In this document: piece by piece, positions 1 through 64,000 of the stretch | How positions within the stretch are numbered: position 1 is the stretch's first letter | Layout: the number at the start of each line of letters is the position of its first letter | NCBI RefSeq assembly: GCF_964204865.1 | Contig: NC_135260.1 | Span: 19,638,001-19,702,000, forward strand | Direction of reading: 5' to 3' | Source of the DNA: Styela clava | Lineage: Eukaryota; Chordata; Ascidiacea; Stolidobranchia; Styelidae | Length of the DNA: 64,000 nucleotides | The notes under the pieces: model-generated | Databases searched by the model: none | Told to the model about the DNA's origin: nothing | What the model saw: the letters and a program-made list of their open reading frames with translations, nothing else | Made by a program: the position numbers and the translations under genes

Positions 1-892
1 GAATTGAAAACTAAACAAAAAGTAATAGCGCCGAAGATAACAACTTGGTTAGTGGAAACAAATGGAATACAAAAATTAGAAACAATCAACATTCTAAATG
101 ATGGATAACGAAATAATAGACTACTTTGGCATTGCTGTACGGGCTACCCAAGATTCCAATTTTACATATTTGCTTCGCAAAGAACTAAGGAAAAAGAGAT
201 GGACAGGCATTTTCTATGAAACATTGCACCTAGCACACTACAGCACATCACAACGTCGGATTTTATTTACAAAGAGGAAATCAACCAAAAGACATTTCGA
301 TTTATTTATTACTCATTCTGACACTGCTTTTATCTAACTCACTAGTTCGCACTTGTTTACGCCAATTTAATAAACACAGCCCGAATCATGTCCGTTTCGA
401 CGTAAACAGTTTTAAATTAAAACCTACGCACCCGCATTTTGTTTGTAACACAAGTTAGACGCCCGAACGTTGGAACGATAACACGTTCGTGTTTTTATCT
501 TTTTTTTTGTAATATGTTTGTGAGTGTAATATCATGGGTGAACAGGCACATGTATTTATACGTGTTTTAAACCCTACTCGAGGTTTTGCCTGTTTTCCCG
601 ATTTCCCATTATTCTGTGTGTTTGTTTTATGTGTTCATTATTTGTTATGTGTGTTTTTTTGGGGAAATCAAAATAAAGATTATTATTATTAAATGCAATA
701 TAACTAGTGTTCAATGGATCAATCTAACACAGACTCACCAGTCACCACCTACCGGTACAGAGCTAAGTTACCGGTACCTTTTCATGAAATCCATGAAAGT
801 TTACAATATGTAATAAAAAATTTTAAAGGGTTCATATTGCAATTTTTGCCAAGAAGTTGTCAAAAAATAATGAAATAGAAGCGGTACCGGTA
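1..892. other. No recognisable gene (left edge)
   Basis: I see no supported gene in this AT-rich stretch. An open frame at 98-337 (+) has no family resemblance and no splice or polyadenylation context. Short AgeI/KpnI-type palindromes (accggtac and variants) occur around 750, 768 and 880. Upstream exons of the gene that ends at 1802 may lie here, but I could not identify them. Confidence 0.5.
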
Positions 893-1033
893 ATGGAGAG
901 AAACTGCACACAGATCTGCAGTTGGAGTAAAACATCTTCAGAAAAGATTGTGTCATGGGATTTGATTTTTATCATCGGTTGGATCGTTTGTTTGGTCACT
1001 ATGATATTGATATATATAAAAAACATAATTTGA
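893..1033 (+). CDS. Possible 46-aa single-pass membrane micropeptide
   Basis: A short ATG-to-TGA frame of 46 residues. Its C-terminal half is one strongly hydrophobic segment (about residues 23-43) ending in Tyr-Ile-Lys-Asn, which would make a single transmembrane helix with a polar Cys/Ser-containing N-terminus. There is no homology I recognise. The frame is short enough to arise by chance in AT-rich DNA, where hydrophobic codons are common. Listed only because small membrane proteins are easily missed. Confidence 0.15.
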   Translation: MERNCTQICSWSKTSSEKIVSWDLIFIIGWIVCLVTMILIYIKNII

Positions 1034-1296
1034 AATCGAATTATAATAGATACATCTTCGACAATATTTCCTCAAAATGTGCCAAATTCTTCCAACCATG
1101 TAGATCATTGTAGCTTCCAAATGCTGCAATTCTGTTATTCCTGTTTCAATGTACATACGTGTATTATCAAACCTTGGATGAAGTATATTTCTGTAAAGTT
1201 ATGGGGAAAATTTCAGACTGTCTGTGAAATTTGCAGGAAAATTAATGGGGCGATAAACTTCATGTTCACACATCAGTTTTTTTGACATTTTTCCAG

Positions 1297-1802
1297 GCAT
1301 CTTGCAGCTGCAGCAAATTTTTCATGCAAACAGACGTGGTATTAGTGAATACGCGAAGAAGTATGGACAACGCATTGGAGACCAGGAATTAAAACCCAGA
1401 TTGCACCCGGTTTCTCTCACAGTTCAATTTGGTATTGGCGCTCTACTGCTAAAGCATGTAAGTTTTGTCTTGGGTTTCGATTTGCCAAAAAAAATATTGA
1501 GGGCTGGTATTCAAAAAGTGAGATAAGATTTTACTTTATCAAGTGCATAAAGTAAAAAATGACTCGTTTTTCAGGTTGTTGATGATCGAAAAGAGCATTA
1601 CAAAGTGTTCACAGAAAATTATGAAGAGGGCAGGGAGTATTTGAAAAATACAGATTCTCTTAACAGATTCCTATATAAGCGCTACCCAGAAGTTGACAAA
1701 TTTCTTGAAAACAAAGTGGGAAATATTGATTTCTATGAACCAACCAACAAAGAGATTTTCATCAGAAAAGACGTCAAAATTACAAACGTTAAAGATCCAT
1801 GA
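1297..1802 (+). CDS. 3' part of an unrecognised gene, two terminal exons
   Basis: Two exons read in phase. The first (1297-1457) follows a pyrimidine-rich acceptor ending ttccag and stops at a gtaagt donor. The second (1575-1802) follows tttttcag and ends in TGA. An AATAAA signal lies at 1832. Together they give about 128 residues, basic and charged, with one moderately hydrophobic stretch (residues about 35-52) before the junction, followed by a Glu/Lys/Tyr-rich tail predicted to be helical. Exon phases match (0/0) and codon usage looks coding. I do not recognise the family. A small mitochondrial or membrane-associated protein is possible, but this is only an impression from composition. The 5' exons and start codon were not found and may be in the first 1.3 kb or outside the window. 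Confidence 0.6.
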
Positions 1803-2728
1803 TAGACCCTATGTTTAGTTTTATAGTTCAGAATAAATCTTTGCTCCATGTAACATTTTCTTTGCTCGGCTAGGTAATATCAGCAACTGCTTCATAATGC
1901 ACCCCATATTGGTTAACCTCACAACTTCCTCTCTCAATTCTAAGTGAAATGAGAGCTGTGTGAACTCAAGTGTCGATTGCTGTAATGAGCCGGAAAGAAT
2001 TTCTAATTTTGTCAGTAGTTCGTCACATCGAAAGAAAGACCGCAAGTCGGATAGGAACTGGGTAGGCTTGAATAAAAATGAGCAGAAAAAAAAGCTAAAC
2101 CTAGAGAATACGAAAGAGTTTGGGTGTACTGGAAACACGGTGCTCCAAAGTATGCATGTGTACCAACATCGAGATAACTAATTTTGTTCGCCTATTTTAC
2201 ATCAAGTTGTGTAAATGGAGTGAAACCAATGAGCAGGGGTATATTCACTTGGCTAACACGAACAGTCCCAAACTCGTAATAGATACATAGTACGGGAAAC
2301 ACTGTCCAAACCCAAAAGAGTTGATTATTCTCTCTCATCAATGTAATACAGCTTTACTTATCTTACATCAACCACCAAAAATTTTGTTTGTTCTTGCTAG
2401 ATTAGCCTTCAACTCTCCTCCGTACTGGCTAGTGTTTTTCTATCAAGGCAAGATGCCTTGCTTCCAGTAAACCCTTATATAAAAAAGCACCGGCACACTT
2501 TTTAAAGCTTATTTATTTGAAAGGTTAAACAGGGAATTTGGGTGCCAAGAATATAGAGAAGTTATCATGTCTGACCAATACTGCGACAAGCCCATTGATT
2601 GATATTTATTTTCACAAGCAGTATCCGAGGAACGCTCTTTCAAAACAGAACACATTGGGTAATCAGGGTAAAAACCTCTATATGTTCAACGAACTAGTAT
2701 AAATAATTTAATGGCAGTTTTATTTACA
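1803..2728. other. Intergenic between convergent genes, with repeat fragment
   Basis: The convergent 3' ends of the 1297-1802 gene and DDX56 flank this stretch. Sequence around 2138-2330 belongs to a dispersed family seen again near 11204, 15720, 22800, 38758 and 55690. It starts ggtgctcc and contains a 'cttggctaac ... cagtccc' block. No coding sequence is seen apart from short shadow frames. Confidence 0.5.
2138..2330 (+). repeat. Dispersed 'ggtgctcc' repeat, diverged copy
   Basis: Shares ordered blocks with 11204-11418: ggtgctcc, then 'tgtgtaccaa', 'aattttgttcg', 'aagttgtgtaaa', 'tatattcacttggctaac' and 'cagtccc'. The two copies are colinear but diverged, as expected of an old interspersed repeat. 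No coding content. Confidence 0.6.
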
Positions 2729-4784
2729 TTAATCGCCTTTAGATTTAACAAATTTGAAACTTTTTAGTGGGTCTTCCTGCCTCTTCTTGTATTTAGGATT
2801 TAGTCTGCTTTTGCCCTTGAATGTCCGCTTTCTTGATTTATTTGTTGCAATTCCTTTTAGGGTTTCTGGAACTAAATAAGAACAGAATTATTAATTAGGT
2901 ATTCCACATCTCATCCATTGTGAGTTTACGATTGGTACAGACAGGAGATATACAAAATCTAAACAGTACAGTATTTGTGCCAATTTTTGTGAAAATTTGA
3001 CTGAATTTGCCGAATTTGACATGTTCAATTCATATATAATAATTTTTTTCAAATTGTATGTTAAATTTTCAAGAACATCACACACCGAGAGTGCTGAGAA
3101 CCTGAAGAATATAAAAAATATTAATAAACATACTCAAGTACTCTGGAACATGCTTCATGTGAGGCTTTACTTTGGATGGCCTCAAAGCTGTATTGTGTCG
3201 CAAAATTTGAAGATCTCGTGGGTTTTCTTCAAAATAAGCCTGCAATTTTTCAGAGTTCAACAACTCTGTTCTTAGTTCACGTAATCTCGCATCTTTTATG
3301 GCCTGCTTTGTAACAATTCTCATGGCATCACGACAACGATATCTGAACCCTTCAATTTCTTTCATCGCAAATTGATATGGACGCATACAACCTTCCCCAA
3401 CTTCATTTTGTGCATTTTTAAGTAAATCTATTTCATCTCCGGTCACAAAGGATAATGCTGTTCCTGTAGAAAACCCTCTTGCAGTTCTGCCAACTCTATG
3501 AATATACGCTTGTACACTTTCCGGGAAATCAAAATTCAGTACATTAGCAACCCTCTGAAAGTCTACACCTCTGGAAACACTAAACTCATTAGACTTCTTT
3601 TGTCGTTTCTTTTTTCCAGTCGGGACGTGACTTTCATCGCTAGGCATTAAGTGGTTTTCATCTGCGGCTATGATGTAGTCATAAAGATCTTTATTGAATT
3701 GATCAACAGTATGACATCTTGATTTGACAGGGAGTTCAGAATTTAGGATGCAACAGAATATCGAAAACTGTTCAAGAAACAGCTTAAGTCTGTAACATCT
3801 TGATACAGAGTTCACAAATATGATGGTCTTTCCTCTCATCAGTCTTAACTTCAATAAAGCATACAAAAGGAGATACTTGTCATCCTCCGACTCGCAAATA
3901 ACGTGATATTGAGTGAGGCGATCACTTTGTGGAAGAGATGATTCATGCAATTGCAAAGTTACTGGGTTTTTAAGCACTAAATTTTTCAAAGAGCTGAGAT
4001 CATCAGAAAAGGTAGCAGAGGTTACGAAAGTCTGATATGAATTTGGCAAAAATTTAACAAGCTTATGAATATCATCCTCATATCCAAATGATAATACCAA
4101 ATCGGCCTCGTCAATCACCAGCCATGAGATGGTAGAAATATTTAATTTCCCTGCTGCAACTTGAGCAAGAATACGACCCGGAGTGCCAATGAGAACATCT
4201 GCATTTATATTCAAAACCGAACTTGAGCCATTCACATCCTTTTCTGACAAATTTAAGCAGGTAATGGAATCCATGCAACAGCATATAAGCTCGTTGAACA
4301 TTTCAGCGACTTGTTCTGATAGTTCTTTTGAGGGAATCAAAACCAAAGCTTTTGTACTGGCCGGCATGTCTGCGTCACTTTCACCTAATATCGATTGAAT
4401 TATAGGAATTGCATAAGCTGCTGTCTTTCCAGAACCAGTACGAGCCTTCGTCAGTATATCCTTACCATTTAATGCAAGAGGGATTGCTTTTTCCTGTACT
4501 AAAGTAGGATGTGGCCATTTGAGACTAGCAATGGCTTTGAGAAGTCTATTGTCTAATCCCATTTCATGAAATTGAAACTGTTTTTCTGGTTCTGTTTCAG
4601 TGGGTGTATTTGTTTCCTCAATTATATTCTTAGGTGTGTTGCTAAGATTTGGACATTCCTGTATTTCCTTGCTTTCAGTGTTTTCATCCATGTCTTTATC
4701 TACCGATATGTCATTCCTATCTGATTTAGTCTCCATTTCTTGTTTGTGCTTTCTCTTGCTTTTTTGTTTGCCTTCTTTTGGCAT
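2729..4784 (-). CDS. DDX56: DDX56, nucleolar DEAD-box RNA helicase
   Basis: ATP-dependent RNA helicase of the DDX56/Dbp9 family. The family acts in the nucleolus in late assembly of the large ribosomal subunit. Exon 1 is 4784-3134 and exon 2 is 2871-2729. The intron starts gtatgt and ends tttag, and the phase (1/2) restores a Leu-Ile-Pro junction that matches the family. The product is 597 residues against about 547 in human. The excess is a Lys/Glu/Asp-rich N-terminal extension (residues 1-69). Then follow the Q-motif region, Walker A ARTGSGKT (114-121), the V-I-DEAD-L motif, SAT and the HRVGRTARG motif VI. The late family signature GFRYRCRDAM is also present. Exon 2 encodes the basic tail that ends in the 'SFKFVKSK' type sequence. 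AATAAA lies directly after the stop on the minus strand. I used the first ATG of the long frame; a start nearer the Q-motif is possible. Identification is firm. Confidence 0.96.
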
Positions 4785-5965
4785 GTGGTGTGTATTTGGC
4801 CTGCTTCCAGCTACACGGTTGATAGTCCTGATAGTAAAGAGCTTGAAAAGGACCTGTAAAAATTGATTATTAATGCATGTTTAGGGTTGATCGACAGGTT
4901 AAAATATATGTCTCGATGTAGAGTATAGCGAGATAAACATTGTAACAAAAAAATAATGTGAGAGCACTGAATGCAGGAATGGAACAAAAATGTATATAGG
5001 CCTATATATCCTTTAATGAAAAGAAAAACCCCAAGATACATGACAAAATAAAAGAGTTCTCATTAGATCCCAACGGCTTGAAAAAACCTAAATTTGCTAC
5101 TATGTGAAGGGCCCGGCCCATAGTGCCATACAAGGAAATATATTGCAACTTTCACAATACTGACAAAATATGAATCTAAGAACTGCATGAAGTTAAGTTA
5201 GTTACAACTTACGCATACACATATTAATTTAAGTTGAGTAACAGCGGGTGGTTCACTAAACTCTCAATGCATTTGCTCAATTGTGTTTTAAAAGTATAAC
5301 AGCCCAAAAGTTTAATACAATCAATCAAGTATTTTTATTGGTTGATTTCTGGCTAAAGACTTGTTCTTCTGTTTTTTTGTGTGTGCATGCTGGTGAGTGG
5401 GCACATGCAGACATGATATTTTTCAAGTTTCAACCTTTTAGAGGTTTTGCTCGCTCTCCAGAATTCTTCATTTTTAATTTGTGTGTATTGGTGTATTGTG
5501 GAGTTTCCAAAATAAACCTATTCATTTTAAATCTATCTATCATTTAGGCTTTTTTTAATTAAAAATAGTTCACTCATTCTGCACTCCTCTTTCTAATAAG
5601 TTAAGCGGTTTTTAAAAAACAGTAAATTGGAATTGCACCGGTATACCGTCTATTTATCTTTCAATCTTTTTTTACGTTTTGGAAATAGAACCCATTCTAA
5701 ATTTGCCGAAAATAGCCTGGAAAATAGACTCAATAATCATATCAGCCATATCAGAAAACAATAAGCTGGAATTGTATACCGGTACTAGTAGATCTACTAC
5801 GGCAAAGATTTCCGTGTTCCAAGTCCCAACCCAACACAGACTCGTGGTGACCGAAGTATTGCGCACCTGAATACTGGAAAAAGCATCAGGAACATGTGTG
5901 CGTGAGTGTGATAGGAGTCGTTTGTATCACGGATGCTTTCAGCTCATTGGCGCTTCGCTATGATC

Positions 5966-6034
5966 GAGTGCGACTTCACATATTTTTCTTGGGGAAGAGA
6001 AAAGCCGATTGTACGGCTTAATCATATTGCGTAC
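5966..6034 (-). repeat. SINE fragment, 3' part, diverged
   Basis: Similar to the 3' half of the SINE at 6361-6696. The shared order is 'acatattt', a ggg-rich block, 'gaaaagccgat', 'acggctta' and 'atatggcg' variants. Only about 70 bases are alignable and it lacks the tRNA-like head. Confidence 0.6.
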
Positions 6035-6360
6035 CGCGTCAATATTATAAAAGTTCACTATGTATCCGTTAATAAAAAATTCAAGTCTAAATTAGTCATC
6101 GGCACACAATTTTAGTGAATTGTGTCGTTGGTAGGGTTGGGATTTCAGGACCAGTTTTTGAAATCCCGGTAGAGATATCCCGGGATTGAGCCGTATGATC
6201 CCGGGATTTTTCGGAATTAAGTAAAAGATTGAAACAACTTACATGACAATAAAATAACGTATTTCATGTAATATCGGCGCAGAAATATTGAAGCATCTAT
6301 CAGTAATCAGTAGTTAATTTTTCCCCATACTGAAAATAGGCACAAACATACAAATTGCAA

Positions 6361-6696
6361 TAGGATGGGATTTACATATTTATCCCGGGGGAGGGGAAAG
6401 CCGATAAGACGGCTTATCAATATGGCGAACCACGGCCTCTCGTCCGGTTACCATTCCAAGTCGGCTATGGGATTAGTTATATTGTTTGTTTTCGGAAGCA
6501 TGAACTTGGTGGTGGAGGAGGCCGTAACCGACCAGCGGTTACGTGAACCACCCAACGACGGCGAGGAGTCCAGCTATCCTCTCGCACATACCCATCCCTG
6601 CATGGGATTCGAACCTGCGGACCCATGCAGAGTAATTAGAGGTGCGGTGGCGAGCGTATTCCTAACGCTTAGCCCGTTGAGCCACACCGCCGCGCC
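6361..6696 (-). repeat. tRNA-derived SINE, near full length
   Basis: On the minus strand the element begins with a tRNA-like head. The A box (tggctcaacggg) lies at 6684-6673 and the B box (ggttcgaatccc) at 6615-6604, as expected for RNA polymerase III promotion. A body of about 220 bases follows, then a 3' tail of atcctatc units. A second long copy lies at 13945-14294, and truncated copies at 5966, 34341, 39666 and 40121. The plus-strand frame across it is not a protein gene. Confidence 0.88.
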
Positions 6697-6855
6697 ATAA
6701 ATTATAAATAAGCCATATTTCGGGGTGAAGGAGACGCGGGAAACTAGTACTGGTTATCGAGCACCGGCATCCATAAAATAAGTCTACTACTATATTATGA
6801 AGAAGAAAAAGTCGAGCTAAGTGGCCTATATGTAAATTTAAAAATATCTAGGTTA

Positions 6856-6925
6856 GTGGTTCTCAACCTTTTTTATATCGCGGCACACTATTTAGCTCTT
6901 TCAATTCTCGCGGCACACCCATCAC
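6856..6925 (+). repeat. hAT-type terminal fragment
   Basis: Begins 'agtggttctcaacc' followed by 'gcggcacac'. This resembles the termini of widespread non-autonomous hAT elements, which usually start CAGTGGTTCTCAACC. I did not find the matching inverted end nearby, so this is a remnant or a chance match. Confidence 0.35.
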
Positions 6926-7677
6926 AAAATACGAACATTTTCTACCCATAAAGATTGCGATAGTCGAACATGAACAAATGGTTAATAGTTACCGGGACCG
7001 ATATTACGAATGTTTTCATACTTTAAAGCAAACGAGAGCGTCTTCGGATCTCACATTATTGGAAAAGTCATGCGGCTGCACGGATAATACGTGGTATTCA
7101 AACGCACCGATGATCATGGCCCATGGGCTTCGGTTTTGCTCGTCTTTTTCCCGTTCCACGTTACGCCCTTATTATTATCACACGTATTCTCATTTTTTCA
7201 CAACCCAATCCATTTTTGTTACAATTCAATACGTTTCTCCCATTGCCAAAATCATTCAATAGTGTTATTGTCGGCATTTGCGAGAGAAATGAAAGAGGCA
7301 AACAATCTGTAATTCATTGCAACAGCCAAATTTTATCGATAAAAACACAAAATAGGTTTAAAGTTGTTATGAACAATTTCCACCGCTGGACGTATCTTTT
7401 CCCGGTATGAATTTTGTGCAAGGCCCGAGCATAATTTGATGGCAAAGATCATAGCATTTACTATGTCGAACGCTTATTCGACTTTTCAGACCGCAGAAAC
7501 TATATCCGAAAAAGATACCCGTTTTTGTGTTCAAGATATGAAATAATCGTCAATTTCACCACGCTTTCGTGAAGTAGGGCAATTTACTAAATTTCTGAAG
7601 GTTTTATCAAGTTTCATTGCATCAGTGTTTGGACCAACACGCGTTTCGCCAGATTACTGACATAATTACGTATCACG

Positions 7678-7864
7678 GTTCCATTACATTTGAACCCACG
7701 TACATTTGAACCCATGACAATTGCACCTGTATGCTATTGCACCTATGGAATTTTTTTGTTTCACGGATAGTTAAACCCATACGAACCCTAACCCATGGGT
7801 TTTAGCACCCGCATATAGATTGAACCCGTGGATATACGCATGGGTTCAAATGTACGGTCACCAC
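7678..7864. repeat. Small inverted-repeat element (MITE-like)
   Basis: The left side carries two direct copies of 'acatttgaaccca' and the right side the inverse 'tgggttcaaatgt'. Between them lie internal runs of 'ttgcacctatg' type. The inverted layout and lack of coding sequence suggest a miniature inverted-repeat transposon of about 190 bases. The superfamily was not determined. Confidence 0.55.
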
Positions 7865-8735
7865 GTATCACAAATATAGGCAAAATAGTATATTTTCATC
7901 GGATCGAATGAAATGATTTTAACGAATTGTCGAATATCGGGTTGAACTCTGGATTTTATTCTGATTTTTATCGTTTGGGTCGGCTTTGATCTTTCTTTTC
8001 ACCGTTTGTAAATTAACTGTCACAATTTTAAGCTAAAAATATTATCACTTCTGACGCCGGAACGCAAATAGCTATGAAGACGATAGTGGATTCTTCTTGA
8101 TTTTACTTTTCTATTGTGGCAGTTTTATTTCCGTATTCAATAGTGAATAAAAACCCCGCAAAGTCATTGCGTGAAGCCTGAATGCTATTTTGAGTTCAAA
8201 TTAGGATTAAATAATTTGGCACTCATGACAATTCTACTAGTCAAATAATAATTCGTTGGTAAAATTTTGCACCATAATTCCACTTAGTCAGACTTACTCA
8301 AACTGTAAACGTGGATGGGGGTTTTCTCAAAATAAGTATTAAATAAAATTGTATAACCTACCATTTGTGAGAATATCTATACATGGATAACAAAGCCTTT
8401 AACACGGGAATCAATTCTCATTAAATAAACACACACTTATGTATCATAAAAAAATATCTATTTGCACATAGCACCACATTTACGAAACACCAGGTAAACA
8501 AATACAAATTATGGAGAAAAATAAGTCCTTCAATATCAAAAGAAGTTTGGAAAGTTTAAGTAGGACTGGTCTCAAACGCCTGTCAGGTTAATCCAGTCAA
8601 TCATATAATACCATTTAAGTTTTGCGTAACGCCAAAGAAAACAAAATGTGTAAGTGATTAAGTTTATCTAACGTGTTGAAAGTGTCAGAAATTACATTTG
8701 ATAGTACACTTTATCTTCATTTGTCATATACAAAG

Positions 8736-11700
8736 CTAGGATAATGCTTTGGAAGATTTCTTCGATGCAGGGGGTACTTTTTCTGGGGAATGGGTAGGAA
8801 CTTCCGGCAACAGTGCATCCAATTTTGAAGCTCGCATTCCGAGACTTGGCAACGGCTGCTTTGATTTGAGCGGAGGAAGATTACCACCAGGAGACATCGG
8901 AGAACTATTTGACAGAAAAAGAGGAATAAAATGCAATGTATGTTTATTAGGTTCTGTTGTCTATATCCAAAAAACAAGAGAAAACATACTGTATTACAGG
9001 GCTCTGCAAAATGGAGGCCTTGACTCGACCCCCCAGTGGGCCAAGGGTCGCGGAATGTTTCGAGAACATTGTTAAAATATTGACAAAAAACATTTTAAAC
9101 AGATGAGAAAAACAGCTGAGAATGAGAATAATTTATTTAGAGAAACAAAGAAGTGCGCCTCTTTTCGTTTTCTGCAAAAGATGCACTCGTGGCGCGTGCC
9201 TTGTACGAAACTGTTTACGTTTCTTGTGCTACAATGAACGCCGAATGTGCATGTTGCGCTAACAGTACTGTAATCCCTCGCGTACTGCTCCAATTTCACA
9301 AGTCACACTAACTTTTGTACCGCTTTAAAGTACACATATTCATGTAGGTATGTTACAAAAAATTAAAGTTTATCCGATTTAAATAAAAACTGCGCCGGTG
9401 GATCTGAGTGAAAATAAGAAAACAATACCAAGTTTATAAAAAAACAATCAAGAAATAACGGAGATATCGGAATTTTAGTACCACCAGACAGGCCAATTCT
9501 TTCCATAAGGATTGTATTACTTTTTTCATAAGAACTGTAATAAATATGAAAAAAGAACACATATCAATCACTAGTCTTTCGATCTGCGTCACATCTATGG
9601 AATATTGAGACTATTTCAGGATTTTATTCTGTCAACGGTCTTGATACCGCCGAAAGATCGTCGCAAATAAACGCTGGTGTTGTGCACGTTAGTTTGACAG
9701 TGGTTCATTGTCGGTAATATTTAACGATGTTTCGATTGTACAAATTTCATAAAAATCGGTAAGTATCAAGTTAGAAAAGAAATACACACGTCCACATCAA
9801 TTTTATTGGTGTCCATAGACCAGCGTTTCCCAAACTGTGTTCCTGAGCATCTGAGCATCTTCCAAGTGTTCCGTGGGAGAGGGACCAAAATTACGACTAA
9901 ATTGGTCGCCATGGCTATCTCGGGATCGTGAAGTTGTCGAACAACTGGCGATCGTTCAAGATCGCGTCACGGTCATCCAAATATTCATCATATTTTAGGT
10001 ATGTTGAATGCAATTTTGTTAGTTTTCGCGGCGCATTTGTCAACTCTCCGCGGCGCACTAGTACTGTAGTAGCGCACCTTTTGGGACCGATGCATAACAT
10101 CATTTTTCTTTATCAATTTTACCCTTTCATTTTTGGTGTTCCGCGAGGCGAGATAAAAAGCGTAAGTGTTTCGTGGCCAAAAAAGTTTGGGAAACGCTGC
10201 CATAGACAATATATATCATTAATCTGTACTACGTATAAATAGAGCGTAATTTTTAAAAGCTCTGAATGTTGGAAAATTTATGCGCTAATGAAAAAATCAA
10301 ATACCAGATAATAGTTGTTTATTTTATCTAAACAAGAGAGCTACGCCCAAATATAGGGACACGTCTGTTCGCAGTACAGTACAGTTTACCGTACCGTCAG
10401 ATCACAGTCTACAAATATATTCACACCAAGCGAAGCAGTACAGTAGGACACAAAATGGCGTCCGATGTCCGCAGAACGTTTAATGACGTCATAGCAAACA
10501 ACAACAAATCTCACAGAGCTAACAGAAATATTTAAAATGAATAAAAGTAATAGCCTTCTGGGGAAAAATTTTATCTTCAACCACTGAAAATTTCAAAGCA
10601 ATTGGTCCAGTATTCGAAGAGGAAAACAGTTTTTTAATATTTCCACTAGGTGTGTTATTCTGTGTCAAACAACAAGAACAAGAACAACATAATATTGAAA
10701 CGATCGTTATGTCCACTACGTGTCCAATTATGTCAAAATTTCAAGGAATTCCATGCTACAGCAGGCAGTCCGTAGTCGTTTTTATGAGCGGTATTCGACG
10801 CGGCATAACGATACTTAGCAGACGTGATGTGATGCGTACATTTTTTGGAGAGAAAAAGCGGATTTTGTAACATTCCTAATTCATGACTGCAACGTTTTGA
10901 TAACAGCTAAACTCAGGGTAGTTGTCCACATATAGAAATCTTGTATATTTGTTTTCCTAGAATGTTCTCGATCTATATTCTGCGATATAAATAGAATTTA
11001 ATATTCAAGTCTTCAGAAATATAGTATATATATTGTTGAATAAATTGAATAGATTTCCCAACCTTTGTGAATTTATTGTATTGCATTGACAAAAATATTT
11101 GTCCGGCCCGTTTCAACACAGTTTGAGTCATATCCGGCCCGCGGTCAAAAAAGTTTGGTGACCCCTGGCTTAGAGTGATGATGCCATATAATGATGAATT
11201 ATAGGTGCTCCAGGAGTATGTGTACCAATATGGGGGTAACCAATTTTGTTCGTCTACTTTAAATGAAGTTGTGTAAAGAGACGGAAGCCTATGGGCAGTG
11301 GGTATATTCACTTGGCTAACAAAGACAGTCCCCACACTTTTAATAGAACTAAAATAAGGAAAATCGGGATAAAATTATGGCTTAACCCTAACCTGGCACA
11401 CACACTACGGGAGTACCTAATTATATTATTAGATATCTTTACATTAAACTCACAAACCTTGGTGATGAGAGAGCAGGACTCAATAAGCTTGGAGTGAGAG
11501 GAGAAGATGGTGATATCTCACTTGGTCCTGGACTTGATACACTTGATGAAGGTGAAGTTTCAATGGAATGTTTTGAACCTGGAATAGGAATTGTAATTCG
11601 CAAATGCTCTGATAATTCTAACCATTATATGGCTATAACGGATTAATAGGGCCAATATTCGTTCATACATAACAAATTTCCAGTTAAAATTTCACATTAC

Positions 11701-14700
11701 TTAAAATAACGAAATAATTTTACAGCACTCAAAACTTACTTTTCTTTTTTCGTTCTTTTGAAGATGACTTCGGTTTCTCATCTGGAGGATTTTTCACGAA
11801 TTTTTCCCCAACATTGATGGCCACACCTAGTTTCTTAGCTGTGTCAATAAGCTGTTGAAAATATCACAAAGTCACTCAAAAATTAAATATTACCGGTACG
11901 TAATCCTGAACATCAACTTCCTGGACATGCGGGAGAAAAAGTGAATCATCGAATTTGAAAACAATCAATTTGATTCTAATACAGGGTTAAAATAATCTGT
12001 GCAGTGCAGGCTACACATTCCAAAATTGGATGATAAATGATACAAAAATTGTAGTTACCTACTCATCTTGATACATATTTCAATTTAACCCCGGTATCTG
12101 CAATCAGAATTTTTCTGCTTATCTTCACAGACATATTCAAAAAAGACTCATTTTCACGCCCTTGAAGTAAAACTTGTACAAATGCAAACCCGCTAGTCCA
12201 CAGTCGATAATAAAAATAAACCTCTTTGTCTAAATTAGGATCGGAAGAATCTTTCATAACTTTTTCAAGTTTTCCGAGTAATTTCTGAGCTTGTTTCGAA
12301 TCTTTCGTTTGTTGAAGAAACATGATATAATTGATAGTTATGTAAACATCATCACTAAGAAATGAGAAAAAGTACAAAATGTGAGTATGCGTGAGAAATA
12401 GCGTTATCCAAAAGTTGTTTTGACATTGCACAACATTACATCTCTATGAGGCTCGGACTAAGTTAACCAGATGAAATAACATAACTAAATGATTGATTTA
12501 CTGAAAACAGTACATAAAAATATTTTCCTGGCTTCGCTATCATAAGAACAAACCAAATATTCAATTCCTAGTAGCGCCGAGGAGTCGAATGTTTCTACTG
12601 ATATTGCAGTTGGAATTTCAAACTTTTAATAATGATAACAAATGTCAATTTGTCTGTAATTTCTGACAAAAACTTAAAGAAAATCAGTTTGACTAAGCAT
12701 TGTCCACAAACAATTAAAGAAAGCATGAATCTGCAAATCCTATCGTTCCAAAAATTTGTGTTTTACAGAGATGAGCTGGAGTGAGAATCGAAATTTCCTC
12801 TCCAAGTTCAAGTAGTTAGCTGGTAATAGTTGGCAACCATGACATATTTTTAAGTATTAATCTTTCTCATCCTTGATTTTAACCAATCTTAATGTATGAA
12901 CATATTGCAGCTAAAGATCTCACGGTTTTAATTGAAGAGCTTCCTGGTATGATTTTCTTGCACTCTCAGTTTGACCAAGGTGATTCAATGAAACTAAAAT
13001 TGTAATGATAGTTTTGTTAGCAAATATATGATAATTTTGAAAATGTTCGTATTAGTGACTGCATACCTGCAATCAACATGTAAATATCAGCATTTTTCGG
13101 CTTCAATCTTAGTGCAGTGCTCGCAAACTGAAACGTGCTTGCATATTGCTGCATCGTTGCATGAAGAAGACTCAAATTATATAAAATTCTCCAATCGAAC
13201 GGTGCTAGGTATGTTGCTCGCTTTAAACAACTGATAGCCTGTGACAGGAGAAAATTAATAAGGTCAAATAAGGTTCAACCAACAAAATTCAGAATTGTTC
13301 GCTCGAACATGACAAGATTAAATCAAATATTTAGTAGAACACTATTACAATGCCTCGTTTTTTCTTTCATGACTTTATAACTAACCAAGATGGTGGCACA
13401 CTTCACCATTTTTCATTTAGGCTAGAGACATTTGAAATTGTTTGGAGAACAAGGTTTTACATGAAACCTTGCCCTTGATTGGCAGACAGACATTTTGTTT
13501 ATCTACCATGAAAATCAAATCTGCTGTCGATATGGCAGCATATTAGGCATCTATGAAGCAGGTCATTTGAATGGCAATTGGGATCAACCCTATATCCATT
13601 ATAACCATCCATCTTGGGAATTAAGAAACTGTGGTCTTGCAGAGTAGGATGGATGCTGATGAAAATCTTCAAAGACGAGTTCCATTGGCATCCCAAATTT
13701 CGTTACTAACAATTCAGCAAGACTAGTTTTCAAATTCTAGATACAAGCATATAGTTGGCATTCTCAATCACCAATACTTACGGCAACATATTTCTTTTTT
13801 CCGTAAAAGCACATTGCGATGTTATTCCACAGTGCTGCACTTTCAGGAGCTTTTTGAGCAGCAACTCTATATTTAGTCAGAGCTACATCAAAATCACCAT
13901 GTACTTGCATAAGAGAACCTGCTGCTAATATTGCCTGTAAAACAAGGATAGGATAGGATAGGATTTACATATTTATCCCGAGGGAGAGGAAAGCCGATAA
14001 GACGGCTTATCCATATGGCGAACCACGGCCTCTCGTCCGGTTACCATTCCAAGTCGGGTATGGGATTAGTTTTACTGTATTGTTTGTTTTCGGAAGCATG
14101 GACTTGGTCGAGGAGGAAGCCGTAACCGACCAGCGGTTACGTGAACCACCCAACGACAGCGAGGGGTCCAGCAATCCTCTCGCATATAACCATCCCTGCA
14201 TGAGATTCGAACCTGCGAACCCTCGCAGAGTAATTAGAGGTGCGGTGGCGAGCGTATTCCTAACGCTTAGCCCGTTGAGCCACACCGCCGCGCCAGGAAA
14301 GTATGCTTCAGTTAATGACAGGGAGAAGAATTTTGAATGCAAATTCAACGCTTGCAATGCTTTTAATTTGAATTCAGTCATGATTTCTATAAGTAATATT
14401 TGCAATTTTCACTTTTATTCATGTGCTCAGCATATGTCACCATCACCATAAAGATGTAATTTAGAACACAAACATTCAAATGGCTTTGAGATACCACGAA
14501 ATACAGGGTGACTCCAAAAAACAGGACCGATACAATATGTTCCTAATGGACTGGGTTCTATTTTTTCGGATCAATCTATATTTATCTTACTCTGATGTTT
14601 GTTTGGTACTCCCGAAGTATGTGAACCAAGATGGCGGACACCGGAACGTGGTATAGGCCTGATTACATGTCCACTGGGACCGGTCTAGCAGACTACATAT

Positions 14701-17700
14701 GGAAACTATTTCACGCTTCAGTGGTTCGCCTGCGATTCAAATTCGTGCTATCGGTCAACAACATCACACCACCTATCGAGTAGGTCTGGAAGTGAGCTGC
14801 ACTGGTTTTGCTCAGTCGCTTTGTCCTGCTACTCGAGAAATCGCAGTTACGTAAGTCGATCGAAGGGGTACCGGTATGAAAGTTGCTTTCTTTTTTATCT
14901 CTGGTAAGTGAGTTGCATTTCAACAAATAAAAATTTAGCTAAATAGTGCTAGAAGTTCAATGTAAACCTCTTCCTCATCTACTGTGTCGCTGTTGAACAC
15001 AAATTTGAATTACCGGTACTTGTACCGGTGGGAACCCAGTGCGGCATGCTTGGTTGTTGTTTTGAAACAGAATTAAATCTTATGTCCAAAGATTTATTGG
15101 TATGAATTGAGCGCAATACGACTCTTGTTGATAAACTTCAGTTTCCCATTTCCCAATGAGAAATTTTTTGGAAATTCACCATACAGCGATAACTCATCCC
15201 AGTTGGTACCGGTACCCTAACTGTACATACCGGTACAAATTCAATGCTTCAGTGTCGGTAACGTCCCAGTAGTAGGGCGATATTAAATAATGAAAGTGCT
15301 TCTATTTGCATGTGATGAGCCCACTTCACACAAAGTGTTCGGTTGATAAACTGTAATTGTTTAAATTTGGTTGCCAGTAGACTACTGGTAACTGTAGGAT
15401 TACCGTAATTTTTGAATGGATCGTGTGGCATAAGGTGCGAACCTGCATATAATTTTGATATATACTTTAATTAACATTTGTATTGAATTTATTGACAATG
15501 AAATATACGCAGTGTTCGCAAATCATGACTTATTTGTTTTAGTCCGGCAGCTCTAAAACTGTTTCTTATCTCGTTGGTTTGGACATGTAATCGAGGGTGC
15601 TAAGTGGTCTCCGAGACCACTTCGACATTTCCGAATCGAACCGGTTCGCTGGACTGGTTTTGATGGACATGTAATCAGGCCTTATGTGTACCAGGCTAAA
15701 GTTAGGCTATAATTTCAGGTTCGAATACTAAGGGAGTCACTTGGCTAGTACCCCAACTCGTAATAGAGCTAAAATAAGGGCAATTGGAATAAAATTATGA
15801 CCTAAGCCTAACCTGGTACACATACTACGTTCCAGTGTCAGCAATCTTGGTTCACATACTTCAAGAGTACTGTTTATTTTATATGTGTGATAAACCAAAA
15901 AATGTTTGTGTGTATTTCCGCGTAATGTCATATTTACATGATGTAATGATACATAGGATGCAAAAAAACTTAATAAATACCTTATAATTCTCAGGGTCAA
16001 ATGTCATTGCCTGACCAAGTAATTCAAAAGCTCGGTGGAAGTCTTGCATCCTTAAATATAACAGACCAAGAGTAGTAAGAAGATCTAAGTTTTCTGGAGA
16101 AAATTCAATACCTGAAACAGAAAGGCACTCTCAGATAAAAAGACAACTCATGCACAACATCAAATGAGAACAATGTAAGTAAAACACTGAAAATGTTATG
16201 CATTAAGAAATGTGTTAAGCCATGGATAAATGAAACATATCGTAACATCTCACCTTTCTTCAAAACTTCTACTGCTTTATCCATTCTACTTGTTTCCAAG
16301 TAAAGACGGGCTAACGTTGAATATGTAATGTCATGTTTACTTTGTTTAAGAGCTTCATTGAATGCATCCTCTGCCTAAAATAATAGTCAGAATATAAAAC
16401 ACAAAAATGAATTACTAATCCAGATGAGAATTTGGTGAAGGTAGCCTTCTCTTTTTATTGTACAGTACATTTCAGGGATAACTACAAATATACAATTTCT
16501 TTTATCGAAACTTAGCAGATAACTTTGATCAGGTAAGCAGTAGTTATTTATATAAAAATTCAGATTAAATGTACTAGACTTGTTACGTTGTTAGACTTGA
16601 GTATTCTTATAGTTCAGGATACAAAAACAACAGGTGAACCGAAATGCTCACACAAGGGATGTTTCCCTAAACATGGTCTTCTTTGTTTATTTCCATAACA
16701 ATGGCCAATCAACAATAGGTTCAAAGAAATGTAACAATTTAAAATCAAATCATAACACCTTTTAAGTTTCGAGCATGGGTATAAACACTGACTAATTTTT
16801 TGCAAGCTTCGGTTTAATTCGACAGTTTCATTAATGCCCCCCCCCCCCCCCCCACAATAGCATTGAAAATTTTCAACAGTAAAACTTCAGAAAAATTTTG
16901 AAAGGTTTAGGATCAGGAAAATATCCATTAATAATTAACCACCATATCATATTGTTTCAAATGTAGAAAACAATCTCCTAGTTGTTGAGATATTTCCCAG
17001 TCATCGTTGCATGATAAAACTGCTGCTTGTTTGTAACATTCTATAGCATTCTTGTACTTCCCTGTGAGAAACCTGAACATTGAAATAAACAGTTTTAAAT
17101 CCATAGCAAAACGTAACAATTCTAATCCCAAAACTTACAAATTCTTTGCAACTTGTTTCAAAATTTCAGAACTTTTTGGGTTGATTTTAGCACAAGCTTG
17201 TAGAAGTTCTGTTGATTCTGCAATTCTGCCTTCAGTTCTAGCTATCATTCCTTGAACATATAGAGCGTATTCACATTCTCCACCAGTTTCTGCCAACTGC
17301 TGTAGTATCAAGTCCTACAAAACCAATATCAATATAATTTTGACACGGTACGGTAATCACTTCTCTCCTGATGATCAGCTTTTAGACATGATATCGCCAC
17401 AGTACCAAAAGTAACTTATTCAAAAATGGACTTTTTTGAATTTCTGTCATAATGGACCAGGGCCCATCGTTTGGTCTGGTTTTCGAAGCTTTATCTGTTT
17501 TGGGTTTGATCCTATGTAGTGTCGCCTTACATCCATTTTTATGTTTGCTCTTAGAACCAAACTAATACAAAAGGGCAATTTTTCAAATTTAACTGTGACA
17601 TAAGCTAAATGGATCTACTGTGACAATATAGGAGACTGAATATGTAATTTTTTGTCATCTTTTAACCATTGTAAAAGGCGGTCACTTACGTAAATAAATG

Positions 17701-19990
17701 TAAGTGATTAAAAAAATCAGGTCAGTACTATAACCTTAAGCTAATGTACAGTTCCTTATTTATGACATAAAGCTGACATATACTTGTCTTTTGAGTAAAT
17801 TATTTTAAAAAAGGATTGAATACCTTTGCAGTGTGAAACTCTTGTCTGATGAAATGTTGATGAATGAGCCAGTTTCTTCTTTCAACAACTGGGAGATCTA
17901 CAGCTACAATAGAAAAAGTGATTCTTTAGCATAAAATCGGAAATATTAAAACTAATTTGAGAAGCAAATATATTAGGCTAGGTATATTTAAAGTTATTAT
18001 TTTTTATAGACATATAAACCTCGCAATGAGTTTTAAACCCTTGCACTTCCATACATGACAATCATCAACATACGCATATTAGGCTAGGTATATTTAAAGT
18101 TATTATTTTTTATAGACATATAAACCTCGCAATGAGTTTTAAACCCTTGCACTTCCATACATGACAATCATCAACATACGCACAAGGTGACTTGCAGATT
18201 TAGGACCGGGAACTTCCAGCTTGAAGGCTACAGTTTCATGAAAATTTCATGTGTGTTGTTACACAAGTTTTTGTTAAATGCTGCAATTCTTAATAATGTG
18301 ACATCAACAAGTCTGGAAACAGCAAATTTACATTTTGACAATCCGCTATTTATGGTAATTAACATGGATTCAGATTCTGGCCACAGAAACTTGCACATTG
18401 GCATGATTTTTAGAGTATATTTTTGGTGTCGTAGTCTCCTGCATAAGCTGTGATGCATTTTGTGATATGGTAAGCAATGCAATAAAATTTTTCATCAACA
18501 AATACCGGTATACTACGAACGGATTGGAAGAAAAATGAGTCTAGTTGGCAGTGTAAAGATCCAGTTCCCATTCAAACTTGTTTAGACGTTTCATGTTTGA
18601 ATATATTTCTTTGTTTTGTTCACTTTTCATTCGAAATACCATAAAAAGAATACCATAATTATGTTTACATTTATCGTTTTGTTCGTTTTTGCAGACAAAT
18701 GACAACTGAACTATTTTTAGATTTTACATTTTACTTAAAAAAAGTAACAATTCTGGAATTTATTTGGCAAACTTTGGCAGAGAAATAGTTGAAGATATTG
18801 CAATGAAGGCTATTCATTCTTTGATAAGAATAATTAAACAAGCGCTGGTGCATGAATCAGTTGTTTACAACTTCTGCCTCTCTTTTGTTTATGTATAAAG
18901 GGTAAACATAGGTAGTATTTGATTTTATGACTAGTTTATAATTCCTTAAAATCAGTCCATATGTTTATAACAATAGACAATGAATAGTTAAGGAGGTGTT
19001 GGTTTTCGAACAGTTATTAAATTGGAATTCCAGACAACAATTAACAATAGGCTACAGCAATGAGTATCAACATCACCATTAAGCTAGAAAGAAAGCTTAT
19101 TTGAAACTGTATATACTTGAATATGCAATTCAAGAGTCCTGCTGCGCACTAACACAAATATATTTCTGTAAACGTATATTTCTGTAAACGTTACAGAAAT
19201 ATATTTGTGTTAGTGTGCAGCAGGACTCTTGAATTGCATATTATGGTATCTTATTCCTGCTACAGCATCCTTGCATTACATGCATACGGATCCACTAGCG
19301 CAAAGGCATAGAGAAAGGATTGGGAGTTAGTCTCGCGCAACCTCTACTGATCTGTATATACTTGTACTGTTATTAAAAAATTCAAATATTCTAATTCAAT
19401 CCGATTTGCATCGAAGTGTGATATTGAAATATGACAATATAGATATACCTTTTGCTTTTCCCCATATTATCAGTTCGAATTTCAAATTAAGGAATATTAA
19501 ACCCACAGCACCACAGTATTATAACAGCAATAATGATTTTTGATGACATCAAATTTTTACACAACTGCATGATAAAAAAAGAAGCAAGACGATGAGAGCA
19601 ATATTAAATATATCAAAATATTAAACATTTTAAGTTGTCCTGCATTACGGGATGTGTTAAATAATAAAATTCTTTCATGTATATAAGAATATTACTTACG
19701 TTTTTTTGTTCGAACTCTAGGTTTTGGAGTAGGAGGCTCTACTGTTACTTCTTCCTGGTTTTCTTTCGGATTTTCGATCTACGACAGGAATGTAAAAAAA
19801 ATTAATATCAAATTCATAACATTGCAGTAAAATAATCTGACACAAAAGGGAATTTATAATTATGTAGATATGACAATCCACATTTTTTTAACTTCTTTTT
19901 AAAATTTATGATGACAAGAATAGAATATCAGTGGCCTCACACAAAAAAATTAAAACCATGTACCTCCTCATTTTCTGTGGATCCGGGCAT
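8736..19990 (-). CDS. BBS4: BBS4, BBSome TPR subunit, 14 exons
   Basis: Tetratricopeptide subunit of the BBSome, the cargo adaptor for ciliary membrane trafficking; in vertebrates it binds pericentriolar PCM1. Exons, each with GT/AG and matching phase: 19990-19964, 19778-19700, 17903-17824, 17314-17139, 17072-16943, 16374-16254, 16111-15981, 13934-13782, 13238-13067, 12993-12924, 12354-12222, 11851-11740, 11608-11458, 8904-8736. They total 1704 nt, 567 residues, against 519 in human. Family landmarks in order: '[11 protein letters not shown]' (exon 3), '[13 protein letters not shown]' (exon 4), '[12 protein letters not shown]' (exon 5), 'LTTLGLLYL' (exon 7), '[17 protein letters not shown]' (exon 8), '[12 protein letters not shown]' (exon 9) and '[12 protein letters not shown]' (exon 12). 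Exons 13-14 form a Ser/Pro-rich tail. If the last intron is retained, translation stops at 11439 and gives 517 residues. A hydrophilic Glu/Pro-rich N-terminus precedes the TPRs. The first ATG is at 19990. Confidence 0.95.
9821..10199. mobile_element. hAT-type MITE with perfect 8-bp target duplication
   Basis: A 379-bp element with terminal inverted repeats: the left end is cagcgtttcccaaact and the right end is agtttgggaaacgctg. It is flanked by an identical 8-bp direct repeat, ccatagac, at 9813-9820 and 10200-10207. The 8-bp duplication and the CAG...CTG termini are diagnostic of hAT-superfamily insertions. It encodes no transposase, so it was mobilised in trans. It sits in the last BBS4 intron. 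Confidence 0.93.
10357..10725. repeat. MITE with ggacacgt inverted ends, copy 1
   Basis: Begins ggacacgt and ends acgtgtcc. It shares most of its interior with a second copy at 39724-40114, including 'aaaagtaatagccttct', 'tttcaaagcaattggtcc' and 'cataatattgaaacgatcg'. The flanking 'caagagagctacgc' is also shared, so the repeat unit may extend left to about 10333. No coding capacity. Confidence 0.65.
11101..11167. repeat. hAT-type terminal fragment
   Basis: Ends 'aagtttggtgacccctg'. Inverted, this gives the CAGGGGTCACCAAAC start of a common hAT family, preceded by 'gcccgcgg' as in related ends. The opposite terminus was not located with confidence, so boundaries to the left are unknown. Confidence 0.5.
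11204..11418 (+). repeat. Dispersed 'ggtgctcc' repeat
   Basis: Starts ggtgctcc and ends gggagtacc, giving short imperfect inverted termini. Internal blocks match 2138-2330, 15720-15835 and, in part, 55690-55774. The 'aaccctaacctgg' block followed by 'cacacac' or 'tacacatac' is characteristic. Probably a non-autonomous DNA element. Confidence 0.6.
13945..14294 (-). repeat. tRNA-derived SINE inside a BBS4 intron
   Basis: Full-length second copy of the SINE at 6361. The A box lies at about 14282-14271 and the B box at 14213-14202, on the same strand as BBS4. Its 3' tail of three atcct units ends 9-10 bases before the AG acceptor of BBS4 exon 8 (13936-13935). The tail therefore supplies most of the pyrimidine tract of that splice site. 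Confidence 0.88.
17971..18182. repeat. Perfect 106-bp tandem duplication
   Basis: The 106 bases starting 'tattaggctaggta' and ending 'caacatacgca' occur twice in a row (17971-18076 and 18077-18182) with no difference I can see. It lies in a BBS4 intron. The identity suggests a recent duplication or an assembly duplication. Confidence 0.9.
19120..19242. repeat. Near-perfect long hairpin (52-nt arms)
   Basis: Arms 19120-19171 and 19191-19242 are reverse complements over 52 bases with one difference (gcgcac against gcacac, which would still pair as G-U in one transcript orientation). The 19-base loop repeats the arm end 'tatttctgtaaacg'. It lies in BBS4 intron 2. It could be a palindromic MITE, or the intronic transcript could fold into a long hairpin. 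Confidence 0.85.
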
Positions 19991-21727
19991 AATGTATAAC
20001 ACTGATAGCAATTTATGCTAATGTGTTCATATTTGTCTAAATACTATTTTGCTATTAAAATTAAAATAACTATGAATTACCAGTACACATTCACAAGAAA
20101 ATATATTCATACACAAAAATAATAACATCAGCAAGATCATGTTATTTTATAATAAAATTAAAACCAGATTAAATTATTCTAATTCATCTCAAACAGGGCT
20201 GTGGAAGTTTGGCATGTTATTATTGGAGTTGAAGCCATCTCTTCACACTACCTTGAGTCAGAAGTGGAATTTTGAAGGTCATAATTGAAACTCCAAAAAA
20301 AGCTAGAGACGAAATTTTCATCATTTTTTTCAAGATTTGTCAGGGTTCTGATTTTTTTTTTAAAACCAGAGTCTGTTTTAATTTAATACAGACTCTAGCA
20401 CTGGCGTCAGATTAGCCCTTCAATTGAATAAAGCTATAAAAAAAAATAGCCAATAAATTTATATCAATTATTTTGAGATTAAAACAGTGAAAACTCATAT
20501 ATATATAAGTTGCAATTTGAAATAATTGTCATGAATTTAAATTGGGCCTATTTATAAGATATGAGAACCCTTGCATATGTTCATTTTGCTACTATAACCA
20601 CCACAAAATTGGTTAGGCCACGATTCATACCAAACTCTAACAAAACCAATTCATGATATATCATAATTTTGTTGTGCGATTGAACAATTCAAATTATAAC
20701 GAGAAATATAAAATAATTATGTACATAATATGTGCAGATATTTTTATCACAGATCATTTAAATGAACTTTATTAAAAAACAAAGCAGCCACAAGAAAGAA
20801 TGCTAGCATTTATCATTATTATTATTCCGTTTCATGAAAAGCGACTTATTAAACAAACCAAAATCTTTTTTGGGGAAATAGTTTATAATAATAGAGTTGT
20901 TTCAAATGTTATTCACATGTTATTTTAAAACTTTTGTGTTTGAGTTATGGCCATTGGCCAGTAATATTCACTGTATAACAACAAAGCATACAGACTCAAA
21001 CCTGAGCTTTTGCTTACAAGGAGGACACTCAGAACAAAATGGGGAAGTTAACATAATTAATGAGAATATCAATTCAAGATACATCATAAATATCAAGCCT
21101 TTTTTTATAAATAACAGTTTTTGAAAATGCAGCATATGGTGGAACACTGTTTACTATGCTTATAAAAGTATATCAACCTCATTACCTCAATGCGAATAAG
21201 TGAAGAAACACTACATTATTTATTTTTAGTTCAATATGACTAGTGTACTCAGTTGAATAAAAAACGATAATTAAATTTGTCACAAATCCTAAACAACATA
21301 GGTAAAATTACATATGATAAATTGAAGCAAGCAATGTATTTTTGTTTTTGGCACAATACTTAATTACAGTGTTGAACATTGATTTTTAAATAAAAATTTG
21401 GCAAAATTACAAAATGAATCTCAATAAAAAATTATAAATAAAGAATTTTTTCATTAATATACTGATATAACTTAATCCTGAGTTAAGTTTATGTTACATT
21501 GATTTAAATTGATAGTACAACCTACAAATAAAAGGTAAATTTCAATTTGATAAACATAAAAATTACAATGTTGAATAGGCCTAATGTATAACATGATAAC
21601 AAGAGAAAAATATATCATATTTACAACTCATGATAAACTCAAGTGAGAAAACATGGCACTCCAGCATGACATAAAATTTCACTTCTAAATATCTAGAATG
21701 GGAAAAGATAAAATATAAATCTAGGAA
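19991..21727. other. AT-rich intergenic, no gene seen
   Basis: Very AT-rich sequence between the BBS4 start and the orphan gene at 21728-22582. It presumably holds the BBS4 promoter, 5' untranslated sequence and the 3' untranslated region of the upstream gene. No frame has credible coding character and no repeat family was recognised. Confidence 0.5.
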
Positions 21728-22582
21728 TTAGTTTACACCAGCAACTGCAACAGGAGCTGAAAAGCTTCTTTGCTTGAGTTGCAGAGGACGATATGCACGA
21801 TTACTTGGCATTACAAAGGGTACAGGAAGTAGAAGATTAGAATTTGGTCCTTCAACAAAAAATGAAGTAGTTTTTGGCCTGGCTCGACTTTGTTTATTTG
21901 AAGGCTTAAAATCAGAAGTAAATCCAAGTCTACTGACTGGATTGCTTCCAAGTCCATTGCCACGATCATTATCGCTCATAAGAGCACTTTCCACTCGGTT
22001 TTGATATGACTGGAAAACCTCATTACGTGCAGCCATAATATCTATTATTTCTGGTTCTATTTCTTCATACAATCGGGATTCCATTGCAAAATCAAGAGGC
22101 GATGGCAATGGTCTTGATGGTAAATCAACAGATCGCCGCGTTGAAAATGCTGTTCGAGTGCGAACCGGTGTAGGTCTGGGTTTCTCTCTTACTGTCGCAG
22201 ATGCAGGATTTGCCACATATTTTCCTTCAAATCCCCTGGTATACTTTCCCATTTCAACAGTCATTGGAAAATTGGTCCATTTTCCTCTGGGTGTTCTTGG
22301 ACAAAAAGTTCTCTGTGATGGAAATTTGAAATTATTCTGATCTTTTAATGGAATACCTTCTTTGCCTGAAAACCCAGCATTTAAAGAATGCATTTGATAT
22401 TTTCGAACAACATGTTGCTGATAGTACGAGTCACGACTACCTTTATCGAGTCGAACAGCATGCCCTCGATAAAGCATTCTAGGGAATGCTGCCTTTTTTT
22501 CATAAGGTGGAGAATATATTCCATATCCAGGAAACACTCCAGTACGATTAGAATGACTGACAATATCCATCTTTAGAGTCAC
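21728..22582 (-). CDS. Orphan 284-aa basic protein, single exon
   Basis: An uninterrupted 284-residue frame. It is rich in Arg, Ser, Pro, Tyr and Phe, has no transmembrane segment or signal peptide, and shows no catalytic motif. Notable stretches are an early 'GYGIYSPPYEKKAAFPR', then 'YRGHAVRLDKGSRDSYY', a Pro/Arg/Thr-rich middle (about 130-160) and a short acidic helix-like segment 'YEEIEPEIIDIMAARNEV' near residue 172. I do not recognise it. Its sequence style, with repeated aromatic-Pro-Gly and basic patches, recalls small microtubule-associated or ciliary inner proteins. That and its position 1.7 kb upstream of the ciliary gene BBS4 on the same strand are only suggestive. The frame could be shortened at the second Met (residue 5). 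Confidence 0.75.
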   Translation of the reverse strand: MTLKMDIVSHSNRTGVFPGYGIYSPPYEKKAAFPRMLYRGHAVRLDKGSRDSYYQQHVVRKYQMHSLNAGFSGKEGIPLKDQNNFKFPSQRTFCPRTPRGKWTNFPMTVEMGKYTRGFEGKYVANPASATVREKPRPTPVRTRTAFSTRRSVDLPSRPLPSPLDFAMESRLYEEIEPEIIDIMAARNEVFQSYQNRVESALMSDNDRGNGLGSNPVSRLGFTSDFKPSNKQSRARPKTTSFFVEGPNSNLLLPVPFVMPSNRAYRPLQLKQRSFSAPVAVAGVN

Positions 22583-23160
22583 ATTAAGTCATTTGGAGGA
22601 CTATTCTAATGTGTTGCATTTGTCAGTTAGTAATGGCTGAATGGCACAGAATACTGAAATATTACATCTGTTTTAATAAAAAATAATTCATATAAACAAA
22701 GTGATCATTGAATTGGAGGCAATGTACTTAAACGGCGTGTATCCTGAGATAAAATTTATATACAAGCAAACGATAATAGATACCGGTATAAGATTTTGGG
22801 ACCTACTGAAGTTTGGGACCTGAATTCAGGTTGTGTACCAGGTTGAGGTTCAGGTTATACGACATCTTGGTGCGCATACCGGTACCGTACTTCAGGAGCA
22901 CCAGATTTTGAATTATTGGAATTCAGCAGCTTGATCATAAGACAGATTTTCCACATACAGATATACCGTAGGGTACCAAATTGCTTAAGCCGCCAAATGT
23001 ACAACTACAAGCAAGGCAACCGGTACCGGTACAGCGGTACCGGTATGTTCCATTTGTTTCTTTCTAATGGCGTAATTGAAACAGGATATTACGAACAGTG
23101 AGGTAGCATTAGAAATAGCGCACAATGAACAATGAGGGTGTATTATTATCGCGTTGGTAC
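22583..23160. other. Intergenic with short palindromic repeats
   Basis: Contains a copy of the dispersed repeat ending 'aggagcacc' near 22905. There is also a cluster of accggtacc/ggtaccgg units at 23018-23045, and 'accggtat' near 22783. The last nine bases (23152-23160, cgttggtac) are the left target duplication of the transposon that follows. No gene seen. Confidence 0.5.
23152..23160. other. Left target-site duplication of the 9.95-kb element
   Basis: cgttggtac lies directly outside the left terminal inverted repeat. The sequence directly outside the right end (33112-33120) is cgctggtac, an 8 of 9 match. A duplication of about 9 bp is typical of Mutator-like elements. Confidence 0.75.
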
Positions 23161-23400
23161 ACCAAAGTTACCCTAGCAGACATCTCTCAGCAGATATCTC
23201 TCTCGTTTTCGGAACGGTGAAATAGGGTTGCCAGAAATCGATTTAACATTGCGTATAAAACGCGCTGCGGAAATATGAATGCTGGGTGAAATTCAGTTGC
23301 CAGATTTATGCCCTATTATAATCACCGTATTCCACGTAAACTTTCGTACTTTTCAATGGCCGGCCACATTAATAAAAGTGATAAAAAGGAAAACACATAA
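23161..23400 (+). repeat. Left terminal inverted repeat (unique part)
   Basis: Outer TIR of the element. It pairs with 32870-33111 on the other strand with only scattered differences over about 240 bases. It includes 'gaatgctgggtgaaattcag' and the mirrored 'tgatggtattatgtgttttcc' region. No coding sequence. Confidence 0.88.
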
Positions 23401-24420
23401 TACCATCATCTCGATCAAAGTTTAATGAACTTTGTATGTCGGAAAAATGATATGATTTCTTGTCAAACATGGCCCAAACAAGAATTATACATCGAAATCA
23501 CTAAATATCGGTATTACACCCAAAAATACTGCACTTTCCGACGACGTGCCCCACTTTTAGATAAGATATCCCAAAAGAGCATATTGTAAAGTCATCTCGA
23601 ACTGAGTTTCATGAAATTTGTATGGGGGGAAGATATAATGATATCTTCTCAAACATGGCCCAAACAACAATTTTACATCGAAATCACTAAATATCGGTAT
23701 TAAACCCAAAAATACTGCATTTTCCGATGACGTGCCCCACTTTTAGATAAGATATCTCAAAAGAGCATATTGTAAAGTCATCTCGATCCGAGTTTTATAA
23801 AATTTGTATGGGGGGAACATATAATAATATCTCCTCAAACATGGCCCAAACAAGAATTTTACATCGAAATCACTAAATATCGGTTTTAAACCCAAAAATT
23901 CTGCACTTTTCGATTACGTGCCCCACTTTTAGATAAGATATCTCAAAAGAGCATATTGTAAAGTCATCTCGATCCAAGTTTTATAAAATTTGTATGGGGG
24001 GAACATATAATAATATCTTCTCAAACATGGCCCAAACAAGAATTTTACATCGAAATCACTAAATATCGGTATTAAACCAAAAAATTCTGCACTTTTCGAT
24101 TACGTGCCCCACTTTTAGATAAGATATCTCAACTGAGTATATTGTGAAGTCATCTCGAACTAAGTTTCATAAAATTTGTATGGGGGGAACATATAATAAC
24201 ATCTTCTCAAGCATGGCCCAAACAAGAATTTTACATCGAAATCACTAAATATTGGTATTAAACCCAAAAATTCTGCACTTTTCGATTACGTGCCCTACTT
24301 TTAGATAAGATATCTCAAAAGAGCATATTGTAAAGTCATCTCGAACTAAGTTTCATAAAATTTGTATGGGGGGAACATATAATAATATCTTTTCAAACAT
24401 GGCCCAAACAAGAATTTTAA
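23401..24420 (+). repeat. Left array of 186-bp repeats (about 6 units)
   Basis: Units spaced 185-187 bp. Each contains 'catggcccaaacaag', 'acatcgaaatcactaaatat', 'acgtgccccacttttagat' and 'gtatggggggaac'. Anchor positions for 'catggccc' are near 23468, 23654, 23840, 24026, 24211 and 24398. The array stops abruptly within a unit at about 24420, where the SGNH coding sequence begins. Confidence 0.92.
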
Positions 24421-24425
24421 TATAG

Positions 24426-25173
24426 GTGGTCTCTCCGTCGCCTTCATCTCCGTTTTCGCTTTCGTCAATTTGTTTGCCGGGCGGCCAACTACGACATGGC
24501 GTGGCGGAGATTTTGGGGACGGAGTCGTTTTCCGGCGTGGATTATCTTTTGTTGGCTCTGGGGACCAACGATGTTGCAGGATCTGTTGGCTGGGGCAAAC
24601 AATCCCGAGTATACGCCGAGAAGCTGGTCGAAGCCAGCAAGCAGGCTTATCCGGGAGCCAAGGTTTGTTCCACAACTATATCTGGTCCAGTCCAGGTATA
24701 TTTCTGTAAATAAAAAAAATTTGTTGTTTCAATTTGATCCAAGTGATAAACTTTTTAGTACTTTTTTCTCGGCATCGTACCAGAGCAGTGATTGATGGAG
24801 CCTAATCATAAAATATAGATATTTTTTGGATGTACAAATCCACTTAATATTTGTCGGGTTGACAGCCAATGTAAGAGAATACATGCTTCATTTTCAGATA
24901 CTGTTATCGAAGATATTGTCCCAGTCAAAATGTTCCACTGCTGCAGCCAATAGGGACATGGATGCGATTGCCAAGCTGCACTCTATACCTCTTCTGGATC
25001 TTGACGTTGGCAGAAATCCTTCGTATTGGAGCGACCATTTACATCTGTCGGATCGTGGTTTGGCGAGATACATGCAGATTCTCGAGTCCGTAGTAGCAAG
25101 AATTGTACGAAAAGGTGGGACGTTTATGGTGTCATTATTTTTGAAAAACGCAACATTCAGGGTATACGCTTAA
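24426..25173 (+). CDS. Transposon SGNH/GDSL-like hydrolase, 5'-incomplete
   Basis: Two exons. The first ends at 24695 before gtatat and the second starts at 24898 after 'cattttcag'; the 202-nt intron restores the frame. Exon 1 contains 'LLLALGTNDV', which is SGNH block III (Gly-x-Asn-Asp), preceded by the typical 'PGG' turn. Exon 2 contains 'WSDHLHLSDRGLARY', which is block V with the catalytic Asp and His. The nucleophile block I (Gly-Asp-Ser) should lie about 40-60 residues before block III and is absent, because the repeat array abuts the start. Either a first exon was lost or the enzyme is inactive here. SGNH domains occur as accessory esterases in some retroelements. A role in this element is unknown. 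A further donor at about 25114 (aaaag|gtgg) suggests more exons downstream. Confidence 0.7.
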
Positions 25174-26038
25174 AAAAATTGTTATTACTATATATATATT
25201 CAACTTCCCACCTTTTCCCTGTATTTGCTGTTAGCTTTTGACATGTACATACAAGAAATCACTTTTTTTCAATTTCGGTTGAGATGTGTTTCATGTATTC
25301 TATGTCAAAAATCTTGAAATGACCTAAAATTCACCAAAAAAATTAAAATTATTTAATTAAAATTATTTTTAAAAAACAAATCTTCTTTTTATCAATTCAG
25401 GTTATTTTAGTCACTAAAAAGTTATTCAAAATGAGCTTGCATTAATTCTTCGAAATTTTACACATAAAACAAAAGAAACATATCTTTGAAATATCAAAAT
25501 AATAAAAAATAGCACAAGCCTGCAATTATACTGAAAGTATAATTTTGGGGAAATAGCCCCTATTTTTTAAATACAAAATTAAAAAAATATTGTTCGTTTT
25601 CTCCAGTTTTTGTGGCGTAATGAATCAAAAAATATTTATTAGAAGCCGGTAACAAAATGAGTTTTACACAGTGTAATGTATTGAAATTATAATGATGATT
25701 CGTGCAAATGTTAACATATGCTAACAAAAATTATTTTTAGACAAAACTCCCGAATCTACACAAATAACTACTGGAAGCATATTATGTAAGTATGACTCTT
25801 GCTTGTTTTTGAAGAATGATTTCCCCGCTGTAGGTTTTTCTGTTGGAACTGGGACAAAATTAATCCCTACTTCTAGTAGATCGATTTCTCGACGAAGGAA
25901 AAGGATCATCTGGAAGCCCTTCCTCCTCGACTCTGTTTCATCCTTCAGCACTCAGCCCCACCCACCCCTCGTATCTTTGGTGTTCTATGCCAGTGTGGTT
26001 GTTCGGCCAAAAACTTCAGTTTCTTTGCAACCTGCGCC
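25174..26038. other. Inter-gene spacer in transposon core, possible transposase 5' exons
   Basis: AT-rich to about 25740, then more GC-balanced. An acceptor-like 'atttttag' at 25740 and open frames from about 25803 may mark 5' exons of the transposase gene. The frame used at 26039 is open back to 25877 and includes a Cys-rich stretch (Cys-x-Cys-x-Cys) just upstream. Exon structure is unresolved. Confidence 0.35.
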
Positions 26039-28692
26039 ATGTTTGCGTCCCTCTCATTCCCGACCATCTTACGCCGAAAGGTCTCTACGGCCTCATCTTT
26101 CACTACTTCTGTCGTTTCTACTGGGGCTATTTCTGATATTACTATGCTGCACGGGAATGAACAGCCAAAACATACTAGCAGGTCTTTTTTTTCTCCTCCT
26201 CCCTCTTTTAGTAGATCTGATAAAGTCAAAAGTAATTGTCCCATTCCACGGAAGAAGTTACAGAGATCATCTTCGCCTGATAAAAATGCTTACCCTTCTT
26301 TAATTTATAAACAGTCGGGCGGTGTGTTTTCCGAAAACAAATTGTCAACTCAGTCGTTGGTAACTGCAATAAATGATATGGGATCATTTAATCCAAATTC
26401 CCAAGCAGCCTGGAGCAAATTAGCAAAACTAATTTGGAACAAAAAATTTGCCAAAGGTGAATTGAAAAATTATATTCGAAAATTGCAACATTTTTGGAAC
26501 AATAACTCAAAAACACTGAAAATCAATGAAAATTCATTTCCTGACACATCAGGCGATGAAGGATTTAAAAATACCAAAAGGGATGACCATTCTTCTGATT
26601 TTCATTCTGAAATTAAAATTAGCAATTCGACTACCAAAATTTGTCACAAAGAAAACACACCGCCTACGTCCCTGAAAGAGAGCTGTGCTAACAAATTGAA
26701 GCAGGTTAGTAACAATTCATACATATTTTTAGACGCGCATGGAACTGATTTTGATGATAAGGTGCGCAAACCTCAGTGCAAGCACATGGTATTTGGGAAC
26801 GTGAAAATCCAATAAAAAATGCAAAATTTAAAATGGACACCAGGAATTGGAACAGTCTTTTCAACTCCGTTGCTGGGCAAAAAATAAAAAATTCTAATTG
26901 GGCTGATGTTTTTAGAGAAGCTATCAAAGAGAGTGACCCTTACTGTTCATATGCATTTCGATGGCACACAGTAAATTCTGGAATATTGGCTAATCGTATT
27001 TTTGCTTGCAGTGGGCATTGTTGCTTCACAGGTTGCAGTCGCAAAATTTCTGTAGTATCCTATCGCAGAGACCTCCGCATGTTCCATGTTAGGTATTCGG
27101 GAAATAGGTATCACGTTGGTATTAAATCAATCCGACTTAAGGGAAAACGGCGGAAGGAATTGAAAGGAAAATTGATTCATTCTCTTCCTCGTAATATGTA
27201 TTTGAAAAAAATTGGTGCGCTCTCTTCCGATGTTTTTCATTCTGGTAATAGGGACGATGCTCCGTCACAGGCTGTATCAAAAAAGGCGCGATATGAGGCT
27301 AGAATGGTAAATGTCCCAGATTTCGATAATCAATGGAATTCGCTTGACTGTTTAAGAAAATTTCAGGCCGAAAAATGCAATAATAAGTTAATTCGTGGAA
27401 CCTTGCAGCAAATTTCACGAGTTCCACCAGGTATTATGTTGTGGTCGGAACAGTCTGTAAGAATATTTATCCATAATGCTCAAAATGACATAATTTATAT
27501 TGACGCTACTGGTGGGATACTTCCTTCCGGTGCCCAAAGTCCATATTACATTTACGAAATAGAAAATCGCCATCCCCAAAAGGGCAAGTCCCCATTTGCT
27601 GTTGCAACGTTTGTTACGAATCGGCACAACATTGCAAATATTTCGAACTTTTTGTCACAATTTCGTTCTGATGTTTCGAAATTGACCAAACGATTTCCCG
27701 CAAAGGCTTTTATATGTGATGGTAGTATGGCCCTCATCAAATCAATAATTCAAGTAATAATGCGCGAAATTCTTGAGGCCTACATATCGCGCTGTTATTC
27801 GGTCATTCAAGGCAGTGCGAATTTGGATATGCTTTCCCGACTCTTTCTTCACCTATGCACCAGCCATACCATGAAAAATTTTAAGCAATTAGCTTGTAGG
27901 GTTCCAAAAGTAAAACGTGAACTCATGTATATATTTGGGTTGCTTGTTTGCTGCAAATGAAATGAAAAAACTTCGTAAAATCGTTTACCATTTGACAATA
28001 ATATTAATAGCCCTGAATTCAAATCTTGTTGCTAATAGCTGGTCTTACTTGAAAAAGCGTATCGAAAAACAAGATATTCTATCCCCACCCGAATGTGTTT
28101 TCAATCAGGATGCATCTGATGAACTTCTACCAGATGCAGACTGGAGTGAGAGGAATCCTTTTACCGAATTACTATATCTGGATATTGCTAGAGCTACAAA
28201 ATTGCTACTGACGCTGGTTTATGTGGTTCAAACTGTTTTTATTGCCCGGAAGTAATGACTAAATTTAAAACATTTTATGTGCCCAAAATTTGTTTGTGGG
28301 GAGCTTTGCTAGTAGGTGATTTGGGCAGGTATGGTAAAACAATAGGCTATGAAAAGTATAGACAATTTTACGCTAAATCCTCGGTCTCTAACAAACTGAA
28401 CTTAGCAAAAGATAATCGAACGCAGGGAATAATGGAGAAAAGTCAACAGGAACTTAAGCGTACTCGTTTTAACAACAGGCGGTTTAAACGTCTTGACGAG
28501 ATCGCTGTAGTGTATGATCAACTTCATGATTCCCTAATTAGGGAATATCAGGATAATTTGATTGTACGTCCAAAAAAGTCGAAAACAGAGACCAAATTGA
28601 CCAAGAAATTGAGAAATGGGGTAAAAGATGTAGAAATCAGGGTAGTGATAAATCGAAAGGTATCTATTTACAGCCACCGTCTAGACCTCTGA
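26039..28692 (+). pseudogene. MULE-like DDE transposase, frameshifted
   Basis: Readable in pieces: 26039-26815, 26761-27960, about 27930-28255 and 28255-28554. The N-terminal piece is a Ser/Lys/Asn-rich region. The second begins with a Cys/His cluster (Cys-x3-Cys-Cys-x3-Cys followed by 'NRYH') that could bind zinc, like the N-terminal fingers of MULE transposases. The catalytic core follows: 'IIYIDATGG' (first Asp), 'KAFICDGSMALIKSI' (second Asp) and 'LHLCTSHTMKNFKQ', the Cys/His-x2-His motif that follows in MULE enzymes. The third acidic residue was not placed. Frame changes occur near 26780, 27930 and 28250; tiny introns are possible for the first, but no GT/AG pair restored phase. It probably continues toward the Ulp1 domain, since frame switching places both in one reading path. 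Confidence 0.75.
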
Positions 28693-29563
28693 GAGCTTCT
28701 CGCCCAATAGAATTGCCTGATAAAGATATATTGAAAACGGACATCACTTCTGAGGCGTCTTCTCAATCAATGGCGTTACGATTTAGTTCACCCCAAATTG
28801 ATTTCCGAAACTTGGTGCATAAGTCCAAAATTGACTTTGAAATATTGAGCTCCAATACTAATTTCCGAAAGCATTGGTTCACATCGGACATTGTGAATAC
28901 CGCATCGCTAATTTTGTCATCGCAGTACCCAAATGCTGACGGCCTCCAAAGCACGACACTTTATACCACGATATCTGGTCCAAAAGTCTACGCTCCGTTC
29001 AGAAAATACATTCAAATTCTGTTCGTGCATGATAATCACTGGGTAGCTGCGTCTAGCATATTTTCGTTCAATCAGAATATCATTCAAATCTATGATAGTT
29101 CGTACATGAAATACACGGAAAAAGACGAATATGTCATTTCGCTTCTCATGCGACCAACATTAGGAACAAACAAACTACAGATTGAATTTCCTCCCGTCCA
29201 GCAACAAACGTTAGGTGCATCATGCGGACCATTTGCAATGAGTTTTTGCATAGCTCTCTGCGAAAGAATTAGACCAGAGGATATAGTTTTTGATGAAAAA
29301 TATCTGCGAAACAAAATTCATGATGGTATAAGTTCTGAACGATTTTTACCAAATTTTGACATCGATCGAAACCACAATAAAGCTAATACGAAATTTACAG
29401 ATATTCAGATTTTTTGCAACTGCCGACTGCCCTACATACAAAATCAGACTATGGTAGAATGCACTTCATGTTTGGAATGGTACCACCCGAAATGTTGCAA
29501 TACTCCGGTGCCAACTGAGGCAACTGAATTGAATGGAATTGCGAGAAGTGCAATCGAAGCTGA
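28557..29563 (+). pseudogene. Ulp1/SENP-like (C48) cysteine peptidase with C-terminal PHD finger
   Basis: The frame is open from 28557. Counting from 28713, the peptidase triad is visible: His109 in 'VHDNHWV', Asp128 in 'IYDSSY', a Gln-rich oxyanion segment 'VQQQT' and Cys171 in 'GASCGPFAM'. A PHD finger follows at about 29410-29551: Cys-x-Cys, then 'MVECTSCLEWYHPKCC'. The expected last pair Trp-x-Cys-x2-Cys is not in this frame. It is encoded in the next frame at 29534-29551, followed directly by TGA at 29561. A one-base shift between about 29485 and 29533 therefore broke the end of the protein, and the frame running on to 29780 is spurious. Ulp1 domains accompany several MULE and KDZ-type transposons and may remove SUMO from host or element proteins. 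The PHD finger suggests chromatin targeting. Confidence 0.8.
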
Positions 29564-29810
29564 ATTTTTTCACCACATGCCTAAAACTCTAATTATTTTC
29601 CAGATCCACCGGCTTCATAGACACGCAAATGATCAGTCTGGTTTACCTTTTGCAATTATGCCAAAGTTAGGGGTTTTCTCTCTCGATCGTCGCCAGTTTG
29701 AGATGAAAACCACCACGATGGTTGGCACCTTGACGTGGTGTGGTGGCTTACTACTAAGACCAACCTTCTTAAAATGTTGACGATCGGGCCAGTTTTAAGC
29801 GAGAAAAAAT

Positions 29811-32800
29811 ATACAATTTTACATTAATCCCCCCATACAATTTTTACGAAACTTGGTTCGAGATGACTTCATAAAATGCTCTTTTGGGATATCTTATCTA
29901 AAAGTGGGGCACGTAATCGAAAAGTGCAGAATATTTGGGTTTAATACCGATATTTAGTAATTTCGATGTAAAATTCTTGTTTGGGCCATGTTTGAGAAGA
30001 TATTATTATATGTTCCCCCCATACAAATTTTATGAAACTCAGTTCGAGATGACTTCACAATATGCTCTTTTGATATATCTTATCTAAAAGTGGGGCACGT
30101 AATCGAAAAGTGCAGAATTTTTGGGTTTAATACCGATATTTAGTGATTTCGATGTAAAATTCTTGTTTGGGCCATGTTTGAGAAGATATTATTATATGTT
30201 CCCCTCATACAATTTTTATGAAACTTAGTTCGAGACGACTTTACAATATGCTCTTTTGAGATATCTTATTTAAAAGTGGGGCACGTAATCGAAAAGTGCA
30301 GAATTTTTGGGTTTAATACCGATATTTAGTGATTTCGATGTAAAATTCTTGTTTGGGCCATGTTTGAGAAGATATTATTATATGTTCCCCACATACAAAT
30401 TTTATGAAACTCAGTTCGAGATGACTTTACAATATGGTCTTTTGAGATATCTTATCTAAAAGTGGGGCACGTAATCTAAAAGTGCAGAATTGTTGGGTTT
30501 AATACCGATATTTAGTGATTTCGATGTAAAATTCTTGTTTGGGACATGTTTGAGTAGATATTATTATATGTTCCCCCCATACAATTTTTATGAAACTTAG
30601 TTCGAGATGACTTTACAATATGCTCGTTTGAGATATCTTATTTAAAAGTGGGGCACGTAACCGAAAAGTGCTGAATTTTTGGGTTTAATACCGATATTTA
30701 GTGATTTCGATGTAAAATTCTTGTTTGGGCCATGTTTGAGAAGATATTATTTTATGTTCCCCCCATACAAATTTTATAAAACTTGGATCGAGATGACTTT
30801 ACAATATGCTCGTTTGAGATATCTTTTCTAAAAGTGGGGCACGTCATCGGAAAGTGCAGTTTTTTGGGGTTTAATACCGATAATTAGTGATTTCGATGTA
30901 AAATTCTTGTTTGGGCCATGTTTGAGAAGATATTATTATATGTTCCCCCAATACAAATTTTATAAAACTTGGATCGAGATGACTTTACAATATGCTCATT
31001 TGACATATCTGATCTAAAATTGGGGCACGTAATCAAAAAGTGCAGAATTTTTGGGTATAATACCGATATTTAGTGATTTCGATGTAAAATTATTGCTTGG
31101 GCCATGTTTGAGAGAATATTATTATATGTTCCCCCCATACAAATTTTATAAAACTTGGATCGAGATGACTTTACAATATGCTCTTTTGAGATATCTTATC
31201 TAAAAGTGGGGCACGTAATCGAAAAGTGCAGTTTTTTGGGGTTTAATACCGATAATTAGTGATTTCGATGTAAAATTCTTGTTTGGGCCATGTTTGAGAA
31301 GATATTATTATATGTTCCCCCCATACAAATTTTATAAAACTTGGATCGAGATGACTTTACAATATGCTCTTTTGACATATCTTATCTAAAATTGGGGCAC
31401 GTAATCAAAAAGTGCAGAATTTTTGGGTTTAATACCGATATTTAGTGATTTCGATGTAAAATTCTTGTTTGGGCCATGTTTGAGAAGATATTATTATATG
31501 TTCCCCCCATACAAATTTTATAAAACTTGGATCGAGATGACTTTACGATATGCTCTTTTGAGATATCTTATCTAAAATTGGGGCACGTAATCAAAAAGTG
31601 CAGAATTTTTGGGTTTAATAATAATACCGATATTTAGTGATTTCGATGTAAAATTCTTGCTTGGGCCATGTTTGAGAAGTTATTATTATATGTTCCCCCC
31701 ATACAAATTTTATAACAAACTTGGATCGAGATGATTTTACAATATGCTCTTTTGAGATATCTTATCTAAAAGTGGGGCACGTCATCGGAAAGTGCAGTAT
31801 TTTTGGGTGTCATACCGATATTTAGTGATTTCGATGTAAAATTCTTGTTTGGGCCATGTTTGAGAAGATATTATTATATGTTCCCCCCATACAAATTTTA
31901 TAAAACTTGGATCGAGATGACTTTACAATATGCTCGTTTGAGATATCTTATCTAAAAGTGGGGCACGTCATCGGAAAGTGCAGTTTTTTTGGGTTTAATA
32001 CCGATAATTAGTGATTTCGATGTAAAATTCTTGTTTGGGCCATGTTTGAGAAGATATTATTATATCTCCCCCCCCCCCCCATAAAAAATTTTATAAAACT
32101 TGGATCGAGATGACTTTACAATATGCTCTTTTGACATATCTTATCTAAAATTGGGGCACGTAATCAAAAAGTGCAGAATTTTTGGGTTTAATACCGATAT
32201 TTAGTGATTTCGATGTAAAATTCTTGCTTGGGCCATGTTTGAGAAGATATTATTATATGTTCCCCCCATACAAATTTTATAAAACTTGGATCGAGATGAT
32301 TTTACAATATGCTCTTTTGAGATATCTTATCTAAAAGTGGGGCACGTAATCGAAAAGTGCAGAATTTTTGGGTTTAATACCGATATTTAGTGATTTCGAT
32401 GTAAAATTCTTGTTTGGGCCATGTTTGAGAAGATATTATTATATGTTCCCCCCCTACAAATTTTATAACAAACTTGGATCGAGATGATTTTACAAAATGC
32501 TCTTTTGAGATATCTTATCTAAAAGTGGGGCACGTAATCGAAAAGTGCTGAATTTTTGGGTTCAATACCGATATTTAGTGATTTCGGTGTAAAATTCTTG
32601 TTTGGACCATGTTTGAGAAGATAATATTATATCTTCCCCCCATACAAATTTTATGAAACTTAGTTCGAGATGACTTTACAATATGCTCTTTTGAGATATC
32701 TTATCTAAAAGTGGGGCACGTCATCGGAAAGTGCAGTATTTTTGGGTGTCATACCGATATTTAGTGATTTTGATGTATAATTCTTGTTTGGGCCATGTTT

Positions 32801-32869
32801 GAAAAGAAATCATATCATTTTTCCGACATACAAAGTTTATTAAACTTTGATCGAGATGATGGTATTATG
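29811..32869 (-). repeat. Right array of 186-bp repeats (about 16 units)
   Basis: Inverted relative to the left array. Anchors 'gggccatg' at 29983, 30169 and 30355 give a period of exactly 186. Units contain 'acgtaatcgaaaagtgcag', 'aataccgatatttagtgatt' and 'tgttccccccatac'. They differ by point changes and small indels, such as the ataata insertion near 31620 and a C-run at 32068. The array is nearly three times longer than the left one. Confidence 0.92.
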
Positions 32870-33111
32870 TGTTTTCCTTTTATCACTTTTATAAATGTGG
32901 CCGGCCATTGAAAATTACGAAAGTTTACGTGGAATACGGAAAGCAGTGATTATAATCGGTCATAAATCTGGCAACTGAATTTCACCCAGCATTCATATTT
33001 TCCGCAGCGCGTTTTATACGCAATGTTAAATCGTTTTCTGGCAACCCTATATTACCGTTCCGAAAACGAGAGAGATGTCTGCTGAGAGATGTCTGCTAAG
33101 GTAACTTTGGT
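32870..33111 (-). repeat. Right terminal inverted repeat (unique part)
   Basis: Mirror of 23161-23400. It ends ggtaactttggt, with the right target duplication (cgctggtac, 33112-33120) directly outside. A cluster of ggtacggtaccggtacc follows, so the element landed beside the same palindromic motif that occurs left of it at 23018-23045. Confidence 0.88.
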
Positions 33112-33848
33112 CGCTGGTACGGTACCGGTACCGTAACAATGCGTGGTGATTGAACTGATTGAACCGTGTCAGAAAATCCATTCATGCGAAACCCTCGTTA
33201 TTACGACGGTCATTCGTTCGTCCTTGAAAGAAGTAGGCACAACGAACGCCGGAAACGTCCAAGTTTCCAGACCCTTACAGATATGCGATATTTAAATTGA
33301 ACAATAGTAGGCTACATAAGTACACAACAAAAATATTGACATATTTGTAAGTTTTTTTGCCTATATTCCTCGGACCTCATTAGGTATAAGTGCTATCCCT
33401 ATCATATAGTTAAGACGATGGGGGTAATAATGGCGAGGTCCTATTATTCCCCAAATAAATAAAACAACGCAAAACGGGAACAGTCTTGTTCCTCCAAAAA
33501 CTTTCCAGAAATAGTGTGGTTCTATTCTTCTCAAGGCAGATTCATTCTTTCATATAACTTGAAAAGATTGGGTTCTTTTTATACCATAGTATCTACTTGT
33601 TTATGATAGACGGAGTCTTGTTCGAAGAGCAGTTAACAAACACGCCAGAGAATGAGAACATTCTTGTCCGATAGATTTATTTCTTTACAAACGACATAAT
33701 AGCTGTCTACATACTCGTGACTGCTTGTTCAGAGCCTTGTACAGATTACTCAGAAAAAAATGCGATACATATATTATAGGGCAACAAAGATTCGACCCTA
33801 TCTGCGTGTCCACACTCCCGTGTTATTGAACACACGTTAACAGAGTTT

Positions 33849-34174
33849 AACTCCGATCTTGACTCCTTCAGAGGTCAAAAAGCACACAATGTATTGAATG
33901 CCAATTGTTATATTGTAAAGTTGCACAATCGAATTGATCCAAAAACGAATTACACTTTAAAGTTTAAACCTTAAAGCAAGTATATGTGATGAAACCAAAT
34001 TTCTAACTAACAAAGAACGGCAAAGACAAGCTACACTGAGTGAGAGAAATACATCATAAAGGAAATGAATTGGGACAACGACCTTGTTTCAGGCAAATAA
34101 CATGCACTCCTAACAATAAGGGGTGAAAATATTAAAATACACAGTAACTATCCTTATGTACTTGCTACAATATC
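33849..34174 (+). repeat. Copy of foldback-repeat arm
   Basis: Closely matches 61300-61618: 'aactccgatcttgactcctt', 'gaggtcaaaaagcacaca', 'aagcaagtatatgtgatg', 'aacggcaaagacaagctaca' and 'tatgtacttgctacaatat'. Only the right-hand arm is present here. Confidence 0.9.
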
Positions 34175-34340
34175 ATGAAAACAGCTTAGAATTTTAATCT
34201 GCGATGCAAGCACAGTTACGTCTAACATTTTAATCACGAGGCTATGGTCTCGTTATGATTTTAGACCAGTGCTTTTCGGTGGTGCGGAACCCCAGTGTTT
34301 GAGAGGCTCGAAGAAGCCCTGTGCAATGTTTGGTGGCTTT

Positions 34341-34494
34341 CTCCACCATCAAGTCCAAGCTTCCGCAAAAAAATAACTAATCGCATACCCGACATGGAAT
34401 GGTAACCGGACGAGAGGCCATGGTTCGCCATATGGTTAAGTCGTCTTATCGGCTTTCCTCTCCCCGGGATAAATATGTAAATCCTATCCTATCT
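34341..34494 (+). repeat. SINE, 5'-truncated copy
   Basis: Plus-strand copy of the SINE body, from 'ctccaccatcaagtcc' to the atcctatcctatc tail. The tRNA-like head is missing, as expected for truncated reverse transcription. Confidence 0.85.
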
Positions 34495-35326
34495 CAAGGG
34501 TAAGTAATACAGTGCATATCGATAGACCAAAAACATCCAAACACGAAGAAAACAGTTTTTCTCGATCATATATTCAGAACAATATGGCTATTTTTAGGAC
34601 GTCATTAGAATGTATTGATCTCTAGTAAGTGTAATCAATGATATTAAGCAACAGGATGCGCAACTACGGCATTTTTGGCCGAAGATCGTATCCGATAGCA
34701 CGCTCCAATGCACATACTTGACGAGACGAAAACGAGCGGATGTGTGCTGCTTTCAAGGCATAGCACGAATGGTGTTCTGCCGGCTTTGACAGTTGTCGTC
34801 GATTTTAATGATATTTTGGAAAGTTGAGGTAAAAAGAAATCGGAAAAAGGTAGGGTAAATACTATTGTTGTATATCACACCCGGGCATCGCACTGTTAAG
34901 TACATGTGGGAAAGCCAGCTTTTGTCAAATACTACGAAGTTATTAATTCAGTACGGTACGTAGTTGCCCATTTGCCGAAATTGCATATTTACTTACCCCT
35001 TATGGTTTCAAATAGTTCATGCACCTCCATTTAGATTTTTTTAATCAGTGAGGATTGAATCAAAGGGTTAACAAGTTCACCTAACATTTCACTCATACCG
35101 GTCTATATTGTATAGTCTGATCTCTCAAGTATATGGAGCCACGAATGCTTGTAATTTTCTGACTAAATTCCTTTATTAGTTGGTTTATATACCAAGTTCA
35201 GTAAAACATTTTTTACATCAAACATGAGATATTGGATTTATTAGCTTTTCCATTCTAAATCATATAGACTGCTTCATTTATTGTTGACGAAAATTAATAA
35301 ATCTCCTCTCTTTCTTCAGATGTGAA

Positions 35327-35513
35327 TGTGGACAAACCTGTCTAAGCATTGTGAGACTCCTGCAGCACAAGAGGCAATAGCAAAAATAGTAAGTATATCA
35401 ATCAAGAAATTAAGCCGACATAAAGCAAAAGTTTCAACAAATCGTCTAATCTCAATTTCCTATTATTTATTCACAGGACAACTATAGCAGAAAAGGAGAT
35501 GTCAGAAGTCTGG
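35327..35513 (+). other. Candidate two-exon coding fragment
   Basis: A frame starting at ATG 35327 follows a strong acceptor (ctctttcttcag) and ends at a gtaagtat donor at 35390. A second acceptor, tattcacag, lies at 35477. Joined in phase, the peptide is only about 37 residues before a stop. Splice signals are good but coding evidence is weak and the family is unknown. It may be noncoding RNA exons or a gene relic. Confidence 0.25.
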
Positions 35514-35905
35514 CGACATATCAGTGATCGTGTGATTCCCAGAAGTATAATTAGAGTACTCCATAAATGTCTGCAATACAAGAACAACCTATGGAGGCAT
35601 GCAAAGACATTTGACCCTCCGATAGAGTTGTGTATGCCCCCCACATCCTGCAGGGCTTAAGGAAAATAACAAAAAATTCTAAAGCGTGAGATTGCATAAG
35701 CGGTCCTATTTGTGAAAAGGCACAAAACACGCCAGACATACTTAAAACAGCTTTGGAAAATGAGGATTACGGCTAACTCACTACACCTGTGTTATATGTG
35801 GTTCGTCAACTTTTGGTAGTACTATAGAAGCAATTCAGGAAAGGGTAAAATCATGATTCATGATAAAATACTGTTATCTATATTTTGGACAACTTCAATC
35901 TAGAC

Positions 35906-37018
35906 CAGGGATGTCAAACTCGCGGCCCCAGAGAACTTCCAGTGCGGCCCTCGAACGCTTAGCAATAATTGTAATAGTATTTTGGAAGTTTTTTTCTATC
36001 TAAATGTAATAGATTTTTTAAACCTTTTAAAGTGAAATTGATTATTCACACAGAAAACAATTTACTGAAAGTAGTGAATTTTTTTTTTGTTCACATTTTG
36101 ACCCAATTAAGAATACACATCAAGCTAGCAAAAGAATACTTGAATAAAACACTTGAGTGATTAAATTAAACGCAAAGTACATGAAGAAGGTGGCATTTTC
36201 AAAGCAAATGAGAGTTGCAATATTTCTGCATTTCACAAAATTCTGAAGCACATTGTTTAATTTGTCATATTTCCATCAATACAATAAAAAAAACACAATA
36301 AGCTCAGCAGTCAATATGACAAATTCGAAGAGCAACTTTGAACAGAAAATTTTCATGTGTTTGTATATTAATATAATTATACAACGACTTAGTTACTAAA
36401 AATCAATATCAATAATAATTCAAGCAATCCTATGCCACGCAATGTTGTGCGAAATGTCTTGTCAAAAAAATCCGTCATGTGTTTTTTTACTGATCTATAC
36501 ATGAAAATATAAAAATAACTTTTTCGCATTACTGAAATTAATTTTCGCAAAGATCCAGATTAGCCCATGATCATGTGACCTCGTTAGTTAGAGTTGGTAC
36601 TATAAAATTATTTCAGCAGGACAAATGTAATTAAAAAAACATTGAGTTTATACTGTAGTATTTTTGTTAATTTTAGGTCCCTATATTTAAATTAAGTCAT
36701 TTTTAGTGTATGTATTATTCTTTCCTTATCCAAAGTTTGTTAAAAAATGATTTTGATGGATGTACATAGAATTTTATGATTTTTTGTAATAAATACAGTA
36801 ACTTGTAATAATAGTGGAATGCAAATATTAATATGTAATTGCATTTGAAAATAATGAAACTTAATCCAACTGTTTAGTTGCATCACAACATATGTCACAA
36901 ACTAAAACTATCTTAAAAATATCTTTCAAGTATACATTATCAAAAACTGTTTGCGGCCCTTTTTACAATTTCCAAAATGCAATGCGGCTCTCGAAAACCC
37001 ATGAGTTTGACACCACTG
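35906..37018 (+). mobile_element. Non-autonomous hAT-type element, 1.1 kb
   Basis: Begins cagggatgtcaaactcg and ends gagtttgacaccactg, inverted termini of the hAT type. Flanks atctagac and atctattc agree at 6 of 8 bases, a plausible decayed target duplication. The ends carry 'gcggccc' subterminal repeats and there is no transposase. It is related, in opposite orientation, to 47932-49143 (shared 'cgaacgcttaacaat' type blocks). Confidence 0.8.
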
Positions 37019-39665
37019 ATCTATTCTAGACGATTCAAGCATTGCTTTGGGAAATAATATCACTTCAATTAAATTGAAAAAAATCTTGCTATATTAAAAA
37101 CAAAATCGTTGCTATCATAAAGGTAAACTAATTCAGCCACTCGAAATATATTGGCCTTCACAAAGTAATGGAGGCAAAATTGAGAGTTCATGAGCTATGA
37201 ATTTTTGTTCTTTTCTTTGTCTTGAACTTTTCATACTCCACAGCCTCTATAATTTTAAATACCATGTGATGGTCATACATATCTTTAACTTGTATTTTCT
37301 GATGTTGTGTTATCTCAATGTGTCAAACTATTAATTAGTGTGCATATTTTGCTTCCAGATGACATAAATGTATTGTCTTGTTTATTACCTCAGCTTGGAA
37401 TATTGACAAGAAAGAGGTGCCAGTAAATTACGTAATTTTTTTTTTAACTCTTTGTTATAATCACAATTAATAGAAATTATAAACAGCCAACAACCAATGA
37501 GAATTATATGCGAAATCCCTCAGAATAAATTTTTCTTCTAAAATCGGAGAAAAGCAAAACATATAGGTAGTTTCCATTCACACAAGTTTTTCAAGAAGAC
37601 TTGCTCGAGCCAAACTAAATGAGCATGGTCAGGTGATCGGTAAGGCTGCAAGTTGAATTCAGCCCTGCAACCTCCTGCATAGAAGATAATATTAATTAGT
37701 GGGCTATGAGCTGAATTCCTAAATTTAAACAAACCTATCTACGAGGCATTATGTACTAGCAATGTTACCTACGATTAACTGAATATGTAATATGTCTAAT
37801 TAATTCACCTACAAAAGCAAGTTCGATAGGTGCAAACTTTGTGTTATGGAATTGTATCACAGCACCGTTAGGAGAAGTAAAAACAGTTTTGCTGTCCTGT
37901 ATGACAACCTCCTTAAATGAAATTTCAATGTTTACGCGCAAACATTAAAATTACTGACTTTGAAATTTGTTATTATCTGCAAAATGTTCCACACAAATCT
38001 TTCCGCTATCGCGTTTGTAATCTTCTCTGATAAAAAACGTCTATGATATCCAGAATTGCTCTTTACAGCTTGTCTGCCATTCCAGCTTTTCAAGTGAGTA
38101 AAACTTCTTAGATATAGAGATTATTTTCTTTCGTTACAGTTGCAAAAAGGCAGGTACTACACGTAAAGAAGACGCCGAGTAGCAAAAGCGAGCTGAAAAC
38201 GGTCGCGAAAGGCGACGAGAAATGTGTGCATTGGAGCGTATCATGAAATACAATCTTTAGCTTGCAGTCTTACGGAGTGACGTCAGAGTTGCCTATCATG
38301 TTGTTTAATGTCATTGGTGTAATTTAGAGTTAAGATCTGTAGCCCGAGCCCGACACGAAATTCGAGTAGGATCGGGCTTCTCTATCGCTGACTTTTTTAA
38401 ATGAGGCGTTTTGGCCACGATCAACCGTGGTCTGCAAATAAACAGAAGTTGCCTCATCAGCACGACACATACTGTACTAAACTCCTGCAATGACAATTCA
38501 AAGAACTCCTCAATAAAATATGAAATTTCGGGTTTGCTTCGGGATCGGGCCTGCAAATACAGTTAATTAGTCGGGCCGGGCAGGAATTTTTGGGCCCGAT
38601 CTTATCTCTAAAGTGTATGCAGAATCATATGCCTTCAAAAAAAATTCTTGCCAAGTTATGCCAGTTTATGATCTTTTATTTGCTCAGATTTCGTTTTAAA
38701 AACCCAACAAGAAAGGGTTTGATAAAGAATTAACGAATAATTTGATCAGATTCTTTAGTGCTCCTGAAGTATGCGCACAAGATGTCGCACAACCTGAACC
38801 CTGACCTGGCTATGGGCTTAATGGAATCCCAATTAAGGGTATCGGAGCATGCTCTGTCTGGCACGTGTTTTCAATACTTTTTTGCAATAGGGCCAACTTA
38901 TTGATGAATTCAAAATCGATTAAGTAGTAGCATACCGCGCCATAAAGGCGGAGACACTTAAAATGTCCAAAACTATACTATACTCGCATCTTTTTTGAAG
39001 ATTTTAAAAAAGGTCATGTACAATAGACTAGCTAACTTTGTAGAACAAGATGTTTTTCTTCCATCAACAATTTGGTGTTCGCAAAGAACACTACGTCTCT
39101 ACCCACAAGTAAAATACTGGGTGGATATGAAAAATTGTTTTTAGCAAATTATTAGATGGAATACAAATGTTTTTATAATATCCAAATCTATAAAACTTAA
39201 GCAAATATTGTGAACTTTTGTACTCAAATTCCTAATAAATATTTCTCATTTAAGAACAGGTCAAACCCTTGGTCGAGATCCCTTATTTCCCAAAGATACA
39301 GAATTCCAGAATTTATAACCGCTTTATATTAATAAATATTTTTACTGTGAACTTATTTCAATTGGTGCGAACATGGTGGGAGCTGATTCTGATGACCGCA
39401 TGGTCGTATCGCTTCTTCTAGTCCATACCGACAAAACGTTATTCGTATTGCTTTATATTTATTATCATTATGATCAATGTATTCATGTTTTGTCTGGCTG
39501 ACAAATATTAAATCTCTCTCTCTCTGTTGTCATACCTCACCTTAGAAGTTTTACCCCTTCCGTATATATTTTTATGATATTGTTGTTTGCTTTTACCAAT
39601 GACGTTGTTTAATGTCATTGCTTTTACTTAATGTTACTTGTATCGGAAACAAATCAATATCTATC

Positions 39666-39703
39666 TCCACCACCACCAAGTCCTTGCTTCCGAAAACAAA
39701 CAA
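39666..39703 (+). repeat. SINE fragment
   Basis: 'caccaccaagtcc' followed by 'ttgcttccgaaaacaaac' matches the internal part of the SINE at 6361 (inverse of its 'gttttcggaagc' block). A short internal fragment adjoining the MITE at 39724. Confidence 0.6.
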
Positions 39704-39723
39704 GAGAGCTACGCACAAATATA

Positions 39724-40114
39724 TGGACACGTTAGACCAGAGCGAATCAGTCTTTACCGGTACCTTTGACGCTACCGGTACCCTCAAAAAAGTTCTGAAT
39801 TTCCAGTAGCAAGAATTTTGCAGAATCAAAACGTACAGCCAGTCATGACACTGACTAAAATCCGTGTTCCCATGGATAAAAAATAATACAGCAAAATTTT
39901 AGACGAAATATCAAATTTCATAGAATTCATGCAAAATTTTGAAATAAATAAAAGTAATAGCCTTCTAGCGAAGAAATTAATCTTTAACCACTGAAAATTT
40001 CAAAGCAATTGGTCCAGTATTCGAAGAGAAAAGCGATTTTTTTTTTCAAAAACGTGTCAAAGAACAACAACAACATAATATTGAAACGATCGTTATGGCC
40101 ACTAAACGTGTCCA
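39724..40114. repeat. MITE with ggacacgt inverted ends, copy 2
   Basis: Second copy of the family at 10357-10725. It begins tggacacgt and ends acgtgtcca, with the shared interior 'cactgaaaatttcaaagc' and 'aacgatcgttatg'. SINE fragments flank it on both sides, which suggests insertion into an older SINE. Confidence 0.65.
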
Positions 40115-40120
40115 ATAACT

Positions 40121-40203
40121 AACTAATCCCATACCCGAAATGGAATGGTAACCGGACAAGAGGCTGTGGTTTGCCATATGGTTAAGCCGTCTTATCGACT
40201 TTT
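40121..40203 (+). repeat. SINE fragment, 3' part
   Basis: Plus-strand piece with 'atggaatggtaaccggac', 'agaggc', 'gccatatggttaagc' and 'gtcttatcg', colinear with 34341-34494. It begins directly after the MITE at 39724-40114. Confidence 0.8.
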
Positions 40204-40465
40204 CTTGGACAACGCGAAACGAGAGAGAAGATCGTTCCATAAATTTTCAGCTCAGTAGTACTGTCCCGGTTTTTTGTCTCAGATATATGGTAAATACTTA
40301 GGTCAAAGGTCGAAGCAAAATCCATAAACTGAGCAAAACAGAGAGTTTGTCCACGAAGATGGAGGTATGCTTTTATCAAGGATTAATTTTATTCAGCTAA
40401 CGAAGAAGCAAGTTTGACTGGGATGTGTTTCACAAAAAGTAATACCAGTAGCTGAATACAGGAAT

Positions 40466-42934
40466 ATGAAGGATTTATTGCAAAATATTTTGGCATCCTA
40501 TCTCCACAGTCCTCTATCTTATTCTCTTGGATTTGTGGTGTTGGGACTCTTTACTCACAGAGTGTTGTCGTGGTTGTTCCCTGCCAGAAATTCAGAATCA
40601 CAAATCTCAGCTGGGAATAATGAAAATGGGCCCCTTCGTGACATGGTCTTGCCATCAAGGTGTTTAAAATGGAGAGTATTCAACTTTCGTGGAAAATGGC
40701 ACACCAGTGTGTCAGCAATCGTAGACCCACCTACTTTCCATGATTGGAAACCGGTTCTTGTATTAGCAAATCGAAAAAGTGGTTCAAATCAAGGCTCTAA
40801 TATATTGAAGCAATGCAGCATGCTCTTGAACCAAGTTCAAGTAAATATAATTTTTTGGTTTGTTGTTGCTATCTCTGGTAGAATGGGCAATTTTAAATGC
40901 CTTTCTAAAGTACTAGGTACTGATTACTACCACGATAAACAACTCTATGATTTGAATTTTCAAGTGATAAAATAGTTTTGAGGATCTGTGTTGTAATGGC
41001 AAGGATTCACATGACATCAGTTTACACTTACAGACTCAACAAACAACCTTAGCTGGTTTTAATGTAATATAAAATAACTGTACCATGCGCTTTTATCCTA
41101 GTTAAGTATAAGTTTATTTCGACTACATAATCACATTTGACAGATAAAAACAAATAAATAAGAACTGATTAGGAAATCAGGGGAGCAAACAAAACCTTAG
41201 ATAAGGTTTATAATGTACAAAATATAAGATGGAAGGTTTTGTCAAGAGGAAGTGGTGTTTACTCACCTAAAATTATTAAGTTATTTCACACACGCTCACA
41301 TGCACCCACCAGGCACACACACACCCAACCACTGAGAAGTTATTTAAGTAAGAATAAAACGCCATAAATTTAGGGTATACTATACAGTAAACAAAAAAAA
41401 TTATTTGCCACACCATATTGATAATTTTGTAATGGTTGTCATTGCCAAATTGATCGATCTTCTAATTGTTAATTAAAATATAAAAGGAAGATTCTATTGA
41501 AAACATATTGCCAAGCTGATTATAGTTGGAGTCAAATGCCAAGTTACCCAACCAAAGTTGCCAGAATTGGGTGCATGAAGAGGTGGGCGAGACCATTTCA
41601 GTCCCCAAATTGGACCCTATTATTGCCAAATTATAGTCCAGATTGTAATAAGTAATTAATGCACTGAACTATTTATTACCGGCCAAAAAGTAATTGTTTA
41701 ATTAAATGGGATGTATTGTCATTATATAGCGATGGATAGATGATCTATGACGACATTCTGCTTGGGACAGAGAAAAATTTATCACACCATGCAAAAAACA
41801 CACAAAATTTTACTATCTAACGTATCTATACCTTGGCCAACAAGTCAACTCAAACACCAATACCATGCCTTATAGTTACAAACTATAGTCAACTCTTGCC
41901 ATAAGCGATGTAACATGCCAAATTTGTCTTAGCGGGTGTTTGTCATCTGAAAGGCAAATTCTAACATTTTTGCATTTATTTGAATACAGGTGCATGATTT
42001 AAGCAGCAAACCAGCAGCAGCAACTTTGGAACTATGTGAATTGCTTCCACAAACCACGTTTATTGTGCTTGTATGCGGTGGAGATGGCAGTGTAAACTGG
42101 GTGTTGACTACAATAGATGAGCTAAACTTAACAACACAGCCGCTGGTATCAGTGTTGCCACTCGGGACAGGTAACGACCTATCAAACATGCTGGGGTATG
42201 GAGCTAGTTTTGACGAGTCAGATACAATGGAAAATTTTTTGTCACAGTTACGGCACACGCACCCCATAAATATTGATCGTTGGAAGATTAACATAAGATA
42301 CAAAAAAACATATTTAGGATGGGGAAGACAGACAAAGAGCATATTTATGACTAATTACTTTTCCATTGGATGTGATGCTTTAATCTCATTAAACTTTCAT
42401 AATCAAAGACAAAAAAAGCCATCACTTTTCACAAAGCGTAGCTTAAACAAGCTATTCTATTTTGGGTATGGTGCAATAGATGTTTTGGAGCAGCACTGTA
42501 AAGATTTGAATAAATATATTGAGCTATGGCTTGACGATGAAAAAGTGGATTTGCCAGATTTGGAAGGAATTTTGTTTCTGAATATATCATCATGGGGAGG
42601 TGGCTGCCAAATATGGGATAACTGGTCAGATGGTGATGTACAGTGGGATAAATCCATTCCTGATGATGGAAGAATAGAAGTTATGGGTTTGATTTCAAGT
42701 TTTCATATGGCACAGATTCAAGTTAATTTGGCTGAGCCAGTGCGCTTGGGGCAAGTGAAAAAGGCTTCCATAATCATAAAAACGAGAGTTCCTGCTCAGG
42801 CAGATGGGGAGCCTTGGGAACAGGATCCGTGTCGTATAGATATAAATTTTCACAAACAAGCTACTTTGCTCAAGAGGGAAGCTGCTAAAAATGATGAAGA
42901 AGATGGTGAAGTGTTACAGCTTGAAACTGGTTGA
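40466..42934 (+). CDS. DGKE: Diacylglycerol kinase epsilon-like, lacking C1 domains
   Basis: Phosphorylates diacylglycerol to phosphatidic acid. The vertebrate epsilon isoform prefers arachidonoyl-DAG and feeds the phosphatidylinositol cycle at ER and plasma membrane. Exons 40466-40840 and 41990-42934 join in phase 0 (donor gtaaat, acceptor atacag) to give 439 residues against 567 in human. Residues about 18-38 form the N-terminal membrane segment typical of epsilon. 'VLVLANRKSGSNQG' (about 97-110) opens the catalytic domain. The ATP-binding 'CGGDGS' lies at about 154-159, then 'LPLGTGNDLSNMLG' and 'DGEPWEQ'. Epsilon-specific sequence continues to the end. The two Cys-rich C1 domains that normally sit between membrane segment and catalytic domain are missing, and only about 58 residues link the two. 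The short tail is acidic. Identity as a DGK is firm and the epsilon assignment is strong. Confidence 0.93.
40841..41989 (+). other. DGKE intron
   Basis: The 1149-nt single intron, AT-rich, with a short CA-rich stretch near 41290-41330. I looked for C1-domain exons (paired Cys-x2-Cys/His patterns in phase 0) and found none. No repeat family recognised. Confidence 0.7.
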
Positions 42935-43673
42935 ATAAATTCATTTGTTGAATACAAGATACAATCTCACCACAATACATCTTCACACATAAATTTGTAC
43001 TGCCATTGTTTTTATTTTATAAACGTACTCTCCATATTATAAATGTTTTTGTGTTAGTCACTGTGTCTAATAAATCATCGCACAAGTCTCTTACAACATT
43101 GCTTATTTGAAAAGGGATATAGTCGGCAGTCAGAAACTTCCAGGCCTAACTGCAATGAGCGTTGACCAAACTATTTCATTTAAACAAAATTGGTGGGAAA
43201 TGCTATTTAAAGATCTGCACTGCTAAAGTCAGTTATGATTCCGACATACAGTAATATTGCACAATACATGCATAACACTTTAGAACAAATGCAATGGAGG
43301 GTCCTATAATGTCTAGCTATCCAGTTGGGCATGGTCCCAACCCAATCCATAAAAACAACTTGATAGAGGGAGGCCTGTTTAATATCAAACGTGTTCTTCC
43401 TCGAATAAGGCAGCCAACCAATCAGTTGCAATTCAAGAAGAGATATCAATTTCTACATGCCAAAGTCGGCAAACAAATGGCAGTGATTAAAATGTATTCA
43501 TGAAAAGTTCACCGAGGCTGATGATAAATAAAACAAACTGGTTTGAGTAAGCAGTAGTGACTGTGACCAAAAAATATGAGCTTGTATTGTCATTCTTGCA
43601 CAACGAAAACAACAAATTCAAAGTTTTAAATAAAAGCACGATAAATTGAACATCTTAGTTAATCACTGTGTTT
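42935..43673. other. Intergenic between convergent DGKE and TADA2A
   Basis: The 3' ends of DGKE (plus) and TADA2A (minus) face each other across 740 bases. AATAAA occurs shortly after the DGKE stop (ttgaataaattc at about 42931). The open frames at 43207-43503 lack coding character. Confidence 0.5.
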
Positions 43674-45041
43674 TCAAGCTGTAGTGGAATCTGTATTAAC
43701 ATAACCTTGTTTAACCAAGAAATCGAACAGTCTTCTAGTTTTGTTTACATCAATTTTAACAATTGTTCTTGCTTGAGACAGCTTCAGAGTTCCTGATCGT
43801 TCAAACTCCGATACCAGAAGGCATTTATATCGCAAAAATGCCTCTGGAACAATTCTACAAGATTCACAAAATTCTTTTTCAATAGTACTCAACTTCTGTA
43901 CCCCAGGCAAATCTGAAATGTCAATTGGGTTTATAGACTTTCGAGAAGAGGGTATAACTGGTCCAAGGGTGGAGGACTGACTCGTGTCCAATGATTGCCT
44001 GTGCAACCATTGTAATAATGCGGCATGGTCATTCTTGTATGATAATATTTCAGTTAGACAAGAACTATATGGCTCTACTCGTCGAGTGGACTTGAGTTTT
44101 TCGTATAATTTGGTTACTCTGTGTGAAGTAATCCCTGCTTTTCTATATTCTTTCAGTTTTTGGACTCTTTTAATCAAGCGATGCTCTACACAAAATCCTG
44201 CAAATATTTTGTCATGTGCAATCGGATGTTGAAGTCTCATTAAAGGTCGCAACTTTTCTTCTAATTCTTTCTCATAGTTTGCAAGCTTTCGCAAATATTG
44301 CATAACATGATTATTCACATTAATTAATCCGTGAGTCCTCATTATATCTTTTCTTCTTTTACGTTCTGAGAGCCTTGATTGATAAATTTTCACCATTTCC
44401 AACTTTAAAGATTTTAGTACAGGCCAATCATCGGGTGCAAAATGAACATCTTTTATGCCCCATTCTGCTCCATTTAAGTATTCTTCCGTAAAATCTCCTC
44501 TTGCCGCAAGGTATCCCGCCATGTCTTGTGCTCTGTGAGATTCTGGCAATGGACGACAAGGTTCTCCACTTGCTTTAAATGGAATGGGAGGACATATTTT
44601 TGCAGCAGGACGGCAAGGCAATTCAGGCAAAGGATATCTTGCATTTAAGATGTAGCATTTCACATAATGACCTTCACATTCATGCTTTGTTTTTGTTCTA
44701 ACTTGTTTAGCAACTGCGGACCAGTTTCCAGCTCCACAGTCCGATAAACTGTCCAACAAACGCATTTCTTCAGCTGATGACCAACCATATTCCAATAATG
44801 GAAAACTGCCTGTAATTATTTCATATTTGTGATTGCTTTTATGTTTACCATTTTCAAATCCTCGTGCAAAACATGATAAACAAAGTAAGTAAGGCTCTGT
44901 GTCACAATCTATACATCTTATGAAAGGTTCATTTAGATATGATGAACAGCCAGGACAAGGATCCCGATCAGCTGGATCAACAACTGGATATTTTGCCTTT
45001 GCAATATCAATTCCTAGTGATTTTGAGGTAATTGGCATCAT
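43674..45041 (-). CDS. TADA2A: TADA2A, ADA2 adaptor of SAGA/ATAC-type HAT complexes
   Basis: Transcriptional adaptor that couples the GCN5/PCAF acetyltransferase to ADA3 in the nucleus. A single exon codes for 455 residues (human 443) from the ATG at 45041. The frame is open further upstream to 45155, but a 'tgttattacag' acceptor at 45082 shows those codons are intronic or leader. Domains in order: a ZZ zinc finger at about 27-73 ('CPGC', 'FIRCIDCD', 'LCLSCFARG', then a His pair), a SANT/Myb domain at about 85-130 ('GWSSAEEMRLLDSLSDCGAGNW'-type, helix 3 ending 'KCYI'), a basic coiled middle, and a SWIRM domain in the last about 80 residues ('FCESCRIVPEAFLRYK', 'FDFLVKQGYVN'). It follows MLH1 on the same strand, 325 bases downstream of its stop. 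Confidence 0.95.
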   Translation of the reverse strand: MMPITSKSLGIDIAKAKYPVVDPADRDPCPGCSSYLNEPFIRCIDCDTEPYLLCLSCFARGFENGKHKSNHKYEIITGSFPLLEYGWSSAEEMRLLDSLSDCGAGNWSAVAKQVRTKTKHECEGHYVKCYILNARYPLPELPCRPAAKICPPIPFKASGEPCRPLPESHRAQDMAGYLAARGDFTEEYLNGAEWGIKDVHFAPDDWPVLKSLKLEMVKIYQSRLSERKRRKDIMRTHGLINVNNHVMQYLRKLANYEKELEEKLRPLMRLQHPIAHDKIFAGFCVEHRLIKRVQKLKEYRKAGITSHRVTKLYEKLKSTRRVEPYSSCLTEILSYKNDHAALLQWLHRQSLDTSQSSTLGPVIPSSRKSINPIDISDLPGVQKLSTIEKEFCESCRIVPEAFLRYKCLLVSEFERSGTLKLSQARTIVKIDVNKTRRLFDFLVKQGYVNTDSTTA

Positions 45042-45365
45042 GTGAATTGTACAATAATTAAGATAGATATTGAGTAAACACCTGTAATAACAAAGAGAAA
45101 ATGTTTGAAAAACAATGAAAAAACGAGTTTTGTAACAAGTAACCCTATTAATCAATCCAGTTGCTTCTAGTTGCTAAACACTGATAGTACAACAAGAAAT
45201 CCATGGCAGTTATAGTGACTGAATTGCATTTAAAGATTCTACATCATATATAATATAGGAATGAACATATATCTTCAATGACCCAAAGTCATTACTACAT
45301 GGGAAATAGGCTTTTCTCGGCAAATACCAAGGATATCATTTAAAGGGTACTAATAAGCAAGAGGT
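45042..45365 (-). promoter_or_regulatory. MLH1-TADA2A spacer with splice acceptor
   Basis: Only 324 bases separate the MLH1 stop from the TADA2A ATG. On the minus strand a pyrimidine-rich tract ending ttattacag stops at 45082, 41 bases before the ATG, with no obvious upstream exon in the gap. It can be a 5'-UTR intron acceptor or a trans-splice acceptor, and the two cannot be told apart from DNA alone. Confidence 0.4.
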
Positions 45366-47606
45366 TCAGCATCTTTCAAAAACTTTATACAAATCCGGTA
45401 AATTTGCAAGTTGTAAAAATGTACCATCTTCCAACATTGATTTATCGGGAAGGAGAATTTTCTGGAAAGCCCTATACACTATATGTTCTATTGTCCACTT
45501 CCATGAACCACTTTTATTTGAAGAATTTGTTCCAGCTGGTGGATTTGAGGTGGAATCTGTGGCAGAAAAGGAAGAATCAAGCATTTCACACTCATCATCT
45601 AATTTTGCATCTTTTATTATCTCAAGGAGGTCAATAAAGCCTTTACGTACAGAGTAAAATCGAGCACATTCTCTGCAAAAAGTTTTAAAGCAATCTATTT
45701 CTGTTTCCCAATCAACTTCAGTAGTTAATCGCAATACAAACATAGGAAGGCCTTCCATAGATGGTATGTAATCTTTAAGTAGCATTGGTATCCCTGTAAT
45801 ATTTCCATTTCCGTCCACCTCAAAAGAAAAGTAGTCAGATAACATATCAGCTTTGTCTTTTAGAAACTCCACAATATGATTGGCTAAGTCAGATTTATTA
45901 CCATCTGCAGGTTTCCAACCACTCTCTTCATCATCAAGTGCAAGTTTAACAAGCTCTATAGTTGGTGCTGGTTCAGACAAACGAAAAATGCCAAAGTTTC
46001 CGAAATCATATATCATTATTTGATAAAACAACTCCTCAGAGAGTCGTGTTGTGTTTGTCAAGTACAGTTTAGTACCATGTTGTATCAGGGCCAACTCTGG
46101 ATCGATGCAACCAACCCATGTATGATCGCTCATGATCTTTACAAGATCGCTATGAGCATTCTGTCTGATTTCTTCTTGGAGAGTTAACACACTTGTTAAT
46201 TTTATTTGTCGTCTTTTTGGAAACGAGGTCGATGTTAGGTTATCTTTAGTTGCGTTATCCGATTTTTCTTGTTTGGGAACAGACATTTTCAAAACTTTTG
46301 CACCACTATTTATATTTTCAGATGTTTTTTTCATAGTCGTCACATTAGAGGTTGAAACTTTTGATGGATCTTTATTCTCCTGTGTCTCACTTGAAAATAC
46401 ATTTAAAAAAGCATCAAGCTTTTGTAATTTGCTGTCAGTCCTGACCATTTGATGATCATACACTTTTGAAGAATGTGGGAGTTCTGTTGTCGCTTTTTGT
46501 TTCACTATCTCTTGTGTAGAAATATTTGACGACGTGGGAAGTAAAGTTTGAGTGTAAAATGATCTAGAATGATTGCAATCTCGCAATCTCATTTCTACAG
46601 CTTTTTGTACAGATTCTATGATTTCTTCTTCGTGCAAGAAATGAACTTCATGTTTTGTTGGATGAACATTGACATCTATATTAGCTGGAGATATTTCAAG
46701 ACTCATATAAACAAACGGATGACTACCTTTAGGTAAGAATGTTTGATATACAGAATCAAGTGCACGTTTGAGAGATGTACAATCAACTAGTCTTTGATTG
46801 ATGAAGAGTAAAAAATTGAATTTTTTCATTGAGCAATTTGCATTAGTCAGCCAACCAGACATTTTATACTTCAAGCTCTCATCAGTGTGATTCACATGGA
46901 GAAGTTCTTTCGCAATATAAGAACCATAAATTAGTCCAATATTATCAGCAATAGATGATCCGCTTTGAGTTCGAACACTAACATCATTTCCAGCATTGTT
47001 ACCTTCTGTAATTTTACGCAACGTGAATCCAATTCCAGAATTGTGAATGGCATATTTGCTGATGACATCTGCAATTCTCTGGTGTTCTTCCGATGCATTG
47101 TTTAATGCCTTTCTCCTAATAGGAACATTATAAAAGAGGTCTTCAACAGTAATCTGGGTTCCAACATTTCCTGCAGTTGGTCGTGGAGGGTCTTTCACTT
47201 TTCCGTCAATATATGAAGCTTTGTAAGCGCATTTACTTTCCTTCGTTCTCGTGCATATAGTGAGATGAGAAACATGGCTAATGCTAGCGAGTGCTTCACC
47301 ACGAAAGCCAAATGTTGCAATAGAGCGAAGGTCGCTGAATTCTTTCAACTTACTTGTGGTAAATCTCTCACATACAATTCCCATGTCTTCTTTTCGAATT
47401 CCGTGACCATTATCAGATATCTGAAGCATTTTTAACCCACCAACTTTAATTGTGACTGTGATGGAAGTTGAACCAGCATCTAAACTATTCTCCAACATTT
47501 CTTTCAACGCATTTGCAGGTCTCTGAATGACTTCACCAGCAGCAATTCGATTAACAACATCCTCGTCAAGTTTTCTTATCACTGGTTGTCTCTCAGAAGA
47601 ACTCAT
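45366..47606 (-). CDS. MLH1: MLH1, DNA mismatch repair protein (MutL homologue)
   Basis: MLH1 dimerises with PMS2, PMS1 or MLH3. With PMS2 it forms the MutL-alpha nicking endonuclease of nuclear mismatch repair. A single uninterrupted exon codes for 746 residues (human 756). The N-terminal GHKL ATPase shows 'NRIAAGEVIQRPA' (19-31), the catalytic Glu36 and Mg-binding Asn40 in 'KEMLENSLDAG', 'DNGHGI' (65-70) and 'GFRGEAL' (100-106). A transducer-like domain follows, including 'DVNVHPTKHEVHFLHE'. A Ser/Thr/Lys-rich linker runs from about 350 to 480. The C-terminal dimerisation domain ends exactly in 'KVFERC', the conserved Phe-Glu-Arg-Cys terminus that completes the PMS2 active site. Vertebrate MLH1 has 19 exons, so the absence of introns is notable. 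No frameshift or stop is present, so it looks functional. Confidence 0.97.
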   Translation of the reverse strand: MSSSERQPVIRKLDEDVVNRIAAGEVIQRPANALKEMLENSLDAGSTSITVTIKVGGLKMLQISDNGHGIRKEDMGIVCERFTTSKLKEFSDLRSIATFGFRGEALASISHVSHLTICTRTKESKCAYKASYIDGKVKDPPRPTAGNVGTQITVEDLFYNVPIRRKALNNASEEHQRIADVISKYAIHNSGIGFTLRKITEGNNAGNDVSVRTQSGSSIADNIGLIYGSYIAKELLHVNHTDESLKYKMSGWLTNANCSMKKFNFLLFINQRLVDCTSLKRALDSVYQTFLPKGSHPFVYMSLEISPANIDVNVHPTKHEVHFLHEEEIIESVQKAVEMRLRDCNHSRSFYTQTLLPTSSNISTQEIVKQKATTELPHSSKVYDHQMVRTDSKLQKLDAFLNVFSSETQENKDPSKVSTSNVTTMKKTSENINSGAKVLKMSVPKQEKSDNATKDNLTSTSFPKRRQIKLTSVLTLQEEIRQNAHSDLVKIMSDHTWVGCIDPELALIQHGTKLYLTNTTRLSEELFYQIMIYDFGNFGIFRLSEPAPTIELVKLALDDEESGWKPADGNKSDLANHIVEFLKDKADMLSDYFSFEVDGNGNITGIPMLLKDYIPSMEGLPMFVLRLTTEVDWETEIDCFKTFCRECARFYSVRKGFIDLLEIIKDAKLDDECEMLDSSFSATDSTSNPPAGTNSSNKSGSWKWTIEHIVYRAFQKILLPDKSMLEDGTFLQLANLPDLYKVFERC

Positions 47607-49377
47607 GTTGGAAGTGCTACTTTGAAATTGCTTTTAATTTACATAACTTAATTGAAAGATTTCATATTAAAATAATTGCACATTTATTATAATTCAAGTT
47701 CATTTTACATAACAGTAAATATTGCACACATCAGACTGCAAATGAGCTAATATTTAAGGATAGTGAGTTAAAATATTGATGCCAACATAAGTAATAAAAG
47801 ATATATGTATGGTTAAAGTATCTTACATAAAATAATAAGCAATTATATAACAAAAGACTACAATTGGATCAATCAATGAGCTTTTATGCCACCTTTTTAT
47901 AACATCCAAAATATTAAATAGTGTTTTATATCAGGGGTGTCAAACTCGTTGGTTTCCGAGGGCCGCATTGCATTTTGGGAGTTGTGCAAAGGGCCCAAAC
48001 AGTTTGTGATATATTTGATAATGTATACTTGAAGCATATTTTCAGATAGGTGTAGTTCGTGACATACCGAATGAAGTTTTATCATTTTCTTAAATTTCAA
48101 ATGCCATTTACATATAAATTTTCGCATTTTACTATTATTTCAATTTACAGCATTTTATACAAAAAATCATAAATTTTCATGTACAACTATCCATAAAATT
48201 TTTGAACAAAGTTTCGATAAGCATAAGGAAACAATAATACATATACGGAAAATGACTTAATCTACGGTAAATGTATAGACCTAAATTTTACAAGAATACT
48301 ACAGATAAACTCAATGTTTGTTTTATTTTATATGTAATGACGTTTGGCATCTCTTTTGTGCCCCCAGCTTTCTAATATCAGGCTGAAATGATTTTACAGT
48401 ACCAACTCTAATTAATGAGGTCACATGATCATCCGTTAATCTGGATCGTTGAGAATGTTTTATTTAATTTAAGTAATGCAAAAATATTACGTTTATCATT
48501 TCATGTATAGATCCGTAAATCAAACAAATGACTGAGTACCAGGCCAGACATTTCTTACCTTTACGTGGCATAGAACTGTTTGAGTTATGATTGATATTAA
48601 TTTTTAGTAACTAGGTAGTTGTATAATTATAATAATAGGTTCCAAACACATACAAATTTTCAGTTCGAATTTTTTTTAAATTTGGCATATCGACTTCTGA
48701 GCTTATTCTGATGTCTTCTTATATTGATTTTTTCATTGTACTGATGGAAATGTGACAAATTAAACAATGTGCTGTAGAATTTTGAGAAATACAGAAATAT
48801 TTCAACTCCTATTTTTCCTAAAAAATCCCATCTTCTCCATGTACTTTGCGTTTTATTTAAATTCTGAAGCTTTTTTTCAAGTATTCTTTTGCTAGCTTGA
48901 GGTGTATCCATAATTGGGTCAGATTGAAAACAAGAAAATTACAATTTTCCAAATCTATTTTCAGTAAATTGTCGTTTTCTGTGTGACTAATCAATTTCAC
49001 TTTAAAAGGTTAGAAAAATGTATTACATTTAGATAATAAAAAAAACGTACAAAATACTACAATTATTGTTAAGCGTTCGAGGGCCGCATTGGAAGCTCTC
49101 TGGGGCCACATGCGGCCCGCGGGCCGCAAGTTTGACACCCCTGTTTTATATAACATCGAAAAACCTAATAGCATCACCAGAATTCAAAGCAGTAGGCTAC
49201 ATCGTATAAAACACTATTTAATACATAATATGCTTTGATTTATGGCACTATATTTGACGAATTTGCCTTTGAGCCTTTATTTAAACATATTAGAATACAT
49301 GGTATGATGTTAGTTGGGCGAGATACCAGAATAACTTGAAATTGTGATAATCATTAAAAAATATTCAATGAGGCACA
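47607..49377. other. MLH1-ARSK intergenic, mostly one hAT-type element
   Basis: AT-rich sequence containing the 1212-bp non-autonomous element described separately. The remaining flanks are short and hold no coding sequence. The MLH1 promoter must lie in the roughly 300 bases between 47607 and 47931, or overlap the element. Confidence 0.6.
47932..49143 (-). mobile_element. Non-autonomous hAT-type element with perfect 8-bp TSD
   Basis: Starts caggggtgtcaaactcg and ends aagtttgacacccctg, 1212 bp. It is flanked by an identical 8-bp repeat, ttttatat, at 47924-47931 and 49144-49151. Subterminal 'gggccgcattg' blocks occur at both ends. No transposase frame. It is a relative of 35906-37018 in the opposite orientation. 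The intact target duplication and near-matching ends show a younger insertion than that copy. Confidence 0.93.
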
Positions 49378-50988
49378 CTATAGTTCAAACAACCATTTAT
49401 CAATAGCAGCCTGATTCTGTTCTGGATCTTTTTTCCAATCCATCCACCATCTTAAATTTGATATAGTATCTGCATATTTACTTCCAAGGGACTTCCGCCA
49501 GTTAGAAAAACTTCGCTTATTATACAATTTCACTCTGTTGGTGACCGCATTGTAATCAATCTGCTTCCGCAAAAACTCATCAAATTGTTTAAGTAGCTCA
49601 TGATCAGTCTTTCCAAGATCATTCAATTCATCTGGATCATCCTCAAGATTGAATAACATGGAATCAATGTATTCTGGGCCATAATCATAAGCAATATATT
49701 TCCATGGTCCTTTTCTAAGCATATATGAAGATGCATTCACATTACATCCATGATATTGACTCAAAATCCAATCAGGATGCTCGTGTATCATTTCTGGAAG
49801 TAATGAAGAACCATTGAGATAAATGGGTTTGTGTAAATTAGCTATATCCATAAATGTTGGATAAATATCAACAAGAGAAACTGGTGTGTTAATAAATTGA
49901 ACCTTGTATTCATTCTTTGTATTTTTTCTCTCAGTATTTTTTGGAAAAGCTATTACCAAAGGTACATGAGAGCTGCCTTCATACATAGACATTTTGTAGA
50001 ATTGTCTATGTTCCATAGCTAGCTCTCCATGATCAGACGTAAAGACTACATAAGTTGATTCTGTAAATCCATATTTATTTATAGCATCAAATATCTCTCC
50101 AACCATCGCATCAGTTTCAGCACACATTGCATAAAAATAGGATTTGATGTCAATAAGTTCTTGTTGTGAAAACTGAGATGAGCAATTTTTAACAATTGTA
50201 GAGTAAATATCAACTGGATGCATTTGGTTCAGAGGTAACCATTGTGGAATATGGATATCCCCAGTCGATACTTTGTCAAGCCAGTAAGGCGAAGTTTTAA
50301 AAGTAGAGGCCCCTGGGTTTTCCCCACTTGATTCAGTACTATAAGGATGGGGCATATTCAATCCTACATATAATAGAAACGTGTTATGGCTGCCTTCTAA
50401 ACTTTTATTTTGTAAAAATTCCACGGCATTTTTCACATTTTTCCAATCCTTGACATTGACTTTTATTGTTGATTTATTCCCTGTCAATTCCACAGTTGGT
50501 CTTGCTTCTTGCCTCAAAGCAAATTTCACGTTTCGTGTCCAAGCTTCAACTCGGTTGCTTACAGTGTGTGCACCAGATTTGAAATCTGTCTTACCAAGTA
50601 TTTTAACGTCATATCCAGCTTGTCTTGATAATACATCAGCCCATGTCATGTTGAAGTCATCAGGTAATGCTTTATAATTATTCCAAGAATCAGTAATATG
50701 GGTATGTAGCCCACTCCAAAGTGCAGAACGTGATGGGGCACATATAGGGTTGTTTGAGTAAGCATTGAGATATGTGACACCGCTTTTTGAGAGTGCTCTA
50801 ATATTAGGCAATTTGACAACACCTTCATACCGTCCACCAGTGACTAATCTGCCATCCATAGAGTCACATACAATCACCACAATGTTACTATGTCCATTTT
50901 TTGTTTCAAACTGAGCCCCGGCTGCTCGTTCATGATGATTGATTGAAATAATTAAAATAAAGAAAACTAGCTTTTTAACTATATGCAT
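49378..50988 (-). CDS. ARSK: Arylsulfatase K (lysosomal sulfatase)
   Basis: ARSK removes 2-O-sulfate from glucuronate in heparan and related glycosaminoglycans in lysosomes. A single exon codes for 536 residues, the same length as human ARSK. A hydrophobic signal peptide covers about residues 1-25 (cleavage near Ala-Gly-Ala). 'VVIVCDSMDGR' supplies metal-binding Asp residues. 'CAPSRSALWSG' holds Cys83, the residue of the CxPxR motif converted to formylglycine by SUMF1. 'GKTDF' follows, then 'FTSDHGE' with the second pair of metal ligands and the 'SSHVPLVI' region. Several Asn-x-Ser/Thr sites fit lysosomal glycosylation. The frame is intact. Sulfatase class S1 is certain and the ARSK subtype is well supported by length and the CDSMDGR signature. 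Confidence 0.95.
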   Translation of the reverse strand: MHIVKKLVFFILIISINHHERAAGAQFETKNGHSNIVVIVCDSMDGRLVTGGRYEGVVKLPNIRALSKSGVTYLNAYSNNPICAPSRSALWSGLHTHITDSWNNYKALPDDFNMTWADVLSRQAGYDVKILGKTDFKSGAHTVSNRVEAWTRNVKFALRQEARPTVELTGNKSTIKVNVKDWKNVKNAVEFLQNKSLEGSHNTFLLYVGLNMPHPYSTESSGENPGASTFKTSPYWLDKVSTGDIHIPQWLPLNQMHPVDIYSTIVKNCSSQFSQQELIDIKSYFYAMCAETDAMVGEIFDAINKYGFTESTYVVFTSDHGELAMEHRQFYKMSMYEGSSHVPLVIAFPKNTERKNTKNEYKVQFINTPVSLVDIYPTFMDIANLHKPIYLNGSSLLPEMIHEHPDWILSQYHGCNVNASSYMLRKGPWKYIAYDYGPEYIDSMLFNLEDDPDELNDLGKTDHELLKQFDEFLRKQIDYNAVTNRVKLYNKRSFSNWRKSLGSKYADTISNLRWWMDWKKDPEQNQAAIDKWLFEL

Positions 50989-52359
50989 CCCGAAGACCTA
51001 ACTATTTTGATGACATGAAAGCACAATTTTTTCATATCAAATAGGGGGAAAATAAAGACGCAACAACAAAAACAAGGCTCAGTAATAAATCTAGAATGCG
51101 GAATGCAGGCATACAGTAATATAGAACATCTAACAGCATGATTGACAAATGTCTGTAGCCAGCCTATATCATCCAGATATCAGTAATTACAGTATTTATG
51201 GAATCATTCATGCACTCTTCAGGGTCATGGTAGATGCCTCTGGTTTGTTTTTAGCAGGGCTGGGGAGTCGGAGCTGGAGCTGGAGCTTGGAGCCATGTAG
51301 CCGTGACATTTTGATGGAGCCGAGGAGGGTTGGTAGCATAAAAGTCATATTGGGGATGGCAAAATAGGGATGGCGAAATACGGTCGATTTTAATTCTATA
51401 ATTTCTGGCGTCTCCAAACACTTAACAGAACTAAATAGTTGTATAATTAATCAAGTTACTATTGTTCTAAAATAAATAGTGTTGGATTATATCACGGATC
51501 TTGGTATTTTTAAACGGCGATAACGATTTGGCAAGATCGCAAAAATATGAATCAAAATTAATTATAATCGGGCAGTTTCCACACATTTTACGTCCGTAGC
51601 TTGTCATTTATGTCAGAGATGCTTTTATTATTTCGTAAGTCGACGCAACATTGAGTTACTTTGAACAGAATAAAAACAATAAGACAAGTGCTGGTATCGG
51701 TAATGGGTTACATTTTTAGCACAATAGAAAATTATTTTCTGACAAGTCGTTTTTTTTTAAATATTATAAACAAAATTATTCGCCAAAGCGCAGGAAAAAG
51801 TATAAATTATATTTTCCTAATCTTCCCAATAAAGCAACTTATTTCTCCGAATTGCGAAAGTTTATTGGGGTATCGTAACAAAACGTATGAAAACAACTTA
51901 TTTAATATATGACCTTGGTTGGATCTAAGCGAGACGTGTGAACATAATAATATTCAAATTTTGATTTCACTTCCATTCGCTCGCGGGATTGGCAAGAATA
52001 AACGCTTTGCGGGAAGGTTTTCTAAAAGTGAGTGCGTTTAGTTATTAATAATAACTTTACATAATTAATAATTTCCCGACGTAACTGGAAATAAATGCGA
52101 AAATGACGACAATATCCACCACGCAACCGTGAAAGAATGCTGTAACGCGCACTGAAAAATGAATATATATACCAAACAATCTAACAATTCTATTTTGTCG
52201 TCTTAAAAACACATGACAAAGTGCATAAAATCGTTTGAAGATTTTGCACGGAAACGAAACAAACAAACAGCTTGCGAAAAGTGACGTACTATTACTTTAA
52301 AATTTGAAAAAGTATCGGAATACTTTGATATAGCAATATGGACTGATAAAGTTATTTTG
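50989..52359. other. Intergenic, no gene seen
   Basis: AT-rich. A short run 'gagctggagctggagc' at about 51268-51290 is low-complexity and is often part of interspersed repeats. There are no frames with coding character and no splice-linked exons I could support. Probably includes the ARSK promoter on its left side. Confidence 0.5.
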
Positions 52360-54847
52360 CAGTGGCGGCGCGTCAATAGGGCCAACCGGGGCAATGCCCC
52401 GGTTGTTTTTTCGGTACAATAAAAAAATACCTCAATATCGGTTGCACAGACTGTCTACACTAGCCATATTCTCCCGACATGGTTCATTTTTCGCTCGCAA
52501 AGCCTTCGCCGAACGTCGACGTGGCGACGCCGATTTTGCCCCGGTTGCTCATTGTATATCGTATTCTCTCTTTTAACTTCCACTCGCCGCGTTTGTCTCG
52601 TTTGTTTTCTGTTTCTTTTACTAAATTATCGGGGCCGATCGGGGCTAGCCCCGAAATTATGACGATGCAATGCCGACGTTTCTTACAACAACGTGTTGAC
52701 ATATTCACGCATTCCTTCCCGTTAGTTGGTTGGTTGCAGCACAGTTGGATGAAGGACGCGCGGTTTCTATTCGTCGGCACAACCAAAACGTCGAAAAAAC
52801 TGCCATGTTCTCGGTCGATTGATAGATGTTTTGATGTTCATTGGTTGTCACGAGCTGTCCCTCCGTGGGCACGATGAACGGGCTGGCTCTTCTAATAGAG
52901 GGGTATTTTTGGATATGGTGGAATACACCGCATCCCTAGATACAGTATTGAGAGATCATCTTGATGCCGCAACTGTTTCGAAAGGGACATCTAAGGATAT
53001 CCAAAATGATTTGCTCGACTCAATGTATAAAATTTATTTACAACATTTGGCTCTGGAAATTGAGAATTGCCAGTTCCTTTCGATTCAGTCTGACGAGACA
53101 ACTGACATCACGTGCGTTTCCCAACTGGCTGTGATTTTCGGTTTGTGAAAGATGGTAAACCTACCGAGAGATTTCACAGCTTTGTACCAATCGTTGATCG
53201 CACGGCTTGCTGGATATCGGCTGTACTGAAAGAAGTGTTACAGCCTTACAACGCGAAGTCAAAATTGATAGCTCAAACTTATGACGGCGCGGCAGTCATG
53301 AGTGGGTCGAAACATGGTGTTCGAGTTTATATAAAAGAAGATTTTCCTCATGCGCATTTTTTACATTGTTATGCACACCAATTTAACCTCGTTATTAAAA
53401 ATATGTGTCTTGATACCCCTCTCGTCCGTATATGCAAATGTTTCGGGGTTTTCTTCATTTTTTTCCGTTTCGCCGAAGCGCTCTGACCTCCTTCGCCAGA
53501 TATGTAGCCGCCGTCTCCCAGCTTGTGCACCAACACGTTGGAACTTCCAATCACGCGTGGTGCAGGGCATGTCCGAAATTAGGTCTGAGTTCATTGAGTG
53601 TTTCAATGGCATTCAGAGCTCTCCGGTTTGGGACGAACGCTCTGTGAGGGAGGCGGCAGGTCTAAAGCGTCTGCTAGAAGATGGTGAGTTTTCATTTTTT
53701 CTCCACAATATTCTATCACGTGGATGTATTATACGGCGCATTGCAGTCAAGGCTAATGGATGGAGCGTCTGTGCGGTCGTGTATTTCAGACATCTGCGAT
53801 GCTGTATCTCGTATCCGGGAAACAATAAAATACGACGACACATGGAGTGCTTCTTTACGCCGCGGGCAAACAACGCAGCGTTTGATTTTGTCTGCAAAGG
53901 AATGCTGTGACATTCTGGTGAATCAAATAGGCGATCGTCTGCGCACTGAACACCTTGCCGCGTTCTCTTTGATGAACCCCAAAAAATTTTCAAAATTTGC
54001 ACGTCAATTTCCCATCCATTTGTTGGCTACTGTCTCCAAATTTTACCCCATGATAAACGTGGGTAAATTGGAAAATGAATTGCCATGTATATAGACCAAT
54101 CAAACTTTTTTGAACATCACATCAACTTGCGCGCTCTATGGGTTCCTCATAGATAACACTCTAGTAACTACCTTTGCGGCGTCTGCAAAATTTCTGGACA
54201 TCATTTTGACGACGCCTATTTCTTCCGCCGACGCAGAGCGAACATTCAGCACGCTGAAGCGTATTAAAACGTATCTCAGAAACACAATGAAGCAAGATAG
54301 ATTAAATTCCTTGGCTGTTTTATCCATTCACAGAGACGTTATTTCTGGGATGCATGACTTTAATCAGCGCGTTATTGAGCATTTTGCTTCCAAGAAACCG
54401 CGGCGTGTTGCATATATGTTCAAGCAGTAGAAGTCTAGCAGCATATATATCTATGAGTGAGCGACGCATGTCCTTATCTTTGCATTAACTTTCCTTTCTT
54501 CATAGTAACGTTTTAAACCTTATTTTAGGTTTTGTCTGCTTTCCCGAAGTTTCTGTTAATGTGTCATTGTATTTATCTGGGTAAATATTGCCTTTCCTTT
54601 TAAAAGAGGTTTCAAAATAAACTATGTCTATATTTATTAATCCCTTGACTTGGACCGGTTTTAAAGACACTTTCTTAAAATTGTTAAAAATTGTCGCTTT
54701 TGCCGATTGGTTGTTACCGATGGAATGGTTTTTATACTCATAAAATGATGGGAGAACTTACAGCGCTCATCCTGTCCCCGTAGATGGGGGTGACTTGGTC
54801 CCGCAGTAGCTTACCCCGGTTGTCAAAATGACCACGCGCCGCCACTG
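52360..54847 (+). mobile_element. Decayed autonomous hAT element, 2.5 kb
   Basis: Terminal inverted repeats cagtggcggcgcgt (left) and acgcgccgccactg (right), with subterminal 'aaccggggcaatgccccggtt' type palindromes at both ends. The interior codes for a hAT transposase in several frames. The 8-bp flanks ttattttg and gcatttat do not match, so either the ends are off or the duplication has decayed. Polyadenylation-like AATAAA occurs near 54618. Confidence 0.85.
52819..54430 (+). pseudogene. hAT transposase, DUF4371/ZMYM-like, frameshifted
   Basis: Reads in order through at least three frames. 'LRGHDERAGSSNRGVFL' and 'SIQSDETTDITCVSQLAV' (52840-53148, RNase-H-like first Asp region) come first. 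'QTYDGAAVMSGS' and 'HCYAHQFNLVIKNM' (second Asp region, 53112-53460) follow, then 'CAPTRWNFQSRVV', 'FYHVDVLYGALQSRLMD' and the C-terminal hAT dimerisation motif 'SSADAERTFSTLKRIKTYLR' (about 54217-54280). Frame shifts near 53140, 53450 and 53690, plus a stop near 54090, make it inactive. The motif set matches the hAT group related to vertebrate ZMYM1-like domesticated proteins. Confidence 0.85.
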
Positions 54848-55689
54848 GCATTTATAGTAAATACAATATGTAAAATATACAATCATATATTTGTAATGTT
54901 TGACACTGTTAATTTTCAAGGCGCACTCAGAAAACAGCCGCTGTGCCACCTTTGGAAACCACTGGACTAGACCAAAAGTAGCGCTCAGTACCTGTAAGAG
55001 GCACGTGGTTGAATTTTTGATGATTGTTTTAGGCATGTAAACCAGTTTAGTGCCAACTCTTCACTTTCGGAATAGGCATAAAAGTTATTTTTACAGTTCC
55101 ATCGTTATGGGAAATAAGCAATAATGATTAAATATTTTAAAAGTATAATCAACGAAGTAAAGTCAAGCGCACTCATTTTGCAACAAAGGATTTGCTATCC
55201 AAGTTACAGGCAAACGGACCGACATAAAACGGACAAAGGCTTCTGAGAATAAAAAGAATTGCGGTGTAGAATTGCGCGTCAGCAAATACCGATTGGCGCG
55301 AGACTTGGAGCAGTTCATGTCAATACGATCAAGACAACAGGTATGAGATAGTGATTTCAACATAAAAAGTCTACTACTTTTATTTATTTCAAAAAATACA
55401 GTAGGCTTAATGGGATTCGTTTGGACGTCATCAAAAATTACTGTATAGGTAGAATTACTGTAGAAAATACATTCAAAAAGTTGACATGCACTTGGGTCAG
55501 ATATATCAGAATTAGTTGGAGTTGAGGAACTGTGTTGTTGAAGAATCCTTGGAGTTGCAGGTATGCACATAACCTCGTGGATCCACAAAATTTACGTGCG
55601 TGTTGGTCAAGTATAATGATACCCAGGTGGGTGTGGAGTATATAATGTTGAGCGATTTTTTCTAAGTGGATATTAAGTATTCGTATCAA

Positions 55690-55774
55690 GATGACGCACA
55701 TCCTAAACCCTAACCTGGTACACATACAATGTTCAGGTTGTGCGCCATCTTGGTACGAAAACCTCGGGAGCACC
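55690..55774 (-). repeat. Dispersed 'ggtgctcc' repeat, terminal part
   Basis: Contains 'aaccctaacctggtacac', then 'atgttcaggttgtgcgcc', 'atcttggta' and 'cgggagcacc'. The same order is seen at 22800-22908, inverted at 38758-38830, and in part at 14585-14660. Confidence 0.6.
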
Positions 55775-56867
55775 TTTTTGTTAAAAACAATTATTTCATA
55801 ACTACATGAGTTAGTTTTGAATATATAGTAACATCGAATCTCTATACAATGTCAGAAACTCAATTAAAAAACTACATTTGTGTTGCCGCGGGCATTTCGT
55901 TTTCCTGCTTAAAGCGTAGTGACTTGGATAATATTTTATTAGTTGAAATGGATTGGAATATTCGAACTCGTCTTTCACTCCGAACAAGGCCATGTAAAAC
56001 CATCCACTGGTAACTAACGATGTGTAACGTGTTTTCTTTTGGAAAAACCGGAACTTTTCAGGTGCAGCATTGTCTTTGGCCAAATTAATATATATATCCT
56101 TGTGAAAATAGATGGTATGCGTATGCGAAACCGAGATGTGCACCTTTTATGCCAACATAGTTGAGACAAACATTTTGATCACTAGTACATCACACAAATT
56201 TTCCTGCGTGCTTCGGTTGTACGTAGTATCGCGCACATGCATCAAATTCTACTTGTTTATTGAGCTATATGTTTTTGACGAGCTTTTGTGTATGAATTCA
56301 TTCCATAGAATTTGTATGCTGTTCTAAAGAATACTTGTTTCAGCTTTTTTATTCATTCAAACCGCGTGCTGGAAATAAGTTTTGTAATATTGCGTGTTAG
56401 TTTTCAACTGTTTTTTTTTTATATCCATCACTTGACATCCTCAAATCGGTGATGCCAGTAAATTTTTAATACAAAAAGATCATTATCATCTGCAATAAAA
56501 ACAGCAGTACCCACTCAAATGACAGCTGGAGGATGGATACTCATAGTATCTGCTCCATCGCGTGCCTCTTATCAGTTTACATGAGTGCCAATTGGTATCT
56601 AAGCTCAGCCAGAGACAAAAAGTTTCGGACTGCGGTTGGCATGACGAAATGTTTTTAAATATATATACTACAATAAGATTATTTGACTGCATATTACGGA
56701 AAGTTACGCCTTATATGTTATTTCTCATTGCACTATTCCTTTACTGATATTCGATAATATGACGCTCATCTGACATAGTTTTTTAGGTGTGTAGATGGGT
56801 ATAATCTTTTTCACGCTGTTCAGATGGGTATGCGCGAATATATCTAAGAATCGCTAATATTGGTTTG

Positions 56868-57157
56868 CTATGCGATGAAATCCCATCTTGGCATTTCTGC
56901 CTCTCGCAATTGCTGCGTATCTTTATCGGAGAAGTTCTGTGCCGTGGTTATCAAATGAAGAAAACATGGGAGTATTTTTTCTACTTCTCTACTACTATCA
57001 AACCTTGACATTCTGTGAAAACTTTTTCCATTCAACCTTTTTTTGAGACATCCCAAACAACCACAATCAATTCTGTCATTAAACTTCCGAAACAAACACA
57101 TAAAATCATCAAGAGATCCACCGAGTCCTAAGTAGATATTGCTAAATTGATTTTTAT
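56868..57157 (-). CDS. Candidate terminal exon, unrecognised
   Basis: On the minus strand a frame of about 95 codons runs to TAG at 56868, with an acceptor-like 'caatttag' near 57149. The peptide is charged and varied: 'SLDDFMCLFRKFNDRIDCG', a Cys-x2-Cys, 'REVEKILPCFLHLI' and an acidic end with 'EMPRWDFIA'. It is less biased than the surrounding random frames, hence listed. I do not recognise a family and found no linked upstream exon, so it may be a relic or chance. Confidence 0.3.
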
Positions 57158-58119
57158 TTTACCATTTTTCATGTAATGCATTTTGGTAAACCTGTTATCT
57201 ATCGTAAATACAGCACATTTGACTCTGTTGTAGTGAAACTTTTTTGGGCTCGCATTTTTGATATTTGTAGTTAGATCTCTTGGGGTTCTGTAAAACAAGT
57301 TACATACAAAATATTGGTTGTAAGTTGCAAAACATGATCATGTCGTTGGAATAACTTGGCATTTCACTATCCATATATCATTCATTGTCGAGAATATTAA
57401 TGTAATCATAGAATCTAAAACCCGTTTCTGTGAATTTTTTGCTGTAGCTGAATTTGAAGGACAGCATGTCAACAGGCAAGAGAAGCACGGTCGCCTCTTT
57501 TAGTTTATGACAGGGTTTCCTAAAAGGGGACCCCGGCCTCCTTGGAGGCCACTGATGGCCGGGTTATCTGGGAGCACGAACAAACAGATGGTAATGCGAA
57601 TATATATATATAATAACAATGTATTTTTATAGAAGCGAAGAAGCAAAAGTGTTGAGAGCCTTTGGTAGTTTGAAAAGCATTGGCATGGAACATAAGAATG
57701 AACTACATTCTTTCCCAGAGATATACTATAAAATGTAGCAGTTTTATCATTCTTGTTTTCGTGATAGCATTATCTTCTATACTGCATCGTCATGATCATC
57801 CCGCTGCATAACAATCGTTGCTGACAAATATTTGACTGTTCTCCACCGGTTGTAGCCTATATCTACTTGAACCACTGCAATTGCAGGCTTGTATTGTTAA
57901 TTGCAACAAAAGCGGGTATTTTGAAATAGTACTCTTTATTTTACGCGTATATTTCAACAGTATTTCAATATATATGGGTCGCGAACCAAAGCTGGGTTCA
58001 ACAAATACCTAAATGTTATTAATTTTATTTCCTAGTAAACTTGGTGCTTCCGTAGTTTGTGCACCAAGAGATCTAACATATCCAACAAGTAATTCTGCAA
58101 TGGCAGACTATTTCGATCT

Positions 58120-58200
58120 GACGTGGGCAAAGTACGGCCCGTTGGCCAAATCCGGCCCATTGGGTAATTAAATCTGGTCAACCTGATGCTGGCCCGAGGC
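58120..58200. repeat. hAT-type terminal fragment
   Basis: 'gtgggcaaagtacggcccg' followed by 'ttggccaaatccggccc' resembles the GC-rich subterminal ends of common non-autonomous hAT elements. The partner end was not found. Confidence 0.45.
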
Positions 58201-60424
58201 TTATAGACCTTTCCCCAAGCAACGACTTCCTTGTTTATTTTATGACGTTGGCCAATCAGCAAGATGCAAAAGTGACGTAGCAATACTTCCTTTTCGCATC
58301 CGCTCAGACACTTTTCTCACTCAGACAGATTTTCAGGCGTGGTCGTAAACATTACCTCGTTTTCGAGTTTTTGAACTCTATTCGTTGGTTTTCAGTTGTG
58401 TTTCGGAAATTTAAATATAAATCAGATAATTCAATGATCACTCTATCTTCTTTGGAGTTTTAATTTAATTACAGTAATAAAAAATTAGTGTAGATATAGC
58501 TGTGATAGACTTGGCTAAAATTTTACCGGTACTTTCAAAAAAATAGATTGTTGTATGCGATGAATCATAATGATGGTTTGAAACACATACCCCATTTTAC
58601 AGACGCCAACTCGCGAATCCACTCTCAAAATAATCCCCGAAAATTTTGCAATGGTAAAGTATATGAAGAATTTTCTCAGGGGTCAAAGGTCGGGGAAAGG
58701 TCCATTGTTTTCCAATTTTGCTTTCGTAACATTGTGAATATTGTTAATAAAATGTTTCTGAAACTTTTTACGTCACACTTACATGGCCCGCCAGTAGGTG
58801 GGCACAGTTTTTGGCGGCTGGTCCAAAATCCTTGCACACCTTGATTTAGTACATATGTCGTGTTGCCAAGGGCGGAAAAAATTGTTTTAAGAATTTTTTG
58901 AAAAATATCTAAAATATTTTGGTTGAACATTGGTTTTAAAAATATTAAATCTCCAAGTTTAAAGTCTAACACAGAGACGTCATATAACTTCGTCTATATT
59001 TAAGGACTTGTTGTAACCGCCTTGAAAGATTGTCTTTGTTCGAAGGGTTAATAATTACCTATATTACAGTATAGTTATTTTCACACAATAATGTACACGA
59101 GAGCGCTATCAGAGTACCTCACATCTTTGTAAAAAGAAGCACGGCGCAGTGTTTGATATGTGAAATACTCGTTTACTCTATCACGCTTCAGTGAAGTAGT
59201 GCAATTTACTAAAGTAAGTGCAGTGTTTAGACGCCCATGCTTCTCACCTGATTACTGCCGTGGTTGCAGATAGCTAGGATGGGCAAATCGAATATTTTTA
59301 TCGAATCGAATAATTCAAATATTTTAACAAATTGTCGAATATCGGCTATTCTTAGCATGTATATACAGCAGCGTCCAGGACGCTAGATGTTCTAAAGATG
59401 TTAAGCTACATTTTGCCCGACCTCTATTTTTACATGGACCAATACTTACGCAACAGCGAACATCGAGGTTTGTTTTTTTATATTTCGATACCGTGTTCAA
59501 ATTTTATAAATTACCGAGCGAAAAACCAGAGAGAAACTGATCAGGTCGAAAGAGTTTGCATTCATATACGATAAATCGATCGTTAATTTATAAAGGCATT
59601 CGGTAACATATCAAGTTCATCAAATTTCCAGTGCAAGGTTTAAAATGAACGAAGGAAGGTAACAAGATTCACTAAGAATTGCCAAATGTTATTTATTTAT
59701 AATCAAAAATATCAATGCATTACTTACAATGTCTTATTCTATAGAATTGTGAGCTAATTTTTGTTGATTGTTAGCAGACGAATTATAACCTCATCCACTT
59801 TATGCATTGGGATATTGTTACCAAATACCAACTACTGTATACCATAAACTCATTTCGTCCCATTAGGTAATTTCTGTTTCGTTGGAAGATATAACGTCGT
59901 TCTTGCGATAGGTTATAACTTTTAGTCTTATTTCATAATGATGATAATCCAATCTCCGGCAGCCAGAGATAGTACATTCAATGATTTATTTGAAAATGAG
60001 TTTCATTTAGCAGCCAGACATTTGAGGAACAAAGTTTGTAAAGTTACCAATAATCGAGGAATGCTTTTCAAGCATTATCGGGGTATATAATGAAAATACA
60101 GGTAATTGCTGCGGTATATATATGGTAAATGTACTTGAACCAACTTCAGGTAAAATATTTTTAAACGGATGTATTATTTTTTCGTATTGGTACCAGTACA
60201 AAATAATAAATATTGAATCGAATGGAAAAAAACATTTTGTTGATAAAAATATTTTCATAGGCATCGAACATCTTGTTAGCTAATCTAATGCATACTACCA
60301 TTGTTCAAACATAATATATATCATTATTTCTGTTGAAGGTAATCTCACGCATTCCGTGAGTTAATGTATAACTAATAAGTAACGGCAGTCCGTTTTGAAG
60401 TGGTCAAAATATTCACTAAACGCT

Positions 60425-61173
60425 ATGGGGAAATTTTCTGGAAAAGTAGCAATTATTACAGGTAATAACTTATGCTTTAGTTGTACTGTAGGCTACGCTG
60501 TAAGTAAATAGGATTGACTTTAACGACACCCTTTTCATAGGGGGTTGCATATATATAAGCGGAATTCATCAACGCCAAGAAGATAGGTTGTATGTAGCCT
60601 TGCCTTGTTCAAATTTGAAATTTTTACGAAGTAGCTCCGAAAATGTATTGCAGTCATATATTTGAAACGTTGTTTTGATCTTGTTATTCTGTATTGACCA
60701 CAAGTTGCTATGAATTGGGCGTATTTTGGAAATATTTTATATATATATATATATATATATTGTAGCAAGTACATAAGTATAGTTACTGTGTATTTTAATA
60801 TTTTCACCACTTATTGTTAGTAGTGCATGTTATTTGCCTGAAACAAGGTCGTTGTCCCAATTTATTTCCTTTATGATATATTTCTCTCACTCAGTGTAGC
60901 TTGTCTTTGCCGTTCTTTGTTAGTTAGAAATTTGGTTTCATCACATATACTTGCTTTAAGGTTTCAAGTGTAATTCGTTATTTGGATCAATTCGATTGTA
61001 CAAGTTTACAATACGTATCGATCTTAGATCGATAATTAGTTAATAACTCGCTAATTATACGACATAATTAACCCAAAATCGATAGGCGTCTGGTCCGAGG
61101 TAAGGTGCATGCACATGCAAAATTTGGAGCAGATTCAACCACGCGTTCGTGAGATATCGCGTTCATCTAACAG

Positions 61174-61204
<31 letters not shown>

Positions 61205-63892
61205 TACATACAAATACCTATCAATATACTTACCGATCTTAAGATCGATAAGTAATAACAATTGTGCTTTTTGACCTCTGAAGGAGTCAAGATCAGAGTG
61301 TAACTCCGATCTTGACTCCTTCAGAGGTCAAAAAGCACACAATGTATTGAATGCCAATTGTTATATTGTAAAGTTGTACAATCGAATTGATCCAAATAAC
61401 GAATTACACTTGAAACCTTAAAGCAAGTATATGTGATGAAAGCAAATTTCTAACTAACAAAGAACGGCAAAGACAAGCTACACTGAGGAGAGAAATATAT
61501 CATAAAGGAAATAAATTGGGACAACGACCTTGTTTCAGGCAAATAACATGCACTACTAACAATAAGTGGTGAAAATATTAAAATACACAGTAACTATACT
61601 TATGTACTTGCTACAATATATTCTAATATTTATCTCCTTGCATACGATGACCACAGTCACATGTTGCTTGTTCGAAGCATAAAATATGCAATGAAAATTA
61701 TAATGTGAAAGTGTGGTTTTGAGTTTGCCTTGTTCAGACTCTGCGGGATATTTGCACTTGTTTCAGGTGCGTCTAGTGGAATAGGCGCGGCCACTGCTGT
61801 GGCTTTAGCGAAAGAAGGAGCAAAAGTGACAATATGTGGACGTGATCGAGAAAGATTGTCAAAAACGTCTAAGTTGTGCAATGAAGCTGGATCTGAGGTT
61901 TGATCACCCATTTTTTTTTATCTATAGGGCATCATGATCTAACACAAGACTGAAATAACAACGACCTATACGAAAACGAGAATTATTTTCTGAGGAAAGT
62001 AATGGTGTAAATAAATCTGATAGATTATGATGAAGACTCGTGGAATAAAATAGTTTCAACTAGAGGTTATTGATAAAGGGGAAGCTGATCAACGTGTATT
62101 ATTCATACAGATGCTGGGGAATAACGAGCGGCCATCTTATATCCCGGTTGCACGTTACTTGTGTATTCGGCAAACATTCTCTCCCTGTTGATAACAACCT
62201 TGTGATGTCGCAATACTGTTTATCTTTTCTAAATAATTTGAATTCGCTTTTAACAGGTTTTGGAAATTGTTGGAGACTTGATAAAAATTGAGAATGTTGA
62301 GTTGGTGGTCAACAAAACGACTGAGAAGTTTGGGGCTATTGATATTCTTATCAACAATGCCGGTTATGGAATGTTCGGATCTATCGGCGATGTGAGTCAC
62401 TACTCACTGTTGACAGTTGTTATTTACCGTTCTGGTTTTAGCTATTCTAGTAGTAAATTATTCTCGTTAAGGTACCGAAATCAATTGCATTTATGCATTG
62501 TTCTTATTTTTATAATTGCTCACCCAGCTCGCCGTTGATGATTTTGACAATATATTTATGGCAAATGTTCGAGCACCTGTTTTCCTCTGCAAATACGCTT
62601 TGCCTCACTTGAAAAAAACCAAAGGTAAAATTTCATTTTCGAATAACATGTTTCTGGATTGTCTCAAACTGACGATTTATTATTATTCTCAGGTTGTGTC
62701 GTCAATGTGTCGAGTGTTGCCGGACTAAGAGCCAAACCCACAGTTGTTCCTTATGGAATGACTAAATGCGCTTTGGATCACTTCACGAGAGGATTTTCAG
62801 CAGGTAATTGTTCAATTGTTCACCGCGTCGTGTGAAAAAATGTTGCTCTAAGTAAAGGCATTAGCCGGCCCTGAAGGAGCTAAATATATATATTCATTGT
62901 TACAAATTGTATGTATATATTTGTTATTCCAGAATGTAGTCCTCTTGGAATTCGAGTGAATAGTATAAAGTAAGTGTGTATTTTATTTTAATACTGTTTA
63001 TATATATATAACTAAATTATGCGTGGATTTACAGGTTGTGTTGAGAGCTCTAAAACGCTGTTAGACGACCCGACCTTCAATGTCAACAAAGTATTGCCAA
63101 ACTATTTTCTATACAGTATCGGGAAATCTATTGTGTGTTCAAATTACTGATTGATTTGACATATTTCATCAATATCTGTGTGTCCTAGCATTTTCCAAGG
63201 GCTTTTTATGGCGGCATTGCCGGTCTTGTAATGTGTCTTCTTTACAGTCCTGCAGCAGTACTGACAAAATTTGGAGACCGGCTCGGCTTGCCAAAGGAGT
63301 TTGTGGATGGGGTATGTAATCTATATATAGAGACTTTTGTCGAGAGTGAAAAATGTAATTGTTGGGATGAATTTTAAGAATGGTGTGGCGTAAACTAGTT
63401 GCCTGCGTTTCAAGTATGACAGTTCGTCATCGGCCGCTAGCGTTAGGTAGTGTAAGCGACTCCCGATAGGAATCAGCATTGATGTACTTGCTACTTTGGT
63501 TTTCTGACGCTTATCAACGTCATGTACCACAAGCATCCGCTGACATGTAGAAGGGTTAGACATTGCCTATACGCCCTATCCCTTGATGAGGATATATTTT
63601 AATCATAGAAGCGTAACAACACTTTTAAATACCATTCCGCTTGACCATCGCCCCCACGATTGGTTGTTGGACGGCCGATTCGCCAGAGACGAAAATATTC
63701 ATTTCCTTATTTGTTTGTATTCCTAACATTCATTTCCGTATACACTTTTAGTACATGGAACGACTGAAATCAACTCACCATTTTGGATTAATGCAGCCAG
63801 AATCAATAGCTGATGCGATATTATTCCTATGCTCGTCACCTCACATCACTGGAATATCTCTTCCCGTCGACTCAGGGTCGCTGAACGCTTAA
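60425..63892 (+). CDS. Classical short-chain dehydrogenase/reductase, 8 exons
   Basis: NAD(P)(H)-dependent oxidoreductase of the classical SDR family. The substrate cannot be told from sequence. Exons: 60425-60461, 61767-61897, 62257-62391, 62528-62624, 62693-62803, 62933-62969, 63248-63311, 63752-63892. All have GT/AG borders and fitting phases and total 753 nt, 250 residues, the normal length for a cytosolic single-domain SDR. Cofactor motif 'TGASSGIG' spans the exon 1-2 junction. 'INNAGYG' (NNAG motif) is in exon 3. 'VVNVSSVAG' (catalytic Ser) and 'YGMTK' (Tyr-x3-Lys) are in exon 5. 'NPAAVLTKFG' crosses exons 6-7. 'GISLPVDSG' near the C-terminus is the usual substrate-loop end. No signal peptide or membrane segment. 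The closest style is FabG-like invertebrate SDRs. Intron 1 (1.3 kb) carries a foldback repeat. An AATAAA run follows at about 63950. Confidence 0.95.
61171..61200. repeat. (CA)n microsatellite
   Basis: A run of about 14 ca units after 'gttcatctaacaga', followed by 'gacatacatacaaata'. The context 'cgttcgtgagatatcgcgtt' before it looks like the 3' end of an older mobile element. Confidence 0.8.
61261..61343. repeat. Nested inverted repeat
   Basis: 'ttgacctctgaaggagtcaa' (from about 61271) pairs with 'ttgactccttcagaggtcaa' (to about 61331). Arms are about 34 bases with a 13-base spacer. It sits inside the larger foldback, at the inner border of its right arm. Confidence 0.88.
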
Positions 63893-64000
63893 TTTATTAT
63901 ATTACACCTTCAGGTAAACTGCTATCGCGTTCCGTACATCGGGCACCAATAAAAAAAATATCAATTTTATTTCTTTTCAAAGTCAGTTTCTTATAAGGGC
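63893..64000 (+). other. 3' flank of SDR gene
   Basis: Short AT-rich flank with a polyadenylation signal (caataaaaaaaat) at about 63948, 56 bases after the stop. Nothing else is seen before the window ends. Confidence 0.6.

Follow-up and report, generated by a model that had tools for sequence, protein, structure and literature searches.

A decayed Rehavkus-like DNA transposon of Styela clava and its probable multidomain transposase

The element, its ends and its state of decay

The window analysed here is the whole stretch of 64,000 nucleotides of Styela clava DNA, and its positions 23161-33111 are a DNA transposon, which confirms the earlier observation. The following features were located (basis in brackets where recorded):

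23152..23160, no strand: left 9-bp target-site duplication (TSD) CGTTGGTAC (sequence and family test)
23161..23405, strand +: single-copy part of the left terminal inverted repeat (TIR), starting ACCAAAGTTACC (end-to-end alignment)
23406..24419, strand +: left subterminal array, 5.5 copies of 186-bp tandem repeats, inverted relative to the right array
24426..24662, strand +: SGNH exon 2 with the Gly block LPGG and the GTND block (profile match and relatives)
24898..25114, strand +: SGNH exon 3 with block V, WSDHLHLSD (comparison with relatives)
25741..26769, strand +: first part of exon 4, from a predicted phase-1 acceptor, with the decayed N-terminal linker or N-domain
26770..28600, strand +: transposase, a WRKY/FLYWCH-like zinc finger followed by the DDE core, with frame changes in the window copy (genomic alignment and structure model)
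26978..27128, no strand: recombination breakpoint zone (identity to the C18 and C17 copies)
27502-27504 (D), 27718-27720 (D), 27856-27867 (C..H) and 28435-28437 (E), strand +: transposase residues
29010..29321, strand +: Ulp1 (C48) catalytic domain with HDNHW, YDSS and GASCGPF (Pfam match)
29421..29519, strand +: PHD finger (Pfam stretch), which a frame change truncates in the window copy
29828..32859, strand -: right subterminal array, 16.2 copies of 186-bp tandem repeats
32860..33111, strand -: right TIR (end-to-end alignment)
33112..33120, no strand: right 9-bp TSD CGCTGGTAC (sequence and family test)

Aligning the sequence from 23161 onward with the reverse complement ending at 33111 gave 235 identical bases of 244 aligned, with three gaps. 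In the window copy this TIR of about 245 bp is followed on both sides by the 186-bp units, and the TSDs CGTTGGTAC and CGCTGGTAC match at 8 of 9 positions. A genome search with the first 260 bases of the left TIR, proposed in the original prediction, returned 40 scored matches, and eight other TIR-delimited copies were examined. The TSD was perfect (9/9) in six of these eight, so that the nine copies including the window comprise six with 9/9, two with 8/9 (the window copy and C1:28517708) and one with 2/9 (C18:17366034). As a control, the next nine bases were compared in seven of the other copies (TSD 9/9 in five, 8/9 in one, 2/9 in one), and these matched at 1-4 positions. Since the TSDs of other TIR-delimited copies match and the adjoining bases do so at 1-4 of 9, the TSD of the window copy is not due to chance. 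The TIRs and the copy comparison thus support the Mutator-type ends, long matching TIRs and 9-bp duplication that had been noticed previously. The longest TIR-delimited copy examined (14.4 kb) was C17:357806-372189, which spans 14,384 bp with a 9/9 TSD and 185-bp arrays of 17.5 and 16.5 units on its two sides.

The reading frames show that the copy in the window has decayed. A search of it for SGNH exon 1, the exon carrying the serine block in relatives, found nothing, and the transposase-Ulp1-PHD part is split over three frames. The window copy is also, by its identity to other copies, a recombinant of two subfamilies. Upstream of the breakpoint zone it resembles the C18 copy (83-91% identity, against 52-73% for C17), and downstream it resembles C17 (88-97%, against 62-79% for C18, where one block reaches 86%). 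Near 26075 the window copy lacks about 330 bp that both C4 and C18 possess. The expectation that all copies carry SGNH and Ulp1 fails when taken literally, as neither occurs in C4:15993922-15998969, a copy of the window type with an internal deletion.

Transposase core and classification

A genome search with the transposase frame of the window scored 104 matches, among them fragments of one and the same locus, and Pfam yielded none. Both D residues and CxxH were invariant in the transposase alignments A1 (15 rows) and A2 (20 rows), and the catalytic E was present in 14 of the 15 rows of A1 (one gap) as well as at 19 of 19 loci in a set of loci. The acidic residues are spaced D-72-D-239-E, the CxxH lying in the 239-residue interval. 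A CxxH at this place marks Mutator-like elements (MULEs), for which an IS256-like transposase fold and a WRKY/FLYWCH-type finger are further features. The Pfam MULE transposase model, a match to which is not strictly defining, gave no match at E<=5 in the transposase frames and at E<=0.1 in the 15 members of A1.

In an AlphaFold model of the 914-residue transposase-Ulp1-PHD part only the DDE core was well modelled (mean pLDDT 52), so the transposase was modelled alone (pLDDT 73). Compared with the PDB, the best match of this second model was the transposase of ISCth4 (E 0.012), which belongs to the IS256 family, followed by WRKY18 (E 0.026); WRKY domains reached a probability of 1.00, and no fold match was found at E<=1e-3. 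Structure comparison also matched the bracovirus protein O92526 (E 1.1e-8). Scanning IMG/VR with the transposase alignment gave five pattern matches and zero confirmed relatives.

In its anatomy (ends, TSD, arrays and PHD finger) the element matches Rehavkus, a described Mutator-related group, the comparison being with published descriptions of Rehavkus anatomy. According to the accessible parts of PMC6446971, Rehavkus elements (Rehavkus-1_TC of Tribolium and Rehavkus-1_HR) have a 9-bp TSD, TIRs of 26-400 bp, a minisatellite beside the TIR, a PHD finger in the transposase and one ORF. The present element likewise has a 9-bp TSD, TIRs of about 245 bp with 186-bp arrays beside them and a PHD finger in the transposase protein. 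Its coding part would form one frame after predicted splicing.

Two other descriptions of the element as a whole have to be weighed here. Because the window copy changes from one subfamily to another near 27.0 kb, this mosaic could be read as several nested or abutting elements, but this is extremely improbable: SGNH, transposase and Ulp1 stand in identical order and direction in C17, C13, C18 and C1:28524432, in C17 a single TIR pair and a single TSD enclose all three, and the mosaic is common to the C4 copy. No nested insertion with its own TSD was seen between the modules in the copies examined. The modules belong to the element, as originally proposed, their arrangement being constant in several copies and subfamilies and the SGNH part being apparently selected. 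We also give little chance to another DDE superfamily (Ginger, KDZ or hAT/P-like) with Ulp1 and PHD in place of Mutator/Rehavkus. Ginger1 does have a C-terminal Ulp1, with a PHD in one listed family (PMC2836005, in the parts accessible), the Pfam MULE model is unmatched and the fold matches are weak. What speaks against such a superfamily is the 9-bp TSD, the D-72-D-239-E spacing with its CxxH, and ISCth4 as best PDB fold match with WRKY-type fingers next. Integrase, KDZ and hAT entries, including the KDZ transposase domain and the Gypsy-type integrase core of Ginger (PMC2836005), are absent from the Pfam matches at E<=5.

Accessory domains and gene model

In the case of Ulp1, PF02902 matched the window above its cut-off of 20.7 (E 2e-5, 25.0 bits; 25.9 bits in C17), and the catalytic residues are presumably His in HDNHW, Asp in YDSS and Cys in GASCGPF. 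A C48 Pfam match was obtained in 3 of the 15 members of A1. In the case of the PHD finger, PF00628 stayed just under its cut-off of 24 in the window (E 1.4e-4, 22.3 bits) and under it in C17, and exceeded it in the C1 subfamily; the nearest solved fingers to that of a relative were PHF2, PHF8 and EBS. The SGNH model PF13472 stayed under its cut-off of 32.9 in the window frames (E 3.6e-4, 21.5 bits) and exceeded it with 41.9 bits in the three spliced exons of the C17 relative, whose S, G, N and H blocks read SDS, LPGG, GTND and DGLH. By eye, Ser, Gly, Asn and His are retained in C17, C1 and C8, and the Asp of block V is lost in the C1 subfamily. Sequence comparison of SGNH with the PDB gave weak matches only (best E 0.053). 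Neither C48 nor GDSL Pfam matches occurred in the frames scanned of the C1 subfamily, where Ulp1 and SGNH were identified by 40-58% matches to the C17 and window proteins.

The profile search bears out the original prediction in part. Ulp1 passes its cut-off and the PHD finger has a Pfam match, but PHD and SGNH score under their cut-offs in the window, the transposase has no Pfam match and transposase, Ulp1 and PHD are spread over three frames. For SGNH, exons 2 and 3 are present and block I (exon 1) is missing from the window copy. All three coding modules named at the time exist; by predicted splice sites, they are most likely one spliced gene and not three units.

The relatives point to a single gene of four exons; spliced as predicted, these would join SGNH hydrolase, a linker, a WRKY-like finger with the DDE transposase, Ulp1 and PHD. 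The predicted joins are GT..AG with matching phases in C13 (0,0,1; 1,618 aa), in the C1 subfamily (0,0,2; 1,752 aa) and in C8, a sister lineage (0,0,1; 2,066 aa), and donors and acceptors of exons 2-4 in the window are phase-matched too. In seven copies a single open frame (1,423, 1,278, 1,278, 1,267, 1,267, 1,230 and 1,182 aa) covers both the transposase and the Ulp1-PHD matches. Among long-frame copies, C13:1617603 and C16:20847303 have SGNH exon 3 only and C10:4447210 and C2:30839188 have no SGNH match. The sister lineage combines PHD, transposase, an Ulp1-like part (by eye) and a ubiquitin protease. Going by the predicted splice sites and the frame, the transposase protein would itself contain SGNH, Ulp1 and PHD as domains, and the idea of modules carried as cargo beside the transposase was abandoned.

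On the same strand and at most 15 kb upstream, SGNH exons were found at 22 of 72 transposase loci, compared with none downstream and one antisense. Transposase and Ulp1 without an SGNH match occur at C8:9283401, C3:13485410, C14:21726894 and C1:31685249 among others, and such copies may have lost SGNH through deletion. In three scorable pairs (three further pairs were left out), SGNH dN/dS was 0.10, 0.15 and 0.14, where the C17-window pair has a dS of 2.74, near saturation, and the other two cover the 79 codons of exon 2 only. SGNH thus looks to be under purifying selection.

These observations bear on two other explanations of SGNH. Because in C17 and C8 the exon-3 frame runs into a stop a short way past the donor (C8 ends in NRGS-stop, with a weak donor), SGNH is possibly a separate short protein, i.e. 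a co-mobilised ORF of a two-gene element and no transposase domain. In the sister lineage a gap of 4-13 kb also separates the upstream SGNH matches from the transposase match, with tandem repeats of about 1.1 kb between them in the one copy examined. The phase-matched donors and acceptors in C13, C1, C8 and window exons 2-4 nevertheless make a separate ORF unlikely. In the C1 subfamily SGNH exon 3 stays open for about 280 codons beyond the SGNH part, and in the ORF that follows Met does not appear until residue 50, at the place matched by eye to the conserved N-domain; in C8 the N-domain, matched by eye, starts at residue 80 and the first Met comes only at 178. A captured host gene fragment, a passenger without a role in Pack-MULE style, is very improbable, even though Mutator-like elements are prone to such uptake (PMC6446971, accessible parts) and 50 of the 72 transposase loci have no SGNH match. 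It has to contend with the low dN/dS, with the retained Ser, Gly, Asn and His, and with three exons at equivalent places in copies whose transposases are 46-49% (C1 subfamily) and about 22% (C8) identical to that of C17.

Known systems and possible mechanism

Since the anatomy is that of Rehavkus, the lineage is not the wholly new one that had been surmised. Ulp1 has been described on the transposases of Ginger1 and on those of Mutator elements from hydra, lancelet and plants, some of which also carry PHD; as here, these domains stand C-terminal to a DDE core (PMC2836005, accessible parts). The combination of SGNH with a DDE transposase, and likewise the pairing of ubiquitin protease and Ulp1-like part seen in the sister lineage, were absent from the matches listed from open-licence PubMed Central, as was SGNH in any Mutator/Rehavkus element. 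The main text of PMC2836005 never uses the term SGNH, and SGNH, lipase and peptidase are all missing from that of PMC6446971; Ulp1 and ubiquitin protease go unmentioned for Rehavkus in the parts accessible.

SGNH hydrolases are known from several unrelated retroelements, where their role is unsettled. Helitrons are rolling-circle elements without a DDE transposase. On fish Helitrons, texim genes are SGNH hydrolases mobilised by a DNA transposon as in the present case, but texim is a gene of its own, in fish only (PMC4021074, accessible parts). Among mobile elements encoding SGNH hydrolases there are likewise ZfL2-1, with an esterase in LINE ORF1p (PMC3905857), and rotifer LTR and Penelope elements with a GDSL ORF3 (PMC5408684); these are retroelements with SGNH in ORF1p or an extra ORF and, in the parts accessible, no link to a DDE transposase. 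Two papers with SGNH and transposon terms were set aside, PMC11939994 concerning a plant host gene with an insertion and PMC7599744 merely citing the texim paper, as far as their accessible text goes. The ubiquitin protease of the sister lineage resembles peptidase C19 on transposase_11 of Trichomonas, mentioned in PMC2836005; that is a protist with another transposase type, and Ulp1, PHD and SGNH are unmentioned there in the accessible parts.

The ends, TSDs, arrays, domains, conserved catalytic residues, intron places and phases and low SGNH dN/dS can all be read from the DNA itself. We consider it probable that the window holds a decayed cut-and-paste transposon resembling Rehavkus (Mutator-related), with one protein of about 1.6-1.75 thousand residues running from SGNH to PHD by predicted splicing. 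The exons would be spliced into this single protein, its zinc finger could bind the TIRs or arrays, and the DDE core would cut and join with a 9-bp stagger. The PHD finger may tether the complex to H3K4-methylated chromatin and Ulp1 may strip SUMO from the transposase or from silencing or repair factors. In the weakest step, SGNH might hydrolyse an ester or acyl group or bind membrane lipid, placing or releasing the transposase complex; our guess, by analogy with LINE ORF1 esterases, is lipid or acyl handling of the transposase.

If SGNH is a selected N-terminal domain of a DDE transposase, explanations needing RNA or reverse transcription fall and its role becomes testable. The same proteins would link transposition with SUMO, ubiquitin and histone reading. 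As few Rehavkus elements are known, described in Repbase only (PMC6446971, accessible parts), their coding anatomy would come from the gene model together with the branch that has the ubiquitin protease. On a bolder and rather doubtful reading, the lineage is ancient and its transposase is itself an assembly of enzymes: one polypeptide of 1.6-2.1 thousand residues would combine a lipid/ester hydrolase with a chromatin reader and a SUMO protease, joined in one branch by a ubiquitin protease, and transposition would require the SGNH activity. Membrane or acyl chemistry would then be part of cut-and-paste transposition, in parallel to the LINE ORF1 esterases.

Termini and related copies of the element

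The element at window 23161-33111 is real; it has terminal inverted repeats (TIRs) and a target-site duplication (TSD) and carries a DDE transposase with accessory domains, the catalytic residues being largely conserved. Its ends match over about 245 bp, with 235 identities among 244 aligned bases and three gaps, and inside these TIRs lie inverted tandem units of 186 bp, 5.5 copies on the left versus 16.2 on the right. The flanking 9-mers, CGTTGGTAC and CGCTGGTAC, agree at 8 of 9 positions. Searching the 376.6-Mb genome containing the window with the element's first 260 bases revealed other copies, with 40 scored matches among 72 candidates. In seven other two-ended copies the TSD matched at 9/9 in five cases, 8/9 in one and 2/9 in one; as a control, the 9 bases adjacent to it agreed at 1-4 of 9. 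A further copy with window-like ends (C17:357806-372189, 14,384 bp) has the 9/9 TSD ATATAGATA, and its 185-bp unit is repeated 17.5 times in one array and 16.5 times in the other. Thus, the long matching TIRs of the original prediction are borne out, its 8/9 duplication is very probably genuine, and the window carries a shorter version of the element. GGTACC repeats are abundant in both flanks (window 23019-23050 and 33117-33140), and the insertion may sit within another repeat.

Domains and gene structure

In the case of the transposase, the window frame had no Pfam match at E<=1; in the genome it gave 104 scored matches, some of which are fragments of a single locus. The predicted core nevertheless stood up at the level of motifs: D (DATG), D (DGS) and C..H did not vary among 15 aligned relatives, and E (TQGxxE or a near form) was present in 14, the remaining row ending early with a gap at E. 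This E motif recurred in 19/19 loci of a second set, and the catalytic spacing is D-72-D-239-E in alignment numbering. AlphaFold2 was given 20 sequences, and in the PDB the resulting model (pLDDT 73, pTM 0.65) came closest to the ISCth4 transposase of the IS256 family (E 0.012, none passing 1e-3), followed by three rows of WRKY DNA-binding domains (E 0.026-0.08, above 1e-3; probability 1.00). In the viral structure library, the model also matched an unannotated bracovirus protein (BFVD O92526, E 1.1e-8, 566 columns), possibly a Mutator-like transposase in a polydnavirus.

Profile searches of the accessory modules in the window frames placed Peptidase_C48 above cut-off (E 2e-5), PHD just below it (E 1.4e-4) and Lipase_GDSL_2 below it (E 3.6e-4). 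Upstream in the C17 copy lie three SGNH exons: exon 1 begins MRGYRTRPVAYPKG and carries the serine block SDS, exon 2 has the LPGG and GTND blocks, and exon 3 the DGLH block. Joined, they exceed the PF13472 cut-off (41.9 versus 32.9 bits). The solved fingers nearest to the C17 PHD finger were those of PHF2, PHF8 and EBS, with BPTF lower in the ranking; PHD fingers of this type read H3K4 methylation. In the 49%-identical C1 subfamily, Pfam found neither C48 in the protein nor GDSL in exon 3 alone, and the Ulp1 and SGNH assignments there rest on identity to the C17 and window proteins (Ulp1-PHD 40-42%, SGNH exons 46-58%).

The original prediction had three coding modules. All lie within the element, but predicted splicing joins SGNH, transposase, Ulp1 and PHD into what is most likely one gene. 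In seven copies a single open frame (1,182 to 1,423 aa) contains both the transposase and the Ulp1-PHD match. The SGNH exon borders are GT/AG, at places equivalent by eye in C17, C1 and the sister-lineage copy on C8, with phases 0 and 0 kept (exons 2-3 also in the window); the junction into the next exon is of phase 1 in four copies (C17, C13, the window and C8); C1 has it elsewhere, in phase 2. In silico splicing gave single frames of 1,618 aa in C13, 1,752 aa in C1 and 2,066 aa in C8. C17 has no unbroken long frame, only two overlapping ORFs of 337 and 1,230 aa.

It is possible that SGNH is a stand-alone protein separate from the transposase, because the unspliced exon-3 frame stops soon in C17 and C8; the C8 exon-3 donor site is also weak. 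The phase-matched junctions speak against this, as does C1, where the block V exon of SGNH runs without a stop for about 280 codons past the SGNH part and the following ORF has no Met until residue 50, at the N-domain. The C8 N-domain runs from residue 80, with the first Met at 178 (N-domains matched by eye). Judged from these frames, C1 is the strongest case for a single fused protein. In C8, the SGNH exons are separated from the transposase ORF by four repeats of about 1.1-1.4 kb (C8:13397317-13401782, L050:3017-7482), which would fall within an intron of about 7 kb if the gene is spliced as modelled.

Retention, exchange and a sister lineage

SGNH looks to be kept by selection, with dN/dS (NG86) of 0.10 for C17-window (exons 2-3, 151 codons; dS 2.74, near saturation); for C17-C18 (0.15) and window-C18 (0.14) the estimates draw on the 79 codons of exon 2 alone. 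Saturation precluded a score in three more pairs. As to whether every copy carries it, an SGNH match lay within 15 kb upstream on the same strand at 22/72 transposase loci (close 8/22, middle 6/15, distant 8/35), downstream on the same strand at 0/72 and antisense at 1/72. These loci comprise 37 typed from the 104 matches and 35 from the 103 of a second search, second pieces and weaker matches omitted, and all 94 SGNH matches were taken in. The 50/72 without a match, among which the C17 query may miss divergent lineages, include truncated transposase pieces, divergent lineages and a deletion copy on C4, which lacks 24.3-25.6 kb and the coding part beyond 28.4 kb (window coordinates). The block V Asp is not conserved in C1. 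Repeated SGNH exon matches also cluster at C5:5492643-5524835, with one transposase match nearby (C5:5535371), and at C9:20725060-20764454, with none among the transposase matches listed; these may be tandem duplications of part of the element or a host SGNH array.

The window copy itself is decayed. Exon 1 was not found in it, the left array ending at 24419 and exon 2 starting at 24426, and alignment of its coding part from 26770 onward with the C13 protein breaks into five pieces, spread across three frames. Comparison in 150-base blocks shows a crossover between C18-type and C17-type sequence: before 26978 the window is closer to the C18 copy (83-91% identity) than to C17 (52-73%), whereas from 27128 it is closer to C17 (88-97%) than to C18 (62-79%, one C18 block reaching 86%). 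The C4 copy is 93-99% identical to the window on either side of the crossover, as far as 28.3 kb, so that the exchange is older than their split.

More distant copies, with transposases about 30% identical in one comparison and about 22% in another and with frames up to 1,950 aa, form a sister lineage. Two copies read through (C18, C8) have the order PHD, transposase, Ulp1-like, ubiquitin-specific protease (USP). UCH (PF00443) was found in 7/15 members of the relatives' alignment (best E 5.3e-20) and C48 in 3/15; visual inspection identified the Cys and His boxes of UCH as well as the Ulp1-like Cys. Two copies, C18:14237105 and C1:9184057, show 100% identity across 406 residues, to the precision given, which suggests recent movement. 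Upstream of a sister-lineage copy, an ORF for a reverse transcriptase that looks Penelope-like by eye and ends in a GIY-YIG-like part occupies 1835-3592 of the reverse complement of C18:14235001-14244000 (L048).

Known systems, a possible mechanism and neighbouring features

Rehavkus has a 9-bp TSD, TIRs of 26-400 bp, a PHD finger, a minisatellite and one ORF, and is described from arthropods and annelids (PMC6446971); Rehavkus-1_TC is 9.5 kb, with inverted termini of a 164-bp unit in arrays of mostly five and eight monomers (PMC10218199). The 9-bp TSD, TIRs of about 245 bp, adjoining arrays and PHD finger make our element Rehavkus-like in anatomy and a putative member of that group. An arthropod MULE survey gives lengths of 1.4-10.0 kb, and its main text lacks the terms SGNH, ULP and PHD (PMC13359780). 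Ulp1 and PHD have been described from transposases of Ginger1 and of Mutator, and Trichomonas combines C19 with transposase_11 (PMC2836005). The SGNH part of LINE ORF1p binds both phospholipid and liposomes (PMC3905857), GDSL is present in LTR and Penelope elements of rotifers (PMC5408684), and texim genes are Helitron-associated (PMC4021074). In the open-access literature searched we found neither SGNH in any Mutator or Rehavkus element nor a description of this domain architecture; what may remain of the undescribed MULE lineage first proposed is this architecture, on an anatomy that is Rehavkus-like.

Mechanistically, the WRKY-like finger would bind DNA, the arrays could serve as repeated binding sites or spacing DNA, and the PHD finger may direct the protein to active chromatin. 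Following the proposal for Ginger (PMC2836005), Ulp1 and USP might strip SUMO or ubiquitin from transposase, silencing factors or repair proteins. For SGNH we favour, with considerable doubt and because of the analogy with ZfL2-1, lipid or acyl binding or hydrolysis that would place or release the transposase.

Elsewhere in the window lie long single ORFs, with the following apparent resemblances:
3078-4880, minus strand, DDX56-like ORF
41984-42934, plus strand, diacylglycerol kinase-like ORF
43674-45173, minus strand, TADA2-like ORF
45366-47633, minus strand, MLH1-like ORF
49378-50997, minus strand, arylsulfatase-like ORF
Several of the five seem intronless over much of their length, which would be out of the ordinary for an animal with a genome this large. 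A perfect two-copy tandem repeat of 106 bp lies at window 17970-18182.
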